NCBI GenBank assembly: GCA_963930775.1
Contig: OZ005694.1
Span: forward strand, 10,680,899-10,744,898
Direction of reading: 5' to 3'
Length of the DNA stretch: 64,000 nt
Source of the DNA: Cliona cf. orientalis
Taxonomy: Eukaryota; Porifera; Demospongiae; Clionaida; Clionaidae
Position numbers and translations under genes: made by a program
The notes under the pieces: model-generated
Seen by the model: the letters and a program-made list of their open reading frames with translations, nothing else
Told to the model about the DNA's origin: nothing
The model's database searches: none
Shown here: piece after piece, positions 1 through 64,000 of the stretch
Position numbering within the stretch: position 1 is the first letter of the stretch
How the letters are laid out: each line of letters begins with the position of its first letter

Positions 1-2053
1 GTTTGGCTTGCGATCGAGAAGCCATGAAGATACAGACGGACACTACGATAAACATGACCAGATTGAAGGAAATGGAGAGAACTAGAGGAACGACGAAAGC
101 AACGATGGCAGACTCGAGGTGATTTATCCAACAGCTGCCCAAAGATTCGTCGGCTAGAACTCCATAGAGAACCAGTCCTTGAGTAGTGAAGTTGACCACT
201 ATGGACACTGAAGTGATTAACAGGGGCAACCCCCAGCCAGCGAGCATGTATGAGATGAGCAGCTGCAGCTTATCACGCTTCGAGTCCATGATCAGCTTCT
301 TAGCTCGGTGAAACTTTCGCACCACTTCCAGCGACATTACGCTCATCCATGCAAACTGTGCCAGAAAAAAGAAATGCAGCGCTACAGCGACTGACGTACA
401 GAGCTCGACAATTGGATAAGCTTGTGATATCGGACCACCGACTAGAATCAGTAGATTCGTTACGAGGTTGGCAAAGGCTAGATTCATCAAGATCTTGCTT
501 GGTAACGAGCGCAGCTCCTTGAAGAGGCTGTAGGTTATCAATACTAAAGCACTACCGATAACAGAGAGGGAGCACCCTACATAGGTGAGCTCAAGGTAGC
601 CAGCAGGGTAAGAAAAAATGGTGGTGTTCACCTGAACAGTGGTGACGTTATCGGGACAGACGAGAGGCAGCCCATCAGCACTGTAGCCGAGAATCTCCAT
701 CTCTTCACCATCCACAAGGATAGTCTCGTTCGTGAGCAGAGTGAATTCCGTCTCATTCAGGGCCACCAGCTCCGTGGGGCAGTCGAGGAAAAACCCACTA
801 CCACTGCCTGAACCGTTAGTGGACTGATCTCCATTAGTCAGCGATTGAGAAGAACACTTTCCGTCACGTGATACGAAATTCTCTGGGCAAAGGGTGTCTC
901 GACAGTCTAGACCAACTGCCGCCTGGCCCTCGGGGCAGTTCACTGTAACGTTCCGAGTCTGCATGTCTGTTCGTACAGTCACATGACCACCGCCAAAATT
1001 ACTCAGAGTGATCGTGAAGGGTATACCCATTTGAGTAGGTTCATCGGGATGCATAATATTAATATCTTGTGTTGGATCCTCTGTGGGGAGAGGAGGGGAG
1101 AGGTTTTGCATACACTGAATCGGTACCAAATTGACAGGCCTGGATATCTCCCGCAGGCACTGTATGTGTATGATAAACGCTTGATTGCATTTTACACATG
1201 CGCGATTGCGAGCGATCATAAAACTTGCATCAGAACTGAACTGCTTCAGCACGATAGCTTCTTGGAGGTCGTACGGACCATTAACACAGTCGTTAGCGAG
1301 TCCTTCGTACTCTTCTTGCGATATCCCAAGGAACTCGGTTATGTTGAGACAGGTGTCGACAACGTTGGGATAGCATGCTCTTGGCCTGTGGGGCATGGTC
1401 AGTGGGTACTGGTACGAACAACGGCTGCACTGTTCTTGAAAGAGGCTCGTATCGAGCTCAGAAAATGGAACAGTTTCGAGTAGCTCGTAGAGATATTCAG
1501 TGCATACAATGCTCGCCTCCCACGAGACTGTGTTCTCCATGCGATTGCATAGAGCACAGTGCTGATTTCTGTAGACAATCCCCGATACGGGGTCGGTAAC
1601 TGGAGGCAAGTCTCGAGATTCTGAGAGACAACTGTCAAGCACCATTTGTCCACTCTCACCGACCTCAGAAAGCCAATCTGAAGAACATCCGGACACCATC
1701 CAAAAGGACTCATTCGCCACGACGTCTATCGTGCTGTCAAGGTAGATGCTCTGACAAGTGAATCGAAGTTCGTTGAGACGCGAGTCTCCGAGTGGCGTTC
1801 CTTCGCAGGCAGCTGACCTTCGCGTGGACGACGGTCCACAGCAGTCACCGTATACCTCGCAGTCCGCGTCGCATTTACACCGTATCCCGTCTCTCTTGAT
1901 CTTGTATGCCCGACATTTTCTTCCGCAGGAGCGGCAGTTGGGCTCTGGCGGCTCCTCTGTCGTAGCATCTTCGAGAGTGGCGGCTGAAGAAGATCGGAGA
2001 GAAGGAGAGGTCAGTAAAACTATTGTAAATCCAAAAAGTAGAGACAGCTTCAT
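1..2053 (-). CDS. SMB-domain 7TM receptor, copy 1 (7TM-1), 3' end outside the window
   Basis: I translated the minus strand from the ATG at 2053-2051 and it stays open to base 1, so about 684 codons are present and TM6, TM7 and the cytoplasmic tail lie off the left edge. The order is signal peptide (MKLSLLFGF start), an eight-cysteine somatomedin-B domain, a Cys-rich region, a Ser/Gly linker, then TM1 to TM5 of a class B/adhesion-like or Methuselah-like 7TM core. It is collinear with the complete copy at 4159-6687 but has a shorter Pro-rich linker and scattered substitutions. There is no intron in the visible part. No stop or frameshift was seen, so it may be functional. Family placement rests on the 7TM pattern, not on a search. 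The ligand is unknown. Confidence 0.8.
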   Translation of the reverse strand, partial: MKLSLLFGFTIVLLTSPSLRSSSAATLEDATTEEPPEPNCRSCGRKCRAYKIKRDGIRCKCDADCEVYGDCCGPSSTRRSAACEGTPLGDSRLNELRFTCQSIYLDSTIDVVANESFWMVSGCSSDWLSEVGESGQMVLDSCLSESRDLPPVTDPVSGIVYRNQHCALCNRMENTVSWEASIVCTEYLYELLETVPFSELDTSLFQEQCSRCSYQYPLTMPHRPRACYPNVVDTCLNITEFLGISQEEYEGLANDCVNGPYDLQEAIVLKQFSSDASFMIARNRACVKCNQAFIIHIQCLREISRPVNLVPIQCMQNLSPPLPTEDPTQDINIMHPDEPTQMGIPFTITLSNFGGGHVTVRTDMQTRNVTVNCPEGQAAVGLDCRDTLCPENFVSRDGKCSSQSLTNGDQSTNGSGSGSGFFLDCPTELVALNETEFTLLTNETILVDGEEMEILGYSADGLPLVCPDNVTTVQVNTTIFSYPAGYLELTYVGCSLSVIGSALVLITYSLFKELRSLPSKILMNLAFANLVTNLLILVGGPISQAYPIVELCTSVAVALHFFFLAQFAWMSVMSLEVVRKFHRAKKLIMDSKRDKLQLLISYMLAGWGLPLLITSVSIVVNFTTQGLVLYGVLADESLGSCWINHLESAIVAFVVPLVLSISFNLVMFIVVSVCIFMASRSQAK

Positions 2054-2604
2054 CTTGAACTGTCAGAAAACGTGTGAGTGTTCTTGTCCCTTTTTAGCGA
2101 GTTCAATTATTACTAAAATCGTGAGAAATGAAGCTGTCAACCATGTGTAAGAAGTAAGTTGAACGCCCACGCATTCCGCCCTCCGAGCTCCACCCACTCA
2201 TAGCTGGGAAGTGTAGGGTGATAATAATTAGATCATAGCTGTAACAAATGCTGCAATCTGATTGGTCATTAGCAGGTACCTATAATATGTGATAGTACCC
2301 CTACAAGTCTGATAGAACCCCTACAAGATTTTGATAGAACCCTGCAACTTTGTATTCTCGGGCTATTACAGTGTTTTACTGTTATGATCTAGACACTGTT
2401 TAGTCGGTTTCCAACTAATAACAACGGAAAGAACAGTGACATGATAAAGGTTTCTTCATATGTAAGGTGGACTATGCAGCCGCAATCACACATGCTCAAT
2501 CACTCCGATAACAGTCAGCCATAAGCTTACACTCATTTTGGAGCAAAGCTGGTATACTAGTCTCGTGCACCAGCCCCTCCTACCCTGTTGCATTGCAAGC
2601 TATT
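2054..2604. other. Upstream region of 7TM-1 with repeat remnants
   Basis: No coding signal was seen. Bases about 2060-2200 match the 5' flank of 7TM-2 (6690-6850) and probably hold the promoter of 7TM-1. Bases 2225-2345 carry a short tandem motif (variants of GATAGAACCCCTACAAG) preceded by a segment also found near 28870, so it is likely a MITE relic. Bases 2440-2570 match the region upstream of receptor A near 6935-7030, which shows that this module once had the same divergent layout. Confidence 0.45.
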
Positions 2605-2732
2605 AGCAGTTGTGTTGATTGCTCAACCAACAGCGATTCCCTATCAGAAGCTTCAGGGAGTTGTAGCTGTAATGCAGGTTACTACAGAGTAAGTGGCTCT
2701 GAAGGAATAATTATTGGAGTGGAATGCACAGA
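2605..2732 (+). pseudogene. Receptor remnant: exon 3 (Cys-rich, Ephrin_rec_like) only
   Basis: The segment matches exon 3 of receptor A (8446-8607): SCVDC then NSL/DSL, SCSCNAGYYRVSGSEG and ECT. The 5' boundary is lost, a few bases are inserted before the GIIIGVEC stretch, and the donor that should follow CACAG reads AT instead of GT. No other receptor exon is found nearby. It is the relic of a receptor that once lay beside 7TM-1. Confidence 0.7.
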
Positions 2733-2755
2733 TTAGATCAAGTCTATGAATAACT

Positions 2756-2888
2756 AGGGATAATCACATCCACCATACATCCCTATGCTTGCTTTTTGAG
2801 TATAGCTATATACATGGGGAGCAAAAGTAACCAGTAATGCATGATAAACAAGCGTAGGGATGTAGCTATAGTGGATTTGGTTATCCCT
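2756..2888. repeat. Short inverted-repeat (MITE-like) element
   Basis: The ends are inverted copies (AGGGATAATCACATCCAC at the left, GTGGATTTGGTTATCCCT at the right), and a second inner pair (CATCCCTATGCTTG / CAAGCGTAGGGATG) continues the foldback. There is no coding capacity and no clear target duplication. Confidence 0.5.
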
Positions 2889-4158
2889 ACAAATGTTGTT
2901 TGTACACCCCCCAGGCTTTTTGACCCTGCCATCCCTACTTCATCCTTCAATTTATTCAATTGTTTTTATACTTGTGATAAAAGGGTCATTGCATAATAAT
3001 AATATTATTATTATTATATACACGGGACAAAAGAGTTTTTAAGCTGTACTTGTTCTGAGCACAATTCTCAAAGCTATTATCGACACCTCAATTTGTGGCT
3101 CTGCCTTTTTGGAATTTGTACAATGTCATGTATACAAGATACCTTTGAACACTATTATTCTTCATGCACATAATATAATATGCAGTATTGATATAATATA
3201 AGACCAAGATTGCTAATATAAGCCACTATTGAGTTTCCATCCTCTGAAATTCAAGTCGATCATAATAGTTGCTGGCTTTTGTAGCCTATATATCTGCTAA
3301 TTGATACTACTTCATGTGAATGGACTGATAATCCGATAAATTGACAGCCAGCTACGTGATCAGATGCTGTTGGATCATCATGCAAGAGCCTGGGCACAAG
3401 GCTAAATGTGACCAGAGTCATAATCATTTGCACTCTGACTCTGAGATCTATATACAGTGTTTGTCATGCTATCTAGGTATAATAATAATATTATATGCAA
3501 CTGTCAATAGGATCTGCATGGGAAACCCAAGAGCCATGCAGAGAAAGGGTACCAGTGGGCGCTGCATGGTTCGAAGGTCATAATAATATTATGTCTGATG
3601 GATGGAAATTGAATATCACTGGCTACAGCAGGATATAGTGTTTTGGCAATACCAAGGTGATTCTCATCCTCCTATAGGCTCAGTTATGTCACCAGTGATC
3701 AATTAACTTCCAGTGACATCACTTTCTGTTTTTGCCCAGGATCAAGGAGTGCATGCATCCATAGCTAGTGGGAATACAGTGTCATACTGGGAATCACACA
3801 TGCAGTTCAGAAGCCTTATATACCCATTCACATGGATTTGGTAGCAAAGGTTGAAGATGAACTTTCATGATACTGTATATATGAGCAAAATACTACTGTT
3901 AGGTAATAGGGGAACATTCACTGAACATATAGGGTAAAATGACACTGACCATACCAGATGGTCTAGTGTAAATATACTATGCAGCTTTAGATACACAAAG
4001 ATTTCTGTGGTTAGCAAAAGAGCACACACATCAGTGTACACACAGTGATCCAAATGTGGGATGGAATTTTAGAATTAGCTGACGGTGTTTGTGGATGATA
4101 TTTTGGCTATCAATGACTCCAAAATTAATAAACTGTCATGCAAGTATTACGGCTAGGG
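2889..4158. other. Non-coding 3' flank of 7TM-2
   Basis: No convincing coding region was seen; short ORFs here lack family features. There is an ATT/TAT microsatellite at about 2995-3018. Bases about 3780-4150 match 24340-24640, which is the 3' flank of 7TM-3, so the flank was duplicated together with the gene. Confidence 0.5.
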
Positions 4159-6687
4159 CTAGGGAGAGTTCTCTGTTGAATGTGCAGTGGCTTCAGTGAA
4201 GCTTCCCCCTCCATTTTGTTTGTAAGTTCTGAGCACAATGGTGGATTGACTGCTGCTCCGAGACGCTGGACCACTCGTGGAGGCGGCAGACTTCGACGAC
4301 GTCTTCTCCACGCTTCTCTTGCAAGTGAGGCAATCCAGGTAGAGCTTTAGAGTCTTCTTGGTCAGGAGAAAAGCCACAAATATGACAAATCCCTGGGTGC
4401 TATTGAAGATGATGAAGAGATACCATGCCCAGCTTGTGCCAGCTAGAATGGCGATGAACCCAAACACCCAAGTGAGGCCTGTGGTGCAAAAGATGGCGAT
4501 ATTAAGGTGGAGGAAAGGAGTGGCGTCTTCACGGTTTAGTTTGGCTTGCGATCGAGAAGCCATGAAGATATAGATAGACACTACGATAAACATGACGAGG
4601 TTGAAGGAAATGGAGAGAACTAGAGGAACGACGAAAGCAACGACAGCAGACTCGAGGTGATTTATCCAACAGCTGCCCAAGGATCCGTCGGCTAGAACTC
4701 CATAGAGCACCAGTCCTTGCGTGGTGAAATTGACCACTATGGACACTGCAGTGATTAACAGGGGCAACCCCCAGCCAGCGAGCATGTATGAGAAGAGCAG
4801 CTGTAGCTTATCGCGCCTCGAGTCCATGATCAGCTTCTTAGCTCGGTGAAACTTTCGCACCACTTCCAGTGACATTATGCTCATCCATGCAAACTGTGCC
4901 AGAAAGAAGAAATGCAGAGCTACAGCGACTGACGTACAGAGCTCGATGATTGGATAAGCTTGCGATATCGGACCACCGACTAGAATCAGTAGATTCGTCA
5001 CAATGTTTGCAAAGGCTAGATTCATCAAGATCTTGCTTGGTAGCGAGCGCAGTTCCTTGAAGAGACTGTAGGTTATCAATACTAAAGCACTACCGATAAC
5101 GGATAGAGAGCACCCTACGTAGGTGAGCTCAAGGTAGCCAGCTGGGTAAGAAAAAATGGTGGTGTTCACCTGAACAGTGGTGACGTTATCAGGACAGACG
5201 AGAGGCAGTCCATCAGCGCTGTAGCCGAGAATCTCCATCTCTTCACCATTCACAAGAACGGTCTCATTTGTGAGTAAAGTGAATTCCGTGTCATTCAGGG
5301 CCACTAGCTCCGTGGGGCAGTCGAGGAAAAATCCACTCCCACTGCCTGAACCATTAGTGGACTGATTTACACTAGTCAGTGGTTGAGAAAAACACTTTCC
5401 GTCCCGCGATACGAAATTCTGTGGGCAGAGGGTGTCTCGACAGTCTAGACCAACCGGCGCCTGGCCCTCGGGGCAGCTCACCGTAACGTTCCGAGTCTGT
5501 GTGTCCGTTCGTACAGTCACATGACCACCGCCAAAATTACTCAGAGTGATCGTGAAGGGTATACCCCCTTGAGTAGGAGGGGGTTCATCGGGTGCCACAA
5601 TATTAACAATATTATCAACTAAGGGGAACAGGGGATTTGTCAGATTAAAATCACCAATATCTGGTGGATCCTCTGTGGGGAGAGGAGGAGGAGTAGGTGG
5701 AGCTTCGGTCGTAGGTGGGGAGATATTTCGTATACACTGAATCGGTACCACATTGACAGCCCTGGATGTCTCCCGCAGGCACTGTCTGAGAAACACTTGA
5801 TTGCATTCTGCGCACGCGCGATTGCGAAACAAGAGAGCGATCACCAAACTTTCATCAAAACTGAACGGCTTCGGCACACTAGCTACTTGGAGGTCGTACG
5901 AACCATTTACACAGTCGTTAGCGAGTCCTTCGTACTCTTCTTGCGATATCCCGAGGATCTCGGTTATGTTGAGACAAGTGTCGACAACGTTGGGATAGCA
6001 TGCTCTAGGCACGTGGGGCAAGGTCCGTGGGTACTGGTATGAACAAGGGCTGCACTGTTCTTGAAAGAGGCTCGTATCGAGCTCAGAAAATGGAACGGTT
6101 TCGAGTAGCTCGTAGAGATATTCAGTGCACACAATGCTCGCCTCCCACGAGACTGTGTTCTCCACGCGATTGCATAGAGCACAGTGCTGATTTCTGTAGA
6201 CAATCCCCGATACGGGGTCAGTAACTGGAGGCAAGTCTCGAGATTCTGAGAGACAACCGTCAAGCACCATTTGTCCACTCTCACCGACCTCAGAAAGCCA
6301 GTCTGAAGAACATCCGGACACCATCCAAAATGACTCATTCGCCACGACGTCTATCGTGCTGTCAAGGTAGATGCTCTGACAAGTGAATTGGAGTTCGTTG
6401 AGGCGTGAGTCTCCGAGTGGCGTTCCTTCGCAGGCAGCTGACCTTCGCGTGGACGACGGTCCACAGCAGTCGCCGTACACTTCGCAGTCCGTGTCGCATT
6501 TACACCGTCCCCCGTCTCTCTCGATGTTGTATGCCCGACATTCTCTTCCGCAGGAGCGGCAGTTGGGCTCTAGCCCTCTCGTTGGCTCCTCTGTCGTCAC
6601 ATCTTCGAGAGTGACGGCTGAAGAAGATCGGAGAGAAGGAGAGATCAGTAGAATTATTATAAATCCAAAAAATAGAGAAATCTTCAT
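4159..6687 (-). CDS. SMB-domain 7TM receptor, copy 2 (7TM-2), complete
   Basis: A single-exon gene of 842 aa. Residues 1-24 are a signal peptide. Residues about 43-75 form a somatomedin-B domain with cysteines at 43, 46, 50, 62, 64, 68, 74 and 75 (CKCDTDC...DCC signature). A Cys-rich region with CxxC pairs follows, then a Pro/Thr-rich linker, a second Cys-rich part and a Gly/Ser stretch. Seven hydrophobic segments occupy roughly residues 525-785, with class B/adhesion-like signatures (GLTWVFGF in TM6, FNSTQGFVIF in TM7). The Ser/Thr-rich tail is about 55 residues. I see no GPS autoproteolysis site before TM1, so it is not a typical adhesion GPCR. It sits head-to-head with receptor A, about 700 bp apart. 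Likely a plasma-membrane receptor; ligand and G protein are unknown. This is the reference copy for the other two. Confidence 0.85.
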   Translation of the reverse strand: MKISLFFGFIIILLISPSLRSSSAVTLEDVTTEEPTRGLEPNCRSCGRECRAYNIERDGGRCKCDTDCEVYGDCCGPSSTRRSAACEGTPLGDSRLNELQFTCQSIYLDSTIDVVANESFWMVSGCSSDWLSEVGESGQMVLDGCLSESRDLPPVTDPVSGIVYRNQHCALCNRVENTVSWEASIVCTEYLYELLETVPFSELDTSLFQEQCSPCSYQYPRTLPHVPRACYPNVVDTCLNITEILGISQEEYEGLANDCVNGSYDLQVASVPKPFSFDESLVIALLFRNRACAECNQVFLRQCLRETSRAVNVVPIQCIRNISPPTTEAPPTPPPLPTEDPPDIGDFNLTNPLFPLVDNIVNIVAPDEPPPTQGGIPFTITLSNFGGGHVTVRTDTQTRNVTVSCPEGQAPVGLDCRDTLCPQNFVSRDGKCFSQPLTSVNQSTNGSGSGSGFFLDCPTELVALNDTEFTLLTNETVLVNGEEMEILGYSADGLPLVCPDNVTTVQVNTTIFSYPAGYLELTYVGCSLSVIGSALVLITYSLFKELRSLPSKILMNLAFANIVTNLLILVGGPISQAYPIIELCTSVAVALHFFFLAQFAWMSIMSLEVVRKFHRAKKLIMDSRRDKLQLLFSYMLAGWGLPLLITAVSIVVNFTTQGLVLYGVLADGSLGSCWINHLESAVVAFVVPLVLSISFNLVMFIVVSIYIFMASRSQAKLNREDATPFLHLNIAIFCTTGLTWVFGFIAILAGTSWAWYLFIIFNSTQGFVIFVAFLLTKKTLKLYLDCLTCKRSVEKTSSKSAASTSGPASRSSSQSTIVLRTYKQNGGGSFTEATAHSTENSP

Positions 6688-7387
6688 CTTGAATTGGTAG
6701 TGAACCTGTGAGTGTTCTTGTCCCTTTTTAGCGAGTTCAATTAATACTAAAATCGTGAGAAATGAACGAAGCTGTCAAACATGTGCAAAAAGTAATTTGA
6801 ACGCCCACGCATTCCTACCTCCGAGCTCCGCCCACTCGTAGCGGGGAAGTGTAGAGCGGATATTATTATGATATGACCGCAACGGAAGGAAGACGGCTTC
6901 AGGCTAGGGATCATGGCGCGGCGTGATCAAAGGTTTCTTCACATTTGGCATGAGAACCGGAGGTGGACGATTACAATTTACACATGCTCAATCACTCCAA
7001 TGTCAGTCATTTTGGAGCAAAGCTGGTACCAAACGATTCATCGTGCTATTTATAGCATAGATGCCTGCCCGAAATAATATTATTTTACTGCATCGCTAGC
7101 TAGCTACATCAGTATAGCCCTCTATGATACCAAATATGGTTAATACAGCTATCATTAGAGTCAGAGTATGAATGTTGTTTCAATCTGATAACCACCAGGA
7201 ATCAGTGGGATGCAACTAGCATTAATAGCTATAAAAAAAGTGGGCCCAGCAGGGGTGGCTAGGTATCTGGGTAGGTGCATATTAAACCAAGGGGCGGCAC
7301 AGAAGTTGAAGTTTTGAGCCAGGTAAGAGAGCTGATAATTGCTAGCTGTTTAAGTTAATTTATATGCAACTCCATACAAAATTTTAG
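6688..7387 (+). promoter_or_regulatory. Divergent promoter region of 7TM-2 and receptor A, with TATA box and 5'UTR intron
   Basis: This region separates two divergent genes. On the plus strand TATAAAAAAA lies at 7230-7239, followed by a GTAAGA donor at 7323 and an acceptor ...ATTTTAG ending at 7387, six bases before the receptor A ATG. That implies a non-coding first exon and a 65 bp 5'UTR intron. The same TATA and intron layout recurs before receptor F (TATA at 35779). Bases 6935-7030 are also conserved at 2440-2570 and 35465-35590. No separate TATA was identified for the 7TM gene. Confidence 0.55.
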
Positions 7388-7393
7388 AGAACA

Positions 7394-10176
7394 ATGAAGT
7401 TGCTTGGATGTCTTGCCATTTTTCTCTCTACTTTTGCTATCATGGATGCTGCAGTAGCTCCGAATGATTACTCTATTACATGCCGCACTGACTTTCAATA
7501 TCGAGCAGCCCATGACTGGATCCCCTATGCAAATGATACCAGCAGTGGCACTTGGAAGGTTCTCATCGATCAGTATGACTACCAAAGTGTCATAGGATTT
7601 GGAGGAGTTTGGAAAGCAATAGATGCTGACACGCAGCCAACTCCTGATGGAAGAATTGTATGTTTTATATAGTCATTAGCTGGCATAATTAAAATGAATA
7701 TTTAATTTCAGTTTACCCAAGGCAGTGGTGGGACATGCTCCTATCAAATTAGAGTAAGTGATTCTTATCAGAATCCAAATTCAAGCAACTGGGTCTTCAC
7801 TCAAGCTATTGACTACATTGATGCTGTCGAACTGATTGTTAATGCTACTGTCAGATTCTCTGCTTGCATTCAGCGTCGTGTGGACATCCCACCTTGTACA
7901 AATGACTATGTGATTTTGCACCGCTATGATACTAATACACAGAGTGAGATCGAGAGGGTCAAACCAACCAACTATCAGCCTTATAAAGACACCTCAGAGA
8001 GCTCTCGTCTTGAGCAAGATCAAGTCAATACCAATGATGATACCACCATCATCGGTAGATTCCGTCGACCTGCAAACTTCAACTATACCTACCTTGGACT
8101 TCAGGACATCGGCACTCATGGGATCGTCAGTCGAATTTTTATGTACTATGAAGTGTGCCCAGGAAGAGTTGAAGGACTCGTGACCTACCCTGAGGTACCT
8201 CACCCTGGAACATTACCTGGAGCATCATCACAAATCACTAGGCTTGCTCACTGTGCTGAGCACTCACATAATACCACAAGCTTAGAAACCTACTCTTACC
8301 AAGATGGACGATGTGACCAGAGTGCTACATGTGACTGTGATGCAGGGTACGAGGAAAATGGCCATCAGTGTGTTGGTACGTAAGTTAAACATTCAACCTG
8401 ATCTTGTGAATAAGTTGAAGTTTATATATAACTCATGCATTATAGCTTGTACGGCTGGACAGTATCGAAGTGCATTGAACAGCAGTTGTGTTGATTGCCC
8501 AGCCAATAGCAATTCTCTGTCAGCAGCTTCAGAGACTTGTAGCTGTAATGCAGGTTACTATAGAGTGAATGGCTCTGAGTCTGAAGGAATTGGAGTGGAA
8601 TGCACAGGTAAGAATTGATAATAATTGAAGAATTACATGATTCAGCTCACTAATTCTTCAGCTCCTCCTCCTCCTATTAGCAGCTGTGATGTAAGTCAGC
8701 ACTTTGATACTGCTATTAATATTCAGTGGAGAGCTCCAGCAAACTGTGGAGGGCGAAGCGATTGCTACTATCAGATAAAGATAAATAGTAGTTCTCCAGA
8801 AGATTATTCACCAGTATTCCGTCCCAATGCTCAAGAAACGTTCACTGTTAATAATTTAGAACCAGATATGACTTATGCAATCACAGTTAGCATTCATAAT
8901 GGGGTCAGTGACCAGGATTCAGAAAATGCTAGAAACAGAGAATGTGTCATTGTAGCCAAAACCATGCAAGGAAGTAAGTATGAGCGATCCTTACAGTCTA
9001 ACCCCCATAGCTGTTTAATATTATTTAACAATTTTTGTTCAGGTGTGTTTATGCTTGGAGAGGTAACCTCCTTTAACAATTCAGCAGTTCTCCTTGAAGA
9101 TATTGACTCTGAAAGTCCACTGACATGCACAACAGCTCACACTAGCTGCTGTACGGAAGGACATGACACACAGGGCAGATTCTTCTACCCAGATGGCAGC
9201 CCTGTTCTAACCCAGTCTCAAGCATCATCATCTTCACAGAGCTTTTATGTCACTCAAAATCAAGGTTCAATCAGTCTCATACGGCAAGATGGTGATCCTC
9301 CTCCCCTGGGTAGCTACCGCTGTGAGGTTCCGGATGGTGGAGGGAGTTTACAAAATCTTTACATCCGAATTGGTGAGACAGTACATAGCATGACATTGTG
9401 TGTGTATGTGCATATAATATAGTATTGTGTATGTGTCTATGTGTATGTGTGCATAATTCAGTGACCTATACTTATAATTAGGGGTATATAGGTAAATTAT
9501 GCTAATTTTTTGGCCCATAATGCTATTCTCAAATGCTCAAAAAATCCTAATAATGCTCCAGAAGTGCACCTATAATTCCCAATACATCGCCCATTATGCT
9601 CAAGCTGAACCGACAATAATGTTAATAAAAACCGATGTGAGACATGAGAAGACTCAGTTACACTATCATAGAGTGCAGCCATTTCAATTTTACATGTGTT
9701 CAGATTCGAAAGTTTATACCAGCTGATTGATCAACCCTTTACGAGTCCATAATAAGTAGTCCAGACGTTGTGACAAAGGTCAATTAACAGGTCCTTGCAA
9801 TTGTGTGCCCTAAAATTCTCAAAATTATGCCAGTTGATGCCTATAATGCTAGCATAATTCTCAAATGCTTACACACACCTATTATGCTCAAAATTATGCC
9901 AGCATATTTTACCTACCCCCTACTTATAATATTATTTTTTCAGGCACAATCACCAGAGATGCCCTAATCAGCTCGCCTACCAGCACTGGAGCGTCATGTG
10001 TAAACTTGTACGTATTCATTGGAGTTGTTGTGGGTGTAGCCGTGCTTGCTGTCATTGTTATCTCACTGATCTCTGTCTGTCTCTGTGTGATTTGCATAAA
10101 GAAAAAGGAGGTCTCTGTGGAATTGTATGAGCAGGAAACAAAAAAACCAGTGGCCTTGAAAATGGATGAATTTTAA
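7394..10176 (+). CDS. Receptor A: kinase-less Eph-receptor-like type I membrane protein
   Basis: Six coding exons join in frame to 654 aa: 7394-7657, 7712-8375, 8446-8607, 8662-8973, 9043-9372, 9944-10176, all with GT-AG borders. Signal peptide about 1-20. Residues about 25-225 resemble the Eph ligand-binding domain (SNWVFTQAIDY, YLGLQDIG, IFMYYEVCPGRVEGL, then CDCDAGYEENGHQC as in Eph CNAGYEE). Exon 3 is a Cys-rich Ephrin_rec_like module. Exon 4 is one fibronectin III domain. Exon 5 is an Ig-like domain (YPDG...GSYRCEVPD). Exon 6 gives one transmembrane helix and a 25-residue tail (KKKEVSVELYEQE...). Known Eph receptors have two FN3 domains, then a TM, kinase and SAM; here the second FN3, kinase and SAM are absent and the stop is genuine. 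The 571 bp last intron carries an inserted repeat. Probably a cell-surface binding protein; the ligand is unknown. Confidence 0.85.
9450..9935. repeat. Repeat insertion inside the last intron of receptor A
   Basis: The equivalent intron is about 70-320 bp in other copies but 571 bp here. The extra DNA is bounded by related inverted AT-rich motifs (ATTATGCTAATTTTTTGGC near the left, ATTATGCCAGCATAT near the right) and repeats AATGCTCAAA-like words. Similar words occur at 31590-31770. It is probably a non-autonomous DNA element. No coding region was seen. Confidence 0.45.
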
Positions 10177-10732
10177 TTTGATACTATGCATAGTGATAAT
10201 ATTTAATCTTACTACCCTCCAATTAATGTAATCTCTGATGAAACTGTTAAACTTTGCATAATTGATTTACATGTATAGCAATTCTGGTGTATTATTATAA
10301 TACCCTGGTATTATGTCAAATCCCATGTAATTATAGCTATCCATGCTATCCCACTGTTTATGTGGTACAACTGCACAGGAATCATGCAGTTGTATATCCC
10401 TATATATCAAATCCCTGGTTACATGATACCATAGATACTCTATGTATTATAATACCTTTATACATTGTCATAGAATGCAAGAAAAACAGTATAGCATAAA
10501 AGGGTCAATTCACAATGTATTTCTAGCTCACACATGTAATTCTGGCTATCTGTTCTATAATTATCTATTCTGTAATTTGAACTACAAAAAATTTACCATA
10601 ATACTACTTCTTGACCATACAAAAAATAATTGAGGTCAACTTTTAACCTTTTGATAAAGTGTTTTCGCACAAACCATAATTGACCACACAAAAAAATTTT
10701 TTTTTGTCTTGAACAGAATTCCATGGCTATTG
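10177..10732. other. Convergent 3' intergenic region between receptor A and Ran-1
   Basis: 556 bp between two stop codons on opposite strands. It presumably holds both 3'UTRs and polyadenylation sites. Much of the sequence is conserved after receptors F (38477-38966) and I (60033-60501), including a conserved CTTGACCATACAAAAA stretch. No ORF was seen. Confidence 0.5.
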
Positions 10733-12248
10733 TCAGTTCTTGCTCAAGTCCATGGTAACCTCGGATGGATCCAGGGTTGGCATCTCAGTAAACTCAAGCT
10801 GGGGATCACCAGTCAGCTTGCGAGCCAGCCACAGAAATGGCTTCTCAATGTTGTGTTTGCTCTTGGCACTGATATCGCAATACTGTGTTAATATAGGAGG
10901 GGAGGGAGAGGGGAAGAGAGAGAAAGAGAGGGGCGTGTGTTAATCGTAATTCGCATTGTATACTATTATTATACCAATGTAATACCTGCAAGTTGTTTTT
11001 CCTGTGGTATGTGACCTGTCTTTTCCTGTCCTTGATGTCGTCGACCTTATTCCCACAAAGCACAATGGGTATGTCTCCGCACACACGTTCTAGATCGCGA
11101 TGCCACTCCGGGACGTTCTTGTAGGTTGACATAGCCGTCACATCAAACATGATGATGGCACACTGCGCCTGGATGTAGTAGCCATCTCTCAGCCCCCCAA
11201 ACTTCTCCTGACCAGCCGTGTCCCATACGTTGAACTTGATGGGTCCCCTGCTAGTGTGGAACACTATGGGCTGAACCTCAACACCAATCGTAGCTATAAT
11301 GTATGGTTAATGTGCAGTGTGATTGGCATGTAGTGATAGGTTCTATAAACTCTTGGTTTAAGTCTGATTCAATTGCATGAGTATAGCTAGCCGCTTAATC
11401 AGGATCAGAGGAGGTATTGATCACGGATTCTAACTAGAGCTCTATAGAGCGCATGCCCCGCACGCACATTGCATATTATCTATCGATCTACTTTTGTGTA
11501 TATGGGGGGGAAAAATACTGAGTAGAAATGCTGCTTGGTTGTATAGCTATAGGATTCCCGGTGATATCAGCCAAACAACCATTGACTCTCTCTGCACCAG
11601 ATTTAGACTAGGTAGATATAGGCCTAGGTATCTTACATTCTGATTTGATAGGCATTGATAGCAAGCAGCCAAACATATGCCACTAGCACTATTGACGACC
11701 TTTACCAGTTCACAATGCGCATTAGCAGAAAGCGCAAGCATTGTGGATAGGCGTGGGTGTCGATAGGCGCATGCGCGCAGAGGTGGGCAAACCGCTGCAC
11801 TGGTGGACGATTGTTGGACGGGCACTGTTTGCAGACTTATTGTATTTGGTTCAATGTTCATGCCACTAAAATTATTGAACCTAACGTTTTTGATCGCGGC
11901 TTTAGCTTTCGTGATATATCGTGGCATGAACGTTGAACCAAATAATATTATATGACCATGGACTAGCAGTCACGAGCAAAATTTTATGTAAGCTTACTAA
12001 TAGCTATATACACATCATCGGCTTACGCAAGTACTGCCTTTTCCCTGCAGCTGCAGTGATGTAGCTCTCAACAAATGTTGTTTTACCAGTGCCACCTTCG
12101 CCGACTAGCACCAGCTGTGTTGTGTATAATAAAAGAAGTTAATGATAATATGTCATTATTGTTGTTATTAGCTCTGATCACAAAAATATTATCTGCTAAT
12201 TACTATAATTGCTAGGTGCAAGCTTACTTTGAAAGTCTCTGCTTCCAT
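10733..12248 (-). CDS. Ran-1: Ran-like small GTPase without acidic C-terminal tail
   Basis: Four exons on the minus strand: 12248-12228, 12114-12027, 11293-10986, 10882-10733. They join in frame to 188 aa starting [15 protein letters not shown]. All G motifs are visible: P-loop GEGGTGKTT, switch [17 protein letters not shown] with catalytic Gln, NKVD, and [35 protein letters not shown] and [14 protein letters not shown] are near-identical to animal Ran, the nuclear-transport GTPase. Ran is usually about 216 aa and ends in an acidic DEDDDL helix; this copy ends [12 protein letters not shown], so that tail is missing. Without it, effector exchange with RanBP1-type proteins would be expected to differ (inference). 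It is convergent with receptor A. It could be a neofunctionalised paralog; the canonical Ran gene is not in this window. Confidence 0.85.
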
Positions 12249-12488
12249 TTCAACTAGGATTTGCCTGGAGTAGTACTTTTAAAGACGAACAGTTTGCGCC
12301 GCTAGATAGCAAGGATCGCCTCTGGCCTGGAGACTGACAAGTACATGTGGGATGATTCCCCAGCGTAATTAGATTCATACGCGGTTTAGTGTAGTCTGCA
12401 CATTACGGCTTCTTAGTTACGCTGTGGCTAGAGTGCCGGGAACGGTACCGGAAATATTCCCATTGGAGTGCCGGTTCCAGTGCCCGCC
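12249..12488. other. Short upstream region of Ran-1
   Basis: Holds the presumed promoter of Ran-1 on the minus strand. No ORF and no clear TATA box were identified. Confidence 0.35.
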
Positions 12489-12610
12489 GAGAGTAGGAAA
12501 AAAAAAAAAGTTCATACCCCAAGCGGGATTCGAACCCATGATCACTGCTTTACCAGCCCAGACCCTAGTCCACTCGGCCACCCGGCTCGCCGCTGGTGGC
12601 TATATACCGT
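12489..12610 (-). repeat. tRNA-derived SINE head (Ser/Leu-type tRNA relic)
   Basis: On the minus strand the segment carries a Pol III A box (TGGCCGAGTGG) and B box (GGTTCGAATCC) with tRNA-like spacing, followed by a run of T (the A run at 12498-12509 on the plus strand) that would act as a Pol III terminator. The acceptor arms do not pair, so it is not a functional tRNA. A tRNA-derived SINE or tRNA pseudogene is the best reading. Confidence 0.6.
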
Positions 12611-12647
12611 TTTTGCCAAATTTATACACCTTAAACCCATATTACTA

Positions 12648-12745
12648 ACCCTCGTCAACAACCGATCACCACCCCTCGAGCTTGTCAACAACCGATCACC
12701 GAAACCCAAACCCTTCGTCAACAACCGATTACCTAAACCCAATCC
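12648..12745. repeat. Short tandem repeat, about three units of ~32 bp
   Basis: Three diverged units share the core GTCAACAACCGAT followed by CACC or TACC and AAACCC. The repeat adjoins the tRNA-derived relic and may belong to the same insertion. Confidence 0.55.
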
Positions 12746-12814
12746 CCCCCGCTACTAGTCTCACTTGCCGTGTATCGGTCAGTAATAGCTTGTTCTTATT
12801 AGTCTCGCAAGCCA

Positions 12815-13533
12815 GACCCACACTAGGTGGAAGGACATGACACACCGGGCAGATTCTTCTACCCAGATGGCAGCCCTGTTCAAACCCAGTCTCAAGCATC
12901 ATCATCTTCACAGAGCTTTTATATCACTCAAAATCAAGGTTCAATCCTGAGTCTCATACGGCAAGATGGTGATCCTCCTTGCTACCGCTGTGAGGTTCTG
13001 GATGGTGGAGGGAGTTCACAAAATCTATACATCCGAATTGATGAGACAGTGCTTAGCATGACATTGTGTGTATGTTGATATAATATTATAATATTGTGTA
13101 TGTGTGTCTATGTGTAGCTATGTGCGCATATTATAGTATACTTCAGTGACCTATAATTATTAATTATTTTTAATTTGATTAAAGTGACAGTGAACCGCAT
13201 GACTTTAATGCAACACAAATTTCTTAATTTACGATAATCGAGGTTGAACTGTACTATAATAATTATTAGTTACAAACCAATAATATCGTGTTTTTGTCAG
13301 GCACAATCACCAGAGATGCCCTAATCAGCTCGCCTACCAGCACTGGAGCGTCATGTGTAAACTTGTACATATTCATAGGAGTTGTTGTGGGTGTAGCTGT
13401 GCTTGCTGCCATTGTTATCTCACTGATCTCTATCTGTCTCTGCGTGATTTGCATAAAGAAAAAGAAGGTCACTGTGGAATTGTACGAACAGGAAACAAAA
13501 AAACCAGCGACCTTGAAAATGAATGAATTTTAA
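12815..13533 (+). pseudogene. Receptor fragment B: Ig-like exon and transmembrane exon
   Basis: Exon 5 is 5'-truncated (about 12815-13036) and encodes GHDTPGRFFYPDG...YRCEVLDGGG with a small in-frame deletion. Its donor reads ATGAGA where intact copies have GTGAGA, so it cannot splice normally. Exon 6 (13301-13533) is intact: acceptor TTTTTGTCAG, TM helix, tail KKKVTVELYEQE. Exons 1-4 are absent. It lies between Ran-1 and Ran-2 and is the remnant of a receptor from an extra module. Confidence 0.8.
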
Positions 13534-14222
13534 TTAATTTTTATTACCCTTTAATAATAATCTCTGATGTCGGAATAATTGCAGACTGTCAAACTTCGAT
13601 TAAATTTACATCAGATTCTATAATATAACACTATTAGCAATTCTGGTATTATTATTGTCAAATCTATGCAATTATAGCTATCCCACCTTTTATCACTATA
13701 AGATATATTATTATAGTTGTCCGTCGGAAGTGAATTGACCCCATGACACAAGTGGTTATATCCCTGGCCCTGGAGCTAGAAGAAGTTGATTGATTTACGT
13801 AGCTGTGTATGCCATAAATGTGCATGCTCAATAGAATATTCCAGAACCTAGACTCTGGCCTCTAGCTCTGGCCAAGTTGATCGCATGTCATAACTGCGCA
13901 TGCGCATACTCAATAGAATGTTCCAGAACACAGGCAAAGCATGCAAAGGACAGTCTTATACCTGCTTAAATATTCTCTGGATGCAGAATGCAAGAAACAG
14001 TATAGCATAAAAAGGTCAATTCACAATGTATTTTTAGCTCACACATGTAATTCTGGCTATTCTACAACTAACAGTCTAACTACAAAAAAATATATATATA
14101 GCTATATTTCTTGACCATACAAAAATTTTGAGGTAAACCTTTGACTTTTTGGAGAAAGCGTTTTCACACTAGTCATAAAAATAAATTTGTTCATACAGAA
14201 AAACGAAATTCCATAGCTATTG
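13534..14222. other. 3' intergenic region between receptor B and Ran-2
   Basis: No gene was seen. A two-copy direct repeat of about 75-80 bp (core CTCAATAGAAT followed by TTCCAGAAC) occupies about 13800-13930. The same pair recurs after receptor H at 53685-53800, linking modules B/Ran-2 and H/Ran-4 as close relatives. Confidence 0.5.
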
Positions 14223-17105
14223 TCAGTTCTTGCTCAGGCTGGGGTCCATGGTAACCTCAGATGGTTCCAGGGCTGGCATCTCAGTAAACTCAAGCAGGGG
14301 ATCACCAGTCAGCTTGCGAGCCAGCCACAGAAATGGCTTTTCAATATTGTGTTTGCTCTTGGCACTAATATCGTAGTACTGTGTTAATATAGGAGGGGAG
14401 GGAGAGGGGAAGAGAAAGAAAAAGAGGGGCGTGCGTTAATCGTAATTCGCATTGTATACTATTATTAGCTATACCAATAATATAATACCTGCAAGTTGTT
14501 TTTCCTGTGGTATGTGGCCTGTCCTTTCCTGTCCTTGGTGTCATCGACCTTATTCCCACAAAGCACAATGGGTATGTCCCCACACACACGTTCTAGGTCA
14601 CGATGCCACACTGGCACATTGTTGTAGGTTGACATAGCCGTCACATCAAACATGATGATGGCACACTGTGCCTGGATGTAGTAGCCGTCTCTCAGGCCTC
14701 CAAACTTCTCCTGACCAGCCGTGTCCCATACGTTGAACTTGATGGGTCCCCTGCTAGTGTGGAACACTATGGGGTGAACCTCAACACCAATTGTAGCTAT
14801 ATAGTGTATGGATAAAATTAATGATACAATGTACAGTGTGATTGGTATGTAGTGATATTGGTCAGTCTGATTCAGTTACACAAGTATAGCTAGCCGCCCT
14901 AATCAGAGATTCAGAGGAGGTATTGGATTCTAATAAGAGCTCTATAGAGCACATTATGGCATATATATATCCACATTGCGCAATATATAGGTATCGCTAG
15001 CAGCCAAACATAATGCCACTAGCAATATTGACGACCTCTACCAATTCATAATATTTGTTATGCGCATGAGCAGAAAGCACAAGCATGGAAGGCACAATTA
15101 ATTTTGTGACGCTCGTGGAACCATATCCCTCGATTTGAAGCATACTGAAGCCAGTTTTCGCTAAATGCGACTGATTCGTTGTGCTTTATTTACTAAAATT
15201 AATACGAGTCTCTTCGTTTTGTGCTATTAAAGGGACCAGCCTTTTTCTTCAGTAGACTATTATGAGCTTTCTGAGCTCCCTTCAACCGTATTTTCATCTG
15301 GCTCAAGGCCCTACACATTGGACTGTAAGGATCATCTACAAGTAGCTATTTCCATCAAAATTTGAGGTCGACATTATCATAATAAGGACCAGCCTTTTCT
15401 TCAGTAGACTATGAGCTTTCTGAGCTCCCTTCAACCGTATTTTCATCTGGCTCAAGGCCCTACACATTGGACCGTAAGGATCATCTACAAGTATTTCCAT
15501 CAAAATTTCACCAAAGTGAGGTCGACGTTACCATATAAGGACCAGCCTTTTTCTTCAGTAGACTACGAGCTTTCTGAGCTCCCTTCAACCGTATTTTCAT
15601 CTGGCTCAAGGCCCTACACATTCGACCGTGAGGATCATCTACAAGTATTTCCATCAAAATTTCACCAAAGTGAGGTCGATATTACCATATAAGGACCAGC
15701 CTTTTTCTTCAGTAGACTACGAGCTTTCTGAGCTCCCTTCAACCGTATTTTCATCTGGCTCAAGGCCCTACACATTCGACTGTGAGGATCATCTACAAGT
15801 ATTTCCATCAAAATTTCACCAAAGTGAGGTCGACATTACCATATAAGGACCAGCCTTTTTCTTCAGTAGACTATGAGCTTTCCGAGCTCCCTTCAACCGT
15901 ATTTTCATCTGGCTCAAGGCCCTACACATTCGACTCTGTGAGGATCATCTACAAGTATTTCCATCAAAATTTCACCAAAGTGAGGTCGACGTTACCATAT
16001 AAGGACCAGCCTTTTTCTTCAGTAGACTATGAGCTTTCCGAGCTCCCTTCAACCGTATTTTCATCTGGCTCAAGGCCCTACACATTCGACTCTGTGAGGA
16101 TCATCTACAAGTATTTCCATCAAAATTTCACCAAAGTGAGGTCGACGTTACCATATAAGGACCAGCCTTTTTCTTCAGTAGACTATGAGCTTTCCGAGCT
16201 CCCTTCAACCGTATTTTCATCTGGCTCAAGGCCCTACACATTCGACTCTGTGAGGATCATCTACAAGTATTTCCATCAAAATTTCACCAAAGTGAGGTCG
16301 ACGTTACCATATAAGGACCAGCCTTTTTCTTCAGTAGACTATGAGCTTTCCGAGCTCCCTTCAACCGTATTTTCATCTGGCTCAAGGCCCTACACATTCG
16401 ACTCTGTGAGGATCATCTACAAGTATTTCCATCAAAATTTCACCAAAGTGAGGTCGACGTTACCATATAAGGACCAGCCTTTTTCTTCAGTAGACTATGA
16501 GCTTTCCGAGCTCCCTTCAACGGTCTGGCTCAAGGCCCTACACATTCGACCGTAAGGATCATCTACAAGTATTTCCATCAAAATTTCACCAAAGTGAGGT
16601 CGATATTACCATATAACTAAAGGTACCAGCCTTTTTCTTCAGTAGACTATAAGCTTATTGAGCTCCCTTTAACCGTAGCTATTTTCATCTGGCTCAAGGC
16701 CCTACACATTCACTTTGATGAAATTTTAATACTGAAATCGTGATTATCTTCAGCCCTTACATTCGTGATGGAAATATTTGTAGACAATGCTTAGTCGACA
16801 TTACTTTTTCGATGAGCTCACAACCAACTAGTAGTCACGAGCAAATGTACTAGCTACACATCATCGGCTTACGTGAGTACTGCTTTTTTCCTGCAGCTGC
16901 AGTGATGTAGTTCTCAACAAATGTTGTTTTGCCAGTGCCACCTTCGCCGATTACCACCAGCTGTGTTGTGTAACAAAAGAAGTTAATATGTTATTATTGT
17001 TGTTATTAGCTCTGACCACAAAAATATTATCTGCTATAAATTGCTACCGGTAATTATAATTGATAGGTGCAAGCTTACTTTGAAAGTTTCTTTTGCGATG
17101 TCCAT
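14223..17105 (-). CDS. Ran-2: Ran-like small GTPase
   Basis: Exons 17105-17079, 16960-16873, 14796-14489, 14378-14223 join in frame to about 192 aa starting MDIAKETFK. The P-loop [29 protein letters not shown] and SAK motifs are intact. The C-terminus reads [11 protein letters not shown] and lacks the acidic Ran tail. Intron 2 (14797-16872, 2.1 kb) is swollen by the minisatellite at about 15228-16725. Compared with Ran-1 it has the N-terminal variant MDIAKE, Ser for Leu at the exon 2/3 border, and NNVPVW in place of KNVPEW. It is convergent with receptor fragment B. It seems functional from sequence alone. Confidence 0.8.
15228..16725 (+). repeat. Minisatellite, ten units of 151-156 bp, inside Ran-2 intron 2
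   Basis: Units begin with GGACCAGCCTTTTTCTTCAG near 15232, 15388, 15539, 15693, 15847, 16003, 16159, 16315, 16471 and 16623. The first units are about 152-154 bp; units five to eight are exactly 156 bp, a multiple of three, and almost identical to one another. That leaves the plus strand open for 257 codons (15782-16555) with a 52-residue period. The outer units are more diverged, as expected when a tandem array is homogenised in its centre. Confidence 0.9.
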
Positions 17106-17483
17106 TTCAATTTGCTTCTACTAGGATAAGTATAGAGTAAACGATCAATTGTCTTATCAATTTGGGATATGACGAACTAAACTTCTTACGTGGCTAGCTA
17201 TAGCCCCACCCACACAACTGGCCGCATACTACGAAAATATTTTTACAACGAAAATTTCCAGATTTACGGTATATTATCATGCCAGGTGTCCGAAAACTGC
17301 AGTAACCGGGAGAAACAATTTTCGGACGCAGGGTTGCAGAATACTCCCAGAACGCCAGCCATCCTTCGCACTTGGTAAGATGGATGGCCTACCCCTACTG
17401 TATCACGCCTCCAAATCCTGACCGCAAGTGTCCACGTTTGCGGAACAAGCCATCATGAAACAAACTCTTAACAATAAACAGGA
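17106..17483. other. Upstream of Ran-2, with a MITE end
   Basis: No gene was seen. Bases about 17228-17272 match one terminus of the element in receptor H's last intron (CGAAAATATTTTTACAACG... to CAGATTTACGGTA), so a partial copy of that MITE family is present. Confidence 0.5.
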
Positions 17484-18964
17484 TTTACCTTGCCAGATAC
17501 TACTAATTCGATCACAGTTAGCGTTCATAACGGAGTCAGTGACCAGGATTCAGAAAACGCTAGAAACAGAGAATGTATGATTGTAGCCAAAACCATGCAA
17601 GGCAGTAAGTATGATCAATCCAATAGTCTAACCTCCCATGATAGCTGTTTATCGATATCGTATTATTTGATAGCAATTTTTGTTCAGGTCACAGGTGTGT
17701 GGACGGGTCACCTCCTTTAACAATTCAGCAGTTCTCCTTGAACATAATAATATTGACTCTGAAAGTCCACCGACGTGCACAACAGCTCACACTAGCTGTT
17801 GTATGGAAGCACATGACACACCGGGCAGATTCTTCTACCCAGATGGCAGCCCTGTCCAAACCCAGTCTCAAGCATCATCATCTTCATAGAGCTTTTATAT
17901 CACTCAAAATCAAGGTTCAATCAGTCTCATACGGCAAGATGGTGATCCTCCTCCCCTGGGTAGCTACCGCTGTGAGGTTCCGGATGGTGGAGGGAGTTTA
18001 CAAAATCTGTACATCCGAATTGGTGAGACAGTGCTCAGCATGGCATTGTGTGTATGTACGTGTGTATCTATGCATTATTATAATAATATTATTATAATAT
18101 TGTGTATGTGTGTCTATGTGTATGTGTGCATATTATAGTATACTTCAGTGACCTATAATTATTAATTTTTAATTTGATTAAAGTGACAGTGAACCGCATG
18201 ACTTTAATGCAACACAAATTTCTTAATTTACAATAATCGAGGTTGAACTGTACTATAATTAGTTACAAACCAATATTGTGTTTTTTCAGGCACAATCACC
18301 AGAGATGCCCTAAGGCCACTCCAAATGGGAATATAGTTTCCCGTCCTGGCTTCCTGCATTTTACATGCGGGCGGGCGCCCATTACCATTAACCATTATTA
18401 TGAATATCATTATGAGCACAATGAATATAATTAAAATTCTTGATCCCACAACTGTGCACGTGCATACAAGGAGACGATGCTAGCCCTATAGGCGCTAGGC
18501 CTAGTCAGCGCTACCGCTAGCTAGCTAGCGCGCGCTGATAGCAGCACCTTGACAAGTAGGGGCATTTATATTATCATGAAAGCAAGATAAGTACACACAT
18601 CACCGTTGGTTGCTAGCTTCAAATTCATGAAGCAGTACTGCTCCTAGCTAGCTACAACCATAAATAATGGACATAATAGTCAAATGAAGCGGTAGCATCA
18701 GAGAGAGGCGGGCGGTGGACGGGAAACTACGTTCTCATTTGGAGTGGCCTAATCAGCTCGCCTACCAGCACTCGTCATGTGTAAACTTGTACGTATTCAT
18801 TGGAGTTGTTGTGGGTGTAGCTGTGCTTCAATGCTGCCATTGTTATCTCACTGATCTCTGCCTGTCTCTGCGTGATTTGCATAAAGAAAAAGAAGGTCAT
18901 TGTGGAATTGTACAAGCAGAAAACAAAAATTAAACCAGCGGCCATGAAAATGGATGAACTTTAA
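17484..18964 (+). pseudogene. Receptor fragment C: FN3 end, Ig-like and TM exons, disrupted
   Basis: The end of exon 4 (17484-17604) keeps its GTAAGT donor. Exon 5 (17695-18022) has an altered start and an in-frame TAG in the Ser run at about 17886. Exon 6 (18290-18964) is split by a 436 bp Harbinger-like element and has a further 4 bp insertion after GTAGCTGTGCTT that breaks the TM frame. Exons 1-3 are absent and no Ran copy follows. It is clearly a pseudogene. Confidence 0.85.
18314..18749. mobile_element. Harbinger-like MITE in exon 6 of receptor C
   Basis: 436 bp with 33 bp terminal inverted repeats (30 of 33 positions match) beginning GGCCACTCCAAATG. It is flanked by the 3 bp direct repeat TAA (18311-18313 and 18750-18752), and intact copies show a single TAA at this point. 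A TWA duplication and GGCC-type TIR are typical of PIF/Harbinger elements. It has no transposase. Confidence 0.8.
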
Positions 18965-19749
18965 TTTGATACTATGCATAGTGATAATAATACTACCCTT
19001 TAATGTAATCGCTGATGGAATAATAACTGTTAAACTTTGATTTACACATAATAATATAGCAATTCTGGTATGTCAAATCTCATGTAATTATAGCTATCCA
19101 TGCTATCCCACCTTCTATGTGCCGTACAACTGCACGAGAACCATGCAGTTGTATATTCCTGGTTGAATGATAGATGCTCTATGTATTTGGTATATGCAAG
19201 AATATTAACAGTATAGCTATATAGCATAAAAGGTTCAATTCATGACAATGTATTTTCAGCTCACACATGTAATTCTGGCTATCTATTCTATAATAATAAT
19301 AATATTATAATAACACATCGATCTATTTATTCTATAACAACTCTAATACATGCAAGTCAGTTCAGTTAATTATTATTGATAGTAATATAGACATTCTTTA
19401 TCACTCCATTGGCATCAGGAATCTCATGCATATTATCGAAACCTTCCAGTTGGAGAAGTAAGTGTAGAGTGGATATGAGATGACCTTAACGCACTAGCAC
19501 TGTTTATAGTAGTGTTACCATATTTGGTATAATATTAGAGTGGCCACTATAATCATGTGACATTAAATTTTTGCAATGTCAGGCAGTGAATTATTTAGGG
19601 TGGGGCACCTATAAAACCATCAACTTAAACACGGTAACAATCCGAGTTAAATTGACACTGAGCATCGTTGAAGTTTGAGGCAAGCAGATTGGTAAGCTTA
19701 ATAGGTAAATATTTGAGTGAATCTCATACAATTTTGTACAAAATTTCAG
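18965..19749 (+). promoter_or_regulatory. Upstream region of receptor D with TATA box and 5'UTR intron
   Basis: TATAAAA lies at 19610-19616 after GGTGGGGCACC. A donor GTAAGC at 19692 and the acceptor TTTCAG ending at 19749 define a 58 bp 5'UTR intron six bases before the ATG. This promoter is unlike the receptor A/F type but matches the region before receptor K (about 63400-63815). Earlier bases (18965-19100) are the 3' flank of receptor C. No ORF was seen. Confidence 0.55.
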
Positions 19750-19755
19750 GGAACA

Positions 19756-22372
19756 ATGAAGTTACTTGGATTTCTTTCCACTTTTCTCTCTATTTTTGCT
19801 GTCATGGACGCAGTAGCTCCAAATGATTTCTCTATTACATGCCGCACTGACTTTCAATATCGAGCGGCCCACGACTGGATCCCCTATGCAAACGACACCA
19901 GCAGTGGCACTTGGAAGGTTCTCATCGATCAGTATGACTACCAAAGTATCTTAGGATTTGGAGGAGCTTGGAAAGCAATAGATGCTGATACACAGCTCCC
20001 TCTTGATGGAATAACTGTACGTTTTATATAGTATCCTTGGCTGATAAAATTATGTTAATCAGTGATTAACCGTTTATTTTAGTTTACCCAAGGCAGTGGT
20101 GGGACATGTTCCTATCAAATTAGAGTATTTAATTCTTATCGGAATTCAAATTCAAACAACTGGGTCTTCACTCAAGCTATTGACTACCTTGATGCTGTTG
20201 AGCTGATTGTCAATGCCACTGTCAGATTCTCAGCTTGCATTCAGCGTCGTGTGGACAACCCACCTTGTAGAAACGACTATGTGATTCTGCATCGCTATGA
20301 TACCAATACACTGAGTGAGACCGAGAGGATCAATCCAACCAATTATCAGCCTTATAAAGGTACCTCAGAGAGCTCCCGTCTTGAGCAAGATCAAGTCAAT
20401 ACTAATGATGATACCACCATCATCGAGAGATTCCATCGACCTGCAAACTTCAACTACACTTACCTTGGACTTCAGGACATTGGCACTACTGGGATCGTTG
20501 ATCGAATTTTTATGTACTATGAAGTGTGCCCAGGAAGAGTTGAAGGACTCGTGACCTACCCTGAGGTACCTCACCCTGGAACATTACCTGGAGCATCATC
20601 ACGAACCACTAGGCTTGCTCACTGTGCTGAGCATTCACATAATATCACAAGCTTGGAAACCTACTCTTACCAAGATGGACGATGTGACCAGAGTGTTACA
20701 TGCGACTGTGATGCAGGGTATGAGGAAAATGGTCGTCAGTGTTTGGGTAAGCAAGTCATACATTGTACTATTGTACTCATAAAGCAATTCATTTTTATTC
20801 AGCTTGTACTCCTGGCAAATATCGAACCATACCACAAAACAGCAGTTGTGTTGATTGCCCAGCCAACAGCAATTCCTTGTCGGCAGCATCAGAATGTAGC
20901 TGTAGTGCAGGTTACTACAGAGTGAGTGGCTCCGAAGGAATTGGAGTGGGATGTACAGGTTGGAATTTTACTTTTAATATTATACATTATCATAATATCC
21001 GTGCTAGCATGATAAGACCTGTTCTTTTTTTAGTTCCCCCTCCTCCTATTAGTAACTGTGACATAAGTCAGCAATTTGACACTGCTATTACTATTCGGTG
21101 GAGATCTCCAGCAAACTGTGGAGGGCGAAGCGATTGCTACTATCAGATAAAAATAAACAATGATTCTCCAAAGCAGCATTCACCAGTTTTTCGTCCCAAT
21201 AATCAAGAAACATTCACTGTTGAAGATTTACAGCCAGATACTACTTATTCAATCAAAGTTAGCATTCACAACGGAGTCAGTGGCCAGGATCCTGACAATG
21301 CTGAAAGCAGAGAATGTGTGATTGTAGCCACAACCTTACAAGGAAGTAAGTAAGATCAATCCAAACTATTTTTAGCGATTCAGCTACCCAAGGGAATTTT
21401 TTGATGTATCATGCAAGAATCAATTAAATTTTATCTGAGGTGTTCTAGCTCATTGAATCTTTCTCTCCATCATGCAAGGGTATACTCTTGTCCTTTATCT
21501 ACCTTACTTTTCATACATAGGTGTGTTCATGTTTGGTGGAATCACCTATCCCAACAACACAGCAGTCATCTTAGAGCACATTGGTGAAGAGGATAAGAAC
21601 TCATTTATCTGCACCACTTCCTATAGTAGCTGCTGCCAAACTGGCGTACAAGGAAATTTTTATTACCCGAATGGAGAACCTGTTTTATCTCTCTCCGAAA
21701 CATCTTCACCAAGACGCCTCTACCAAACTCATAACCATGGCTCAATCAGCCTTAAGCAAAAATCTGGTGAAACGTTTACTCCGTTGGGGAGATATCGATG
21801 TGAAATACCAGACGGTAGAGGGACCTTGCAAAACTTATTCTTCACAATTGGTGAGGCTACTAACTTTATTTAATTCTGCCGTGTGTCAGTTGTAGCTAGC
21901 TACCTGCTTTGTGTCTACAGGAACTATTCAAGAACGTGAATGTCCAACTATCCCACCTAAAGTAATCATTCCAGGTTCAGTAATAATATATTAAGCTATG
22001 CTTTGTTGCAATAATTACTACTTGAATATTATCGGTCGCACAGATATCTACTTTGAACTGAATGGCGAGATACTCACCAACAACAGCGCAGTAGACCTGA
22101 ACGACATCGGAGAGGGTGAGGGAGCACTTCTGTGCAAGACTAACCATCCTAACTGCTGCGGAACTCGACCCAATCGCTTTGGCCAGTTCTTCTACCCTAA
22201 TGGCCGTCAAGTTCCCATCAGAGTTCAAAATGAAGGCTTTTATCGCAACAGAGGGGAGCAGAGGATCCGCCTCAATCGAAAGGAAGGAGTGATTTCTCCA
22301 ATTGGCGAGTTTCGATGTGAGATTCCCGACGCCAATGGAGTGATGAGGAGTGTCTACATTACTATCAATTAA
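19756..22372 (+). CDS. Receptor D: Eph-like ectodomain with two Ig-like domains, apparently secreted
   Basis: Seven exons join in frame to 701 aa: 19756-20016, 20083-20746, 20803-20958, 21034-21345, 21521-21850, 21921-21974, 22044-22372. The order is signal peptide, Eph-type ligand-binding domain (YLGLQDIG, VCPGRVEGL), CDCDAGYEENG and Cys-rich module, FN3, Ig-like domain 1, a short linker exon, Ig-like domain 2 (FYPNGRQVP...GEFRCEIPD). The frame ends YITIN-stop exactly where other copies have a splice donor. A complete TM exon lies 454 bp downstream (22827-23062) but no donor joins it, so the product should be soluble unless an unseen splice is used. The intron 3 donor is GTTGGA, weak but GT. 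It has its own TATA-type promoter. No Ran gene follows. Confidence 0.8.
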
Positions 22373-22826
22373 TTAACTATTAAAACTGATGTGCATGGTG
22401 GAGTATATATAGCTATAGCTAGAATTACGTGTGTGAGCTAAAAATTATATCATGAACTGACCCATCCAATTTGTGATGTATATTTTTTCCCCTGTATTCT
22501 ATATAGTCTAAAAAATTAATATGAAAAAAATTGAAGGATGAAGTAGGGATGGCAGTGGCGAAAAGCACACAGACAAGATTTGTAGCTAGGGAATAGTCAC
22601 ATCCGGAGATATAGAGAAGGAGAGGTCACTGGTCAGTAATTATTGTATAATCCTGAAAGGTGGAGAACTTGTGAGTGTTCTTAGCGAGTTCAATTGTGTG
22701 TGTGTGTGTGTGTGTGTGTGTCTGTGCATATAATATAAGGTACGGTGTGTGTATGTGTCTATGTGTATGTGTGCATATTATAGTATACTTCAGTGACATA
22801 TACTTATAATAATTAATGTTTTTCAG
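22373..22826. other. Former last intron of receptor D, with a (TG)n run
   Basis: Contains a GT microsatellite (about 22694-22720) and GTGTATGTGTCTATG words typical of the last intron of every receptor copy. The expected donor at about 22372 is replaced by an AATTAATTAAC stretch containing the stop codon. Confidence 0.5.
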
Positions 22827-23062
22827 GCACAATCACCAGAGATGCCTTAATCAGCTCGCCCACCAGCACTGGAGCGTCATGTGTAAACTTGTACGTATTC
22901 ATTGGAGTTGTTGTGGGTGTAGCTGTGCTTGCTGCCATTATTATCACACTGATCTCTGTCTGTCTCTGTGTGATTTGCATGAAGAAGAAGAAGATCACTA
23001 TGGAATTGTACGAGCAGGAGACAAAAATTAAACCAGCGGCCATGAAAATGGATGAACTTTAA
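22827..23062 (+). pseudogene. Orphan transmembrane exon downstream of receptor D
   Basis: 236 bp with a good acceptor (TTTTTCAG), open frame, one TM helix and the conserved tail (KKKKITMELYEQE...KMDEL). It equals exon 6 of receptor A. It is orphaned because the preceding exon runs into a stop instead of a donor. It could still be used by an alternative transcript; RNA would decide. Confidence 0.65.
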
Positions 23063-23124
23063 TTTGATACTATGCATAGTGATAATATTATTAGTACCCG
23101 TTGATGTAACAGTTAGACTTGTAT

Positions 23125-24290
23125 AGAGCTCCAGCAAACTGTGGAGGGTGAAGCGATTAAAATTGCTACTATCAGATTCTCCAAAGCGGCATTCACCTGT
23201 ATTCCGTCCCAATAATAAAGAAACCTTTACTATTGAAAATTTACAGCCAGATACAGCTTATTCAATCCAGTTAGTATTCATAATGGAGTCAGTGACCAGG
23301 ACCCTGACAATGCTAGACTAAGAGAATGTGTCATTGTAATCACAACCTTACAAGGAAGTATGGTCAATCCAAACTATTTTTAGCGATTCATTACCTAAGG
23401 GGGTTTTTTCATGTACCATGCCAAGAATCAGTTAAATTGTATCTTAATTTAATTTTTGCTCTAGCTCACTACCTATATTATAACTAGTGCTACTTTTTGC
23501 ACATAGTTGTGCTCATGCTTGGTGGAATCACCTATCCCAACAACACAGCAGTCATCTTAGAGCACATCGGCAAAGAAGATAAGAGCTCCTTGATATGTAC
23601 AACTTCTCAATATTATAGTCACTGCTGCCAAACTGGTGTGCGAGGAAGGTTTTATTACCCAAATGGTGTTGTTTCAATCAGCATTCAGCATAGAAATAGA
23701 ATAGAACTTATACAGAAAACCTACCAGAGTTTCAGAACATTCTAGAATGACTTAACATCTTACATCAACTGTTCACAGACAGGTTCACAGACAAACACCA
23801 TCACACATAACAACATTCACACACAAACAGCATCACCATAATACCCTAATCAACATTGCACAAATCAGACTGAAGATTCTAGAACACTATTGCACAAATT
23901 ACTTAATTACCACCTTACAATAATAGCTAACTCTACTAATTAACAGTACAAGAGTCACAGTTTCCAACAAACAGAATACCTGTTTATCTCTCTCCAAAGT
24001 GTGTCTTCACCAGGACAGAGCCTTTACCAGACTCGTAATCATGGCTCAATCAGCCTTAAGCAAAAACATGGTGAAGCATTTCCTCCATTGGGGAGGTATC
24101 GATGTGAAATACCAGATGGTAGAGGGTGCACCTTAATTGCAAAATTTATTCATCGGTCGGTGAGGCCACTAATTTTGTTGTAATAATATTATGTCAGTTG
24201 TAGCTACCTGCTTTGTTCCTATAGATAGTATTTAGGAACATGAATGCCCAACTATATATCCCACCTGAAGTAACCATTCCAGGTTCTATA
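23125..24290 (+). pseudogene. Receptor fragment E: D-type FN3, Ig-like and linker exons, decayed
   Basis: An FN3 exon relic (about 23125-23357) contains indels and a TAA in the NNKE stretch. A D-type Ig exon starts at 23507, is interrupted after 23666 by about 300 bp of unrelated DNA, resumes near 23975 and ends at 24159. A linker exon relic follows (about 24226-24284, PPEVTIPG). It resembles receptor D more than A. Exons 1-3 and TM are missing. It abuts the 3' flank of 7TM-3. Confidence 0.75.
23667..23974. repeat. ~300 bp insertion inside the Ig exon of receptor E
   Basis: The Ig-domain sequence breaks after TACCCAAATGG and continues with ATACCTGTTTATCTCTCTCC. The intervening DNA has no match to other receptor copies. 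It is A/C-rich with repeated ACAAACA words and no clear inverted ends, so the class is unknown. Confidence 0.45.
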
Positions 24291-24693
24291 ATAATTGGGG
24301 CGAGCCTGAGCGAGCCCCACACTAATCAGTACTACGAGAAATACTGTGAATCACAGAAATACGTCATGCAGTTCAGATCGAAGCCTTACCCACTCACATG
24401 GATTTGGTTGAAGATGAACTTTCATGATACTGTATATATATATGAGGAAAATACTACTGTTAGGTAATGGTCTAGAGCAAATATACTATGTAGCCATATA
24501 TACACAAAGATTTCTGTGGTTTACAAAAGGATACACATGTAAACACAGTGATGCAATGAGGGATAGAATTTTAGAATTAGCTGACGGTGTTTGTGGCTGA
24601 TATGTTGGCTATCAAAACTAAGTATTGCGGCTAGGGAGAGTTCTCTATTGAATGTACAGTGGCTTCTCTTCCTCCTCCATTTTGTTTGTTAGT
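24291..24693. other. 3' flank of 7TM-3
   Basis: Matches 3770-4158, the 3' flank of 7TM-2, including the TTCATGATACTGTATATAT and TTAGCTGACGGTGTTTGTGG stretches. No gene was seen. Confidence 0.55.
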
Positions 24694-27013
24694 TCAGAGC
24701 ACAATGGTGGATTGACTGCTGCTCAATGCTGGACCACTCGTGGAGGCGGCAGATTTCGACGACGTCTTCTCCACGCCTCTCTTGCAAGTGAGGTAATCCA
24801 GGTAGAGCTTTAGAGTCTTCTTGGTCAAGAGGAAAGCCACAAATATGACGAATCCCTGGGTGCTGTTGAAGATGATGAAGAGATACCATGCCCAGCTCAT
24901 GCCGGCTAGAATGGCGACAAACCCAAACACCCAAGTGAGGCCTGTGGTGCAAAAGATGGCGATATTCAGGTGAAGGAAAGGAGTGGCATCTTCACGGTTC
25001 AGTTTGGCTTGCGATCGAGAAGCCATGAAGATATAGACAGACACTACGATAAACATGACCAGGTTGAAGGAAATGGAGAGAACAAGGGGAACAACGAAAG
25101 CGACGATGGCAGACTCGAGGTGATTTATCCAACAGCTGCCCAAGGATCCGTCGGCTAGTACTCCATAGAGCACCAGTCCTTGTGTAGTGAAATTGACCAC
25201 TATGGATACTGCAGTGATTAATAGGGGCAACCCCCAGCCAGCGAGCATGTATGAGAAGAGCAGCTGTAGCTTATCGTGCTTCGAGTCCATGATCAGCTTC
25301 TTGGCTTGGTGAAACTTTCGCACCACTTCCAGCGACATTACGCTCATCCATGCAAACTGTGCCAGAAAGAAGAAATGCAGAGCTACAGCGACTGACGTAC
25401 AGAGCTCGACGATTGGATACGCTTGCGATATCGGACCACCGATTAGAATCAGTAGATTCGTTACGAGGTTGGCAAAGGCTAGATTCATCAAGATTTTGCT
25501 CGGTAACGAGCGCAATTCCTTGAAGAGGCTGTAGGTTATCAATACTAAAGCACTACCAATCACGGAGAGGGAGCACCCTACGTAGGTGAGTTCAAGGTAG
25601 CCAGCAGGGTAAGAAAAAATGGTGGTGTTCACCTGAACAGTAGTGACATTATCGGGACAGATGAGAGGCAGTCCATCGGTGCTGTAGCCGAGAATATCCA
25701 TCTCTTCACCATCCACAAGAATGGTGTCGCTTGTGAGCAAAGTGAATTCCGTCCCATTCAGGGCCACCAACTCTGTGGGGCAGTCGAGGAAAAATCCACT
25801 CCCACTGCCTGAACTGTTAGTGGACTGATTTACATTAGTCAGCGGTTGAGAAAAACACTTTCCGTCCCGTGATACGAAATTCTGTGGGCAGAGAGTGTCT
25901 CGACAGTCTAGACCAACTGCCGCCTGGCCCTCGGGGCAGCTCACCGTAACATTCCGAGTCTGCGTGTCCTTTTGTATAATCACATGACCACCACCAAAGT
26001 TACTCAGAGTAATCGTGAAGGGTATACGCCCTTGAGTAGGAGGGGGTGTCACAATCACAATCCCATCTGGAACCTTTGTAGGGGGAGGAGGAGTACTAGG
26101 TGGGGGTTCGGTCGTAGGTGGGCGGATGTTTTGTATACACTGAATCGGAACCATTTTGACAGCCCTGGATGTCTCCCGCAGGCACTGTCTGAGAAATACT
26201 TGATTGCATTCTGCACATGCGAGATTGCGAAATAAAGGAGCGACCACAAAACTTTCACCAACACGCTTCAACACGAGAGCTTCTCGGAGGTCGTACGGAC
26301 CATTTACACAGTCGTTAGCGAGTTCTTTGTACTCTTCTTGCGAAATCCTGAGGAACTCGGTTATATTGAGACAGGTTTCAACAACGTTCGGATAGCATGC
26401 TCAGGCTTGGCGTGTGGGGCAGGGTCCGTGGGTACTGGTACGAACAACGGCTGCACTGCTCTTGAAAGAGGCTCGTATCGAGCTTAGAAAATGGAACAGT
26501 TTTAGAATCGAGTAGCTGGTAGAGATATTTAGTGCATACAATGCTCGCCTCCCACGAGACTGTGTTCTCCACGCGATTGCATAGAGCACAGTGCTGATTT
26601 CTGTAGACAATCCCCGATACGGGGTCAGTAACTGGAGGCAAGTCTCGAGATTCTGAGAGATAACTGTCAAGCACCATTTGTCCACTCTCACCGACCTCAG
26701 AAAGCCAGTCTGAAGAACATCCGGATACCATCCAAAACGACTCATTCGCCACGACGTCTATCGTGCTGTCGAGGTAGATGCTCTGACAAGTGAATTGAAG
26801 TTCGTTGAGACGTGAGTCCCCGAGTGGCGTTCCTTCGCGGCAGGCAGCTGACCTTCGCGTGAATGACGGTCCACAGCAGTCGCCGTATACCTCGCAGTCC
26901 GCGTCGCATTTACACCGTCCCCCGTCTCTTTCGATGTTGTATGCCCGACATTCTCTTCCGCAGGAGCGGCAGTTGGGCTCTAGCTCCCTCGTCGGCTCCT
27001 CTGTCGTAGCATT
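24694..27013 (-). pseudogene. 7TM-3, main body: SMB-domain 7TM receptor, frameshifted and truncated
   Basis: The SMB domain and first Cys-rich region read from 27013 down to 26378. A net 4 bp insertion near 26397-26405 then shifts the frame. From 26274 a 526-codon frame continues through the linker and all seven TMs to 24694. The stop at 24694 is an AGA-to-TGA type change relative to 7TM-2 that removes the last ~23 tail residues. The signal peptide is not adjacent: it was separated by the 5.1 kb element that starts at 27014. About 93-95% of the TM residues match 7TM-2 by eye, so inactivation is recent. Confidence 0.85.
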
Positions 27014-27530
27014 GGGCTTTTCCATTAATAAAGGATACACCCCCACGGAAGACCAATAATTACTTCCTGACGGTATAAGCTATAAAATTTTAATTACTTT
27101 CTTGATGGATATTTAGCCACTTTATATTAATTCTTGATGGTCAGCTAATGCAATTTTAATGATTCCAAACGGTGTTGTTAATAGTTGGAGGTGTAATTAA
27201 TTGACAGGGTATCACTAGAAAATGGTTTTCATTACATGATCTACATGTGACATTGTGCAGTTAATTGTCTAATTAATGCTATCATGTGATGCACAGTGGA
27301 GTAGGAAGCAATTAATTGTACATGGGGGGGGCCAAGGTACTCGGTCATGCGCGATGCAGGGACGTAAATTAGTCATAGCGGCTAGTTTCTAAAAGCCTAC
27401 CTTTTTTAACACGTTACTGACATTAATCAGTATGCTAAAAATTAGACATTTGAGACCTTATCCTAAGACTTTCTGGTCTTCTATCCTTGCTAAGTATAAT
27501 TAGCTATCCACCCTTTTATTGGAGGGGCCA

Positions 27531-27532
<2 letters not shown>

Positions 27533-27569
<37 letters not shown>
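27533..27569 (+). repeat. Poly-C tract, 37 bp
   Basis: An uninterrupted run of C followed by GGTTCC, preceded by GGGGCCAGG. It lies inside the 5.1 kb element. Its length is prone to sequencing or assembly error. Confidence 0.85.
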
Positions 27570-27572
<3 letters not shown>

Positions 27573-28060
27573 TCCTACTCCATAACTTAACACACATTCA
27601 GAAGGGGGGTTGGGGGTGGGGTGAGGGAGAGAACTATAGAGAGACTCCTAGAAGTTATAGGAAACCAGTTAGCTCACTTTAATTAACATGACAGTGGATT
27701 CAACAATCCCATGGCCACACCCCTAGCTCATTACTACTATGTTTATTTCCCTCTTGTAAGTCTATTATTCCTTGTCATGTTTCCAGGCCATGCATGGGCC
27801 ACTTAACAACTTATCCAAGGGTAGCCTCGTCCCCAGGCTCCCTGATGTTGTCTTTGCATGCAACATTGAATAGCTGGGAATATAGGGCCTGGGAATGAGG
27901 TATATACCCTAGGGGAAATAATATACTACAATATCTATGTCTTACGGGGCTATCAAAGAATTATTATGAGCATGTATTGAGGGGAATAAGTAAAGGACTA
28001 AAGTGGGCAGCTCAAAGTGTATGTGATTGGGTATGTATAGGAGGGATCGATGAGATGAAG

Positions 28061-28241
28061 TGATTAGAATAATTAATCACATCCTGCAATTTGGAAATAA
28101 TCACACGAGTAACTGCCGGTTGGAAAGCTTGAAATTGCATGAGGTGAAGCCAAGTGCAATTTAAATTGCTTTACAACTGGCAGTTACGAGTGTGATTATT
28201 TCCAAATTGCACTCAGAAGGATGTGATCAATTACTAATCAT
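28061..28241. repeat. Foldback MITE nested in the 5.1 kb element
   Basis: The two halves are near-perfect inverted copies (TGATTAGAATAATTAATCAC at the left; TGATCAATTACTAATCA at the right; shared GCAATTTGGAAATAATCACAC core). ATGAAG flanks both sides (28055-28060 and 28242-28247), a plausible 6 bp target duplication. Confidence 0.65.
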
Positions 28242-28889
28242 ATGAAGCGCTTATGTAAGGATGCCTATCTACTTGACTAACAGACCACTAGCAGTAGTAT
28301 AGGTCCACTAAGTAAATAGAAGCCTGGCTACCCCCACAAGGTGAAGGGGTGCTTTGTAGAGCTTGTGTAGCATCAGCAGGTTTCGTGGCTTTCTTCTTGA
28401 CCTTGCAGCTGTACTAACAAAACGAAGGGTGATTTTACCCAATCAGCATGTGATTAGGTGCAAGCTGTAATTAAATTAACACCGTAGGCAATCAGTGAGC
28501 GATTACACTTGCACTGTTAGATACAAGAATTATTGCCTACTTTACTATGGGAGTTTACTGTAGTGATCATGACTTAGTACATCATAATATTATTATGATT
28601 AGGGTGCATAGAAGATGAAATGGGTAATGTGATGGGAGTATGCATAATATTATGATGAAGTGATCAGTGGGTGGGAATGAGATGCATTTTTGTATGAGAG
28701 GGATGAAATGATCAGGACATAATTATAAATGATTAGGGTATGTGTATGAGAAATGAAGTAATAGGGCAGTATATATGAGAGATGAGTGGGGATGAAATGA
28801 TTAGGATATATGTATAAGAGATGAAGTAATTAGGGTATATGTATGAGAAATGAAGTAATAGGGCAGTACACAATTTTAGAATATAGTTG

Positions 28890-29020
28890 TAACAAATACT
28901 GTGATCTGATTGGACACTTGGAGGTCTCTATTTCTCATAGAGACCTACAAGTTTTCATAGAGACCTACAAGTTCTCATAGAGACCTACAAGTTTCATAGA
29001 GACCTACAAGTATAGCCAAG
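28890..29020 (+). repeat. Tandem repeat, four units of about 19 bp
   Basis: Units of CATAGAGACCTACAAGT with small length differences. The preceding segment (TGTAACAAATACTGTGATC) also occurs near 2240 beside similar CCCCTACAAG units. Confidence 0.7.
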
Positions 29021-29100
29021 GGCAAAGAAAGATGCACAGTGCAACAGTAACCTAGTCCTCAGGTCAACTACCACGGTTACAGTTGCTATATTCTAAATCA

Positions 29101-29242
29101 GTTAGAGACCTCGTCCAATGGTCTCTACGCTTTTAAGAGACCCTCAGGCCCTTAGTAGCACCCTCGCTTTCGCTCGGGATGCTACAGCCAAGGGCCTTCG
29201 GGTCTCTTAAAAGGCGTAGAGACCTTGGACTCGGTCTCTAAC
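29101..29242. repeat. 142 bp hairpin element
   Basis: GTTAGAGACC at the left pairs with GGTCTCTAAC at the right, and inner segments (TCTCTACGC / GCGTAGAGA, AAGAGACCC / GGGTCTCTT, GGCCCTT / AAGGGCC) continue the pairing around a central CTCGCTTTCGCTCGGGA loop. It could form a long stem in DNA or RNA. Confidence 0.7.
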
Positions 29243-29760
29243 TATTATGTAGTATAATATGACACACAGTAGTGAGATGGGTATGTGTGTGAGATATGCG
29301 AATGGTTGCATGGGGTATGTGCTTAAGACATGAAATGATTAGGACATATGTATGGTGTATGTGTGTACCAGTGCTTGTGATTGGGGTATGTGCATGACAA
29401 CATGTAGTGATTATATAAGAGATAAAGTGACAGGGATTGGAATATGTGAGAGGTGATGTGATTAGGGTATGTGTAGTTAGGGTATGAGAAATGAAGTAAT
29501 AGGGCAGTATAATATGACACACAGAGAGATGGGTATGTGTATGAGAGATGTGAGTGGTTGCATGGGGTATGTATTAAAGACATGAAATGATTATGATATG
29601 TGTATATGTATGTGAATACCAGTGCTTGTGTGTGTATGACATTGTGAAGTGATTAAGGTATGTATATGAGAGATAATTGGAATATGTGAGAGGTGATGTG
29701 ATTAGGGTATGCGTGATTAGGGTACGTGTGGTAAGGGTATGCATGCTTAGGTGGCTAACC
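29243..29760. repeat. GTATG-rich degenerate minisatellite
   Basis: Degenerate units of roughly 25-35 bp built from GGGTATGTG, TGAGAGATG, GAAGTGATTAGG and CAGTGCTTGTG. Two larger blocks (about 29260-29480 and 29515-29720) are diverged copies of each other. Related units begin near 28600. ORFs across it are repeat artefacts. Confidence 0.65.
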
Positions 29761-31650
29761 ATGCTCAGAAGTCTAGTGAAATCAGCAGACACCCACAAGC
29801 ATGTCTAGTGGGGTAACCACTACTACTGCCACCTGGGTGGTGATGGTGGTTTCACACCTAGATGTGTTACCACATAGTGCTGTAACTTGCCTGGGCATGT
29901 TTCAGATCTCTGCACAACACACCACAAAAACACTCTAGCTCTGCTCCTCTGACTCAGTAGATTTCATCTGCACACACCCATGCTTGCTCTCAGATTAACT
30001 CTTGCTTGAAATTTGATTCCCACCATGATCTTGCTCATCCATACAAGAGACAATTTATAGCCCTATGGTCCTCTATACATGTGTGCCCAACTGTCACTGA
30101 TGACTTACATTCCACTAGTTTGAATATGAGAATAGCATGCTAAGTTAGCCAAGAGCGCATAATATATGCGCTCTTGGTTAGGTATAATGTTGTAGAGAGC
30201 TACTTTCAGGGGCATGCATGAACCTATAGCTAGTACATGCATGTAGGTGTATACTATAACATATAATAGGTATAAATGCATGTACCATGCGTATACATTT
30301 TTATGCTTAGTGTGGTACTAGGTTGTTTCTACAAACATTATATGCAAACCATTTGTAGCAGCATGGTGGGCCAGTCTGACCTTCAGGACATACTACTGGG
30401 ATGATGTATACGCATGCATGAGCTATTATAAGTAACTGGAAAAGGTAGGGGTGTATATGCTACTTATTTAATGAGAGCTCAGCTAGGGATCTAAGCAGGT
30501 TGTGTCCCTTGTCCAATTAATACACAGTGCTGTCATACAAATTAAGGTAAAATAGTGGTATGGGGAAAATTTCCTCAATAGTACCAAAAATGTTTAGCAA
30601 TGACAATGATCTATGAGTATCAATGTACCACACCAAGTCTGATCTGTTGTTGATATTAAAATATAGGTTTGTGCTGTGGTTGGCGCCTTTTTCCAACCAC
30701 AAGCATGCACAGAAAATTACTAGGACCACTGGCATCATTAAAAATAGTTTCCATAGCAAATTAGCAAAGGTCTATTGTGCAATGTTGGGCATCAGTTGTT
30801 CATGTGAAATGGTTATCCAATTAAAGCCATGCAATGGTTAGCTATATCCATACTACACATTGTCACGCTATACGAAAAATAGTAGTGTGCATAGTATTAT
30901 TGAGAGTATAGGCCTGGTACACAAGGCTTGCAAGGACCATGGTTTTCAATAAGAGCCGGGACGAGTGATTCCATGCTACAATGTCTTGGAGGCATAATAG
31001 TTAATGTTATGCAAGCTGGAGTGTAATAAACAATTACCTACCAATAGAAGTTCCTCTAAATCAGTGAAGTGTAACCAACCCAGGGATAAAGATACTAGTA
31101 ATGGGAACTCAGATCTTATTAATAGTGTCTGATGGATAGCTAAAATAACCTCTTTGTGACAGGACAATGTTTATTTTTATGGGAGTGAGTAGCTTGGAAC
31201 AGCGCAGTATGTACGTAGATAACACTATTGAGGAGAGAGAAAGGGAGCTGTATTTGATACTGAATTTATCTTCTGGGGATGGTAGCTATGTCATATTAAT
31301 AATTGTGTCATAAGTACACCAAATTACACTCATAGGGGGTGTATGATTACTAGGCATTGGTGAATTGTGCTCAAAATCTGTCCTATTATGCTATGCTGGC
31401 AATGCTAGTAAAACCCTTCATGCTCACCACAATGCCTTATAATTAGCAAAGGTACCACTGCACTAAATAACAAAGGTTGCTGACATGCAGTCAAATATAG
31501 AAGGTAATTAGCATATTATGTATTATGCTCCAGTACCTTGGGCTCCAATAAGGATTCATGCAGCACACGAGATGAGGAAGGAATGGTTGAAGGATAAATT
31601 ATAGAATCTATTATGCTAGCATATGCCCATGTGCTAATGGAATCTATTAT

Positions 31651-31732
31651 GCCCAAAATTAGCCTCGTCCCTAGGCCTCCACCCATTTCTGCGTGCAACA
31701 TTGAAGCTGGGTGGATCGAGGCTTGGGGACGA
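31651..31732. repeat. Short foldback repeat (CCTCGTCCC family)
   Basis: TAGCCTCGTCCCTAGGCCTC at the left is inverted as GAGGCTTGGGGACGAGGCTA at the right. Related copies lie at about 27823-27902 and 61602-61636. Confidence 0.5.
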
Positions 31733-32108
31733 GGCTATAGCTCAAAATTATGCCAGCATAATTCGCCAATGCCTAATGGTTACAAAATCAAATAGCAGGC
31801 CCAATATAGCTACAGGCCAGCTCAGAAGCCTTTAATACTCATATTACTTTGATGTGGTCACAAACCACACCCTCCCATTACTTTTTCCTTAGGTGAACTC
31901 TGAGCCCATCAATGCACAGTTAGCTAAAATCCTTATTATGAGGATACCACTTGCAAGGGACGGAAGACCATTAATGATTTCTTGATGGTCTCAATACTCT
32001 ATTTAATTAATTCTTGATGGTTCATCGGCCTATAATTAGATCTAGGGGGTCATATGCCAATTTCACTCTTCCGTGGGGGTGTATCATTCATTAATGGAAA
32101 AGCCCATT

Positions 32109-33089
32109 TTCGAGAGTGGCGGCTGAAGAAGATTAGCTATTTTTTGTGTCAGCTATTGTGCATCCTTTGCTATGCAAGAAGTATTATAGACAAAAAAAAA
32201 AAAATTAAACACTAAGTTAAACACTAAGTAGAAATTAAACACTAAGTAGAAAAAAAAAGCATATTTAAATAATTAAATAATCTAATTCATGGGGGGTTTG
32301 GGAGCACTTGGGGGGACAATTTTTATATGGGCACGCAGAATGGGTCAAAACTAGAATTTTGATGGCGGGAAATTTTGATTCACACCTTACAATTAAAGTT
32401 ATGGCCCTTTGAAGTTTCCCCATATGTTTGTATAGGAAGCCATGTATTTGCAATGTTTCCGCCCACGCGCACATAGACTTGACGACCTTTACCCAATTTG
32501 GTCTAAACTGAAGTATAGGTTGCCTGCTTGCATTGTATGGTTCCACTATGCATCCAGCTCAACTATGTCGTGGTTTCCAGACAATTTTTTTTTTTCTGCT
32601 TAGTGTTCTGGTCGCCTTGAAAAAAGCAAATTTAAATAATTAAATAAATAATCTAATTCATGGGGGGATTGGGAGCACTTGGGGGGATAATTTTTACATG
32701 GGCACGCAGAATGGGTCAAAACTAGAATTTTGATGGCGGGAAATTTTGATTCACACCTTACAATTAAAGTTATGGCCCTTTGAAGTTTCCCCATATGTTT
32801 GTATAGGAAGCCATGCACTTGCAATGTTTTCCGCCCACGCGCTACGTGAGGGGTGGGGCCACGCGCGCACATCAACGTGACGACCATTACCCACTTTTTG
32901 GTCAAAATTGATGTATAGGCTGCCTGCTTGCATTGTATGGCTCTACTTTGCATCCAGCTCGACTATGTGGTGGTTTTCGGACAATTTTTTTCTGCTTAGT
33001 GTTCTGGTCTCCTTGAAAAAAAAAAAAAGATCGAAGAGAAGGAGAGGTCAGTAAAATTATTGTAAATCCAAAAAATAGAGAAATCTTCA
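32109..33089 (-). pseudogene. 7TM-3, 5' part: signal peptide exon region, split by a poly-A insertion
   Basis: Bases 32109-32134 match the codons after the signal peptide. The signal peptide itself (MKISLFFGFTIILL, ATG at 33089-33087) lies at about 33027-33089. Between them, 32135 to about 33026 is inserted DNA ending in a 13-base A run and flanked by AAGAT, as expected of a retroposed sequence. With the 5.1 kb element this makes two independent insertions in the first ~30 codons of 7TM-3. Confidence 0.75.
32135..33026 (+). repeat. Retroposon-like insertion made of two ~370 bp direct copies
   Basis: Two direct copies (about 32258-32610 and 32620-33005) share AATCTAATTCATGGGGGG, TGGGTCAAAACTAGAATTTT, GTTATGGCCCTTTGAAG and a TTCTGCTTAGTGTTCTGGTC end. 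The insertion ends in an A run before GATCGAAGAG. The short ORFs on the minus strand are duplicated with the repeat and have no recognisable domain. Confidence 0.6.
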
Positions 33090-33623
33090 TCTTGAATTGG
33101 TCCCTTTTTGTTAGTGAGAAATGAACGAAGCTGTGCAAAAAAGTAATTTGAACGCCCACGCGTTCCGACCTCCGAGCTCCACCCACTCGTAGCGGGGAAG
33201 TGTAGAGCGGATATTATGATATGACCGCAACGGAAGGGACACGTATATACTCGGCTTCGGGGTAGAGATCATTGCGCGGCGCGGCGTGATCAAAGGTTTC
33301 TTGGTCCTACAGTTCTTTATGTAAAAGTATAGAAATTGCCATGATTATATCATGGGAAGATTTTACGTGACTTGTACCTTGATTTAATCATGGGGACATT
33401 TTACGGCACATGTAATGAAAGCCCAGTTGTTAAATGGATTGTATACATGGGAAGATTTTACGTAAGGTCAAAGTACTTACGTAAAATCTTCCCATATAAT
33501 AGGATCCGAGAACACAATAATCAGGTGAGGATTTATGTGTGAACTTTGACCTCACGTAAAATCTTCCCAAGTAAATAACAGATTATACTCTGGGCTAACA
33601 TTTGATCCTGCCATACACAGAGA

Positions 33624-33624
<1 letters not shown>

Positions 33625-33656
<32 letters not shown>

Positions 33657-33715
33657 GGGGGGGGGTGGGGGGGGGGTGGGGGGGGGGGTGGGGGGGGTGG
33701 GGGGGACAATCAATA
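33625..33715 (+). repeat. G-rich tract of about 91 bp
   Basis: Runs of G broken only by single T residues. It is a strong G-quadruplex candidate and likely to have uncertain length in any assembly. Confidence 0.85.
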
Positions 33716-33822
33716 ACTAGCAACTAGATACCTATACCATAGCTACCTGGCTGGTGTGTTTTCTTTATCTCTGTACCATACATAATAGAATAGTATAGGT
33801 TGCATGCAGGGGCATTAGTCTA

Positions 33823-34285
33823 TAGACGGGTTGCCTTAATGTGATTCATGACATGAAAGTTCAAGCCACATGAACATGCGGCCATGATTAGGAAATCAAT
33901 ACCATCAAGGCTTGTTGCTATGGCAATGAATGTTTTTTAAGGTAATGCTATTGACCCATGTAATCATCACACCAACTTTGAGACTTGTCTGATCTATTGC
34001 TGATTTTATAAAAATCCTAGAAGTGAGCAATTTTTCCATATGTTTGTATGGCAGTAGGGCAAAATGTGCCCTACCGCAATACAAACATATGGGAAAATTG
34101 CTCACTTCTAGGATTTTTATAAAATCAGCAATAGATCAGACAAGTCTCAAACTTCAGTGTGATGATTACATGGGTCAATAGCATTATCTAAAAAAAAAAT
34201 CATTGCCATAACGACATATCTTGAGGGTACTGATATTTCTAATTTATGACCTTGCCATGCTAATCATATTAAGGCAACCCGTCTA
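33823..34285. mobile_element. Foldback Tc1/mariner-type MITE nested in the Mutator-like element
   Basis: 463 bp with nearly full-length inverted halves: TAGACGGGTTGCCTTAAT at the left and its inverse at the right, and a long central stem (CACTTCTAGGATTTTTATAA). It is flanked by TA on both sides (33821-33822 and 34286-34287). It is non-coding. Confidence 0.75.
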
Positions 34286-35463
34286 TATGTAAGTAGCTAG
34301 CTACAGCAATGTCATTTATAGTAAGCTCAGATCTCAGATATTTTTCATGCATATTTTTTAATATAGGCTATACTGTTTATTAAACTATAGCTAGCTACAT
34401 TGTACTTGCCAGTTTCTAGGCCGAGTGCTATGACAAATTGTTCAAATTAACCAGAGACTCAAAGATGCTAATCATAATGCCAGGTATTATTAGTGTGGGC
34501 GTGGCTAGCGGCAGCTGCTTGCGCATGCGCATGCGTAGTTGAATGCCAATGCACAGTGACACCACTCTGCAGATCTATATAGCAGCTCCATCCAGTATGC
34601 ACTCTTTGAAATTAATCTGGTTGGTTGTTCTTTAAGCGGGCGCGGGATTCTGCATATACTTCCGCACTGTCAGGTATCTAGATATGACATAGCCATGGCT
34701 TATTGCAAGTTTACCGTACGCCTGTTTCTCGTTCTTGTCTGCCTCTGGTTGAGTTTCATCATAATAATATTATAATGGAATAACAGAAAAATATGGAATA
34801 TACTTCCCTACTGACAAAGAAACAGTATACGGTATTATGCAGGACTGGATGATGAGGACCTTGAGTTTGTTGAGTAGCTACAAAATTAATGCAACGGTTA
34901 GCAGCTAACTCCTTATTCACTATCTATCATAACTGTTAATGATTATAATTAATTTCATGTGATCTTAATTGTTAGCTATCACGCATGAACTATCAGATAA
35001 TACATGTACTGTTACAGTAGCTAACTACTGTTACAGCTATCTGTATTGACGCCACCCCCCCCCCCCCCCCCCCCCCCCCATCATGGGGTCAAAGCTCTCT
35101 GTGTACGGTAGAATCTAATTTCAATAATGTCAGCCCAGAGTGTAGTCTGTCATTTACTTGGGGAGATTTTACGTGAGGTCAAAGTTCACACATAAATCCT
35201 CACCTGATTATTGTGTTCTCGGATCCTATTATATGGGAAGATTTTACGTAAGTACTTTGACCTTACGTAAAATCTTCCCATGTATACAATCCATTTAACA
35301 ACTGGGCTTTCATTACATGTGCCGTAAAATGTCCCCATGATTAAATCAAGGTACAAGTCACGTAAAATCTTCCCATGATTAACCCAAGGAACAAGTCACG
35401 TAAAATCTTCCCATGATATAATCATGGCAATTTCTATACTTTTACATAAACATCTATTTGACC

Positions 35464-35945
35464 AGGTTTCTTCACATTTGGAACATTTGGCATGAGAACT
35501 GGAGGTGGACGATTACAATTTACACATGCTCAATCAGTCCAATGTTAATAGTCAGCCACACACTCATTTTGGAGCAAAGCTGGTACCAAACGATTCATTG
35601 TGCTATTAGCATAGATGCCTGCCCGAATAATAATATAATTTTACTGCATCGCTACCTAGCTACATCAGTATAGCCCTCTATGATACCAAATATGGTTAAT
35701 GCAGCTATCATTAGAGTCAGAGTAGGAATGTTGTTTCAATCTGATAACCACTAGGAATCAGTGGGATGCAGCCAGCATTATAAAAAAAGTGGGCCCAGCA
35801 GATAGCTAGGTATCTGGGTGGGACCAGGGTGCATATTAAACCAAGGGGCGGCACAGAAGTTGAAGTTTGAGGCAGGTAAGACTCCTGAAAATTGCTAGCT
35901 GTTTGAGTTAATTTATTGCAACTCCATACAAAATTTTAGGTAACA
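35464..35945 (+). promoter_or_regulatory. A-type promoter region of receptor F
   Basis: Matches 6935-7390 upstream of receptor A, with TATAAAAAAA at 35779-35788, a GTAAGA donor near 35876 and the ATTTTAG acceptor at about 35939. The divergent promoter is separated from 7TM-3 by the Mutator-like element. Confidence 0.55.
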
Positions 35946-38476
35946 ATAAAGTTGCTTGGATGTCTTGCCATTTTTCTCTCTACTTTTGCTGTCATGGATG
36001 CTGCAGTAGCTCCGAATGATTACTCTATTACATGCCGCACTGACTTTCAGTATCGAGCGGCCCATGACTGGATCCCCTATGCAAACGACACCAGCAGCGG
36101 CACTTGGAAGGTTCTCATCGATCAGTATGACTACCAAAGTATCGATCTTAGGATTTGGAGGAGCTTGGAAAGCAATAGATGCTGACATGCAGCCAACTCC
36201 TGATGGAAGAACTGTACGTTTTATATAGTCATTAGCTGGCATAATTGAAATGAATTTTTAATTTCAGTTTACCCAAGGCAGTGGTGGGACATGCTCCTCA
36301 GGGGCGGATCCAGAGCTTCCAACAAGGGGGGTGCTAATTTGAATATTTGCGCGCGAAGCGCGCGCGAAAAATTTGACCACGCCCCTTTTTTACGAAACCA
36401 CACCCACTTAATTGCCGCGAAGCGAAGCAACAACCAGAAAACGTGGAGAATTTAGTGGAACTCGAGTTTTTGTCCCTACAGACAGGTTTATCACTCAGAG
36501 TTTATAGCTAAATGTATGTCAGATCAAGGTTTTTTGCTAGAAGGGGGGTGCTAGAGCTAGCTATGTCCATAGAAGTCTGTATGTTGTCTTGGCTGGAGGG
36601 GGGGTGCTTGAGCACCCCAAGCACCCCCCCTGTATCCGCCCCTGCTCCTATCAAATTAATTCTTATCAGAATCCAAATTCAAACAACTGGGTCTTCACTC
36701 AAGCTATTGACTACCTTGATGCTATCGAGCTGATTGTTAATGCCACTGTCAGATTCTCTAGTTGTATTGCACGTCGTACAGACAGCCCACCTTGTACAAA
36801 TGACTTTGTGATTCTGCATCACTATGATACTAATACACTGAATGAGACTGAGAGGATCAAACCAGCCAACTACCAGCCTTACAACGGTACCTCAGAAAGC
36901 TCCCGTCTTGAGCAAGATCAAGTCAATACCAATGATGATACTACCATCATCAGTAGATTCCGTCGACCTGCAAACTTCAACTACACCTACCTTGGACTTC
37001 AGGACATCGGCACTCATGGGATCGTCAGTCGAATTTTTATATACTATGAAGTGTGCCCAGGAAGAGTTGAAGGACTCGTGACCTACCCTGAGGTACCTCA
37101 CCCTGGAACATTACCTGGAGCATTATCACGAACCACTAGGTTTGCTCGCTGTGCTGAGCATTCACATAATACCACAAGCTTGGAAACCTACTCTCACCAA
37201 GATGGACAATGTAACCAGAGTGTTACATGTGACTGTGATGCAGGGTACGAGGAAAATGGTCGTCAGTGTGTTGGTAAGTTAAAAATTTTGTGGCTAATTA
37301 AAAGTTTACTTTGTACTCACTGTAGCTTGTACGCCTGGAAAGTATCGGAGCACACTGAATAGCAGTTGTGTTGATTGCCCAGCCAACAGCGATTCCCTGT
37401 CAGCAGCTTCAGGGAGTTGTAGCTGTAATGCAGATCACTACAGAGTGAGTGGCTCTGAAGGAATTGGAATGGAATGCACAGGTTAGAATTGATAATAATA
37501 TTTGAAGATTTATATGATACATCTCATTAATTCTTCAGCTTCCCCTCCTCCTATTAGCAGCTGTGATGTAAGTCAGCCCTTTGACACTGCTGTTACTATT
37601 GAGTGGAGATCTCCAGCAAACTGTGGAGGGCGAAGCGATTGCTACTATCAGATAAGAATAAACAATGGGTCTCCAGAAGATTATTCACATTTTCCATCCT
37701 AATAGTCAAGAAAATTTCACTGTTGAAAGTTTACAACCAGACACGACTTATTCAATCACAGTTAGCGTTCACAATGGGGTCAGTGACCAGGATTCAGAAA
37801 ACGCTAGAAACAGAGAATGTATGATTGTAGCCAAAACCATGCAGGGAAGTAAGTATGAGCGATCCTTACAGTCTAACCTCCATAGCTGTTTATCACTGAC
37901 GTGTACAACAGCTCACACTAACTGTTGTACGGAAGGACATGACACACAGGGCAGATTCTTCTACCCAGATGGCAGCCCTGTTCAAACCCAGTCTCAAGCA
38001 TCATCAGCTTCACAGAGCTTTTATGTTACTCAAAATTAAGGTTCAATCAGTCTCATACGGCAAGATGGTGATCCTCCTCCCCTGGGTAGCTACCGCTGTG
38101 AGGTTCCGGATGGTGGAGGGAGTTTACAAAATCTGTACATCCGAATTGGTATGTGTGTCTGTGCATAATATTATAATATGTGTGTGAATATTTAAAAATT
38201 TCGTCAGTGACCTACACAGTAACTTATAATATTCTTTCAGGCACAATCACCAGAGAGGCCCTAATCAGCTCGTCTACCAGCACTGGAGCGTCATGTGTAA
38301 ACTTGTACATATTCATTGGAGTTGTCGTGGGTGTAGCTGTGCTTGCTGCCATTGTTATCACACTGATCTCTGTCTGTCTCTGCGTGATTTGCATAAAGAA
38401 AAAGAAGATCGCTGTGGAATTGTACGAGCAGGAAACAAAAATTAAACCAGCGGCCATGAAAATGGATGAACTTTAA
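35946..38476 (+). pseudogene. Receptor F: A-type Eph-like receptor, inactivated
   Basis: All six exons can be placed: about 35946-36213, 36268-37273, 37326-37481, 37539-37848, 37898-38148, 38241-38476. The start codon is ATA instead of ATG. Exon 1 has a 4 bp insertion. Exon 2 contains a 346 bp hAT-like element plus a 9 bp deletion. Exon 4 has indels giving stops near 37702. The start of exon 5 with its acceptor is deleted, and exon 5 has a TAA in CAAAATTAAGG near 38037. Exon 6 (TM and VELYEQE tail) is intact. The domain order is otherwise that of receptor A. Confidence 0.9.
36299..36644. mobile_element. 346 bp hAT-like element in exon 2 of receptor F
   Basis: The ends are CAGGGGCGGAT... and ...ATCCGCCCCTG, with 5 bp CTCCT on both sides (36294-36298 and 36645-36649). 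The interior has GCGCGCGAAGCGCGCGC and GGGGGGTGC motifs shared with the 344 bp element at 44244-44587. The end sequence is typical of hAT elements; the 5 bp duplication is shorter than the usual 8 bp. No transposase is present. Confidence 0.75.
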
Positions 38477-38966
38477 TTTGATACTATGAGTAGTGATAAT
38501 ATTATTACCCTTTAATGTAATCTCTGATGGAATAATAACTTGCTAAACTTCAATATATACATGTATAGCAATTCTGATATTATATAATAATATTATGTCA
38601 AATCTCATGCAATTATAGCTATCCATGCTATCTCACCTTTTATGTGGTACAACTGCATGGGAACCATGCAGTTGTATATCCCTATTAAATCCCTGGTTAC
38701 ATGATACCATAGATACTCTATGTATTATAATACTTTTTATACATAGCATAAAAGGGTCAGTTCACAATGTATTTCTAGCTCACACATGTCTATAATTATC
38801 TATTCTGTAATTTGAACTACAAAAAATTTACCATAATACTACATCTTGACCATACAAAAAATAATTGAGGTCAACTTTTAACCTTTTGAGAAAGTGTTTT
38901 CGCACAAACCATAATTGACCATACAAAAAAAATTTTTTTGTCTTAAACAGAATTCCATGGCTATTG

Positions 38967-39696
38967 TCAGTTCTTGCTCAGGCTAGTAACCTCGGATGGC
39001 TCCAGGGTTGGCATCTCAGTAAACTCAAGCTGGGGATCACCAGTCAGCTGGCGAGCCAGCCACAGAAATGGCTTCTCAATGTTGTATTTGCTCTTGGCAC
39101 TAATATCGCAATACTGTGTTAATATGAGAAGGGTGGGGGGGGGGGGGGGGCCGGGGAGGGGGAAGGAGGGGAGGGAGAGGGGAAGAGAGAGAAAGAGAGG
39201 GGCGTGTGTTAATCGTAATTCGCATTGTATACTATTATTATACCAATGTAATACCTGCAAGTTGTTTTTCCTGTGGTATGTGACCTGTCTTTTCCTGTCC
39301 TTGATGTCGTCAACCTTATTCCCACAAAGCACAATGGGTATGTCCCCGCACACACGTTTTAGATCGCGATGCCACTCCGGCACATTCTTGTAGGTTGACA
39401 TAGCCGTCACATCAAACATGATGATGGCACACTGTGCCTGGATGTAGTAGCCGTCTCTCAGGCCTCCAAACTTCGAATTCTCCTGACCAGCCGTGTCCCA
39501 TATATTGAACTTGATGGGTCCCCTGCTAGTGTGGAACACTATGGGCTGAACCTCAACACCACTCGTAGCTATAATGTATGGTTAATGTGCAGTGTGATTG
39601 GCATGTAGTGATGGGTTCTATAAACTCTTGGTTTAATAGTCTGATTCAATTGCATGAGTATAGCTAGCCACTTAATCAGAGGAGGTATTGATCACG

Positions 39697-39729
<33 letters not shown>

Positions 39730-42700
39730 CTCTATAATGTTTCTGCATTGAATAATATGCATGGACACACAAGTAGCCCTAGGCTAATAAGTAAGTGTAC
39801 CCTATAATTATATACTAGAGTATTTAAATGAAAGTTATAGTGTTATAAAAATGAAATCGCATACTTTTTAAAAGTTTGGATAGATGCACATTCGGTAACC
39901 TCACTAGGAAGACTATTCCAATTTGCGATGGTATTTGGAAAATAGGAGCTCTGATACGAGTTGGTTCTACACTGCAGCAGGGAAAACATCTGTTTACATG
40001 TTGAGCGGGTGTTGTAGCTATGTGTATGCTGTTGGAGCGGTGGGTCATGAAAGTCAGTAAAACCTCTTGAAATCTTAAAAAGGTGGCACAGACTAGTCAA
40101 CATACGACGCTTCTGCAGAGATGGTAGATTAGAGATAGATAGCAGATCCTCGTAATCTGTGTCCCATGACTTTAGGCAAACTCGCAGTGCAAACCTCTGG
40201 ACTCTCTCCAGTTGATCAATTTCACCCTTTAAGTTGGGGTTCCAAACAGCCGAAGCGTACTCTAAATGTGGGCGAATGAAACAGCAGTAGAGTCTCAGCA
40301 AGGTGGGAGAAGAGGCATGTTGATAGAATCGCCTATATAGGAGTCCAATAAGTTTTCTGGTCTTATTGCAATTAGCACTAATATGGGAAGACCAAGAGAG
40401 ATTGGTGGTAAGAGTAATTCCAAGATATCTATAACTCTGCACTCTATCCAGGATTACACCATTCAGAATTACCTGTGGAGGAGTGGACATATTCGATCTT
40501 TTTCTTGATATCAGCATTGTTTTACATTTAGTAGCATTAAATTTAAGTTTCTTCTCCAGAATGCATGCAGATGTAGCGTCAACATCCTCTTGAAGATGGG
40601 CATAATCAGCAGCAGTTTTGATGATACGATAGAGTGCTATATCGTCCGCGAACATGTTTACATCACTTCCAGAAGAGATGCGAGTAGTAATATCATTAAT
40701 ATATGTTATGAAAAGAAGAGGGCCCAAGACTGATCCCTGTGGAACACCAGACACAACGGGTAGGCAGTTAGAGCTGGCACCATCAACACATACAAACTGA
40801 GATCTATTAGAAAGATAATTCCTTATCCATTGTAGAAGATATGGATCCAGTCCAAGTTCATGTAATTTGGCAAGCAAAAGCGAGTGTGGCACAGTGTCAA
40901 ACGCTTTTGAGACATCAAAAAATACCACACACACTTCATATCCTTGGTCTAGAGCTCTTTGCCAGTCATCCACAACTTTAATCAGTGCTGATACGGTTGA
41001 TCGGTTAGACATGAAACCCCACTGTCTAGAAGATATTGGTGCATTCGACCTTAAAAACTCTTCAACGATGCTTTTAATATGACGCTCAATAAGTTTGCTA
41101 ACAATTGGCAGCACAGAAATGGGACGGTAACCAGATGGGAGTGAGTCATTGGTTCCCTTAGGTATTGGCGTAATCCTACCTATCTTCCAGTCAGCGGGAA
41201 TTGTACCAGTTGATATTGAATGATTATACAGTTTATGTAGTGGATCAGCAATACTTAGAGACGTACATTTAAGCATTTTTGATGAGATTCCATCACACCC
41301 GGTGGATTTGGTAGTATCAAGATTCGAGAGTAGCTCAAAAACTGATTCCTCAGTGCATAACAACTCAGCTGGGCACTCATCTGGGGGAAGGGGGATCATT
41401 GGTGGATCCATCAAAGTTGACTGACTATGGTTGAAACAGGTGTAGAAAAATTTGTTTAAAGTAGTAGCTTTATCCAGATTAGAATCAATTATTTTAGCAT
41501 CATCTATATCCTGTAATGCAGGAATACGTGACGAGGAGCACTCTTGGTTGAGTAATCGAATAGTTTTCCAAAAATTTTTTGCATCCACATTATTAAGGTG
41601 TTGGTCAAAGAAATGCTGTTTTCCATCTCTCAGCATACGCACAACCTGGTTTCTCTTTTGATTGTATTTGGCACGGTCAGCTGGTTTTCCTGTAGCTTTA
41701 GCAGTACGAAACAGGATGTCTCTTTTCTTGATGGCATTGAGAATTTCCTTGCTTATCCAAGGCAAGCCCTTCTTAACTTTAGCAGCAGTATGGGGCATAC
41801 AGAGTTCCATTACTTGTAGAAAGTAGGTTCTCCAGGTGCGCCAGTGTTCATTAATGTCCAATTGCAGGAGTGGATCCCACTCAATACAGTCCAATAGCTC
41901 AGCTGCTCTGTCCCAGTCTGCAAGTGAATAACGCCATATCTTCCTAGGAATAACTTTAGTAGAATTGGTAGTAGTGCGGCAAGTCGAAACTCCAAGAATA
42001 ATACAATTGTGATCTGAGGTACCTAAAGGAGGGGAAACATCACAATGCACAAGTTGTGAAGGGTGAGATAGAAAGATTAAATCTATAAGTGACTTTACAC
42101 CAGACGGAGTTTCATGCATTGGGTCGGAGACCACCTGAGTAAGCATAAATGAGTTACATAAATTAATCAATCTTGAATATAAAGGATGAGATGAATCACA
42201 AAAATTAATATTAAAGTCTCCTAATAATAGAAAATTAAAATAATTAACAATATTTAGTGATCCAATGGCCTCAAATAATGTATCAAAATAGGCAACATCT
42301 GAGGAAGGTGGTCTATAAAAGGTTGAAATACAATACCTACGATTACAAAATTCAATACATAAAGGTAGAAACTCAATAGATGAAAAGGAAGGGTTAGTAT
42401 ACTGAAATGAAATAGTGGTACAAACTAATGTGTCTTTTACAAAAATAAGAATACCACCACCATGCCTATTTCTATCTCTCCTAAAAATTTTAAAACTAGG
42501 TATGAAAATTTCAGCATCAGAAATATCAGGAGACAACCAAGACTCCAGTTCTAACTAGAGCTCTATAGAGCTCATGCCCCGCACGCACATTGCATAATAA
42601 TATTATCTATAGATCTACTTTTATGTATATGGGGAAAAAAATACTGAGTAGAAATGCTGCTTGGTTGTTATACATATATATACAACGAAAAATATTTTTC

Positions 42701-43598
42701 AGACGATCAATTTTCTTATATAGTCCGTGTCCTAACCTGGAGGGCATAAAAGATGCACTCTCCTACAAGTTCAGAAGACTCACGATTGGTCAGAATTGTT
42801 GTGCCGTGTGCACAAACGAGGTTGCCAAGGCCTAGGGGCCATAGAGATGCATTCTCGAGCTCGAGCGAGCGGCGCAAGCGCCGCGCGTTTCGACAGGCCT
42901 GCTCGGCAGGCCACCGAGCCTCGAGCGAAGCGAGAGGCGATGTCTGCTCTTTGTCATGGTCTGGTGGTAGATTCGACGTTCGAGCGGAGTGAGAACTTCG
43001 CCATTACACGATGAGTTTGATCAGCTACTCTTGGCCTCCTGTGAGGGGTGTGGTCTTCATCTGCGCATGCGCGCTATAGTAGTGTTCAGGAGTAGATTAT
43101 AGGGCTCCTGGTGATATCAGCCAAACAACCATTGAATCAGATTTAGACTAGGTAGATATAGGCCTAGGTATCTTACATTCGGATTCGATAGGCATTGATA
43201 GGGCTAGTCTGCGGATAGCAAGCAGCCAAACATAATGTTAGGTTCAATAAAAAAAGTTAGGTTCAATAATTTCATATTCAACGTCCCCCAGTGCAGCGGA
43301 CCCGGCGTATGTATGACCGTCGACCATGGACTAGCAGTCACGAGCAAAATTTTATGTACTATTAAAATAGCTACACATCATCGGCTTACGTAAGTACTGT
43401 TTTTTTCCTGCAGCTGCAGTGATGTAGCTATCAACAAATGTTGTTTTGCCAGTGCCACCTTCGCCGATTAGAACCAGCTGTGTTGTGTAATAAAAGAAAT
43501 TAATGTTATTATTGTTATTAGCTCTGATCACAAAAGTATTATCTGCTAATTACTATAATTGCTAGGTGCAAGCTTACTTTGAAAGTCTCCGCTTCCAT
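38967..43598 (-). CDS. Ran-3: Ran-like small GTPase with a LINE in intron 2
   Basis: Exons 43598-43578, 43477-43390, 39568-39255, 39113-38967 join in frame. The P-loop [18 protein letters not shown] and SAK motifs are present. Two residues (Asn-Ser) are inserted directly after DTAGQE, between the catalytic Gln and KFGG, in switch II. Switch I reads TSGVEV rather than TIGVEV. The C-terminus ends EVTSLSKN without the acidic Ran tail. Intron 2 spans 3.8 kb because a 5'-truncated LINE landed in it. Intron 3 has a G-rich run near 39134-39175. GTPase activity may be altered by the switch II insertion (inference). Confidence 0.75.
39697..42554 (-). mobile_element. 5'-truncated non-LTR retrotransposon (LINE)
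   Basis: The element lies antisense, ending in a ~31 bp A run (T run at 39698-39729 on the plus strand). Its 5' end joins Ran-3 intron sequence at about 42554; the intact intron is seen in Ran-1 near 11425. The ORF runs off the truncated 5' end. There is no obvious target duplication. The long A tail and open ORF suggest a recent insertion. Confidence 0.85.
39843..42536 (-). CDS. LINE endonuclease-reverse transcriptase ORF, N-terminus missing
   Basis: 897 codons are open (42536-39843), and the same frame continues upstream to the truncation point (about 42551). The N-terminal part is an AP-type endonuclease lacking its first segment (LLGDFNI, SLIDLIF, TSDHNCI motifs). The middle is a reverse transcriptase: [40 protein letters not shown] and the active-site FADD (Tyr replaced by Phe). 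A C-terminal YLGITL...[13 protein letters not shown] region follows, typical of CR1/Jockey-group elements. It copies element RNA into DNA at the target. As a truncated copy it should be inactive. Confidence 0.9.
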   Translation of the reverse strand: MSPDISDAEIFIPSFKIFRRDRNRHGGGILIFVKDTLVCTTISFQYTNPSFSSIEFLPLCIEFCNRRYCISTFYRPPSSDVAYFDTLFEAIGSLNIVNYFNFLLLGDFNINFCDSSHPLYSRLINLCNSFMLTQVVSDPMHETPSGVKSLIDLIFLSHPSQLVHCDVSPPLGTSDHNCIILGVSTCRTTTNSTKVIPRKIWRYSLADWDRAAELLDCIEWDPLLQLDINEHWRTWRTYFLQVMELCMPHTAAKVKKGLPWISKEILNAIKKRDILFRTAKATGKPADRAKYNQKRNQVVRMLRDGKQHFFDQHLNNVDAKNFWKTIRLLNQECSSSRIPALQDIDDAKIIDSNLDKATTLNKFFYTCFNHSQSTLMDPPMIPLPPDECPAELLCTEESVFELLSNLDTTKSTGCDGISSKMLKCTSLSIADPLHKLYNHSISTGTIPADWKIGRITPIPKGTNDSLPSGYRPISVLPIVSKLIERHIKSIVEEFLRSNAPISSRQWGFMSNRSTVSALIKVVDDWQRALDQGYEVCVVFFDVSKAFDTVPHSLLLAKLHELGLDPYLLQWIRNYLSNRSQFVCVDGASSNCLPVVSGVPQGSVLGPLLFITYINDITTRISSGSDVNMFADDIALYRIIKTAADYAHLQEDVDATSACILEKKLKFNATKCKTMLISRKRSNMSTPPQVILNGVILDRVQSYRYLGITLTTNLSWSSHISANCNKTRKLIGLLYRRFYQHASSPTLLRLYCCFIRPHLEYASAVWNPNLKGEIDQLERVQRFALRVCLKSWDTDYEDLLSISNLPSLQKRRMLTSLCHLFKISRGFTDFHDPPLQQHTHSYNTRSTCKQMFSLLQCRTNSYQSSYFPNTIANWNSLPSEVTECASIQTFKKYAISFL
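42555..43095. repeat. Repeat-rich, GC-rich segment of Ran-3 intron 2
   Basis: Compared with Ran-1 intron 2, about 400 bp is extra between TTGGTTGTTATAC and GGGCTCCTGGTGATATC. It contains GC-rich palindromes (GAGCTCGAGC, GGCGCAAGCGCC, GCCTGCTCGGCAGGC). The ORFs in it have no family features. Confidence 0.45.
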
Positions 43599-44243
43599 TT
43601 TAGTCTGCTTCTACTATAGCTAGGATTTGCCCGAAGTAGTACTTTAAAGACGAACAGATAGCAAGGATCCTGGCCGGGAATACGTACTGGATATTGTAAT
43701 TGTATGATGACCGACGCCCCCTTACCAAAAACGTAGCAAGTGCAAGGAAGCCTCGCCTCAACCACGCCCATCGTCCGCGGGAAAAGCGCTAAAAATAAAC
43801 TTATAAGGAAGTAATTACCTCGCGCATGCGCAAGCGGTAAAGCATAGATATTATAGACTACGTAACCATTGGGTAAAGCAATCGTCATTGTCGTCTGGCA
43901 CGAAAATCGCCAGATCTCGCGTTCTAGGCGTGTGTGCGTGCTATAAGCATATATAGGGTGTCCAACTGAAAAAATGGAAGTACACAAAACCAATCCATCT
44001 CAGTATTTTTAGTTAGGTCCACCCTAGGTAAGATAGAAACCACACCGCAACTCGGAGAGACCTTCAAAAAAGTTTGCGAAAACGCAATATTAAGTCGTAA
44101 GTGCACGCATCAAAAATGATACGTGACCAAAATTATGCTCTCACGGGAAACAGCACCAGCTGTAATGTAGCTATACCGCCTCTATAGGTTACTTTAAGGG
44201 GATACTAATCAGTACTATCCAGTGCACACCTCGAATACCTCCA
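43599..44243. other. Upstream region of Ran-3 with an inverted repeat arm
   Basis: No gene was seen. Bases about 43940-44108 are an inverted, diverged copy of 44690-44830 (shared words: ATTGCG, TGTGGTTTCT, CCTAGGGTGGA / CCTAGGATGGA, ACTGAGATG). The two arms flank the 344 bp hAT-like element. Confidence 0.45.
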
Positions 44244-44587
44244 CAGTGGCGTAGGAAACGAGGAGGCTCCAGGGGCTGGCGCCCCCCCTTGTTGGTAGTG
44301 TCAGTCCATGTTCTCAGAGTAGCAAACCCTTGGGAAGTTCTCTTAGCCCAGTATTATTATAACACAGATTTCTTACCTGGCCTGATTATGAATAAAATGT
44401 GCCTCAGTAGCTGCCAAATCTATTCTACTTGACCTACAGTTCGTTTTTTGATCGAGATAGCAGCCTCGAGCGTGCAAAAATGGGCGTGGTTTGACACAAA
44501 GTAGGCGTGGTCATAAAAATTTGCGCGCGCTTCGCGCGCAATTGTACATTCAGCCCCCCCAACCTTCAGCATCTTCCTACGCCTATG
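44244..44587. mobile_element. 344 bp hAT-like element
   Basis: The ends are CAGTGGCGTAGGAA and TTCCTACGCCTATG, with CTCCA on both sides (44239-44243 and 44588-44592). The interior has TTGCGCGCGCTTCGCGCGC, as in the 346 bp element of receptor F. Confidence 0.7.
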
Positions 44588-44689
44588 CTCCAATAGCAGC
44601 TTACCTTTCAGTTGAGTGCTCCTGCCCCTATGCGCATAACTTTGGTCACGTAGTCTTTTTTGTATTTGCGCTTATGATATAATATTATT

Positions 44690-44925
44690 GCGTTTGCACA
44701 AACTTTTTCAAGGGCCTTGTCAATTTGTGGCATGGTTTCTGTCATACCTAGGATGGATCTACTCAAAAACACTGAGATGAATTTATTTTGCATACTTTCA
44801 CTTTTTGGGTTGGATACCCTAGCATATACACCAATCCCAGCTGAGGAACGCTACTGTTGGTTCTGCCAAAACAGCTTAGTGGAAGATGAATGTCACTTCC
44901 CTTTTGACTGTAGCCTGTAGCCTGT
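44690..44925 (+). pseudogene. Retroelement-derived fragment with a CxxC...H...C finger
   Basis: A short open segment encodes ERYCWFCQNSLVEDECHFPF, a Cys-Cys-His-Cys pattern found after the reverse transcriptase in several non-LTR elements. The upstream part is stop-interrupted in this frame. It is a decayed fragment. Confidence 0.5.
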
Positions 44926-45660
44926 ATGATTACCTCAGTTTCAATACGTCCAAGTGCAAATGTATGATTATCTCGCGCAAGAAAAATCCTCCTCTGCCAG
45001 ATATTCCCTTACAGTTGTGTGGAAGTGCCCTGGAAAGAGTTGATAGCTACAAGTATCTCGGAGTCTTGCTTTCTTGTGATCTGTCCTGGTCCGTGCATGT
45101 TGAATTTGCCTGTCAAAAAGCTCGGCGAGTATTGGGCTTGCTCTATAGAAGATTTTATGGTCAAGCATCCCAGGATTCGTTAAAACAGCTATATCTATCC
45201 CTTGTACGACCGCATTTAGAGTATGCTAGCCAGGTGTGGGATCCTCACCTCGCCAAAGATAGAAATGCCTTGGAAAAAGTGCAAAAATTCGCGTGCAAAC
45301 TGGCTACTTCTAAATGGAATAGCAGCTATGAGGAATTGCTGGATTTGACAGATTTAAAGCCCCTCCAGGACAGAAGGTTAGAATCTAAACTAGGTTTGCT
45401 GTTCAAGTTGGTTCACAATCTCTGCTTCTTCCCGGATAACTCGTGGTCTTTCCGAACTAATAGCAGGTGCAATAGGAACTCCAACTCCTTGCAGTTGTCG
45501 AGACCATTTGCTCGTACTAATGCTTATATGGCCTCCTTCTTCCCCCATACTGTGGCAAACTGGAATCTGTTGGACAATAATGCTGTAACAGCATCATCAT
45601 ACAAGTCCTTCATGCAAACTGTTAGTAACTAGCTAATTAATTTTAACTGCTCTCATTTTG
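44920..45660 (+). pseudogene. 3' fragment of a LINE reverse transcriptase
   Basis: About 235 codons (to 45632) match the C-terminal third of a [74 protein letters not shown]. It belongs to the same broad group as the LINE at 39.7-42.6 kb but is clearly a different, diverged element on the opposite strand. Endonuclease and catalytic RT motifs are missing. Confidence 0.8.
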
Positions 45661-46073
45661 TTATATACACGTAGTTTAACTAGGGTACACATCTGTATTA
45701 GCTTTAGTAGCTATTGTGTGTCCATTGCGTATTATTGCATAAAGTATTATAAGCAAAAAAATGACACAATGCAAGAGAAAAGTGCACTTCTGAATTAGGC
45801 CATACCAATTTGATGTTTTGTTTCTCGGACAAATAGGAGCTGGAAACAGACCAGGGTGGTCGGCATGAAAATTAAAAAAAAACAACTAATTAATAGGAGG
45901 TGTGGCCTAGTAAATCGTGAGCATCACCAGTCCACAGATAACCAGCTATCATTTTAGTAGCGAATACTTGCATTCTAGAGCAGTTTTGATGATCGTTTAG
46001 CTTACAGCGCTATCGGTAGCAGACCAAGAGCGCTCTTTCTAAAGAGTACTCCTGGCCTATCACTATTATAATA
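45661..46073. other. Intergenic DNA between mobile elements
   Basis: No gene was seen. Bases about 45700-45880 resemble the inverse of 52000-52150 (shared GGCCATACCAA and TTTGTTTCTCGGA), so it is a dispersed repeat end. Confidence 0.4.
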
Positions 46074-46589
46074 CGCAGTGTCTACTGAGCCGGTACCGGA
46101 ACTTGATTTGACTAACCTTAAAGAGCCGGCACAGACAAATGCGCATGCGCAATCGCGCGGGTTCGCCTCCCGCTGTGCGCCCGGACCTTGACCCCAATAT
46201 CACATGTAGCGCGCGGTATAGGCGCCAACTTCTCCCGAAAATGGAGCAGTCCCAAAATGGAGAATCCAGCGTTCCGGAGGTTGCTAGTGAAGTACAGGTA
46301 GAGAATACGCCAATCTCTTTTTCAGTTGGTGAGACGTTTCCGGCCTTTGAACAACTGGAGGCCAAAATCACTGGAGGCCAGTGCATTTGAGAACTCGATT
46401 TGACTACCTTCGAGAGCCGGTAGGCCGCACAGCGGTGCGCGCAAGCGCTATAGCGCGTGTCGCGGTATTAAATTGGAAGCTGGAGATCGCGCACGCGAAA
46501 TGGTACCAGAATAGTCGTCCTGTGCCGGCTCTTTAAGGTAGTCAAATCAAGTTCCGGTATACGTATATACCGGCTCAGTAGACACTGCG
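46074..46589. mobile_element. 516 bp Mutator-like element with ~60 bp TIRs and 9 bp duplication
   Basis: The ends are CGCAGTGTCTACTGAGCCGG and its inverse, with the match continuing through GGAACTTGATTTGACTA and TTAAAGAGCCGGCACAG. The 9 bp ATTATAATA is repeated exactly (46065-46073 and 46590-46598). The interior is unusually GC-rich for this window and holds a small ORF. Confidence 0.8.
46241..46390 (+). CDS. Small ORF in the Mutator-like element, possible transposase N-terminal exon
   Basis: From the ATG at 46241 the frame encodes a ~49-residue acidic peptide ending in FSVGETFPAFEQLEAKITGG. The motif 'F.VG..F..F..LE..I' is common at the start of Mutator-like (FAR1/SWIM-type) transposase proteins, so this looks like a first exon retained in a deletion derivative. 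The rest of any transposase is absent. The same frame also starts further up at 46139. Confidence 0.45.
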   Translation: MEQSQNGESSVPEVASEVQVENTPISFSVGETFPAFEQLEAKITGGQCI

Positions 46590-46960
46590 ATTATAATAAT
46601 TTAGGCATATTACATCAAAATTTTAGGTTATCCCTTACACTTTCTTTGCTACACAATAATAAAGGAGGCTTCAAGATACAATTTAGTCTTTGTTCCGTAA
46701 AATTTCATTGAGTGGTTGCAGAGATATGGCTGTTTTAATATTTCTAAACATCACAATTTTTCTGCCAGGCTTGTGTGTACTATTCCAATACTATTAGGGG
46801 AATGGCACGTAACATGTTGATTGCTTTAGAGGCCTATAACTCAAAAACTATATTATTATTACTGATTGACTCCAAACTTGAAATATAGCCTGTAAGTACC
46901 TCTCTGCTTATTCTACTGATGAATTTAACATGCATTAATGAATAAAAAAAATTTGGTGTG

Positions 46961-47161
46961 TGTAGTATTTAGCTCCGTAGCACAGCAAGGATTATTATAG
47001 ACATAATGGAACAATACAGAGACACAACTGAACATTAGACATAAACACTGGCATTTTATATGCATGCATAACAGGAAGTATAATAATGGTGATACAGGAA
47101 ATAATAACAAGTCATGACATCATAATATTAATTTTAGTAATAATTATTAGTTCATACCACA
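46961..47161 (-). repeat. 3' LTR of the Gypsy element
   Basis: 201 bp, nearly identical to 51035-51233; the main difference is an AT-rich indel near 47127. Confidence 0.95.
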
Positions 47162-47169
47162 TCCCCCCT

Positions 47170-48126
47170 TTAAGCCAGTCTCTCTGGCGGCTGGATATTC
47201 GCTCCAGTCCTGGTACGCGTCATGATCCTTCTGGGAGGTGTAGCCGGTGCTGGCTGTTGCTCTGTCTCAACCGCATTCTCAGGTGTGGAGTCTTGCTCCG
47301 CGTCGGGTGCGACAATGAGATGGCTCCTGTTTCTTTGGAGCTCTCCCGAGTCTGTCTCCACCACGTACAATCTCGGCGTTTCACCAGCAGACACAATTCT
47401 ACCTGAGATTGGCCTGTCCCCAGACGTTATCCATACTTCCGAATCATCTGGAATGTCAGGGAGTTTCTTAGCTCCATGGCGACTGTCAAACTGTTCTTTC
47501 TGCTTCCTCTTAAATTCTGCATTTTTCTCTCTGAACTCGTTTAGATACGACCACTGAGGTATCAGCATAGCGTTTGACTGTGGGACAGCTGTGCGAATCC
47601 TTCGACCCATACATAGCTCTGCTGGACTGTATCCGCACCAAGGGTGAGGGGTTGCACGATAGCTCAGAACGGCTATGTGTGGATCCGGCGACTTCATTAA
47701 CATTCTCTTGATAGTTTGAACCATTCTCTCCACCTGCCCATTACTTTGGGGATATCTTGGACTGCTTGTTACGTGGCTGAAACCATAGCTGCTTGCAAAC
47801 ATGGCGAACTCTTGAGACGAATATTGAGGTCCATTGTCACTGCGAACTGTTTCCGGGATACCGTGACGGGCGAAGATCGTTTTCAGTGCAGCAATGACTT
47901 GATTTGAGGTAGTTGAGCTCAGTTTGATCACTTCTGGATACCTCGAAAAGTAATCCACTACTAGTAAGTACTGACACTTGTCTAGCTCGAATAAATCGGT
48001 TCCTACTAACTGCCACGGGTATTCAGGTAGCGGAGTCGTGATCAAAGGCTCTCTCTTGTTCCTAGACTGTTCTGCACATTCTCGACAGTTTTGCACCAGC
48101 TGAGCAATTGCATGCATCACACCATG
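47170..48126 (-). pseudogene. Gypsy integrase, 3' part of the gag-pol frame after a stop
   Basis: This is the same frame as the upstream ORF, separated by one TGA at 48129-48127. It holds the rest of the integrase zinc finger (CRECAEQS), the D,D-35-E core (GTDLFEL, SDNGPQYSS, QSNGQVERM) and a C-terminal domain. Integrase inserts the cDNA into the genome. Because the stop falls inside the zinc-finger region, this copy should make no full integrase unless read through. Confidence 0.9.
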
Positions 48127-51018
48127 TCACCAAACCGACATTGTGACTCTGGCTCTGCATCTCTCTATCCCTTGGTGGCCCGCATGTATCCTCTCTAGCG
48201 TCTCTCTCTGAAGGGACTTCGGGACGACAATTCTGTTATTGAACAGCAACAGGTTGTCACACACGGTCAGGTGGTCCTTGAACTTGTAGTATGGTGTAAT
48301 TTCGGAGGATATAAACTTTTTCTGTGGCCACTCTGTCATACAGTATTGTCGTACCTGCTCACACACTGCATCTTGTTCCTGAGCCTTTCTATATTCTCCC
48401 AATCTCTGAGGAGTTGCAGGTAAACATCTCTGCGTGATAGCTTCCACAAAGTCCTCGACTTCTTCTTGTAGGGGGTCCTCAATTGTTTCAGGGACGGGAG
48501 CTCGGGATAGTGCATCAGCTGTAAACAACTGCTTCCCCGGAACGTGGTAGACAGTGTAATCAAACTTCGCAAGTCGTAAACGAAAGCGCACTATACGTGG
48601 AGGTAGAGCATCGAGATTCTTTGAGTTTAGAAGAGGAATGAGGGGTTTGTGATCAGTTTCGATCGAGAATTTCCGGCCCAATACGTAGTCGGAAAACTTC
48701 CCGCAGGCCCAGGTTAAGGCTAACGCCTCTTCCTCGATCTGGGCATATCTCCTCTCCGTAGGCGTCATCGACCTTGACGCGTACGCTACTGGTCTCCAAT
48801 CTTCCTTCTCCTGCTGCAGTAATACGGCCCCTAAGCCAAATGATGAGGCATCTGCTGAGATTTTAACTTGCACAGTAGGATCGTACAGTGTTAGAGTGGT
48901 TGGTTTCACCAGCTCCTCTTTGACACTAGCAAAAGCTTTCTCTTGGTCAGGTCCCCAGAGCCAAGCACGTTTCGAACTGAGTAGCTCACGTAGAGGTTGC
49001 GTTATTTCAGCTATGTTGGGGGAAAACTTTCCTAATTGGTTGACTAGACCAAGAAATCTTCTTAGATCTGATACTGAACGGGGTGCTTCCATTCTCGTGA
49101 TGGCTTGCGTCTTATCTGGATCTGCTTTGACTCCAGTGCGATCAATGACATGTCCGAGGAATTTGATTGTCGTTTTGTTGAATTCACATTTGCTGGGGTT
49201 GAGTGTGACGTGAGCGGATTCGAGTCGCTTTAATACTTTGGCGAGTCGTTCGCGGTGTTCTCCTTCGTCCTTTCCAAACACTAGCATGTCATCCATTTGA
49301 CAGACTACTCCTTCCAGACCTTTTACGATGCGATTCATGCGTCTCTGGAATATCTCTGGAGCACTCGAGATTCCGAACGGGAGCTTGTTAAAAGCGTATC
49401 TGCCAAAGGGTGTAATGAAGGTAGTTAGCAGGCGAGATTCCTCTGATAGCGGAATCTGCCAAAAGCCGCTGTTTGCGTCAAGTTTCGTGAACAGGGCTGC
49501 TCCCGACAGCCGTGTGAGGGTATCATCAACCTTGGGAATAGGATGAGTCTCTCTCATTACACTTTCATTGAGTGTCTTCAAGTCTACGCATATGCGGACG
49601 TCGCCGGACTTCTTTGGCACGACCACCATGCCGGCACACCATGGTGTAGGTTCGCTCACTTTCGATATCACTCCTAACGACTCCATTCGCTTAAGTTCAT
49701 CCGATACTTTTTCTCGCAACGGGATTGGCACATTCCTTGGTGTATGCAAGGCACGGGGTTTGGCATCGTCCTTCAACTTGATCGTATACGGTTCACCGAA
49801 GTTGCCTAGACCCGAAAATACGGTGGGGAATTCTTTCTTGACATCCGTGAGGGAACTGTAGGTACTTTCAACTCTCTGTACTAGCTTGAGTGCAGTAAGT
49901 GCAGGTAGACCAAGGAGGTTATTTTTGAGTCCTCTCACCACAAAAATGGTCTCCTGGTAGGACTTGTCCTTGACAGTGAGCTGTCCCATAAACTGACCCA
50001 GAACTTTGAGCGACTGATAGGCTGGGCCATACAGAACTCTGGTCGGATGCTCAAGTCTTTTCCCGTAAACTTGCTTATAGGTCGCCTCTGACACTGCCGT
50101 GACCTCTGCTCCCGTGTCAAGTTTGAACTCAACTCTTTTGTTGTTGAGACTCATGGTGCTTCTCCAACAGGGACTGGATCCACTAGACAGTGTTCCCAGA
50201 AAAGCTGCTCCTTCATCCTCAGCCTCTAACTCCGCTGTGGAGGCTTGAGATGGCTTGGACAGACAGTGAGCTTTAAAATGGCCTCTCTTTTTACAGTTAT
50301 GGCAGACAACATTCCTGGCAGGGCATTTCTCGTTCCCCTGGTGTTTTCTCCTACCACAACGCGTACACCTGGAGGCTGTTGCACCACCCTGCGGTTTGGG
50401 AGTGGCGCCGACCTTCCCACGAGGAGGTCGCCTAGCGGTTTGTCGACTCACGTCTTCCACCAGGTGTTCTTTTGCTGATGTGGCGAGCTGCTGTGACTGC
50501 TGCCTTACTGCATCTTTTTGGCGTGTGGCCGTCTTTACTTTCTCCAATGTAAGGTCATTTTGTAGCTGTAGCTTCTCCGACATACTCTTGTCGCGTATGC
50601 CGACAACTATACGATCGCGAAGTATGTCCTCTTTGAGCGCTCCGTATTCGCACGTTTCGATCAGCTCATACAGCACGGTAATGTACTCGTCTGTCGTCTC
50701 GCCCTCTCGTTGATCTCTGGTGTTAAATTTGGCTCTTTCATAAATGATATTTTTCCTCACGTCGAAGTACTCGTCAAACTTGGCCACAACGTCCTTGTAC
50801 TTTTTGCGCGCGTCTTCTGTGATGTTCGTTGAGGCCAGCACTCCCTCGGCATCGTCGCCCAAACAGTACAACAGGGTGCTTACTTGACGTGCCTCGTCCT
50901 CCTTGCTTAGTCCGGACGCACTAAGAAACTGCGTAAAGCGCCTCTTCCACTTTACCCACTCGTCGGGCTTTTTGAAGTCGAACGGCTGTGGCGGTGTGAG
51001 GGGTATCGACTGCGCCAT
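48127..51018 (-). CDS. Gypsy gag-pol polyprotein: gag, protease, RT, RNase H
   Basis: 963 codons start 17 bp inside the 5' LTR (MAQSIPLTP). Gag is followed by two zinc knuckles (CTRCGRRKHQGNEKC, CHNCKKRGHFKAHC), an aspartic protease (LDTGAEV), reverse transcriptase with MDDML in the active site, RNase H (DASSFGLGAVL, TDHKPL) and the HxxH half of the integrase finger. Gag and pol share one frame. The frame ends with an in-frame TGA at 48127. The domain order places it in Ty3/Gypsy; a mag-like clade is possible but not tested. Confidence 0.95.
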   Translation of the reverse strand: MAQSIPLTPPQPFDFKKPDEWVKWKRRFTQFLSASGLSKEDEARQVSTLLYCLGDDAEGVLASTNITEDARKKYKDVVAKFDEYFDVRKNIIYERAKFNTRDQREGETTDEYITVLYELIETCEYGALKEDILRDRIVVGIRDKSMSEKLQLQNDLTLEKVKTATRQKDAVRQQSQQLATSAKEHLVEDVSRQTARRPPRGKVGATPKPQGGATASRCTRCGRRKHQGNEKCPARNVVCHNCKKRGHFKAHCLSKPSQASTAELEAEDEGAAFLGTLSSGSSPCWRSTMSLNNKRVEFKLDTGAEVTAVSEATYKQVYGKRLEHPTRVLYGPAYQSLKVLGQFMGQLTVKDKSYQETIFVVRGLKNNLLGLPALTALKLVQRVESTYSSLTDVKKEFPTVFSGLGNFGEPYTIKLKDDAKPRALHTPRNVPIPLREKVSDELKRMESLGVISKVSEPTPWCAGMVVVPKKSGDVRICVDLKTLNESVMRETHPIPKVDDTLTRLSGAALFTKLDANSGFWQIPLSEESRLLTTFITPFGRYAFNKLPFGISSAPEIFQRRMNRIVKGLEGVVCQMDDMLVFGKDEGEHRERLAKVLKRLESAHVTLNPSKCEFNKTTIKFLGHVIDRTGVKADPDKTQAITRMEAPRSVSDLRRFLGLVNQLGKFSPNIAEITQPLRELLSSKRAWLWGPDQEKAFASVKEELVKPTTLTLYDPTVQVKISADASSFGLGAVLLQQEKEDWRPVAYASRSMTPTERRYAQIEEEALALTWACGKFSDYVLGRKFSIETDHKPLIPLLNSKNLDALPPRIVRFRLRLAKFDYTVYHVPGKQLFTADALSRAPVPETIEDPLQEEVEDFVEAITQRCLPATPQRLGEYRKAQEQDAVCEQVRQYCMTEWPQKKFISSEITPYYKFKDHLTVCDNLLLFNNRIVVPKSLQRETLERIHAGHQGIERCRARVTMSVW

Positions 51019-51034
51019 CCCACCGCTGCCACCA

Positions 51035-51233
51035 TGTAGTATTTAGCTCCGTAGCACAGCAAGGATTATTATAGACATAATGGAACAATACAGAGACACA
51101 ACTGAACATTAGACATAAACACTGGCATTTTATATGCATGCATAACAGGAAGTATAATAATGGTGATACAGGAAATAATAACAAGTCATGACATCATAAT
51201 ATTTAGTAATAATAATTATTAGTTCATACCACA
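51035..51233 (-). repeat. 5' LTR of the Gypsy element
   Basis: 199 bp, next to the primer-binding site on its plus-strand left side; matches the 3' LTR. Confidence 0.95.
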
Positions 51234-51238
51234 GTGTG

Positions 51239-52615
51239 CATACCAGTTTGACTGCTATTGTAGCTAATACTTCACTGCCTCAGAATTCCAGAAGCTGACT
51301 TCATGCATGATTTTTTGAAATCTCTAGTTTAGATGTCCACTCAAACACATACATAAACTCTCACAGTGGTACACACATGGTACACATGTTCACACATGTT
51401 CTTGCACATTATGCACATATTAATATTATTGTTTTCTGAAGTGGAATCTATTCTTAAAGTGTAAGACAAGCCCCGAGTTCCTTAGAAGCAACAAAGAGTT
51501 TAAAGTGCGTGCACATTCTATGTAGCATTTTTTGGCAGAAATAGTCTAACTATAGGGGTAATTTGAGCCAAAAATTTCATTTTTCATATTTTCAACGCAT
51601 TTTCTCATATGTACACATGCTATTTTACACAAAGTAAAATGCTGATTGAGCTCTTTTCGACTGATTCACTTCAAAAATGGTTGAAACTACTGAAAAATTT
51701 GAAATCAGCACCTTGAAGTACCCCTAGAAGCATAAAATGCCCTGGAAAAGTGAGCAGCATGGAGCAAGTTGAAGTTATCCATCAGCAATATTTGTGTGCC
51801 ACAGTAGTTGGTAGTTGAGTATGTGGTATTTTATGGAGTTTTCCTGAAGCCCTGCAATGCCGGAAGTGGCTACAACCCAACACTTTGGATACTGCATGTA
51901 GTGCTATCTTTGCTGAAGCCTGTGGTGCAAGTTTGGTGTTCGTAGCATGTTGTAGTGAGTAGTTATGATCCCTGAAACTTCATAATATTTAAATGTGTGC
52001 AGGTTTTTTATAGGCAATTTTTGTGCGTCTGACATGCCTATTATAATGTGAGGAATGTTAATTAAAATTAAAAAATTTTTTTTTAAATCAGCCAAAAACA
52101 GACCCGCCGAATCCGAGAAACAAAAAATTAACTTGGTATGGCCTTATTGCTCACTCCTCAACCCTGCCTCCCCTACCTAAATAACGTGGACAAATGGAGA
52201 TTCATCTCTGAGTCAGCAGCAACCGAAACGCATCAGGTTTCTAACATACATTTTTAGCAAATAGTATATGTCATGTGCTTTTGAACATCGCAGAAGTATT
52301 ATTTCATCACTATAAATAATTGTACTATGATATTGTGACTAATGGGCTTCCTGGCCTTTATTATCATTAAAATTATTATTATTATTATTAACCAATCGGT
52401 AGAAAACGGTGAAAAAGTGGTTTGTATTCCCTTCGAATTGCTCAAAATCGTGCATTTTCTGTTCAGCATGTCTGTGGTTTATCGACCACACCCACTCTAT
52501 TAGCATAATATTATGCTGATGCAACTGCGCATGTTCAAGCTCAGTCTTGGAAAGGCTCGTCAAGTCATAAAACAGCTCTAAGTGTTGCAATCCTACGCTG
52601 CAGAGCGCGCGGGGT
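51239..52615. other. Intergenic region between the Gypsy element and receptor H
   Basis: No gene was seen. Bases 52000-52150 share a dispersed repeat end with 45700-45880. An ATT microsatellite lies near 52370-52390. Nothing in the short ORFs suggests a domain. Confidence 0.45.
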
Positions 52616-52655
52616 ATGTGCTCTACAGCTCTAGTTAATAACAATTTTTGTTCAG

Positions 52656-53542
52656 GTGTGTTTATGCTTGGAGCGGTGATCTCCTTTAACAATTCAGCAG
52701 CTCTCCTTGAGGATATTGACTCTGAAAATCCACTGACGTGTACAACAGCTCACACTAACTGTTGTACGGAAGGACATGACACACAGGGCAGATTCTTCTA
52801 CCCAGATGGCAGCCCTATTCAAACCCAGTCTCAAGCTTCATCATCATCACAGAGCTTTTATGTCACTCAAAATCAAGGTTCAATCAGTCTCATACGGCAA
52901 GATGGTGATCCTCCTCCCCTGGGTAGCTACCGCTGTGAGGTTCCAGATGGTGGAGGGAGTTTACAAAATCTGTACATCCGAATTGGTGAAACAGTGCTTA
53001 GCATGACATTGTGTGTGTACATGCATATAATATAATATTGTGTATGTGTGTCTATGTGTATGTGTGCATATTATACCGTAGATCTGGAAATATTCGTATC
53101 AAGAAACTTTCGTATGATAAATTTTCGTGTAAAAATATTTTCGTAGGAATGACCCCTTACCACATTAGCATTAATAGTGCTTGCTAATTATTTTCGTAAG
53201 ATTAATTTTCGCAGCCGCCATTGACTATGAAAATATTTTTACAACGAAAATTTCCAGATTTACGGTAGTATACTTCAGTGACCTATACTTATAATATTAT
53301 TTTTTTCAGGCACAATCACCAGAGATGCCCTAATCAGCTCGCCTACCAGCACTGGAGTGTCATGTGTAAACTTGTACGTATTCATAGGAGTTGTTGTGGG
53401 TGTAGCCGTGCTTGCTGCCATTGTTATCTCACTGATCTCTATCTGTCTCTGCGTGATTTGCATAAAGAAAAAGAAGGTCACTGTGGAATTGTACGAGCAG
53501 GAAATAAAAAAACCAGCAACCTTGAAAATGAATGAATTTTAA
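52656..53542 (+). pseudogene. Receptor fragment H: intact Ig-like and TM exons only
   Basis: Exon 5 (52656-52985) and exon 6 (53310-53542) are fully open, with an acceptor (TTGTTCAG), donor (GTGAAA) and acceptor (TTTTTTCAG) in place, and encode the Ig-like domain, TM helix and VELYEQE tail. Exons 1-4 and a signal peptide are absent in the preceding 3 kb, so as a gene it is headless. It could only be expressed as a 3' cassette spliced from elsewhere. Confidence 0.8.
53077..53270. mobile_element. MITE in the last intron of receptor H
   Basis: The terminal inverted repeats are CCGTAGATCTGGAAATATTCG at the left and the inverse of CGAAAATTTCCAGATTTACGG at the right, flanked by TA. Interior words TTTTCGTA repeat. 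A partial copy lies at 17228-17272. Tc1/mariner-like by its TA target. Confidence 0.7.
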
Positions 53543-54065
53543 TTATTTTTATTACCCTTTAATAATAATCTCTGATGTTGGAATAATTGCAGACTGTCAA
53601 ACTTCGACTTACATCAGATTCTATATTATGACACTATTAGCAATTCTGGTATTATATAGAAGAAGTTGATTGATTTATGTAGCTGTGTATGCCATAAATG
53701 TGCATGCTCAATAGAATATTCCAGAACCTAGACTCTGGCCTCTGGCCAAGTTGATCGCGTGTCATAACTGCATGCGCATGCTCAATAGAATGTTCCAGAA
53801 CACAGGCAAACCATGCAAAGGACAGTCTTACCTGCTTAAATATTCTCTGGATGCAGAATGCAAGAAACAGTAAAAAGGTCAATATTCACAATGTATTTGC
53901 TCACACATGTAATTCTGGCTATTCTACAACTAACAGTCTAACTACAAAAAATATATATTTCTTGACCATACAAAAATTTTGAGGTAAACCTTTGACTTTT
54001 TGGAGAAAGCGTTTTCGCACTAGTCAAATTTTTTCATACAGAAAAACGAAATTCCATAGCTATTG
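53543..54065. other. 3' intergenic region between receptor H and Ran-4
   Basis: Carries the same two-copy CTCAATAGAAT-type repeat as 13800-13930 (here 53685-53800). No gene was seen. Confidence 0.5.
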
Positions 54066-56106
54066 TCAGTTCTTGCTCAGGCTGGGGTCCATGGTAACCT
54101 CAGATGGTTCCAGGGCTGGCATCTCAGTAAACTCAAGCAGGGGATCACCAGTCAGCTTGCGAGCCAGCCACAGAAATGGCTTTTCAATGTTGTGTTTGCT
54201 CTTGGCACTAATATCGTAGTACTGTGTTAATATAGGAGGGGAGGGAGAGGGGAAGAGAAAGAAAAAGAGGGGCGTGCGTTAATCGTAATTCGCATTGTAG
54301 CTATACTATTATTAGCTATACCAATATAATACCTGCAAGTTGTATTTCCTGTGGTACGTGACCTGTCTTTTCCTGTCTTTGGTGTCATCGACCTTATTCC
54401 CACAAAGCACAATGGGTATGTCCCCACACACACGTTCTAGGTCACGATGCCACACCGGCACATTGTTGTAGGTTGACATAGCCGTCACATCAAACATGAT
54501 GATGGCACACTGTGCCTGGATGTAGTAGCCGTCTCTCAGGCCTCCAAATTTCTCCTGACCGGCCGTGTCCCATACGTTGAATTTGATGGGTCCCCTGCTA
54601 GTGTGGAGCACTATGGGGTGAACCTCAACACCACTCGTAGCTATAATGTATGGTTAATGTGCAGTGTGATTGGCATGTAGTGATAGGTTTTTAATATAAA
54701 TTATTGGTCAGTCTGATTCAATTGCAGAGTATAGCTAGCCGCTTAATCAGAGGAGGTATTGATCACGGATTCTAACTGTGTCTGGATGTAGTAGCCGTCT
54801 CTCAGCCCCCCAAACTTCTCCGCACGCACATTGCATAATCTATAGATCTACTTTTGTGTATGGGGGGGGGGGGAATACTGAGTAGAAATGCTGTTTGGTT
54901 GTATATAGTAGGGATGTCAGGGCAAAAAATTCACTTCATCATTAACATTATTACTCTGCACCAGTGTGTAGAGTAGGTATAGCTGATCACTCTGATATGT
55001 ATATGACCTATATTAATTCCATATTAATTTTATGTCTCAATCCTGGGTTAATTCATGTCAACATTCTCTGGAGTAAGCAATACAAAAAAATGGCATAATT
55101 GGTCTATTACAAGTGACGGTAGTTCTGAAAGTCCACATTGCACAAAGTCAGAAAAACTTGTCTTTGAAGAGAAAAGCTATGTAAACCATCATGTTCAGCA
55201 CCCAAACTTACCCTATAAGTGGTCTGGGTGCCTCACCATTGGATCTACAGCATGCGCAAACTCATATATCATTTGTACCATGTCACTGATAATAAAAATT
55301 TAGCGAATCCAGCTAATGTTTGACATCACTATAATATTATTATTATATAGGGCTCCCGGTGATATCAGCCAAACAACCATTGACTCTCTCTGCACCAGAT
55401 TATATAGGCCTAGGTATCTTACATTCTGATTCGATAGGGCTAAGTCTGCGGATAGCAAGCAGCCAAACATGTGCCACTAGCACTATTGACGACCATTACC
55501 AGTTCACAATACGCATTAGCAGAAAGCATTGACGTGGATAGGCGTGGTTAGATTCGTGGGTGTCGATAGGCGCATGCGCGCGGAGTCCCCAGACCCCACC
55601 CCCTTTTCATTTGGGGGTGGGGTCTATGCTGCAATGCATCATATGCTTGTGCATTGAGGCGAATTGGTATGATTTGTTGGACGGGCACTGTTGCAGACTT
55701 ACTGTTTTTTTAATACATTTGGTTCAATGTTCATGCCACTAAAATTATTGAACCTAACGTTTTTGATCGCGGCTTAGCTCAGTTCGTGATATTTCGTGGC
55801 ATGAACGTTGAACCATAGATAAACCAAGCGTATGACCATGGACTAGCAATCACAAGCAAAATTTTATGTACTAATAGCTACACATCATCGGCTTACGCTT
55901 TTTTCCTGCAGCTGCAGTGATGTAGCTCTCAACAAATGTTGTTTTGCCAGTGCCACCTTCGCCGATTACCACCAGCTGTGTTGTGTAATAAAAGAAGTTA
56001 ATGATATTATGTTATTATTGTTGTTATTAGCTCTGATCACAAAATATTATCTGCTAGTTACTATAATTGTTAGGTGCAAGCTTACTTTGAAAGTCTCCGC
56101 TTCCAT
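54066..56106 (-). CDS. Ran-4: Ran-like small GTPase
   Basis: Exons 56106-56086, 55975-55897, 54640-54333, 54221-54066 join in frame to about 187 aa starting MEAETFK. The P-loop, [14 protein letters not shown] and SAK motifs are intact. Exon 2 has a 9 bp in-frame deletion that removes the three residues (Gln-Tyr-Leu) just before switch I; switch I reads TSGVEV. One Phe of the Ran VFHT motif is Leu. The C-terminus [11 protein letters not shown] lacks the acidic tail. It is convergent with receptor H. Likely translatable; whether it cycles nucleotide normally is unknown. Confidence 0.78.
54776..54823 (-). pseudogene. 48 bp stray piece of Ran exon 3 inside Ran-4 intron 2
   Basis: CTGGATGTAGTAGCCGTCTCTC followed by AGCCCCCCAAACTTCTCC copies codons for [12 protein letters not shown]. 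It replaces intron sequence found at this point in Ran-1. It matches Ran-1 (GCCCCCCAA) better than Ran-4's own exon, suggesting an ectopic patch from another copy. Confidence 0.7.
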
Positions 56107-56232
56107 TTCAGTCTGCTTCTACTAGGATTTGCCTCTGGCCTGGATATCGGATACTAAAATACGTACGTACAAGTTGACTGGGACGTTAGTAGGTAGAGGG
56201 TCGCCAACAACAAGTCCCATCCCCGGACCGGG

Positions 56233-57485
56233 TTGTACTAAAAGTAGGAACGAGGAAATGAGAAACGAGAAATTGGAAATGAGGAAATGGAAACAGAAAT
56301 GGAAATGGTCGTCACTAGATAGATTTCAGTTGCATGCAAATTCCTATAGCTCGTGCAGGTAACAGACTAGTTTCATAGCCATGGATGCTGTTAAAGTGTG
56401 CACATCCATCACATATTTGATTCCTGCTCTTGTGTATCTTGTCAGGTTTAGTCTCAGACTATGGGTGTGTAACTACATTACAGAGTCTCAGACTCAGTCT
56501 GGGCTTTTCCTAGACGGTATCACTAAAGGACCAGCTACACACCTTTTAGATCAGTGATTCAAAAGGACAGTTTTCAGGGGGGAAGCATTTTCTGATCCAT
56601 ATGTGTGAAGTGTGTGTAAGTAGACATAAGAAAATTATGACGATCTACTATTACTGTACGCCATTGTACGTGTAATAGCATCAATTGTACTAGCTGTAAT
56701 TTTACTCACTGCTTCAAATAATATGGCCATGAGTATTAACCTTTATATGTATTTCGCTATAGTCACAAAAACTATAGAATCAGGCTGTCTGGCCCGCCAG
56801 AGTCCTGAGACTACCCGGCATGACTCAGTATCGGCCCCTGATACAGGCTGGTAGATGTAGCTACAGGTCCAACAATCTCAAATTTGTTGGTGACTGTATT
56901 GAAGATGTCATTGCTTTAGAGATTTACTTGCATCATATAAAGCTCTGAGTGACCATGAGGTGGCCAATGATCTGAACTCGGTGCGGCAGGTCAGGGGCGT
57001 AGCTAGCCTATGAACATTGGTGTGGCTGAAGTGGGGGTTGATGCTTAATTTTGTATACAGCCAAGATTTGGGAGCTGATATTTTAATAGCATCATTTGCA
57101 CAAGCTCAAAACATGTAATAATCTTGTGAAGATTGGTGTGGCGAGAGCCACACTCTGCCATACCCTGGCTACGCCACTGCGGCAGGTGACTCAGTAGCTA
57201 TTAAAACATCTTATGGAATCCAGAATTGTTGCTTATGTGACTGAAAGGGGGTACACATGCACAAGCACCCCTATTAATTTTTATAGTAACTACAAGATAT
57301 CTATCTATATATAATTTTGACAAATAAAGTTACAACCGATACACCATAGATAGATTTCTATAATCTATGGCATCCACATCGGTATTGTCAACTAGCAACA
57401 ACGACGACCATTTCCATTTTCATTTCCATTTCCTCATTTCCAATTTCTCGTTTCTCATTTCCCCGTTCCTACTTTTAGTACCACC
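56233..57485. mobile_element. Element with ~75 bp purine-rich inverted ends
   Basis: The left arm (about 56233-56312: GTACTAAAAGTAGGAACG, GAAACGAGAAATTGGAAATG, GGAAATGGTCGTC) is the inverse of the right arm (about 57405-57484). CCCGGACC lies just outside both ends, a plausible 8 bp target duplication of hAT type. The interior includes another MITE and no transposase. Confidence 0.6.
56992..57179. mobile_element. 188 bp hAT MITE
   Basis: The ends are CAGGGGCGTAGCTAGCC and the inverse of GGCTACGCCACTG, with the 8 bp CGGCAGGT repeated exactly (56984-56991 and 57180-57187). Classic hAT ends and duplication; no coding capacity. Confidence 0.85.
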
Positions 57486-58026
57486 CCCCGGACCACCTCG
57501 CGCTCGGAAACGAAATTCATGGGTTACCGGTACTTGGTGCTAACGTATAATATAACCGGGGTTAACCCTAAGGCCAAGGAGGTTGGACACGATCACGTGC
57601 GCATAAAAAGTGGGCGTGTTGCCCCATATACAATACTGTACAAATTATAAGTCACGATCTAAAGCCTTGAAGATAGTTTTAAATGTGAAAGCAAGTTGAA
57701 CTCCATGAGAAAAGATGATCCAGCGCCATACCCTGCCCGTCCACCCCTCATACTCCTTGCAAATCAAGAAAACTCGTTCCTCAGAATGGCAACAACAAAA
57801 ACAGTATTTTTCGATCGCAGTCGGCTTCTTTCGATGTTACAACATTAGATCTACACGACTCATCTCTGTTCCAGCTTTAGATTTGGCCATAGTCCACAAA
57901 CGCAAACATTTTAGCTGCCAGCTACAGTCGCAAATGGCATTCTTTTGAACGCGTGGCAGCATAATTAATTGCATACCAAGGTCATGTGACTATAGCGTAA
58001 ATGCGCGTCATGTCCAACCTCCTCTG

Positions 58027-58725
58027 AGTGCAACCAAGCATGGAGAGCAAAACTTTTTTATTTCAGAATTTGAGCCTATTTTGGCTCATAAAATAAAATC
58101 TATTATAGATAAGAGTTTGAAATTTGTTACCAATCTTCTTCAACATAAACTCGACGTAGAATTTAAATTATGGGATGTAACTGTGATTACTTCCATTTTT
58201 ATGGCTTCATAAGATAACATGGTTCTCCAGAATATATTAGGCACTTTAAATGAGTATTATTTTCGGTTAAGAGTGTGCGCTCTACCCAGTCATGCACATC
58301 CATATGAAGTTAATTTGACATGAGTGTAGAGGCCGTACAGTGCATTGCTAACCAGATATTATCCATAAATCCCTTTCGGAGGGCCAAATATGTTAGGCAC
58401 ATTTTTTCCTATTTAGTTCTAGTTAAGAAATTCCACTTGGTGGGCTGATAGCACTTGTAATAAAGTTACTAAATCCCAAATGTGAAGTCTTGACTCCTTA
58501 CCACTTCCGAGATATAGCCACTTTTATCCAAAATCAGTGAAAAATCTATGAAAACTGGCCCGCACATGTGTGGCTTCTGTATTAGCTATATGGGAAATTT
58601 GCAGTTTTGTAAAACACAATAAAAATGATTGTTGTGGCCATTCTGATATCAAGTAGGTCTATCTGTATAGTTTTTAGCCCAAAAATATGGTTTTAAAAAG
58701 TTTTGCTCTCTTGCTTGGTTGCACT
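58027..58725. repeat. ~700 bp element with ~30 bp terminal inverted repeats
   Basis: AGTGCAACCAAGCATGGAGAG at the left and CTCTCTTGCTTGGTTGCACT at the right are inverted copies, followed by AAAACTTTTT in both arms. The interior is AT-rich and non-coding. No clear target duplication was found. Confidence 0.6.
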
Positions 58726-58971
58726 GTATAGCTACTCCAGCAAACAGTGGAGGGCCACGAAGCGATTGCGCAATTGCTACTATCTGACAATGGTTCTCCA
58801 AAAGAGCATTCACCAGTATATTCTGTCCCAGTACTCAAACTATCACTGTTGAAAATTTACAGCCAGATACAATTTATTCAATTGCAGTGAGCTTTCATAA
58901 TGGAGTCAGCGGCCAGGATTCAGACAAATTATTGATTCTGAAAGTCCACTGACGTGTACAACTTGAACAGC

Positions 58972-59049
58972 CAGTGGCGGGCCCAGGGGGCCTGTGTCCC
59001 CCCCCCCCCCCCCCCCCCCCCCACTGTCCAGCCTCTAGACCCGCCACTG
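58972..59049. mobile_element. 78 bp hAT-like MITE with poly-C centre
   Basis: The ends are CAGTGGCGGG and CCCGCCACTG; the centre is a 25 bp C run (58998-59022). Flanks AACAGC / ACAACAGC suggest a degenerate 8 bp duplication. A relic of the same right end occurs at about 62305-62333. Confidence 0.6.
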
Positions 59050-59072
59050 ACAACAGCTCACACTAGCTGAAA

Positions 59073-59421
59073 CAAGGGCGGAGAACAGGTAGCAAAAGTG
59101 GGGGGGCTCAGACCTTCGACTGTGTACTGTAATAACAGTTAGGCTGTGGGCATATGCCCACAGCCCGCCAAGGGGGGTCTGGGGGCATGCTCCCCCAGAA
59201 AATTTTGGAAATTTTGATTCTCTGAGAGTGTTTCTGATGCATTCTGGTGGCGGTTTTTTTGGCTGATTCAGTAGCTATTTTTACTCGAGCACTATTTTAC
59301 AAACACCCAGAACTATGTTACTGTAATTTATAGTATGGGCATGTGATAAAATGGGGGGAGGCTCAGCCCCCCTTGTTTCCAAAGTGGGGGGGCTGAAGCC
59401 CCCCCTGCCCCCGCCCCTGCT
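59073..59421. mobile_element. 349 bp hAT-like element
   Basis: The ends are CAAGGGCGG and CCGCCCCTG, with CTGAAA on both sides (59067-59072 and 59422-59427). The G-rich right part contains GGGGGGCTGAAGCCCCCC. Similar in size to the elements at 36299 and 44244. Confidence 0.65.
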
Positions 59422-60501
59422 GAAAGGACATGACACACAGGGCAGATTCTTCTATTCTAATATAGTATATACCCAGATGGCAGCCCTGGTTCAACTTGTG
59501 ACCCAGTCTCAAGCATCATCGTCTTCACAGAGCTTTTATATCACTCAAAATCAAGGTTCAATCAGTCTCATACGGCAAGATGGTGATCCTCCTCCCCTGG
59601 GTAGCTACCGCTGTGAGGTTCCTGATGGTGCAGGGAGTTCACAAAATCTGTACATCCGTATTGGTGAGACAGTGCTTAGCATGACATTGTGTGTGTATGC
59701 GCTAATATAATATGTGTATACATGTGTATGTGTGCATATTATTATAGTATACTTCAGTGACCTATACTTATATATAATGATATTATTTTTTTTCAGGCAC
59801 AATCACCAGAGATGCCCTAATCAGCTCGCCTACCAGCACTGGAGCGTCATGTGTAAACTTGTACGTATTCATTGGAGTTGTTGTGGGTGTAGCTGTGCTT
59901 GCTGTCATTGTTATCACACTGATCTCTGCCTGTCTCTGTGTGATTTGCATAAGGAAAAAGAAGGTCACTGTGGAAATGTACGAGCAGGAAACAAAAATTA
60001 AACCAGCGGCCATGAAAATGGATGAACTTTAATTTGATACTATGAGTAGTGATAATATTATTACCCTTTAATATAATCTCTGATGGAATAATAACTTGTT
60101 AAAAACTTCGATATATATACATGTATAGCAATTCTGGTATAGTAATAAAATTATTATGTCAAATCTCATGCAATTATAGCTATCCCACCATTTATGTGGT
60201 ACAACTGCATGGGAACCACTACAGTTATATATCCCTATAATATTATATTAAATCCCTGGTTACATGATACCATAGATGCTCTATGTATTAAAACAGTACA
60301 GCATAAAAGGGTCAATTCACAATGTATTTTTAGCTCACACAATATCATGTAATTCTGGCTATCTGTTCTACACTTAAATTACAAAAAATTCACCATAATA
60401 TTACTTCTTGACCATACAAAAAATTAACTTTTAACCTTTTTAAGAAAAAAAAAAATAATAACCCTATTTTATCGTGAACGGAATTCCATGCATGGCTATT
60501 G

Positions 60502-61970
60502 TTAGTTCTTGCTCGGGCTTGGGTCCATGGTAGCCCAGGCTTGGATGGCTCCAGGGTTGGCATCTCAGTAAACTCAAGCTGGGGATCACCAGTCAGCTTG
60601 CGAGCCAGCCACAGAAATGGCTTCTCAATGTTGTATTTGCTCTTGGCACTAATATCGTAGTACTGTGTTAATATAGGAGGGGAGGGAGAGGGGAAGAGAA
60701 AGAAAAAGAGGGGCGTGCGTTAATCGTAATTCGCATTGTATACTATTATTAGCTATACCAATAATATTATAATACCTGCAAGTTGTTTTTCCTGTGGTAC
60801 GTGACCTGTCTTTTCCTGTCCTTGATGTCGTCAACCTTATTCCCACAAAGTACAATAGGTATGTCTCCGCACACACGTTTTAGATCGCGATGCCACTCCG
60901 GCACGTTCTTGTAGGTTGACATAGCTGTCACATCAAACATGATGATGGCACACTGCGCCTGGATGTAGTACCCGTCTCCCAGGCCTCCAAACTTCTCCTG
61001 ACCGGCCGTGTCCCATACGTCAAATTTGATGGGTTCCCTGCTAGTGTGGAACACTATGGGGTGAACCTCAACACCATTTGTAGCTAAAATGTATGGTTAA
61101 TGTACAGTATGATTGGCATGTAGTGATAGGTTTTATAAACTATTGGTTACTCTGATTCAATTGCATGAGTATAGCCAGCCACTTAATCAGAGGAGGTATT
61201 GATCACGGATTCTAACCAGAGCTCTATAGAGCGCATGCCCCACACGCACATTGTATATTATCTATATGGGAGGAAAAATACTGACTCGGTAGAGAAATGC
61301 TGCTTGTTTGTATCAGGAGTAGCTAGATTATAGGGCTCCTCAGTGGTGATATCAGCCAAACAACCATTGACTCTCTCTGGATCAGATTTAGACTAGGTAG
61401 ATATAGGCCTAGGTATCTTACATAGGCATTGATAGGCATTGATAGGGCTAGTCTGCGGATAGCAAGTAACCAAACATATTATGTCACTAGCACTATTGAT
61501 GACCTTTACCATCTCATAATGCGCATTAGTGGATATCGTGGGTGTCGATAGGCGCATGCGCGCGGGGTCACGCCTTTTTGGGTGGAAGCTAAAATATATT
61601 CTAGCCTCGTACCCAGGCCCTTTGATCGAGGCTAATCATGAATATAATATTTTAGCTTAATATATATCTTTAACGTCCCGTACCCGGCGTATGTATGACC
61701 ATGGATGGACTCAGCAAAAATTTATGTACTAAATAGCTACACATCATTGGCTTACGTAAGTACTGCGGCTTTTTTCCCGCAGCTGCAGCGATGTAGCTCT
61801 CAACAAATGTTGTTTTGCCAGTGCCACCTTCGCCGACTATAACAAGCTGTGTTGTGTAATAAAAGAAATTAATTATTATTGTTGTTATAGCTCCAATCAC
61901 AAAAAAAATATTATCTGCTAATTACTATATAAATTGCTAGGTGCAAGCTTACTTTAAAAGTGACCTCCAT
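60502..61970 (-). pseudogene. Ran-5: Ran-like GTPase with frameshifted C-terminus
   Basis: Exons 61970-61953, 61846-61756, 61083-60776 and from 60662 are in frame through P-loop [23 protein letters not shown] and SAK. In the last exon a net 5 bp insertion near 60525-60545 (AAGCCTGGGCTACC in place of GAGGTTACC) shifts the frame, so the usual stop region (TAA at 60504-60502 in the old frame) is read through into 3' flank. Exon 2 has one extra Pro codon, and G-to-E (REPIKF) and R-to-G (LGDGYY) changes hit positions conserved in Ran. Probably a pseudogene, but the GTPase core could still be translated. Confidence 0.7.
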
Positions 61971-62333
61971 TTCAGCCTGATGAATAATTTGCGCTAGATA
62001 ACAACTTTCTTCTAATATTGCAAAGATCTGCGCTAGATGACAACTTTCTTGCCCTTAGTTGGTAAAGGTCGCCAAGGATCGCGAAAATGGCCATCGCCGC
62101 CCGGGCCGCGCCGGGGGGGCCGGAAACGCATGGTTATGCTACGTTGGGCCACACCTAGTACCTATTATGCAATTCTAATATTACGAATTGTATAATTAGA
62201 GCAGCACGTGTAGAATGGGTGTGGCTAACTTTTGCGCGCACACAAGTGCATGCAGTCTGTTCCCAACAGGTCTATTCCCAACAGGTCTTGGTCTAGCCTC
62301 GTACCCCCCACTGTCCAGCCTCTAGACCCGCCA
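61971..62333. other. Intergenic region upstream of Ran-5
   Basis: No gene was seen. Around 62095-62120 there is a very GC-rich stretch (CCGCCCGGGCCGCGCCGG), unusual for the window. Bases 62300-62333 are an hAT MITE end relic adjoining receptor J. Confidence 0.45.
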
Positions 62334-62968
62334 CAGACAACAGCTCACACTAGCTGGAAGGACATGATACACCAGGCAGATTCTTCTACCCAGATCAGTG
62401 GCCGGTTGAACCCTGTTCAAACTCAGTCTCAAGCATCATCATCTTCACAGAACTTTTATATCACTCAAAATCAAGGTTCATGATCAGTCGCATATGGCAA
62501 GATGGTGATCCTCCTCCCCTGGGCAGCTACCGCTGTGAGGTTCCGGAGTGGTGGAGGGAGTTTACACAATTTGTACATCCGTATTGGTGAGACAGTGCGG
62601 CTTAGCTGTGTGGTGTGTCTGTGCATAATATTATCAGTATGTATATATGTGTGTACATATTTAAAAAAAAATTGTAGTAGCTAGCTATACGTCAGTGATC
62701 TATACAGTAAGTTAACTTATAATATCCAGGCTTTCAGGCACAATCACCAGAGATGCCCTAATCAGCTTGCCTACCAGCACTGGAGTGTCATGTGTAAACT
62801 TGTACGTATTTATAGGAGTTGTGAGTGTAGCCGTGCTTGCTGCCATTGTTATCACACTGATCTCTGTCTGTCTCTGTGATTTGCATAAAGAAAAAGAAGG
62901 TCTCTGTGGAATTGTACGAGCAGGAAGCAAAAATTAAACCAGCAGCCATGAAAATGGATGAACTTTAA
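62334..62968 (+). pseudogene. Receptor fragment J: broken Ig-like and TM exons
   Basis: Exon 5 (about 62334-62586) has an inserted CAGTGGCCGGTTGAACC, a TGA in the QGS-stop stretch near 62481 and a 1 bp insertion in the GSYRCEV region, but keeps its GTGAGA donor. Exon 6 (62738-62968) has small deletions (3 bp in GVVVGV, 2 bp after CTCTGTG) that shift the frame after the TM helix. Exons 1-4 and any following Ran copy are absent. Confidence 0.85.
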
Positions 62969-63819
62969 TTAATTTTGATACTATGCATAGTGATAACATT
63001 AGTACCCTTTAATGTAATCTCTGATGGAATAATAGCTTGTTAAAAACTTCGATATACATGTAGCTATAGCAATTCTGGTATAATAATATTATGTCAGATC
63101 TTATGCAATTATAGCTATCTCACCGTTTATGTGGTACAATTATTATTATATTATATCCCATTTAATAAATCCCTGGTTGTATGATAGATACACTCTATGT
63201 ATTTGGTATACAAAAAAAACAGTAGCTATAGTACAAAGGTTCAATTCATGACAATGCATTTTTAGCTCACACAATGTAATTCTGGCTATCTATTTTATAA
63301 CTAGCTATTTTACAGTAACATCGATCTATAATTATTTTATCTATCTATTCTACAACTACATACATGCATGTCAGTTCAGTTAATTATTAATTATTGATAA
63401 TAATGTACACATTCTTTATCACTCCATTGGCATCAGGAATCTTATATTATACATTGAAACCTTCCAGTTGGAGAAGTCACTCCTTGAAAGTGTAGAGCAA
63501 ATATGAGATGACATCAACGCACTTGCACTGTTATCAGATTGATCTTTATAGTAGTGTTACCATATTTGGTATACTTATTATAGGGCTGCTTTAATATTAG
63601 AGTGGCCACTGTAATAATGTGACATTTTGCAATGTCAGGCAGTGAATTATTAATTTTAGGGTGGGGCACCTGAAACCATCAACTTGAACATGGTAAGAAT
63701 CTGAGTTAAATTGACACTGAGCATCTTCGAGGTTTGAGGCAAGCAGATTGGTAAGGCTTAATAGATAAATATTGAGTCAGTAAACATTCATGCAACTTTA
63801 TACAAATTTTTAGGGAACA
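62969..63819 (+). promoter_or_regulatory. D-type upstream region of receptor K, TATA box lost
   Basis: Matches 18965-19755, including TTGGCATCAGGAATCT and GGGTGGGGCACC. Where receptor D has CCTATAAAACC, this copy has CCTGAAACC, so the TATA box is deleted. The 5'UTR intron signals (GTAAGG near 63751, acceptor before GGAACAATG) are kept. Confidence 0.5.
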
Positions 63820-64000
63820 ATGAAATTATTTGGATATCTTGCCATTTTTCTCTCTACTTTTGCTGTCATGGATGCAGTAGCTCAAATGATTTCTCTATTA
63901 CATGTCGCACTGACTTTCAATATCGAGCAGCCCACGACTGGATCCCCTATGCAAACGACACCAGCAGTGGCACTTGGAAGGTCCTCATTGATCAGTATGA
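63820..64000 (+). pseudogene. Receptor K: D-type receptor start with a 1 bp deletion, runs off the window
   Basis: ATG at 63820 starts a signal peptide (MKLFGYLAIFLSTFAVMDAVA). Directly after it GCTCCAAATG of receptor D reads GCTCAAATG, a 1 bp deletion that shifts the frame out of the Eph-type domain, although the following sequence (TTTCAATATCGAGC, GACTGGATCCCCTATGC) is otherwise intact. With the lost TATA box it is probably inactive. The rest lies beyond base 64000. Confidence 0.75.

Follow-up and report, generated by a model that had tools for sequence, protein, structure and literature searches.

The Eph-like cluster and its gene models

The window, i.e., the whole stretch of 64,000 nucleotides that was analysed, lies on contig C6 of a 217 Mb genome that is animal in its gene content, and carries Eph-like copies in tandem, of which only A and D are intact within it. 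Copy A occupies positions 7394-10176 on the + strand, where six exons bounded by GT-AG junctions join in frame into 654 aa, bearing out the join claimed in a preliminary description of the locus. Nine combinations of two donors were tried for this copy, and an early stop was absent in just one of them. The encoded order is a signal peptide, a ligand-binding domain (LBD), a Cys-rich region, a fibronectin type III domain (FN3), an Ig-like domain, a transmembrane (TM) helix and a cytoplasmic tail of 25 residues. As predicted from genomic DNA, the sole source of the gene models and terminal exons given here, copy A firmly reads as the intact outer half of an Eph-type receptor with an Ig-like domain and one membrane anchor, without a kinase.

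Copy A exon 1: 7394..7657, + strand, signal peptide and start of the LBD; in-frame join; 48% identity to P0001
Copy A exon 2: 7712..8375, + strand, remaining LBD and start of the Cys-rich region; Ephrin_lbd 5.3e-5, EphA4 ectodomain match
Copy A exon 3: 8446..8607, + strand, Eph-type Cys-rich module; aligns with EphA4
Copy A exon 4: 8662..8973, + strand, fibronectin type III domain; Pfam fn3 7.7e-8
Copy A exon 5: 9043..9372, + strand, Ig-like domain
Copy A exon 6: 9944..10176, + strand, stalk, TM helix, 25-residue tail and stop; hydropathy peak at 611-629

The remaining copies of the window range from intact to fragmentary:

Copy B, 3′ fragment: 12827..13533, + strand, partial Ig exon, TM exon, tail
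Copy C, damaged 3′ part: 17493..18961, + strand, FN3 end, Ig, TM, tail
Copy D, intact: 19756..23062, + strand, 652 aa; 0 frameshifts, 0 stops; tail ends MKMDEL-stop
Copy D exons 1-3: 19756-20016, 20083-20746, 20803-20958, + strand, GT donors and AG acceptors
Copy D exons 4-5 and TM exon: 21034-21345, 21521-21850, 22827-23062, + strand, GT/AG for exons 4-5
Degenerate FN3-Ig fragment behind copy D: 23122..24126, + strand
Copy F, damaged: 35946..38473, + strand, start codon ATA, frameshifts, stop; LBD and tail readable
Copy H, 3′ fragment: 52628..53542, + strand, Ig, TM, tail
Copy I, damaged 3′ fragment: 58737..60029, + strand, partial FN3, partial Ig, TM, tail
Copy J, frameshifted 3′ fragment: 62333..62962, + strand
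Copy K, start: 63820..64000, + strand, extends past the window; modelled exons damaged, second Ig-stop exon intact

Together with the copies Kb and M and a copy on C17, copies A and D are open across their modelled exons, M being not read to its end and the C17 copy being modelled from residue 6. Copies A, B, C, D, F, H and I have homologous tails, and this homology is a product of local duplication. A different short tail results in the C17 copy if reading simply continues through its TM exon, and in Kb the usual stop is gone and reading runs nine residues further.

Other genes share the window. Frames of a secretin-type 7TM receptor lie on the - strand at 4159-6774 (7tm_2 8.6e-30) and 24694-27079 (assigned by sequence similarity only), the former being head to head with copy A across a gap of about 0.6-0.7 kb. 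Ras-family GTPase pieces, Ran-like by eye, lie on the - strand behind copies A (10845-11306) and F (38967-39581), Pfam having been run on the first of the two only; their positions are suggestive of neighbouring genes having been duplicated together in blocks. LINE-type reverse transcriptase-like and Gypsy-type polyprotein-like frames (by eye) are found amid the Eph-like copies at 39843-42554 and 47170-51042 (- strand), and the open frame of a repeated unit at 15716-16555 is probably a minisatellite.

Alternative terminal exons

The single Ig-like domain of the preliminary description holds for copy A but not for D, K, Kb and M, in which a second Ig exon lies behind exon 5 and is terminated by a stop in 4/4 cases:

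Copy D alternative terminal exon: 22044..22372, + strand, second Ig-like domain and stop; acceptor CACAG, in frame after exon 5

Joining exon 5 to this Ig-stop exon is in frame with GT-AG borders in D, Kb and M, giving predicted products of 683, 683 and 684 aa without a TM helix. The TM exon is present behind the Ig-stop exon in D, Kb and the damaged K, while the position of the TM exon of M lies outside the sequence analysed. Because the Ig-stop exon stands ahead of the TM exon in D and Kb, secreted and membrane forms would both be encoded. Copy A and the C17 copy showed no Ig-stop exon.

Eph identity of the ectodomain

The ectodomain of copy A alone matched EphA4 at 9.4e-24, and a four-row ectodomain profile matched it at 1.5e-33; in that profile, which also served the search for relatives below, the C17 row ends in residues from a wrongly chosen exon. 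The ectodomain also aligned with EphA2 across the Cys-rich region. Since the Cys-rich and FN3 parts may supply much of these scores, the LBD was scored alone. Ephrin_lbd was the sole Pfam family matched by all five members (best 1.1e-6). The HMM search proposed in the preliminary description was borne out by Ephrin_lbd for the gene family and by fn3 (7.7e-8 in copy A); the LBD of copy A itself (5.3e-5), at 23.8 bits, falls below the curated cut-off of 27, and the Ig-like domain had no match. The damaged paralogues F and L exceed that cut-off with 31.9 and 31.6 bits. A profile of five LBDs alone found no PDB chain at E<=1, a result that speaks against an Eph LBD; aligned by hhalign with the LBDs of the genome's other clade, it scored an E of 2.5e-6 with a probability of 88.8. 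We take the LBD of the window family to be Eph-derived but diverged.

Eph LBDs conserve two disulphide pairs, which are C70-C188 and C105-C115 when numbered as in EphA2, according to the available part of Krishnan et al. (2019; PMC6485061). In the LBD alignment, copies A and D and the relative P0001 described below keep the C105-C115 pair and are without both partners of C70-C188, while a Calx-beta-type relative has the reverse pattern. Cys 30 and Cys 97 of copy A are also present in P0001 and may form a new disulphide pair.

Downstream of the LBD, copy A has a Cys-rich region that aligns with EphA4 and EphA2, although Ephrin_rec_like gave no match there at E<=1, and Pfam counts one FN3 rather than the two typical of Ephs. 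The Ig-like domain of exon 5 had no Pfam match; it was modelled at moderate confidence, and the model resembles Ig domains, NCAM2 being the best match, so that the modelled domain has the Ig beta-sandwich fold. By eye, C496 and C561 could be the Ig core Cys pair. The structure model of P0001 yielded no usable LBD fold (pLDDT about 30 in the LBD).

Relatives and LBD trees

In a profile search with four members, P0001 included, the sole full relative was P0001, a sequence of a public assembly set consisting of 1116 residues in a single frame of a 3565-base contig. It is 44% identical to copy A over 89% of the latter. Its order is LBD-Cys-FN3-Ig-sushi-Ig-sushi-Ig, and its Pfam scores are 14.4 bits for the LBD and 24.6 bits for fn3, both under their cut-offs, and 23.3 against 23.1 for Ephrin_rec_like. 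No TM was seen in this sequence, which stops immediately after its final Ig-like domain; this larger type of relative is apparently secreted. A counterpart within the same genome as the window is 77% identical over the first 307 residues and has 12 exons, with one apparent frameshift, located in a linker rich in proline, and a stop exactly at the P0001 end position; given these 12 exons, P0001 is probably transcript-derived. P0001 and its counterpart share their first four domains with copy A and differ by many extra modules. The Ig-TM-tail part, used as a protein query, retrieved no relative, hence the membrane form so far is without one outside the genome.

Own-genome searches located at least 17 LBD places, of which 15 entered the trees; C8:5.472M, with an internal stop, and the damaged K and L were omitted. 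When P0001 and 20 own-genome rows were placed in one tree, a 100/100 split separated two groups, and 12 of the own-genome rows grouped with the genome's Eph kinase gene. After addition of three vertebrate Ephs, the window clade was recovered at 100/99 and the vertebrates formed a third group. Identity of the vertebrate LBDs is 16-21% with A and P0001 and 27-32% with the two rows of the kinase clade that were compared. These trees are unrooted with long branches, which drew a warning from the tool; midpoint rooting cannot show vertebrate Ephs siding with the kinase clade. The proposal of a separate Eph-like, kinase-free surface family agrees with the 100/99 clade, which stands apart from both the kinase-Eph clade and the three vertebrate Ephs, and a distinct kinase-free Eph-like family is well supported.

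On the window side of the tree, the C6/C17 family is joined by the sushi type and by a Calx-beta-type gene region. In the latter, weak Calx-beta matches, both below the cut-off, were obtained in 2 of the 3 pieces tested. This region, possibly one gene (L013 2800-9900, continuing into L034), carries an LBD modelled with one frameshift, a Cys-rich region, an FN3, a classical Ig domain (4.3e-8) and more Ig-like exons, with no kinase match.

Kinase at the locus and elsewhere in the genome

Copy A ends with a stop after its short tail, and tyrosine kinase and SAM are both absent from it. Across the 88 kb cluster, searched on both strands, queries made of the genome's own Eph kinase and SAM had no match at E<=0.1, and the SAM query found solely its own locus when the cluster and 24 loci were searched. 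The null search rules out a kinase exon concealed downstream of copy A for the C6 cluster. The locus lacks a kinase.

The preliminary description further stated that kinase loss predates the expansion. The common tail does make the kinase-free state older than the local copies, most of which are damaged or partial duplicates, but loss itself is not shown by it, and trees that are unrooted with long branches are silent on it. In the window lineage, a kinase may have been lost or may never have been present.

Elsewhere in the genome, a juxtamembrane match (E 7.4e-5) led to Eph kinase exons on contig C8. Searched against PDB, this kinase matched EphB1 and EphA2 near 1e-92; the first row was a chain labelled EGFR (2.3e-113), with no single stretch passing, and lower rows included a reconstructed Src-Abl ancestor (3.2e-79) and ABL1 (4.7e-73). 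A SAM exon lies behind the kinase (7.2e-16) and an FN3 exon ahead of it (1.8e-5), with a TM exon between by eye. The kinase at C8:5.537-5.542M is about 17 kb away from an LBD at C8:5.521M. Their order and strand, plus the presence close to the kinase of exons for FN3, TM and the juxtamembrane part, make it very probable that both belong to one canonical Eph gene. A tyrosine recombinase-like long frame (by eye; L029 236-1843) lies between the LBD and kinase exons of that gene. A statement that no LBD gene of the genome has a kinase, drawn from about 7 kb of downstream sequence, was overturned by these kinase exons some 17 kb off. Hence kinase Ephs, with SAM, exist in this genome as separate genes.

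Exons at least 72% identical to the C8 kinase occur at at least three places on C8. For the LBD at C8:5.664M, about 17 kb of following sequence contained no kinase match, and behind the LBD at C1:0.652M kinase matches are on the other strand only. An own-genome search for ephrins, run without a positive control, gave no match.

Comparison with known Eph receptors

Eph signalling is generally regarded as kinase signalling. Copy A shares with the Eph kinases EphA2, EphA4 and EphB2 the LBD - Cys-rich - FN3 order and a significant ectodomain similarity. Unlike them, it has one FN3 instead of two and an Ig-like domain before the membrane, and it is without kinase, SAM and one of the LBD disulphide pairs.

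In the accessible part of Krishnan et al. (2019; PMC6485061), demosponge Ephs are divided into three LBD clades and one kinase clade, with many partial models that miss domains, and kinase-less models of sponges or choanoflagellates are termed partial, truncated or fragments. The sponge Ephs of that work have LBD, Cys-rich and fn3 in common with copy A. Unlike the partial models described there, the genes reported here are complete and kinase-free in genomic DNA. Vertebrate Ephs with a dead kinase and splice forms lacking the kinase (EphB6, EphA10) likewise present an Eph head without catalytic output; as far as the available part of PMC6993872 goes, these retain an inactive kinase or arise by splicing from Eph genes, whereas here the locus has no kinase match. 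Among the literature matches listed, covering titles and abstract openings with preprints and most subscription papers outside the scope, no report of a kinase-free sponge Eph family was found.

Proposed function, selection and alternatives

The reading that we favour, at an even chance of being right, is a kinase-free Eph-ectodomain family that shows or releases an Eph head for ligand capture or adhesion without forward kinase signalling. Use of the TM exon would place the Eph-type head on the cell surface, and use of the Ig-stop exon would release it. The head would bind a partner, ephrin-like or not, on neighbouring cells or matrix; the surface form would then capture ligand or hold cells together with no forward kinase signal, while surface receptors would face competition from the secreted form for the same partner. 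Ligand capture or adhesion is a proposed role, as are the decoy, adhesion and co-receptor roles put forward in the preliminary description. In a bolder form, which is rather unlikely, the family would be an old kinase-free Eph-ectodomain branch that split near or before the base of the animals and serves a recognition system of the sponges' own, with the last exon picking between membrane receptor and secreted decoy.

Selection was followed by pairwise point estimates of dN/dS. Values were 0.20-0.69 for exon 1 (highest in A-M, 0.69), 0.27-0.45 for the main LBD exon (10 pairs), 0.26-0.63 for the FN3 exon, 0.14-0.42 for the first Ig exon (Ig1) in four defined pairs, 0.20-0.57 for the second (Ig2) and 0.39-0.49 for the TM exon in two defined pairs. 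The Cys-rich exon was at 0.09-0.16 in 9 of 10 pairs (A-Kb, 0.56) and in most pairs ranked below every other exon. The pairwise dN/dS values gave no indication of diversifying selection. For Ig1, dS was saturated in six pairs; between the A-type and D-type Ig1 it is saturated, yet the adjoining exons differ little, which suggests exon exchange or old divergence of the two types.

Somewhat unlikely is a recognition or adhesion family with a non-ephrin partner, in which Eph head, FN3 and Ig would have been recruited for cell-cell or self/non-self recognition and tandem copies would supply variety. The tandem many-copy cluster with two Ig1 types, the missing Eph disulphide pair and the sushi, Ig and weak Calx-beta modules of the relatives all fit this explanation, and so does the LBD of five copies, where 9/20 sites vary in bin 161-180 and 2 to 7 sites in each of the remaining bins (21-240), as plain counts without a test. 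Pairwise dN/dS, with its maximum of 0.69 (exon 1, A-M), however, has no excess of amino-acid change.

In vertebrate Ephs, the Cys-rich region is a receptor-receptor contact. It is improbable, though conceivable, that the family acts as a co-receptor or cis-regulator, pairing through its Cys-rich region and FN3 with the genome's kinase Eph and tuning the clustering of the latter. The Eph kinase gene in the same genome and the low dN/dS of the Cys-rich exon in most pairs speak for such pairing, but the LBD clades are far apart and a secreted form needs no cis pairing.

That the copies are relics, i.e., truncated, decaying and functionless derivatives of a kinase Eph, is very improbable: B, C, F, H, I, J, K, L and the fragment behind D are indeed damaged or partial, but A, D, Kb, M and C17 are open in the modelled exons and dN/dS is <1 in all defined pairs. 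A mis-modelled gene, in which exon 6 would be just one alternative end and a kinase exon would follow downstream, is hardly tenable, for although the genome's Eph kinase gene seems long-introned (LBD to kinase exons, about 17 kb), the 88 kb cluster has a kinase or SAM match on neither strand, and directly behind copy A come an opposite-strand gene and then more copies.

Under the favoured reading of a kinase-free family for ligand capture or adhesion, the presence of an Eph kinase gene elsewhere in the genome means that Eph-type recognition may work in this animal without signalling of the Eph type. Complete kinase-free Eph-head genes next to an Eph kinase gene in one genome suggest that, in early-branching animals, ligand recognition can be uncoupled from kinase output. 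One head in a soluble and a membrane-bound version would also offer a natural way to test Eph heads without forward signalling.

Kinase-free LBD genes of the other clade

Kinase-free LBD genes also occur in the other clade, at C4:10225602-10231672 (L018) and C4:10123648 (L010), with TM and tyrosine-rich tails. In one C4 gene, clean splice junctions lead from the LBD exon to a Cys-rich part, a TM and a tail in which YYxxV/I is repeated four times, and the next LBD gene follows closely. Another gene of this clade has an LBD, a Cys-rich region, a TM and a long tyrosine-bearing tail, and is followed by a transporter-like gene (by eye). The tail motifs of the L018 and L010 genes (EEVYYATV-type repeats; YVNI, YELF and YLHV) resemble the docking tails of immune-type receptors, and these tyrosines could serve as SH2 docking sites.
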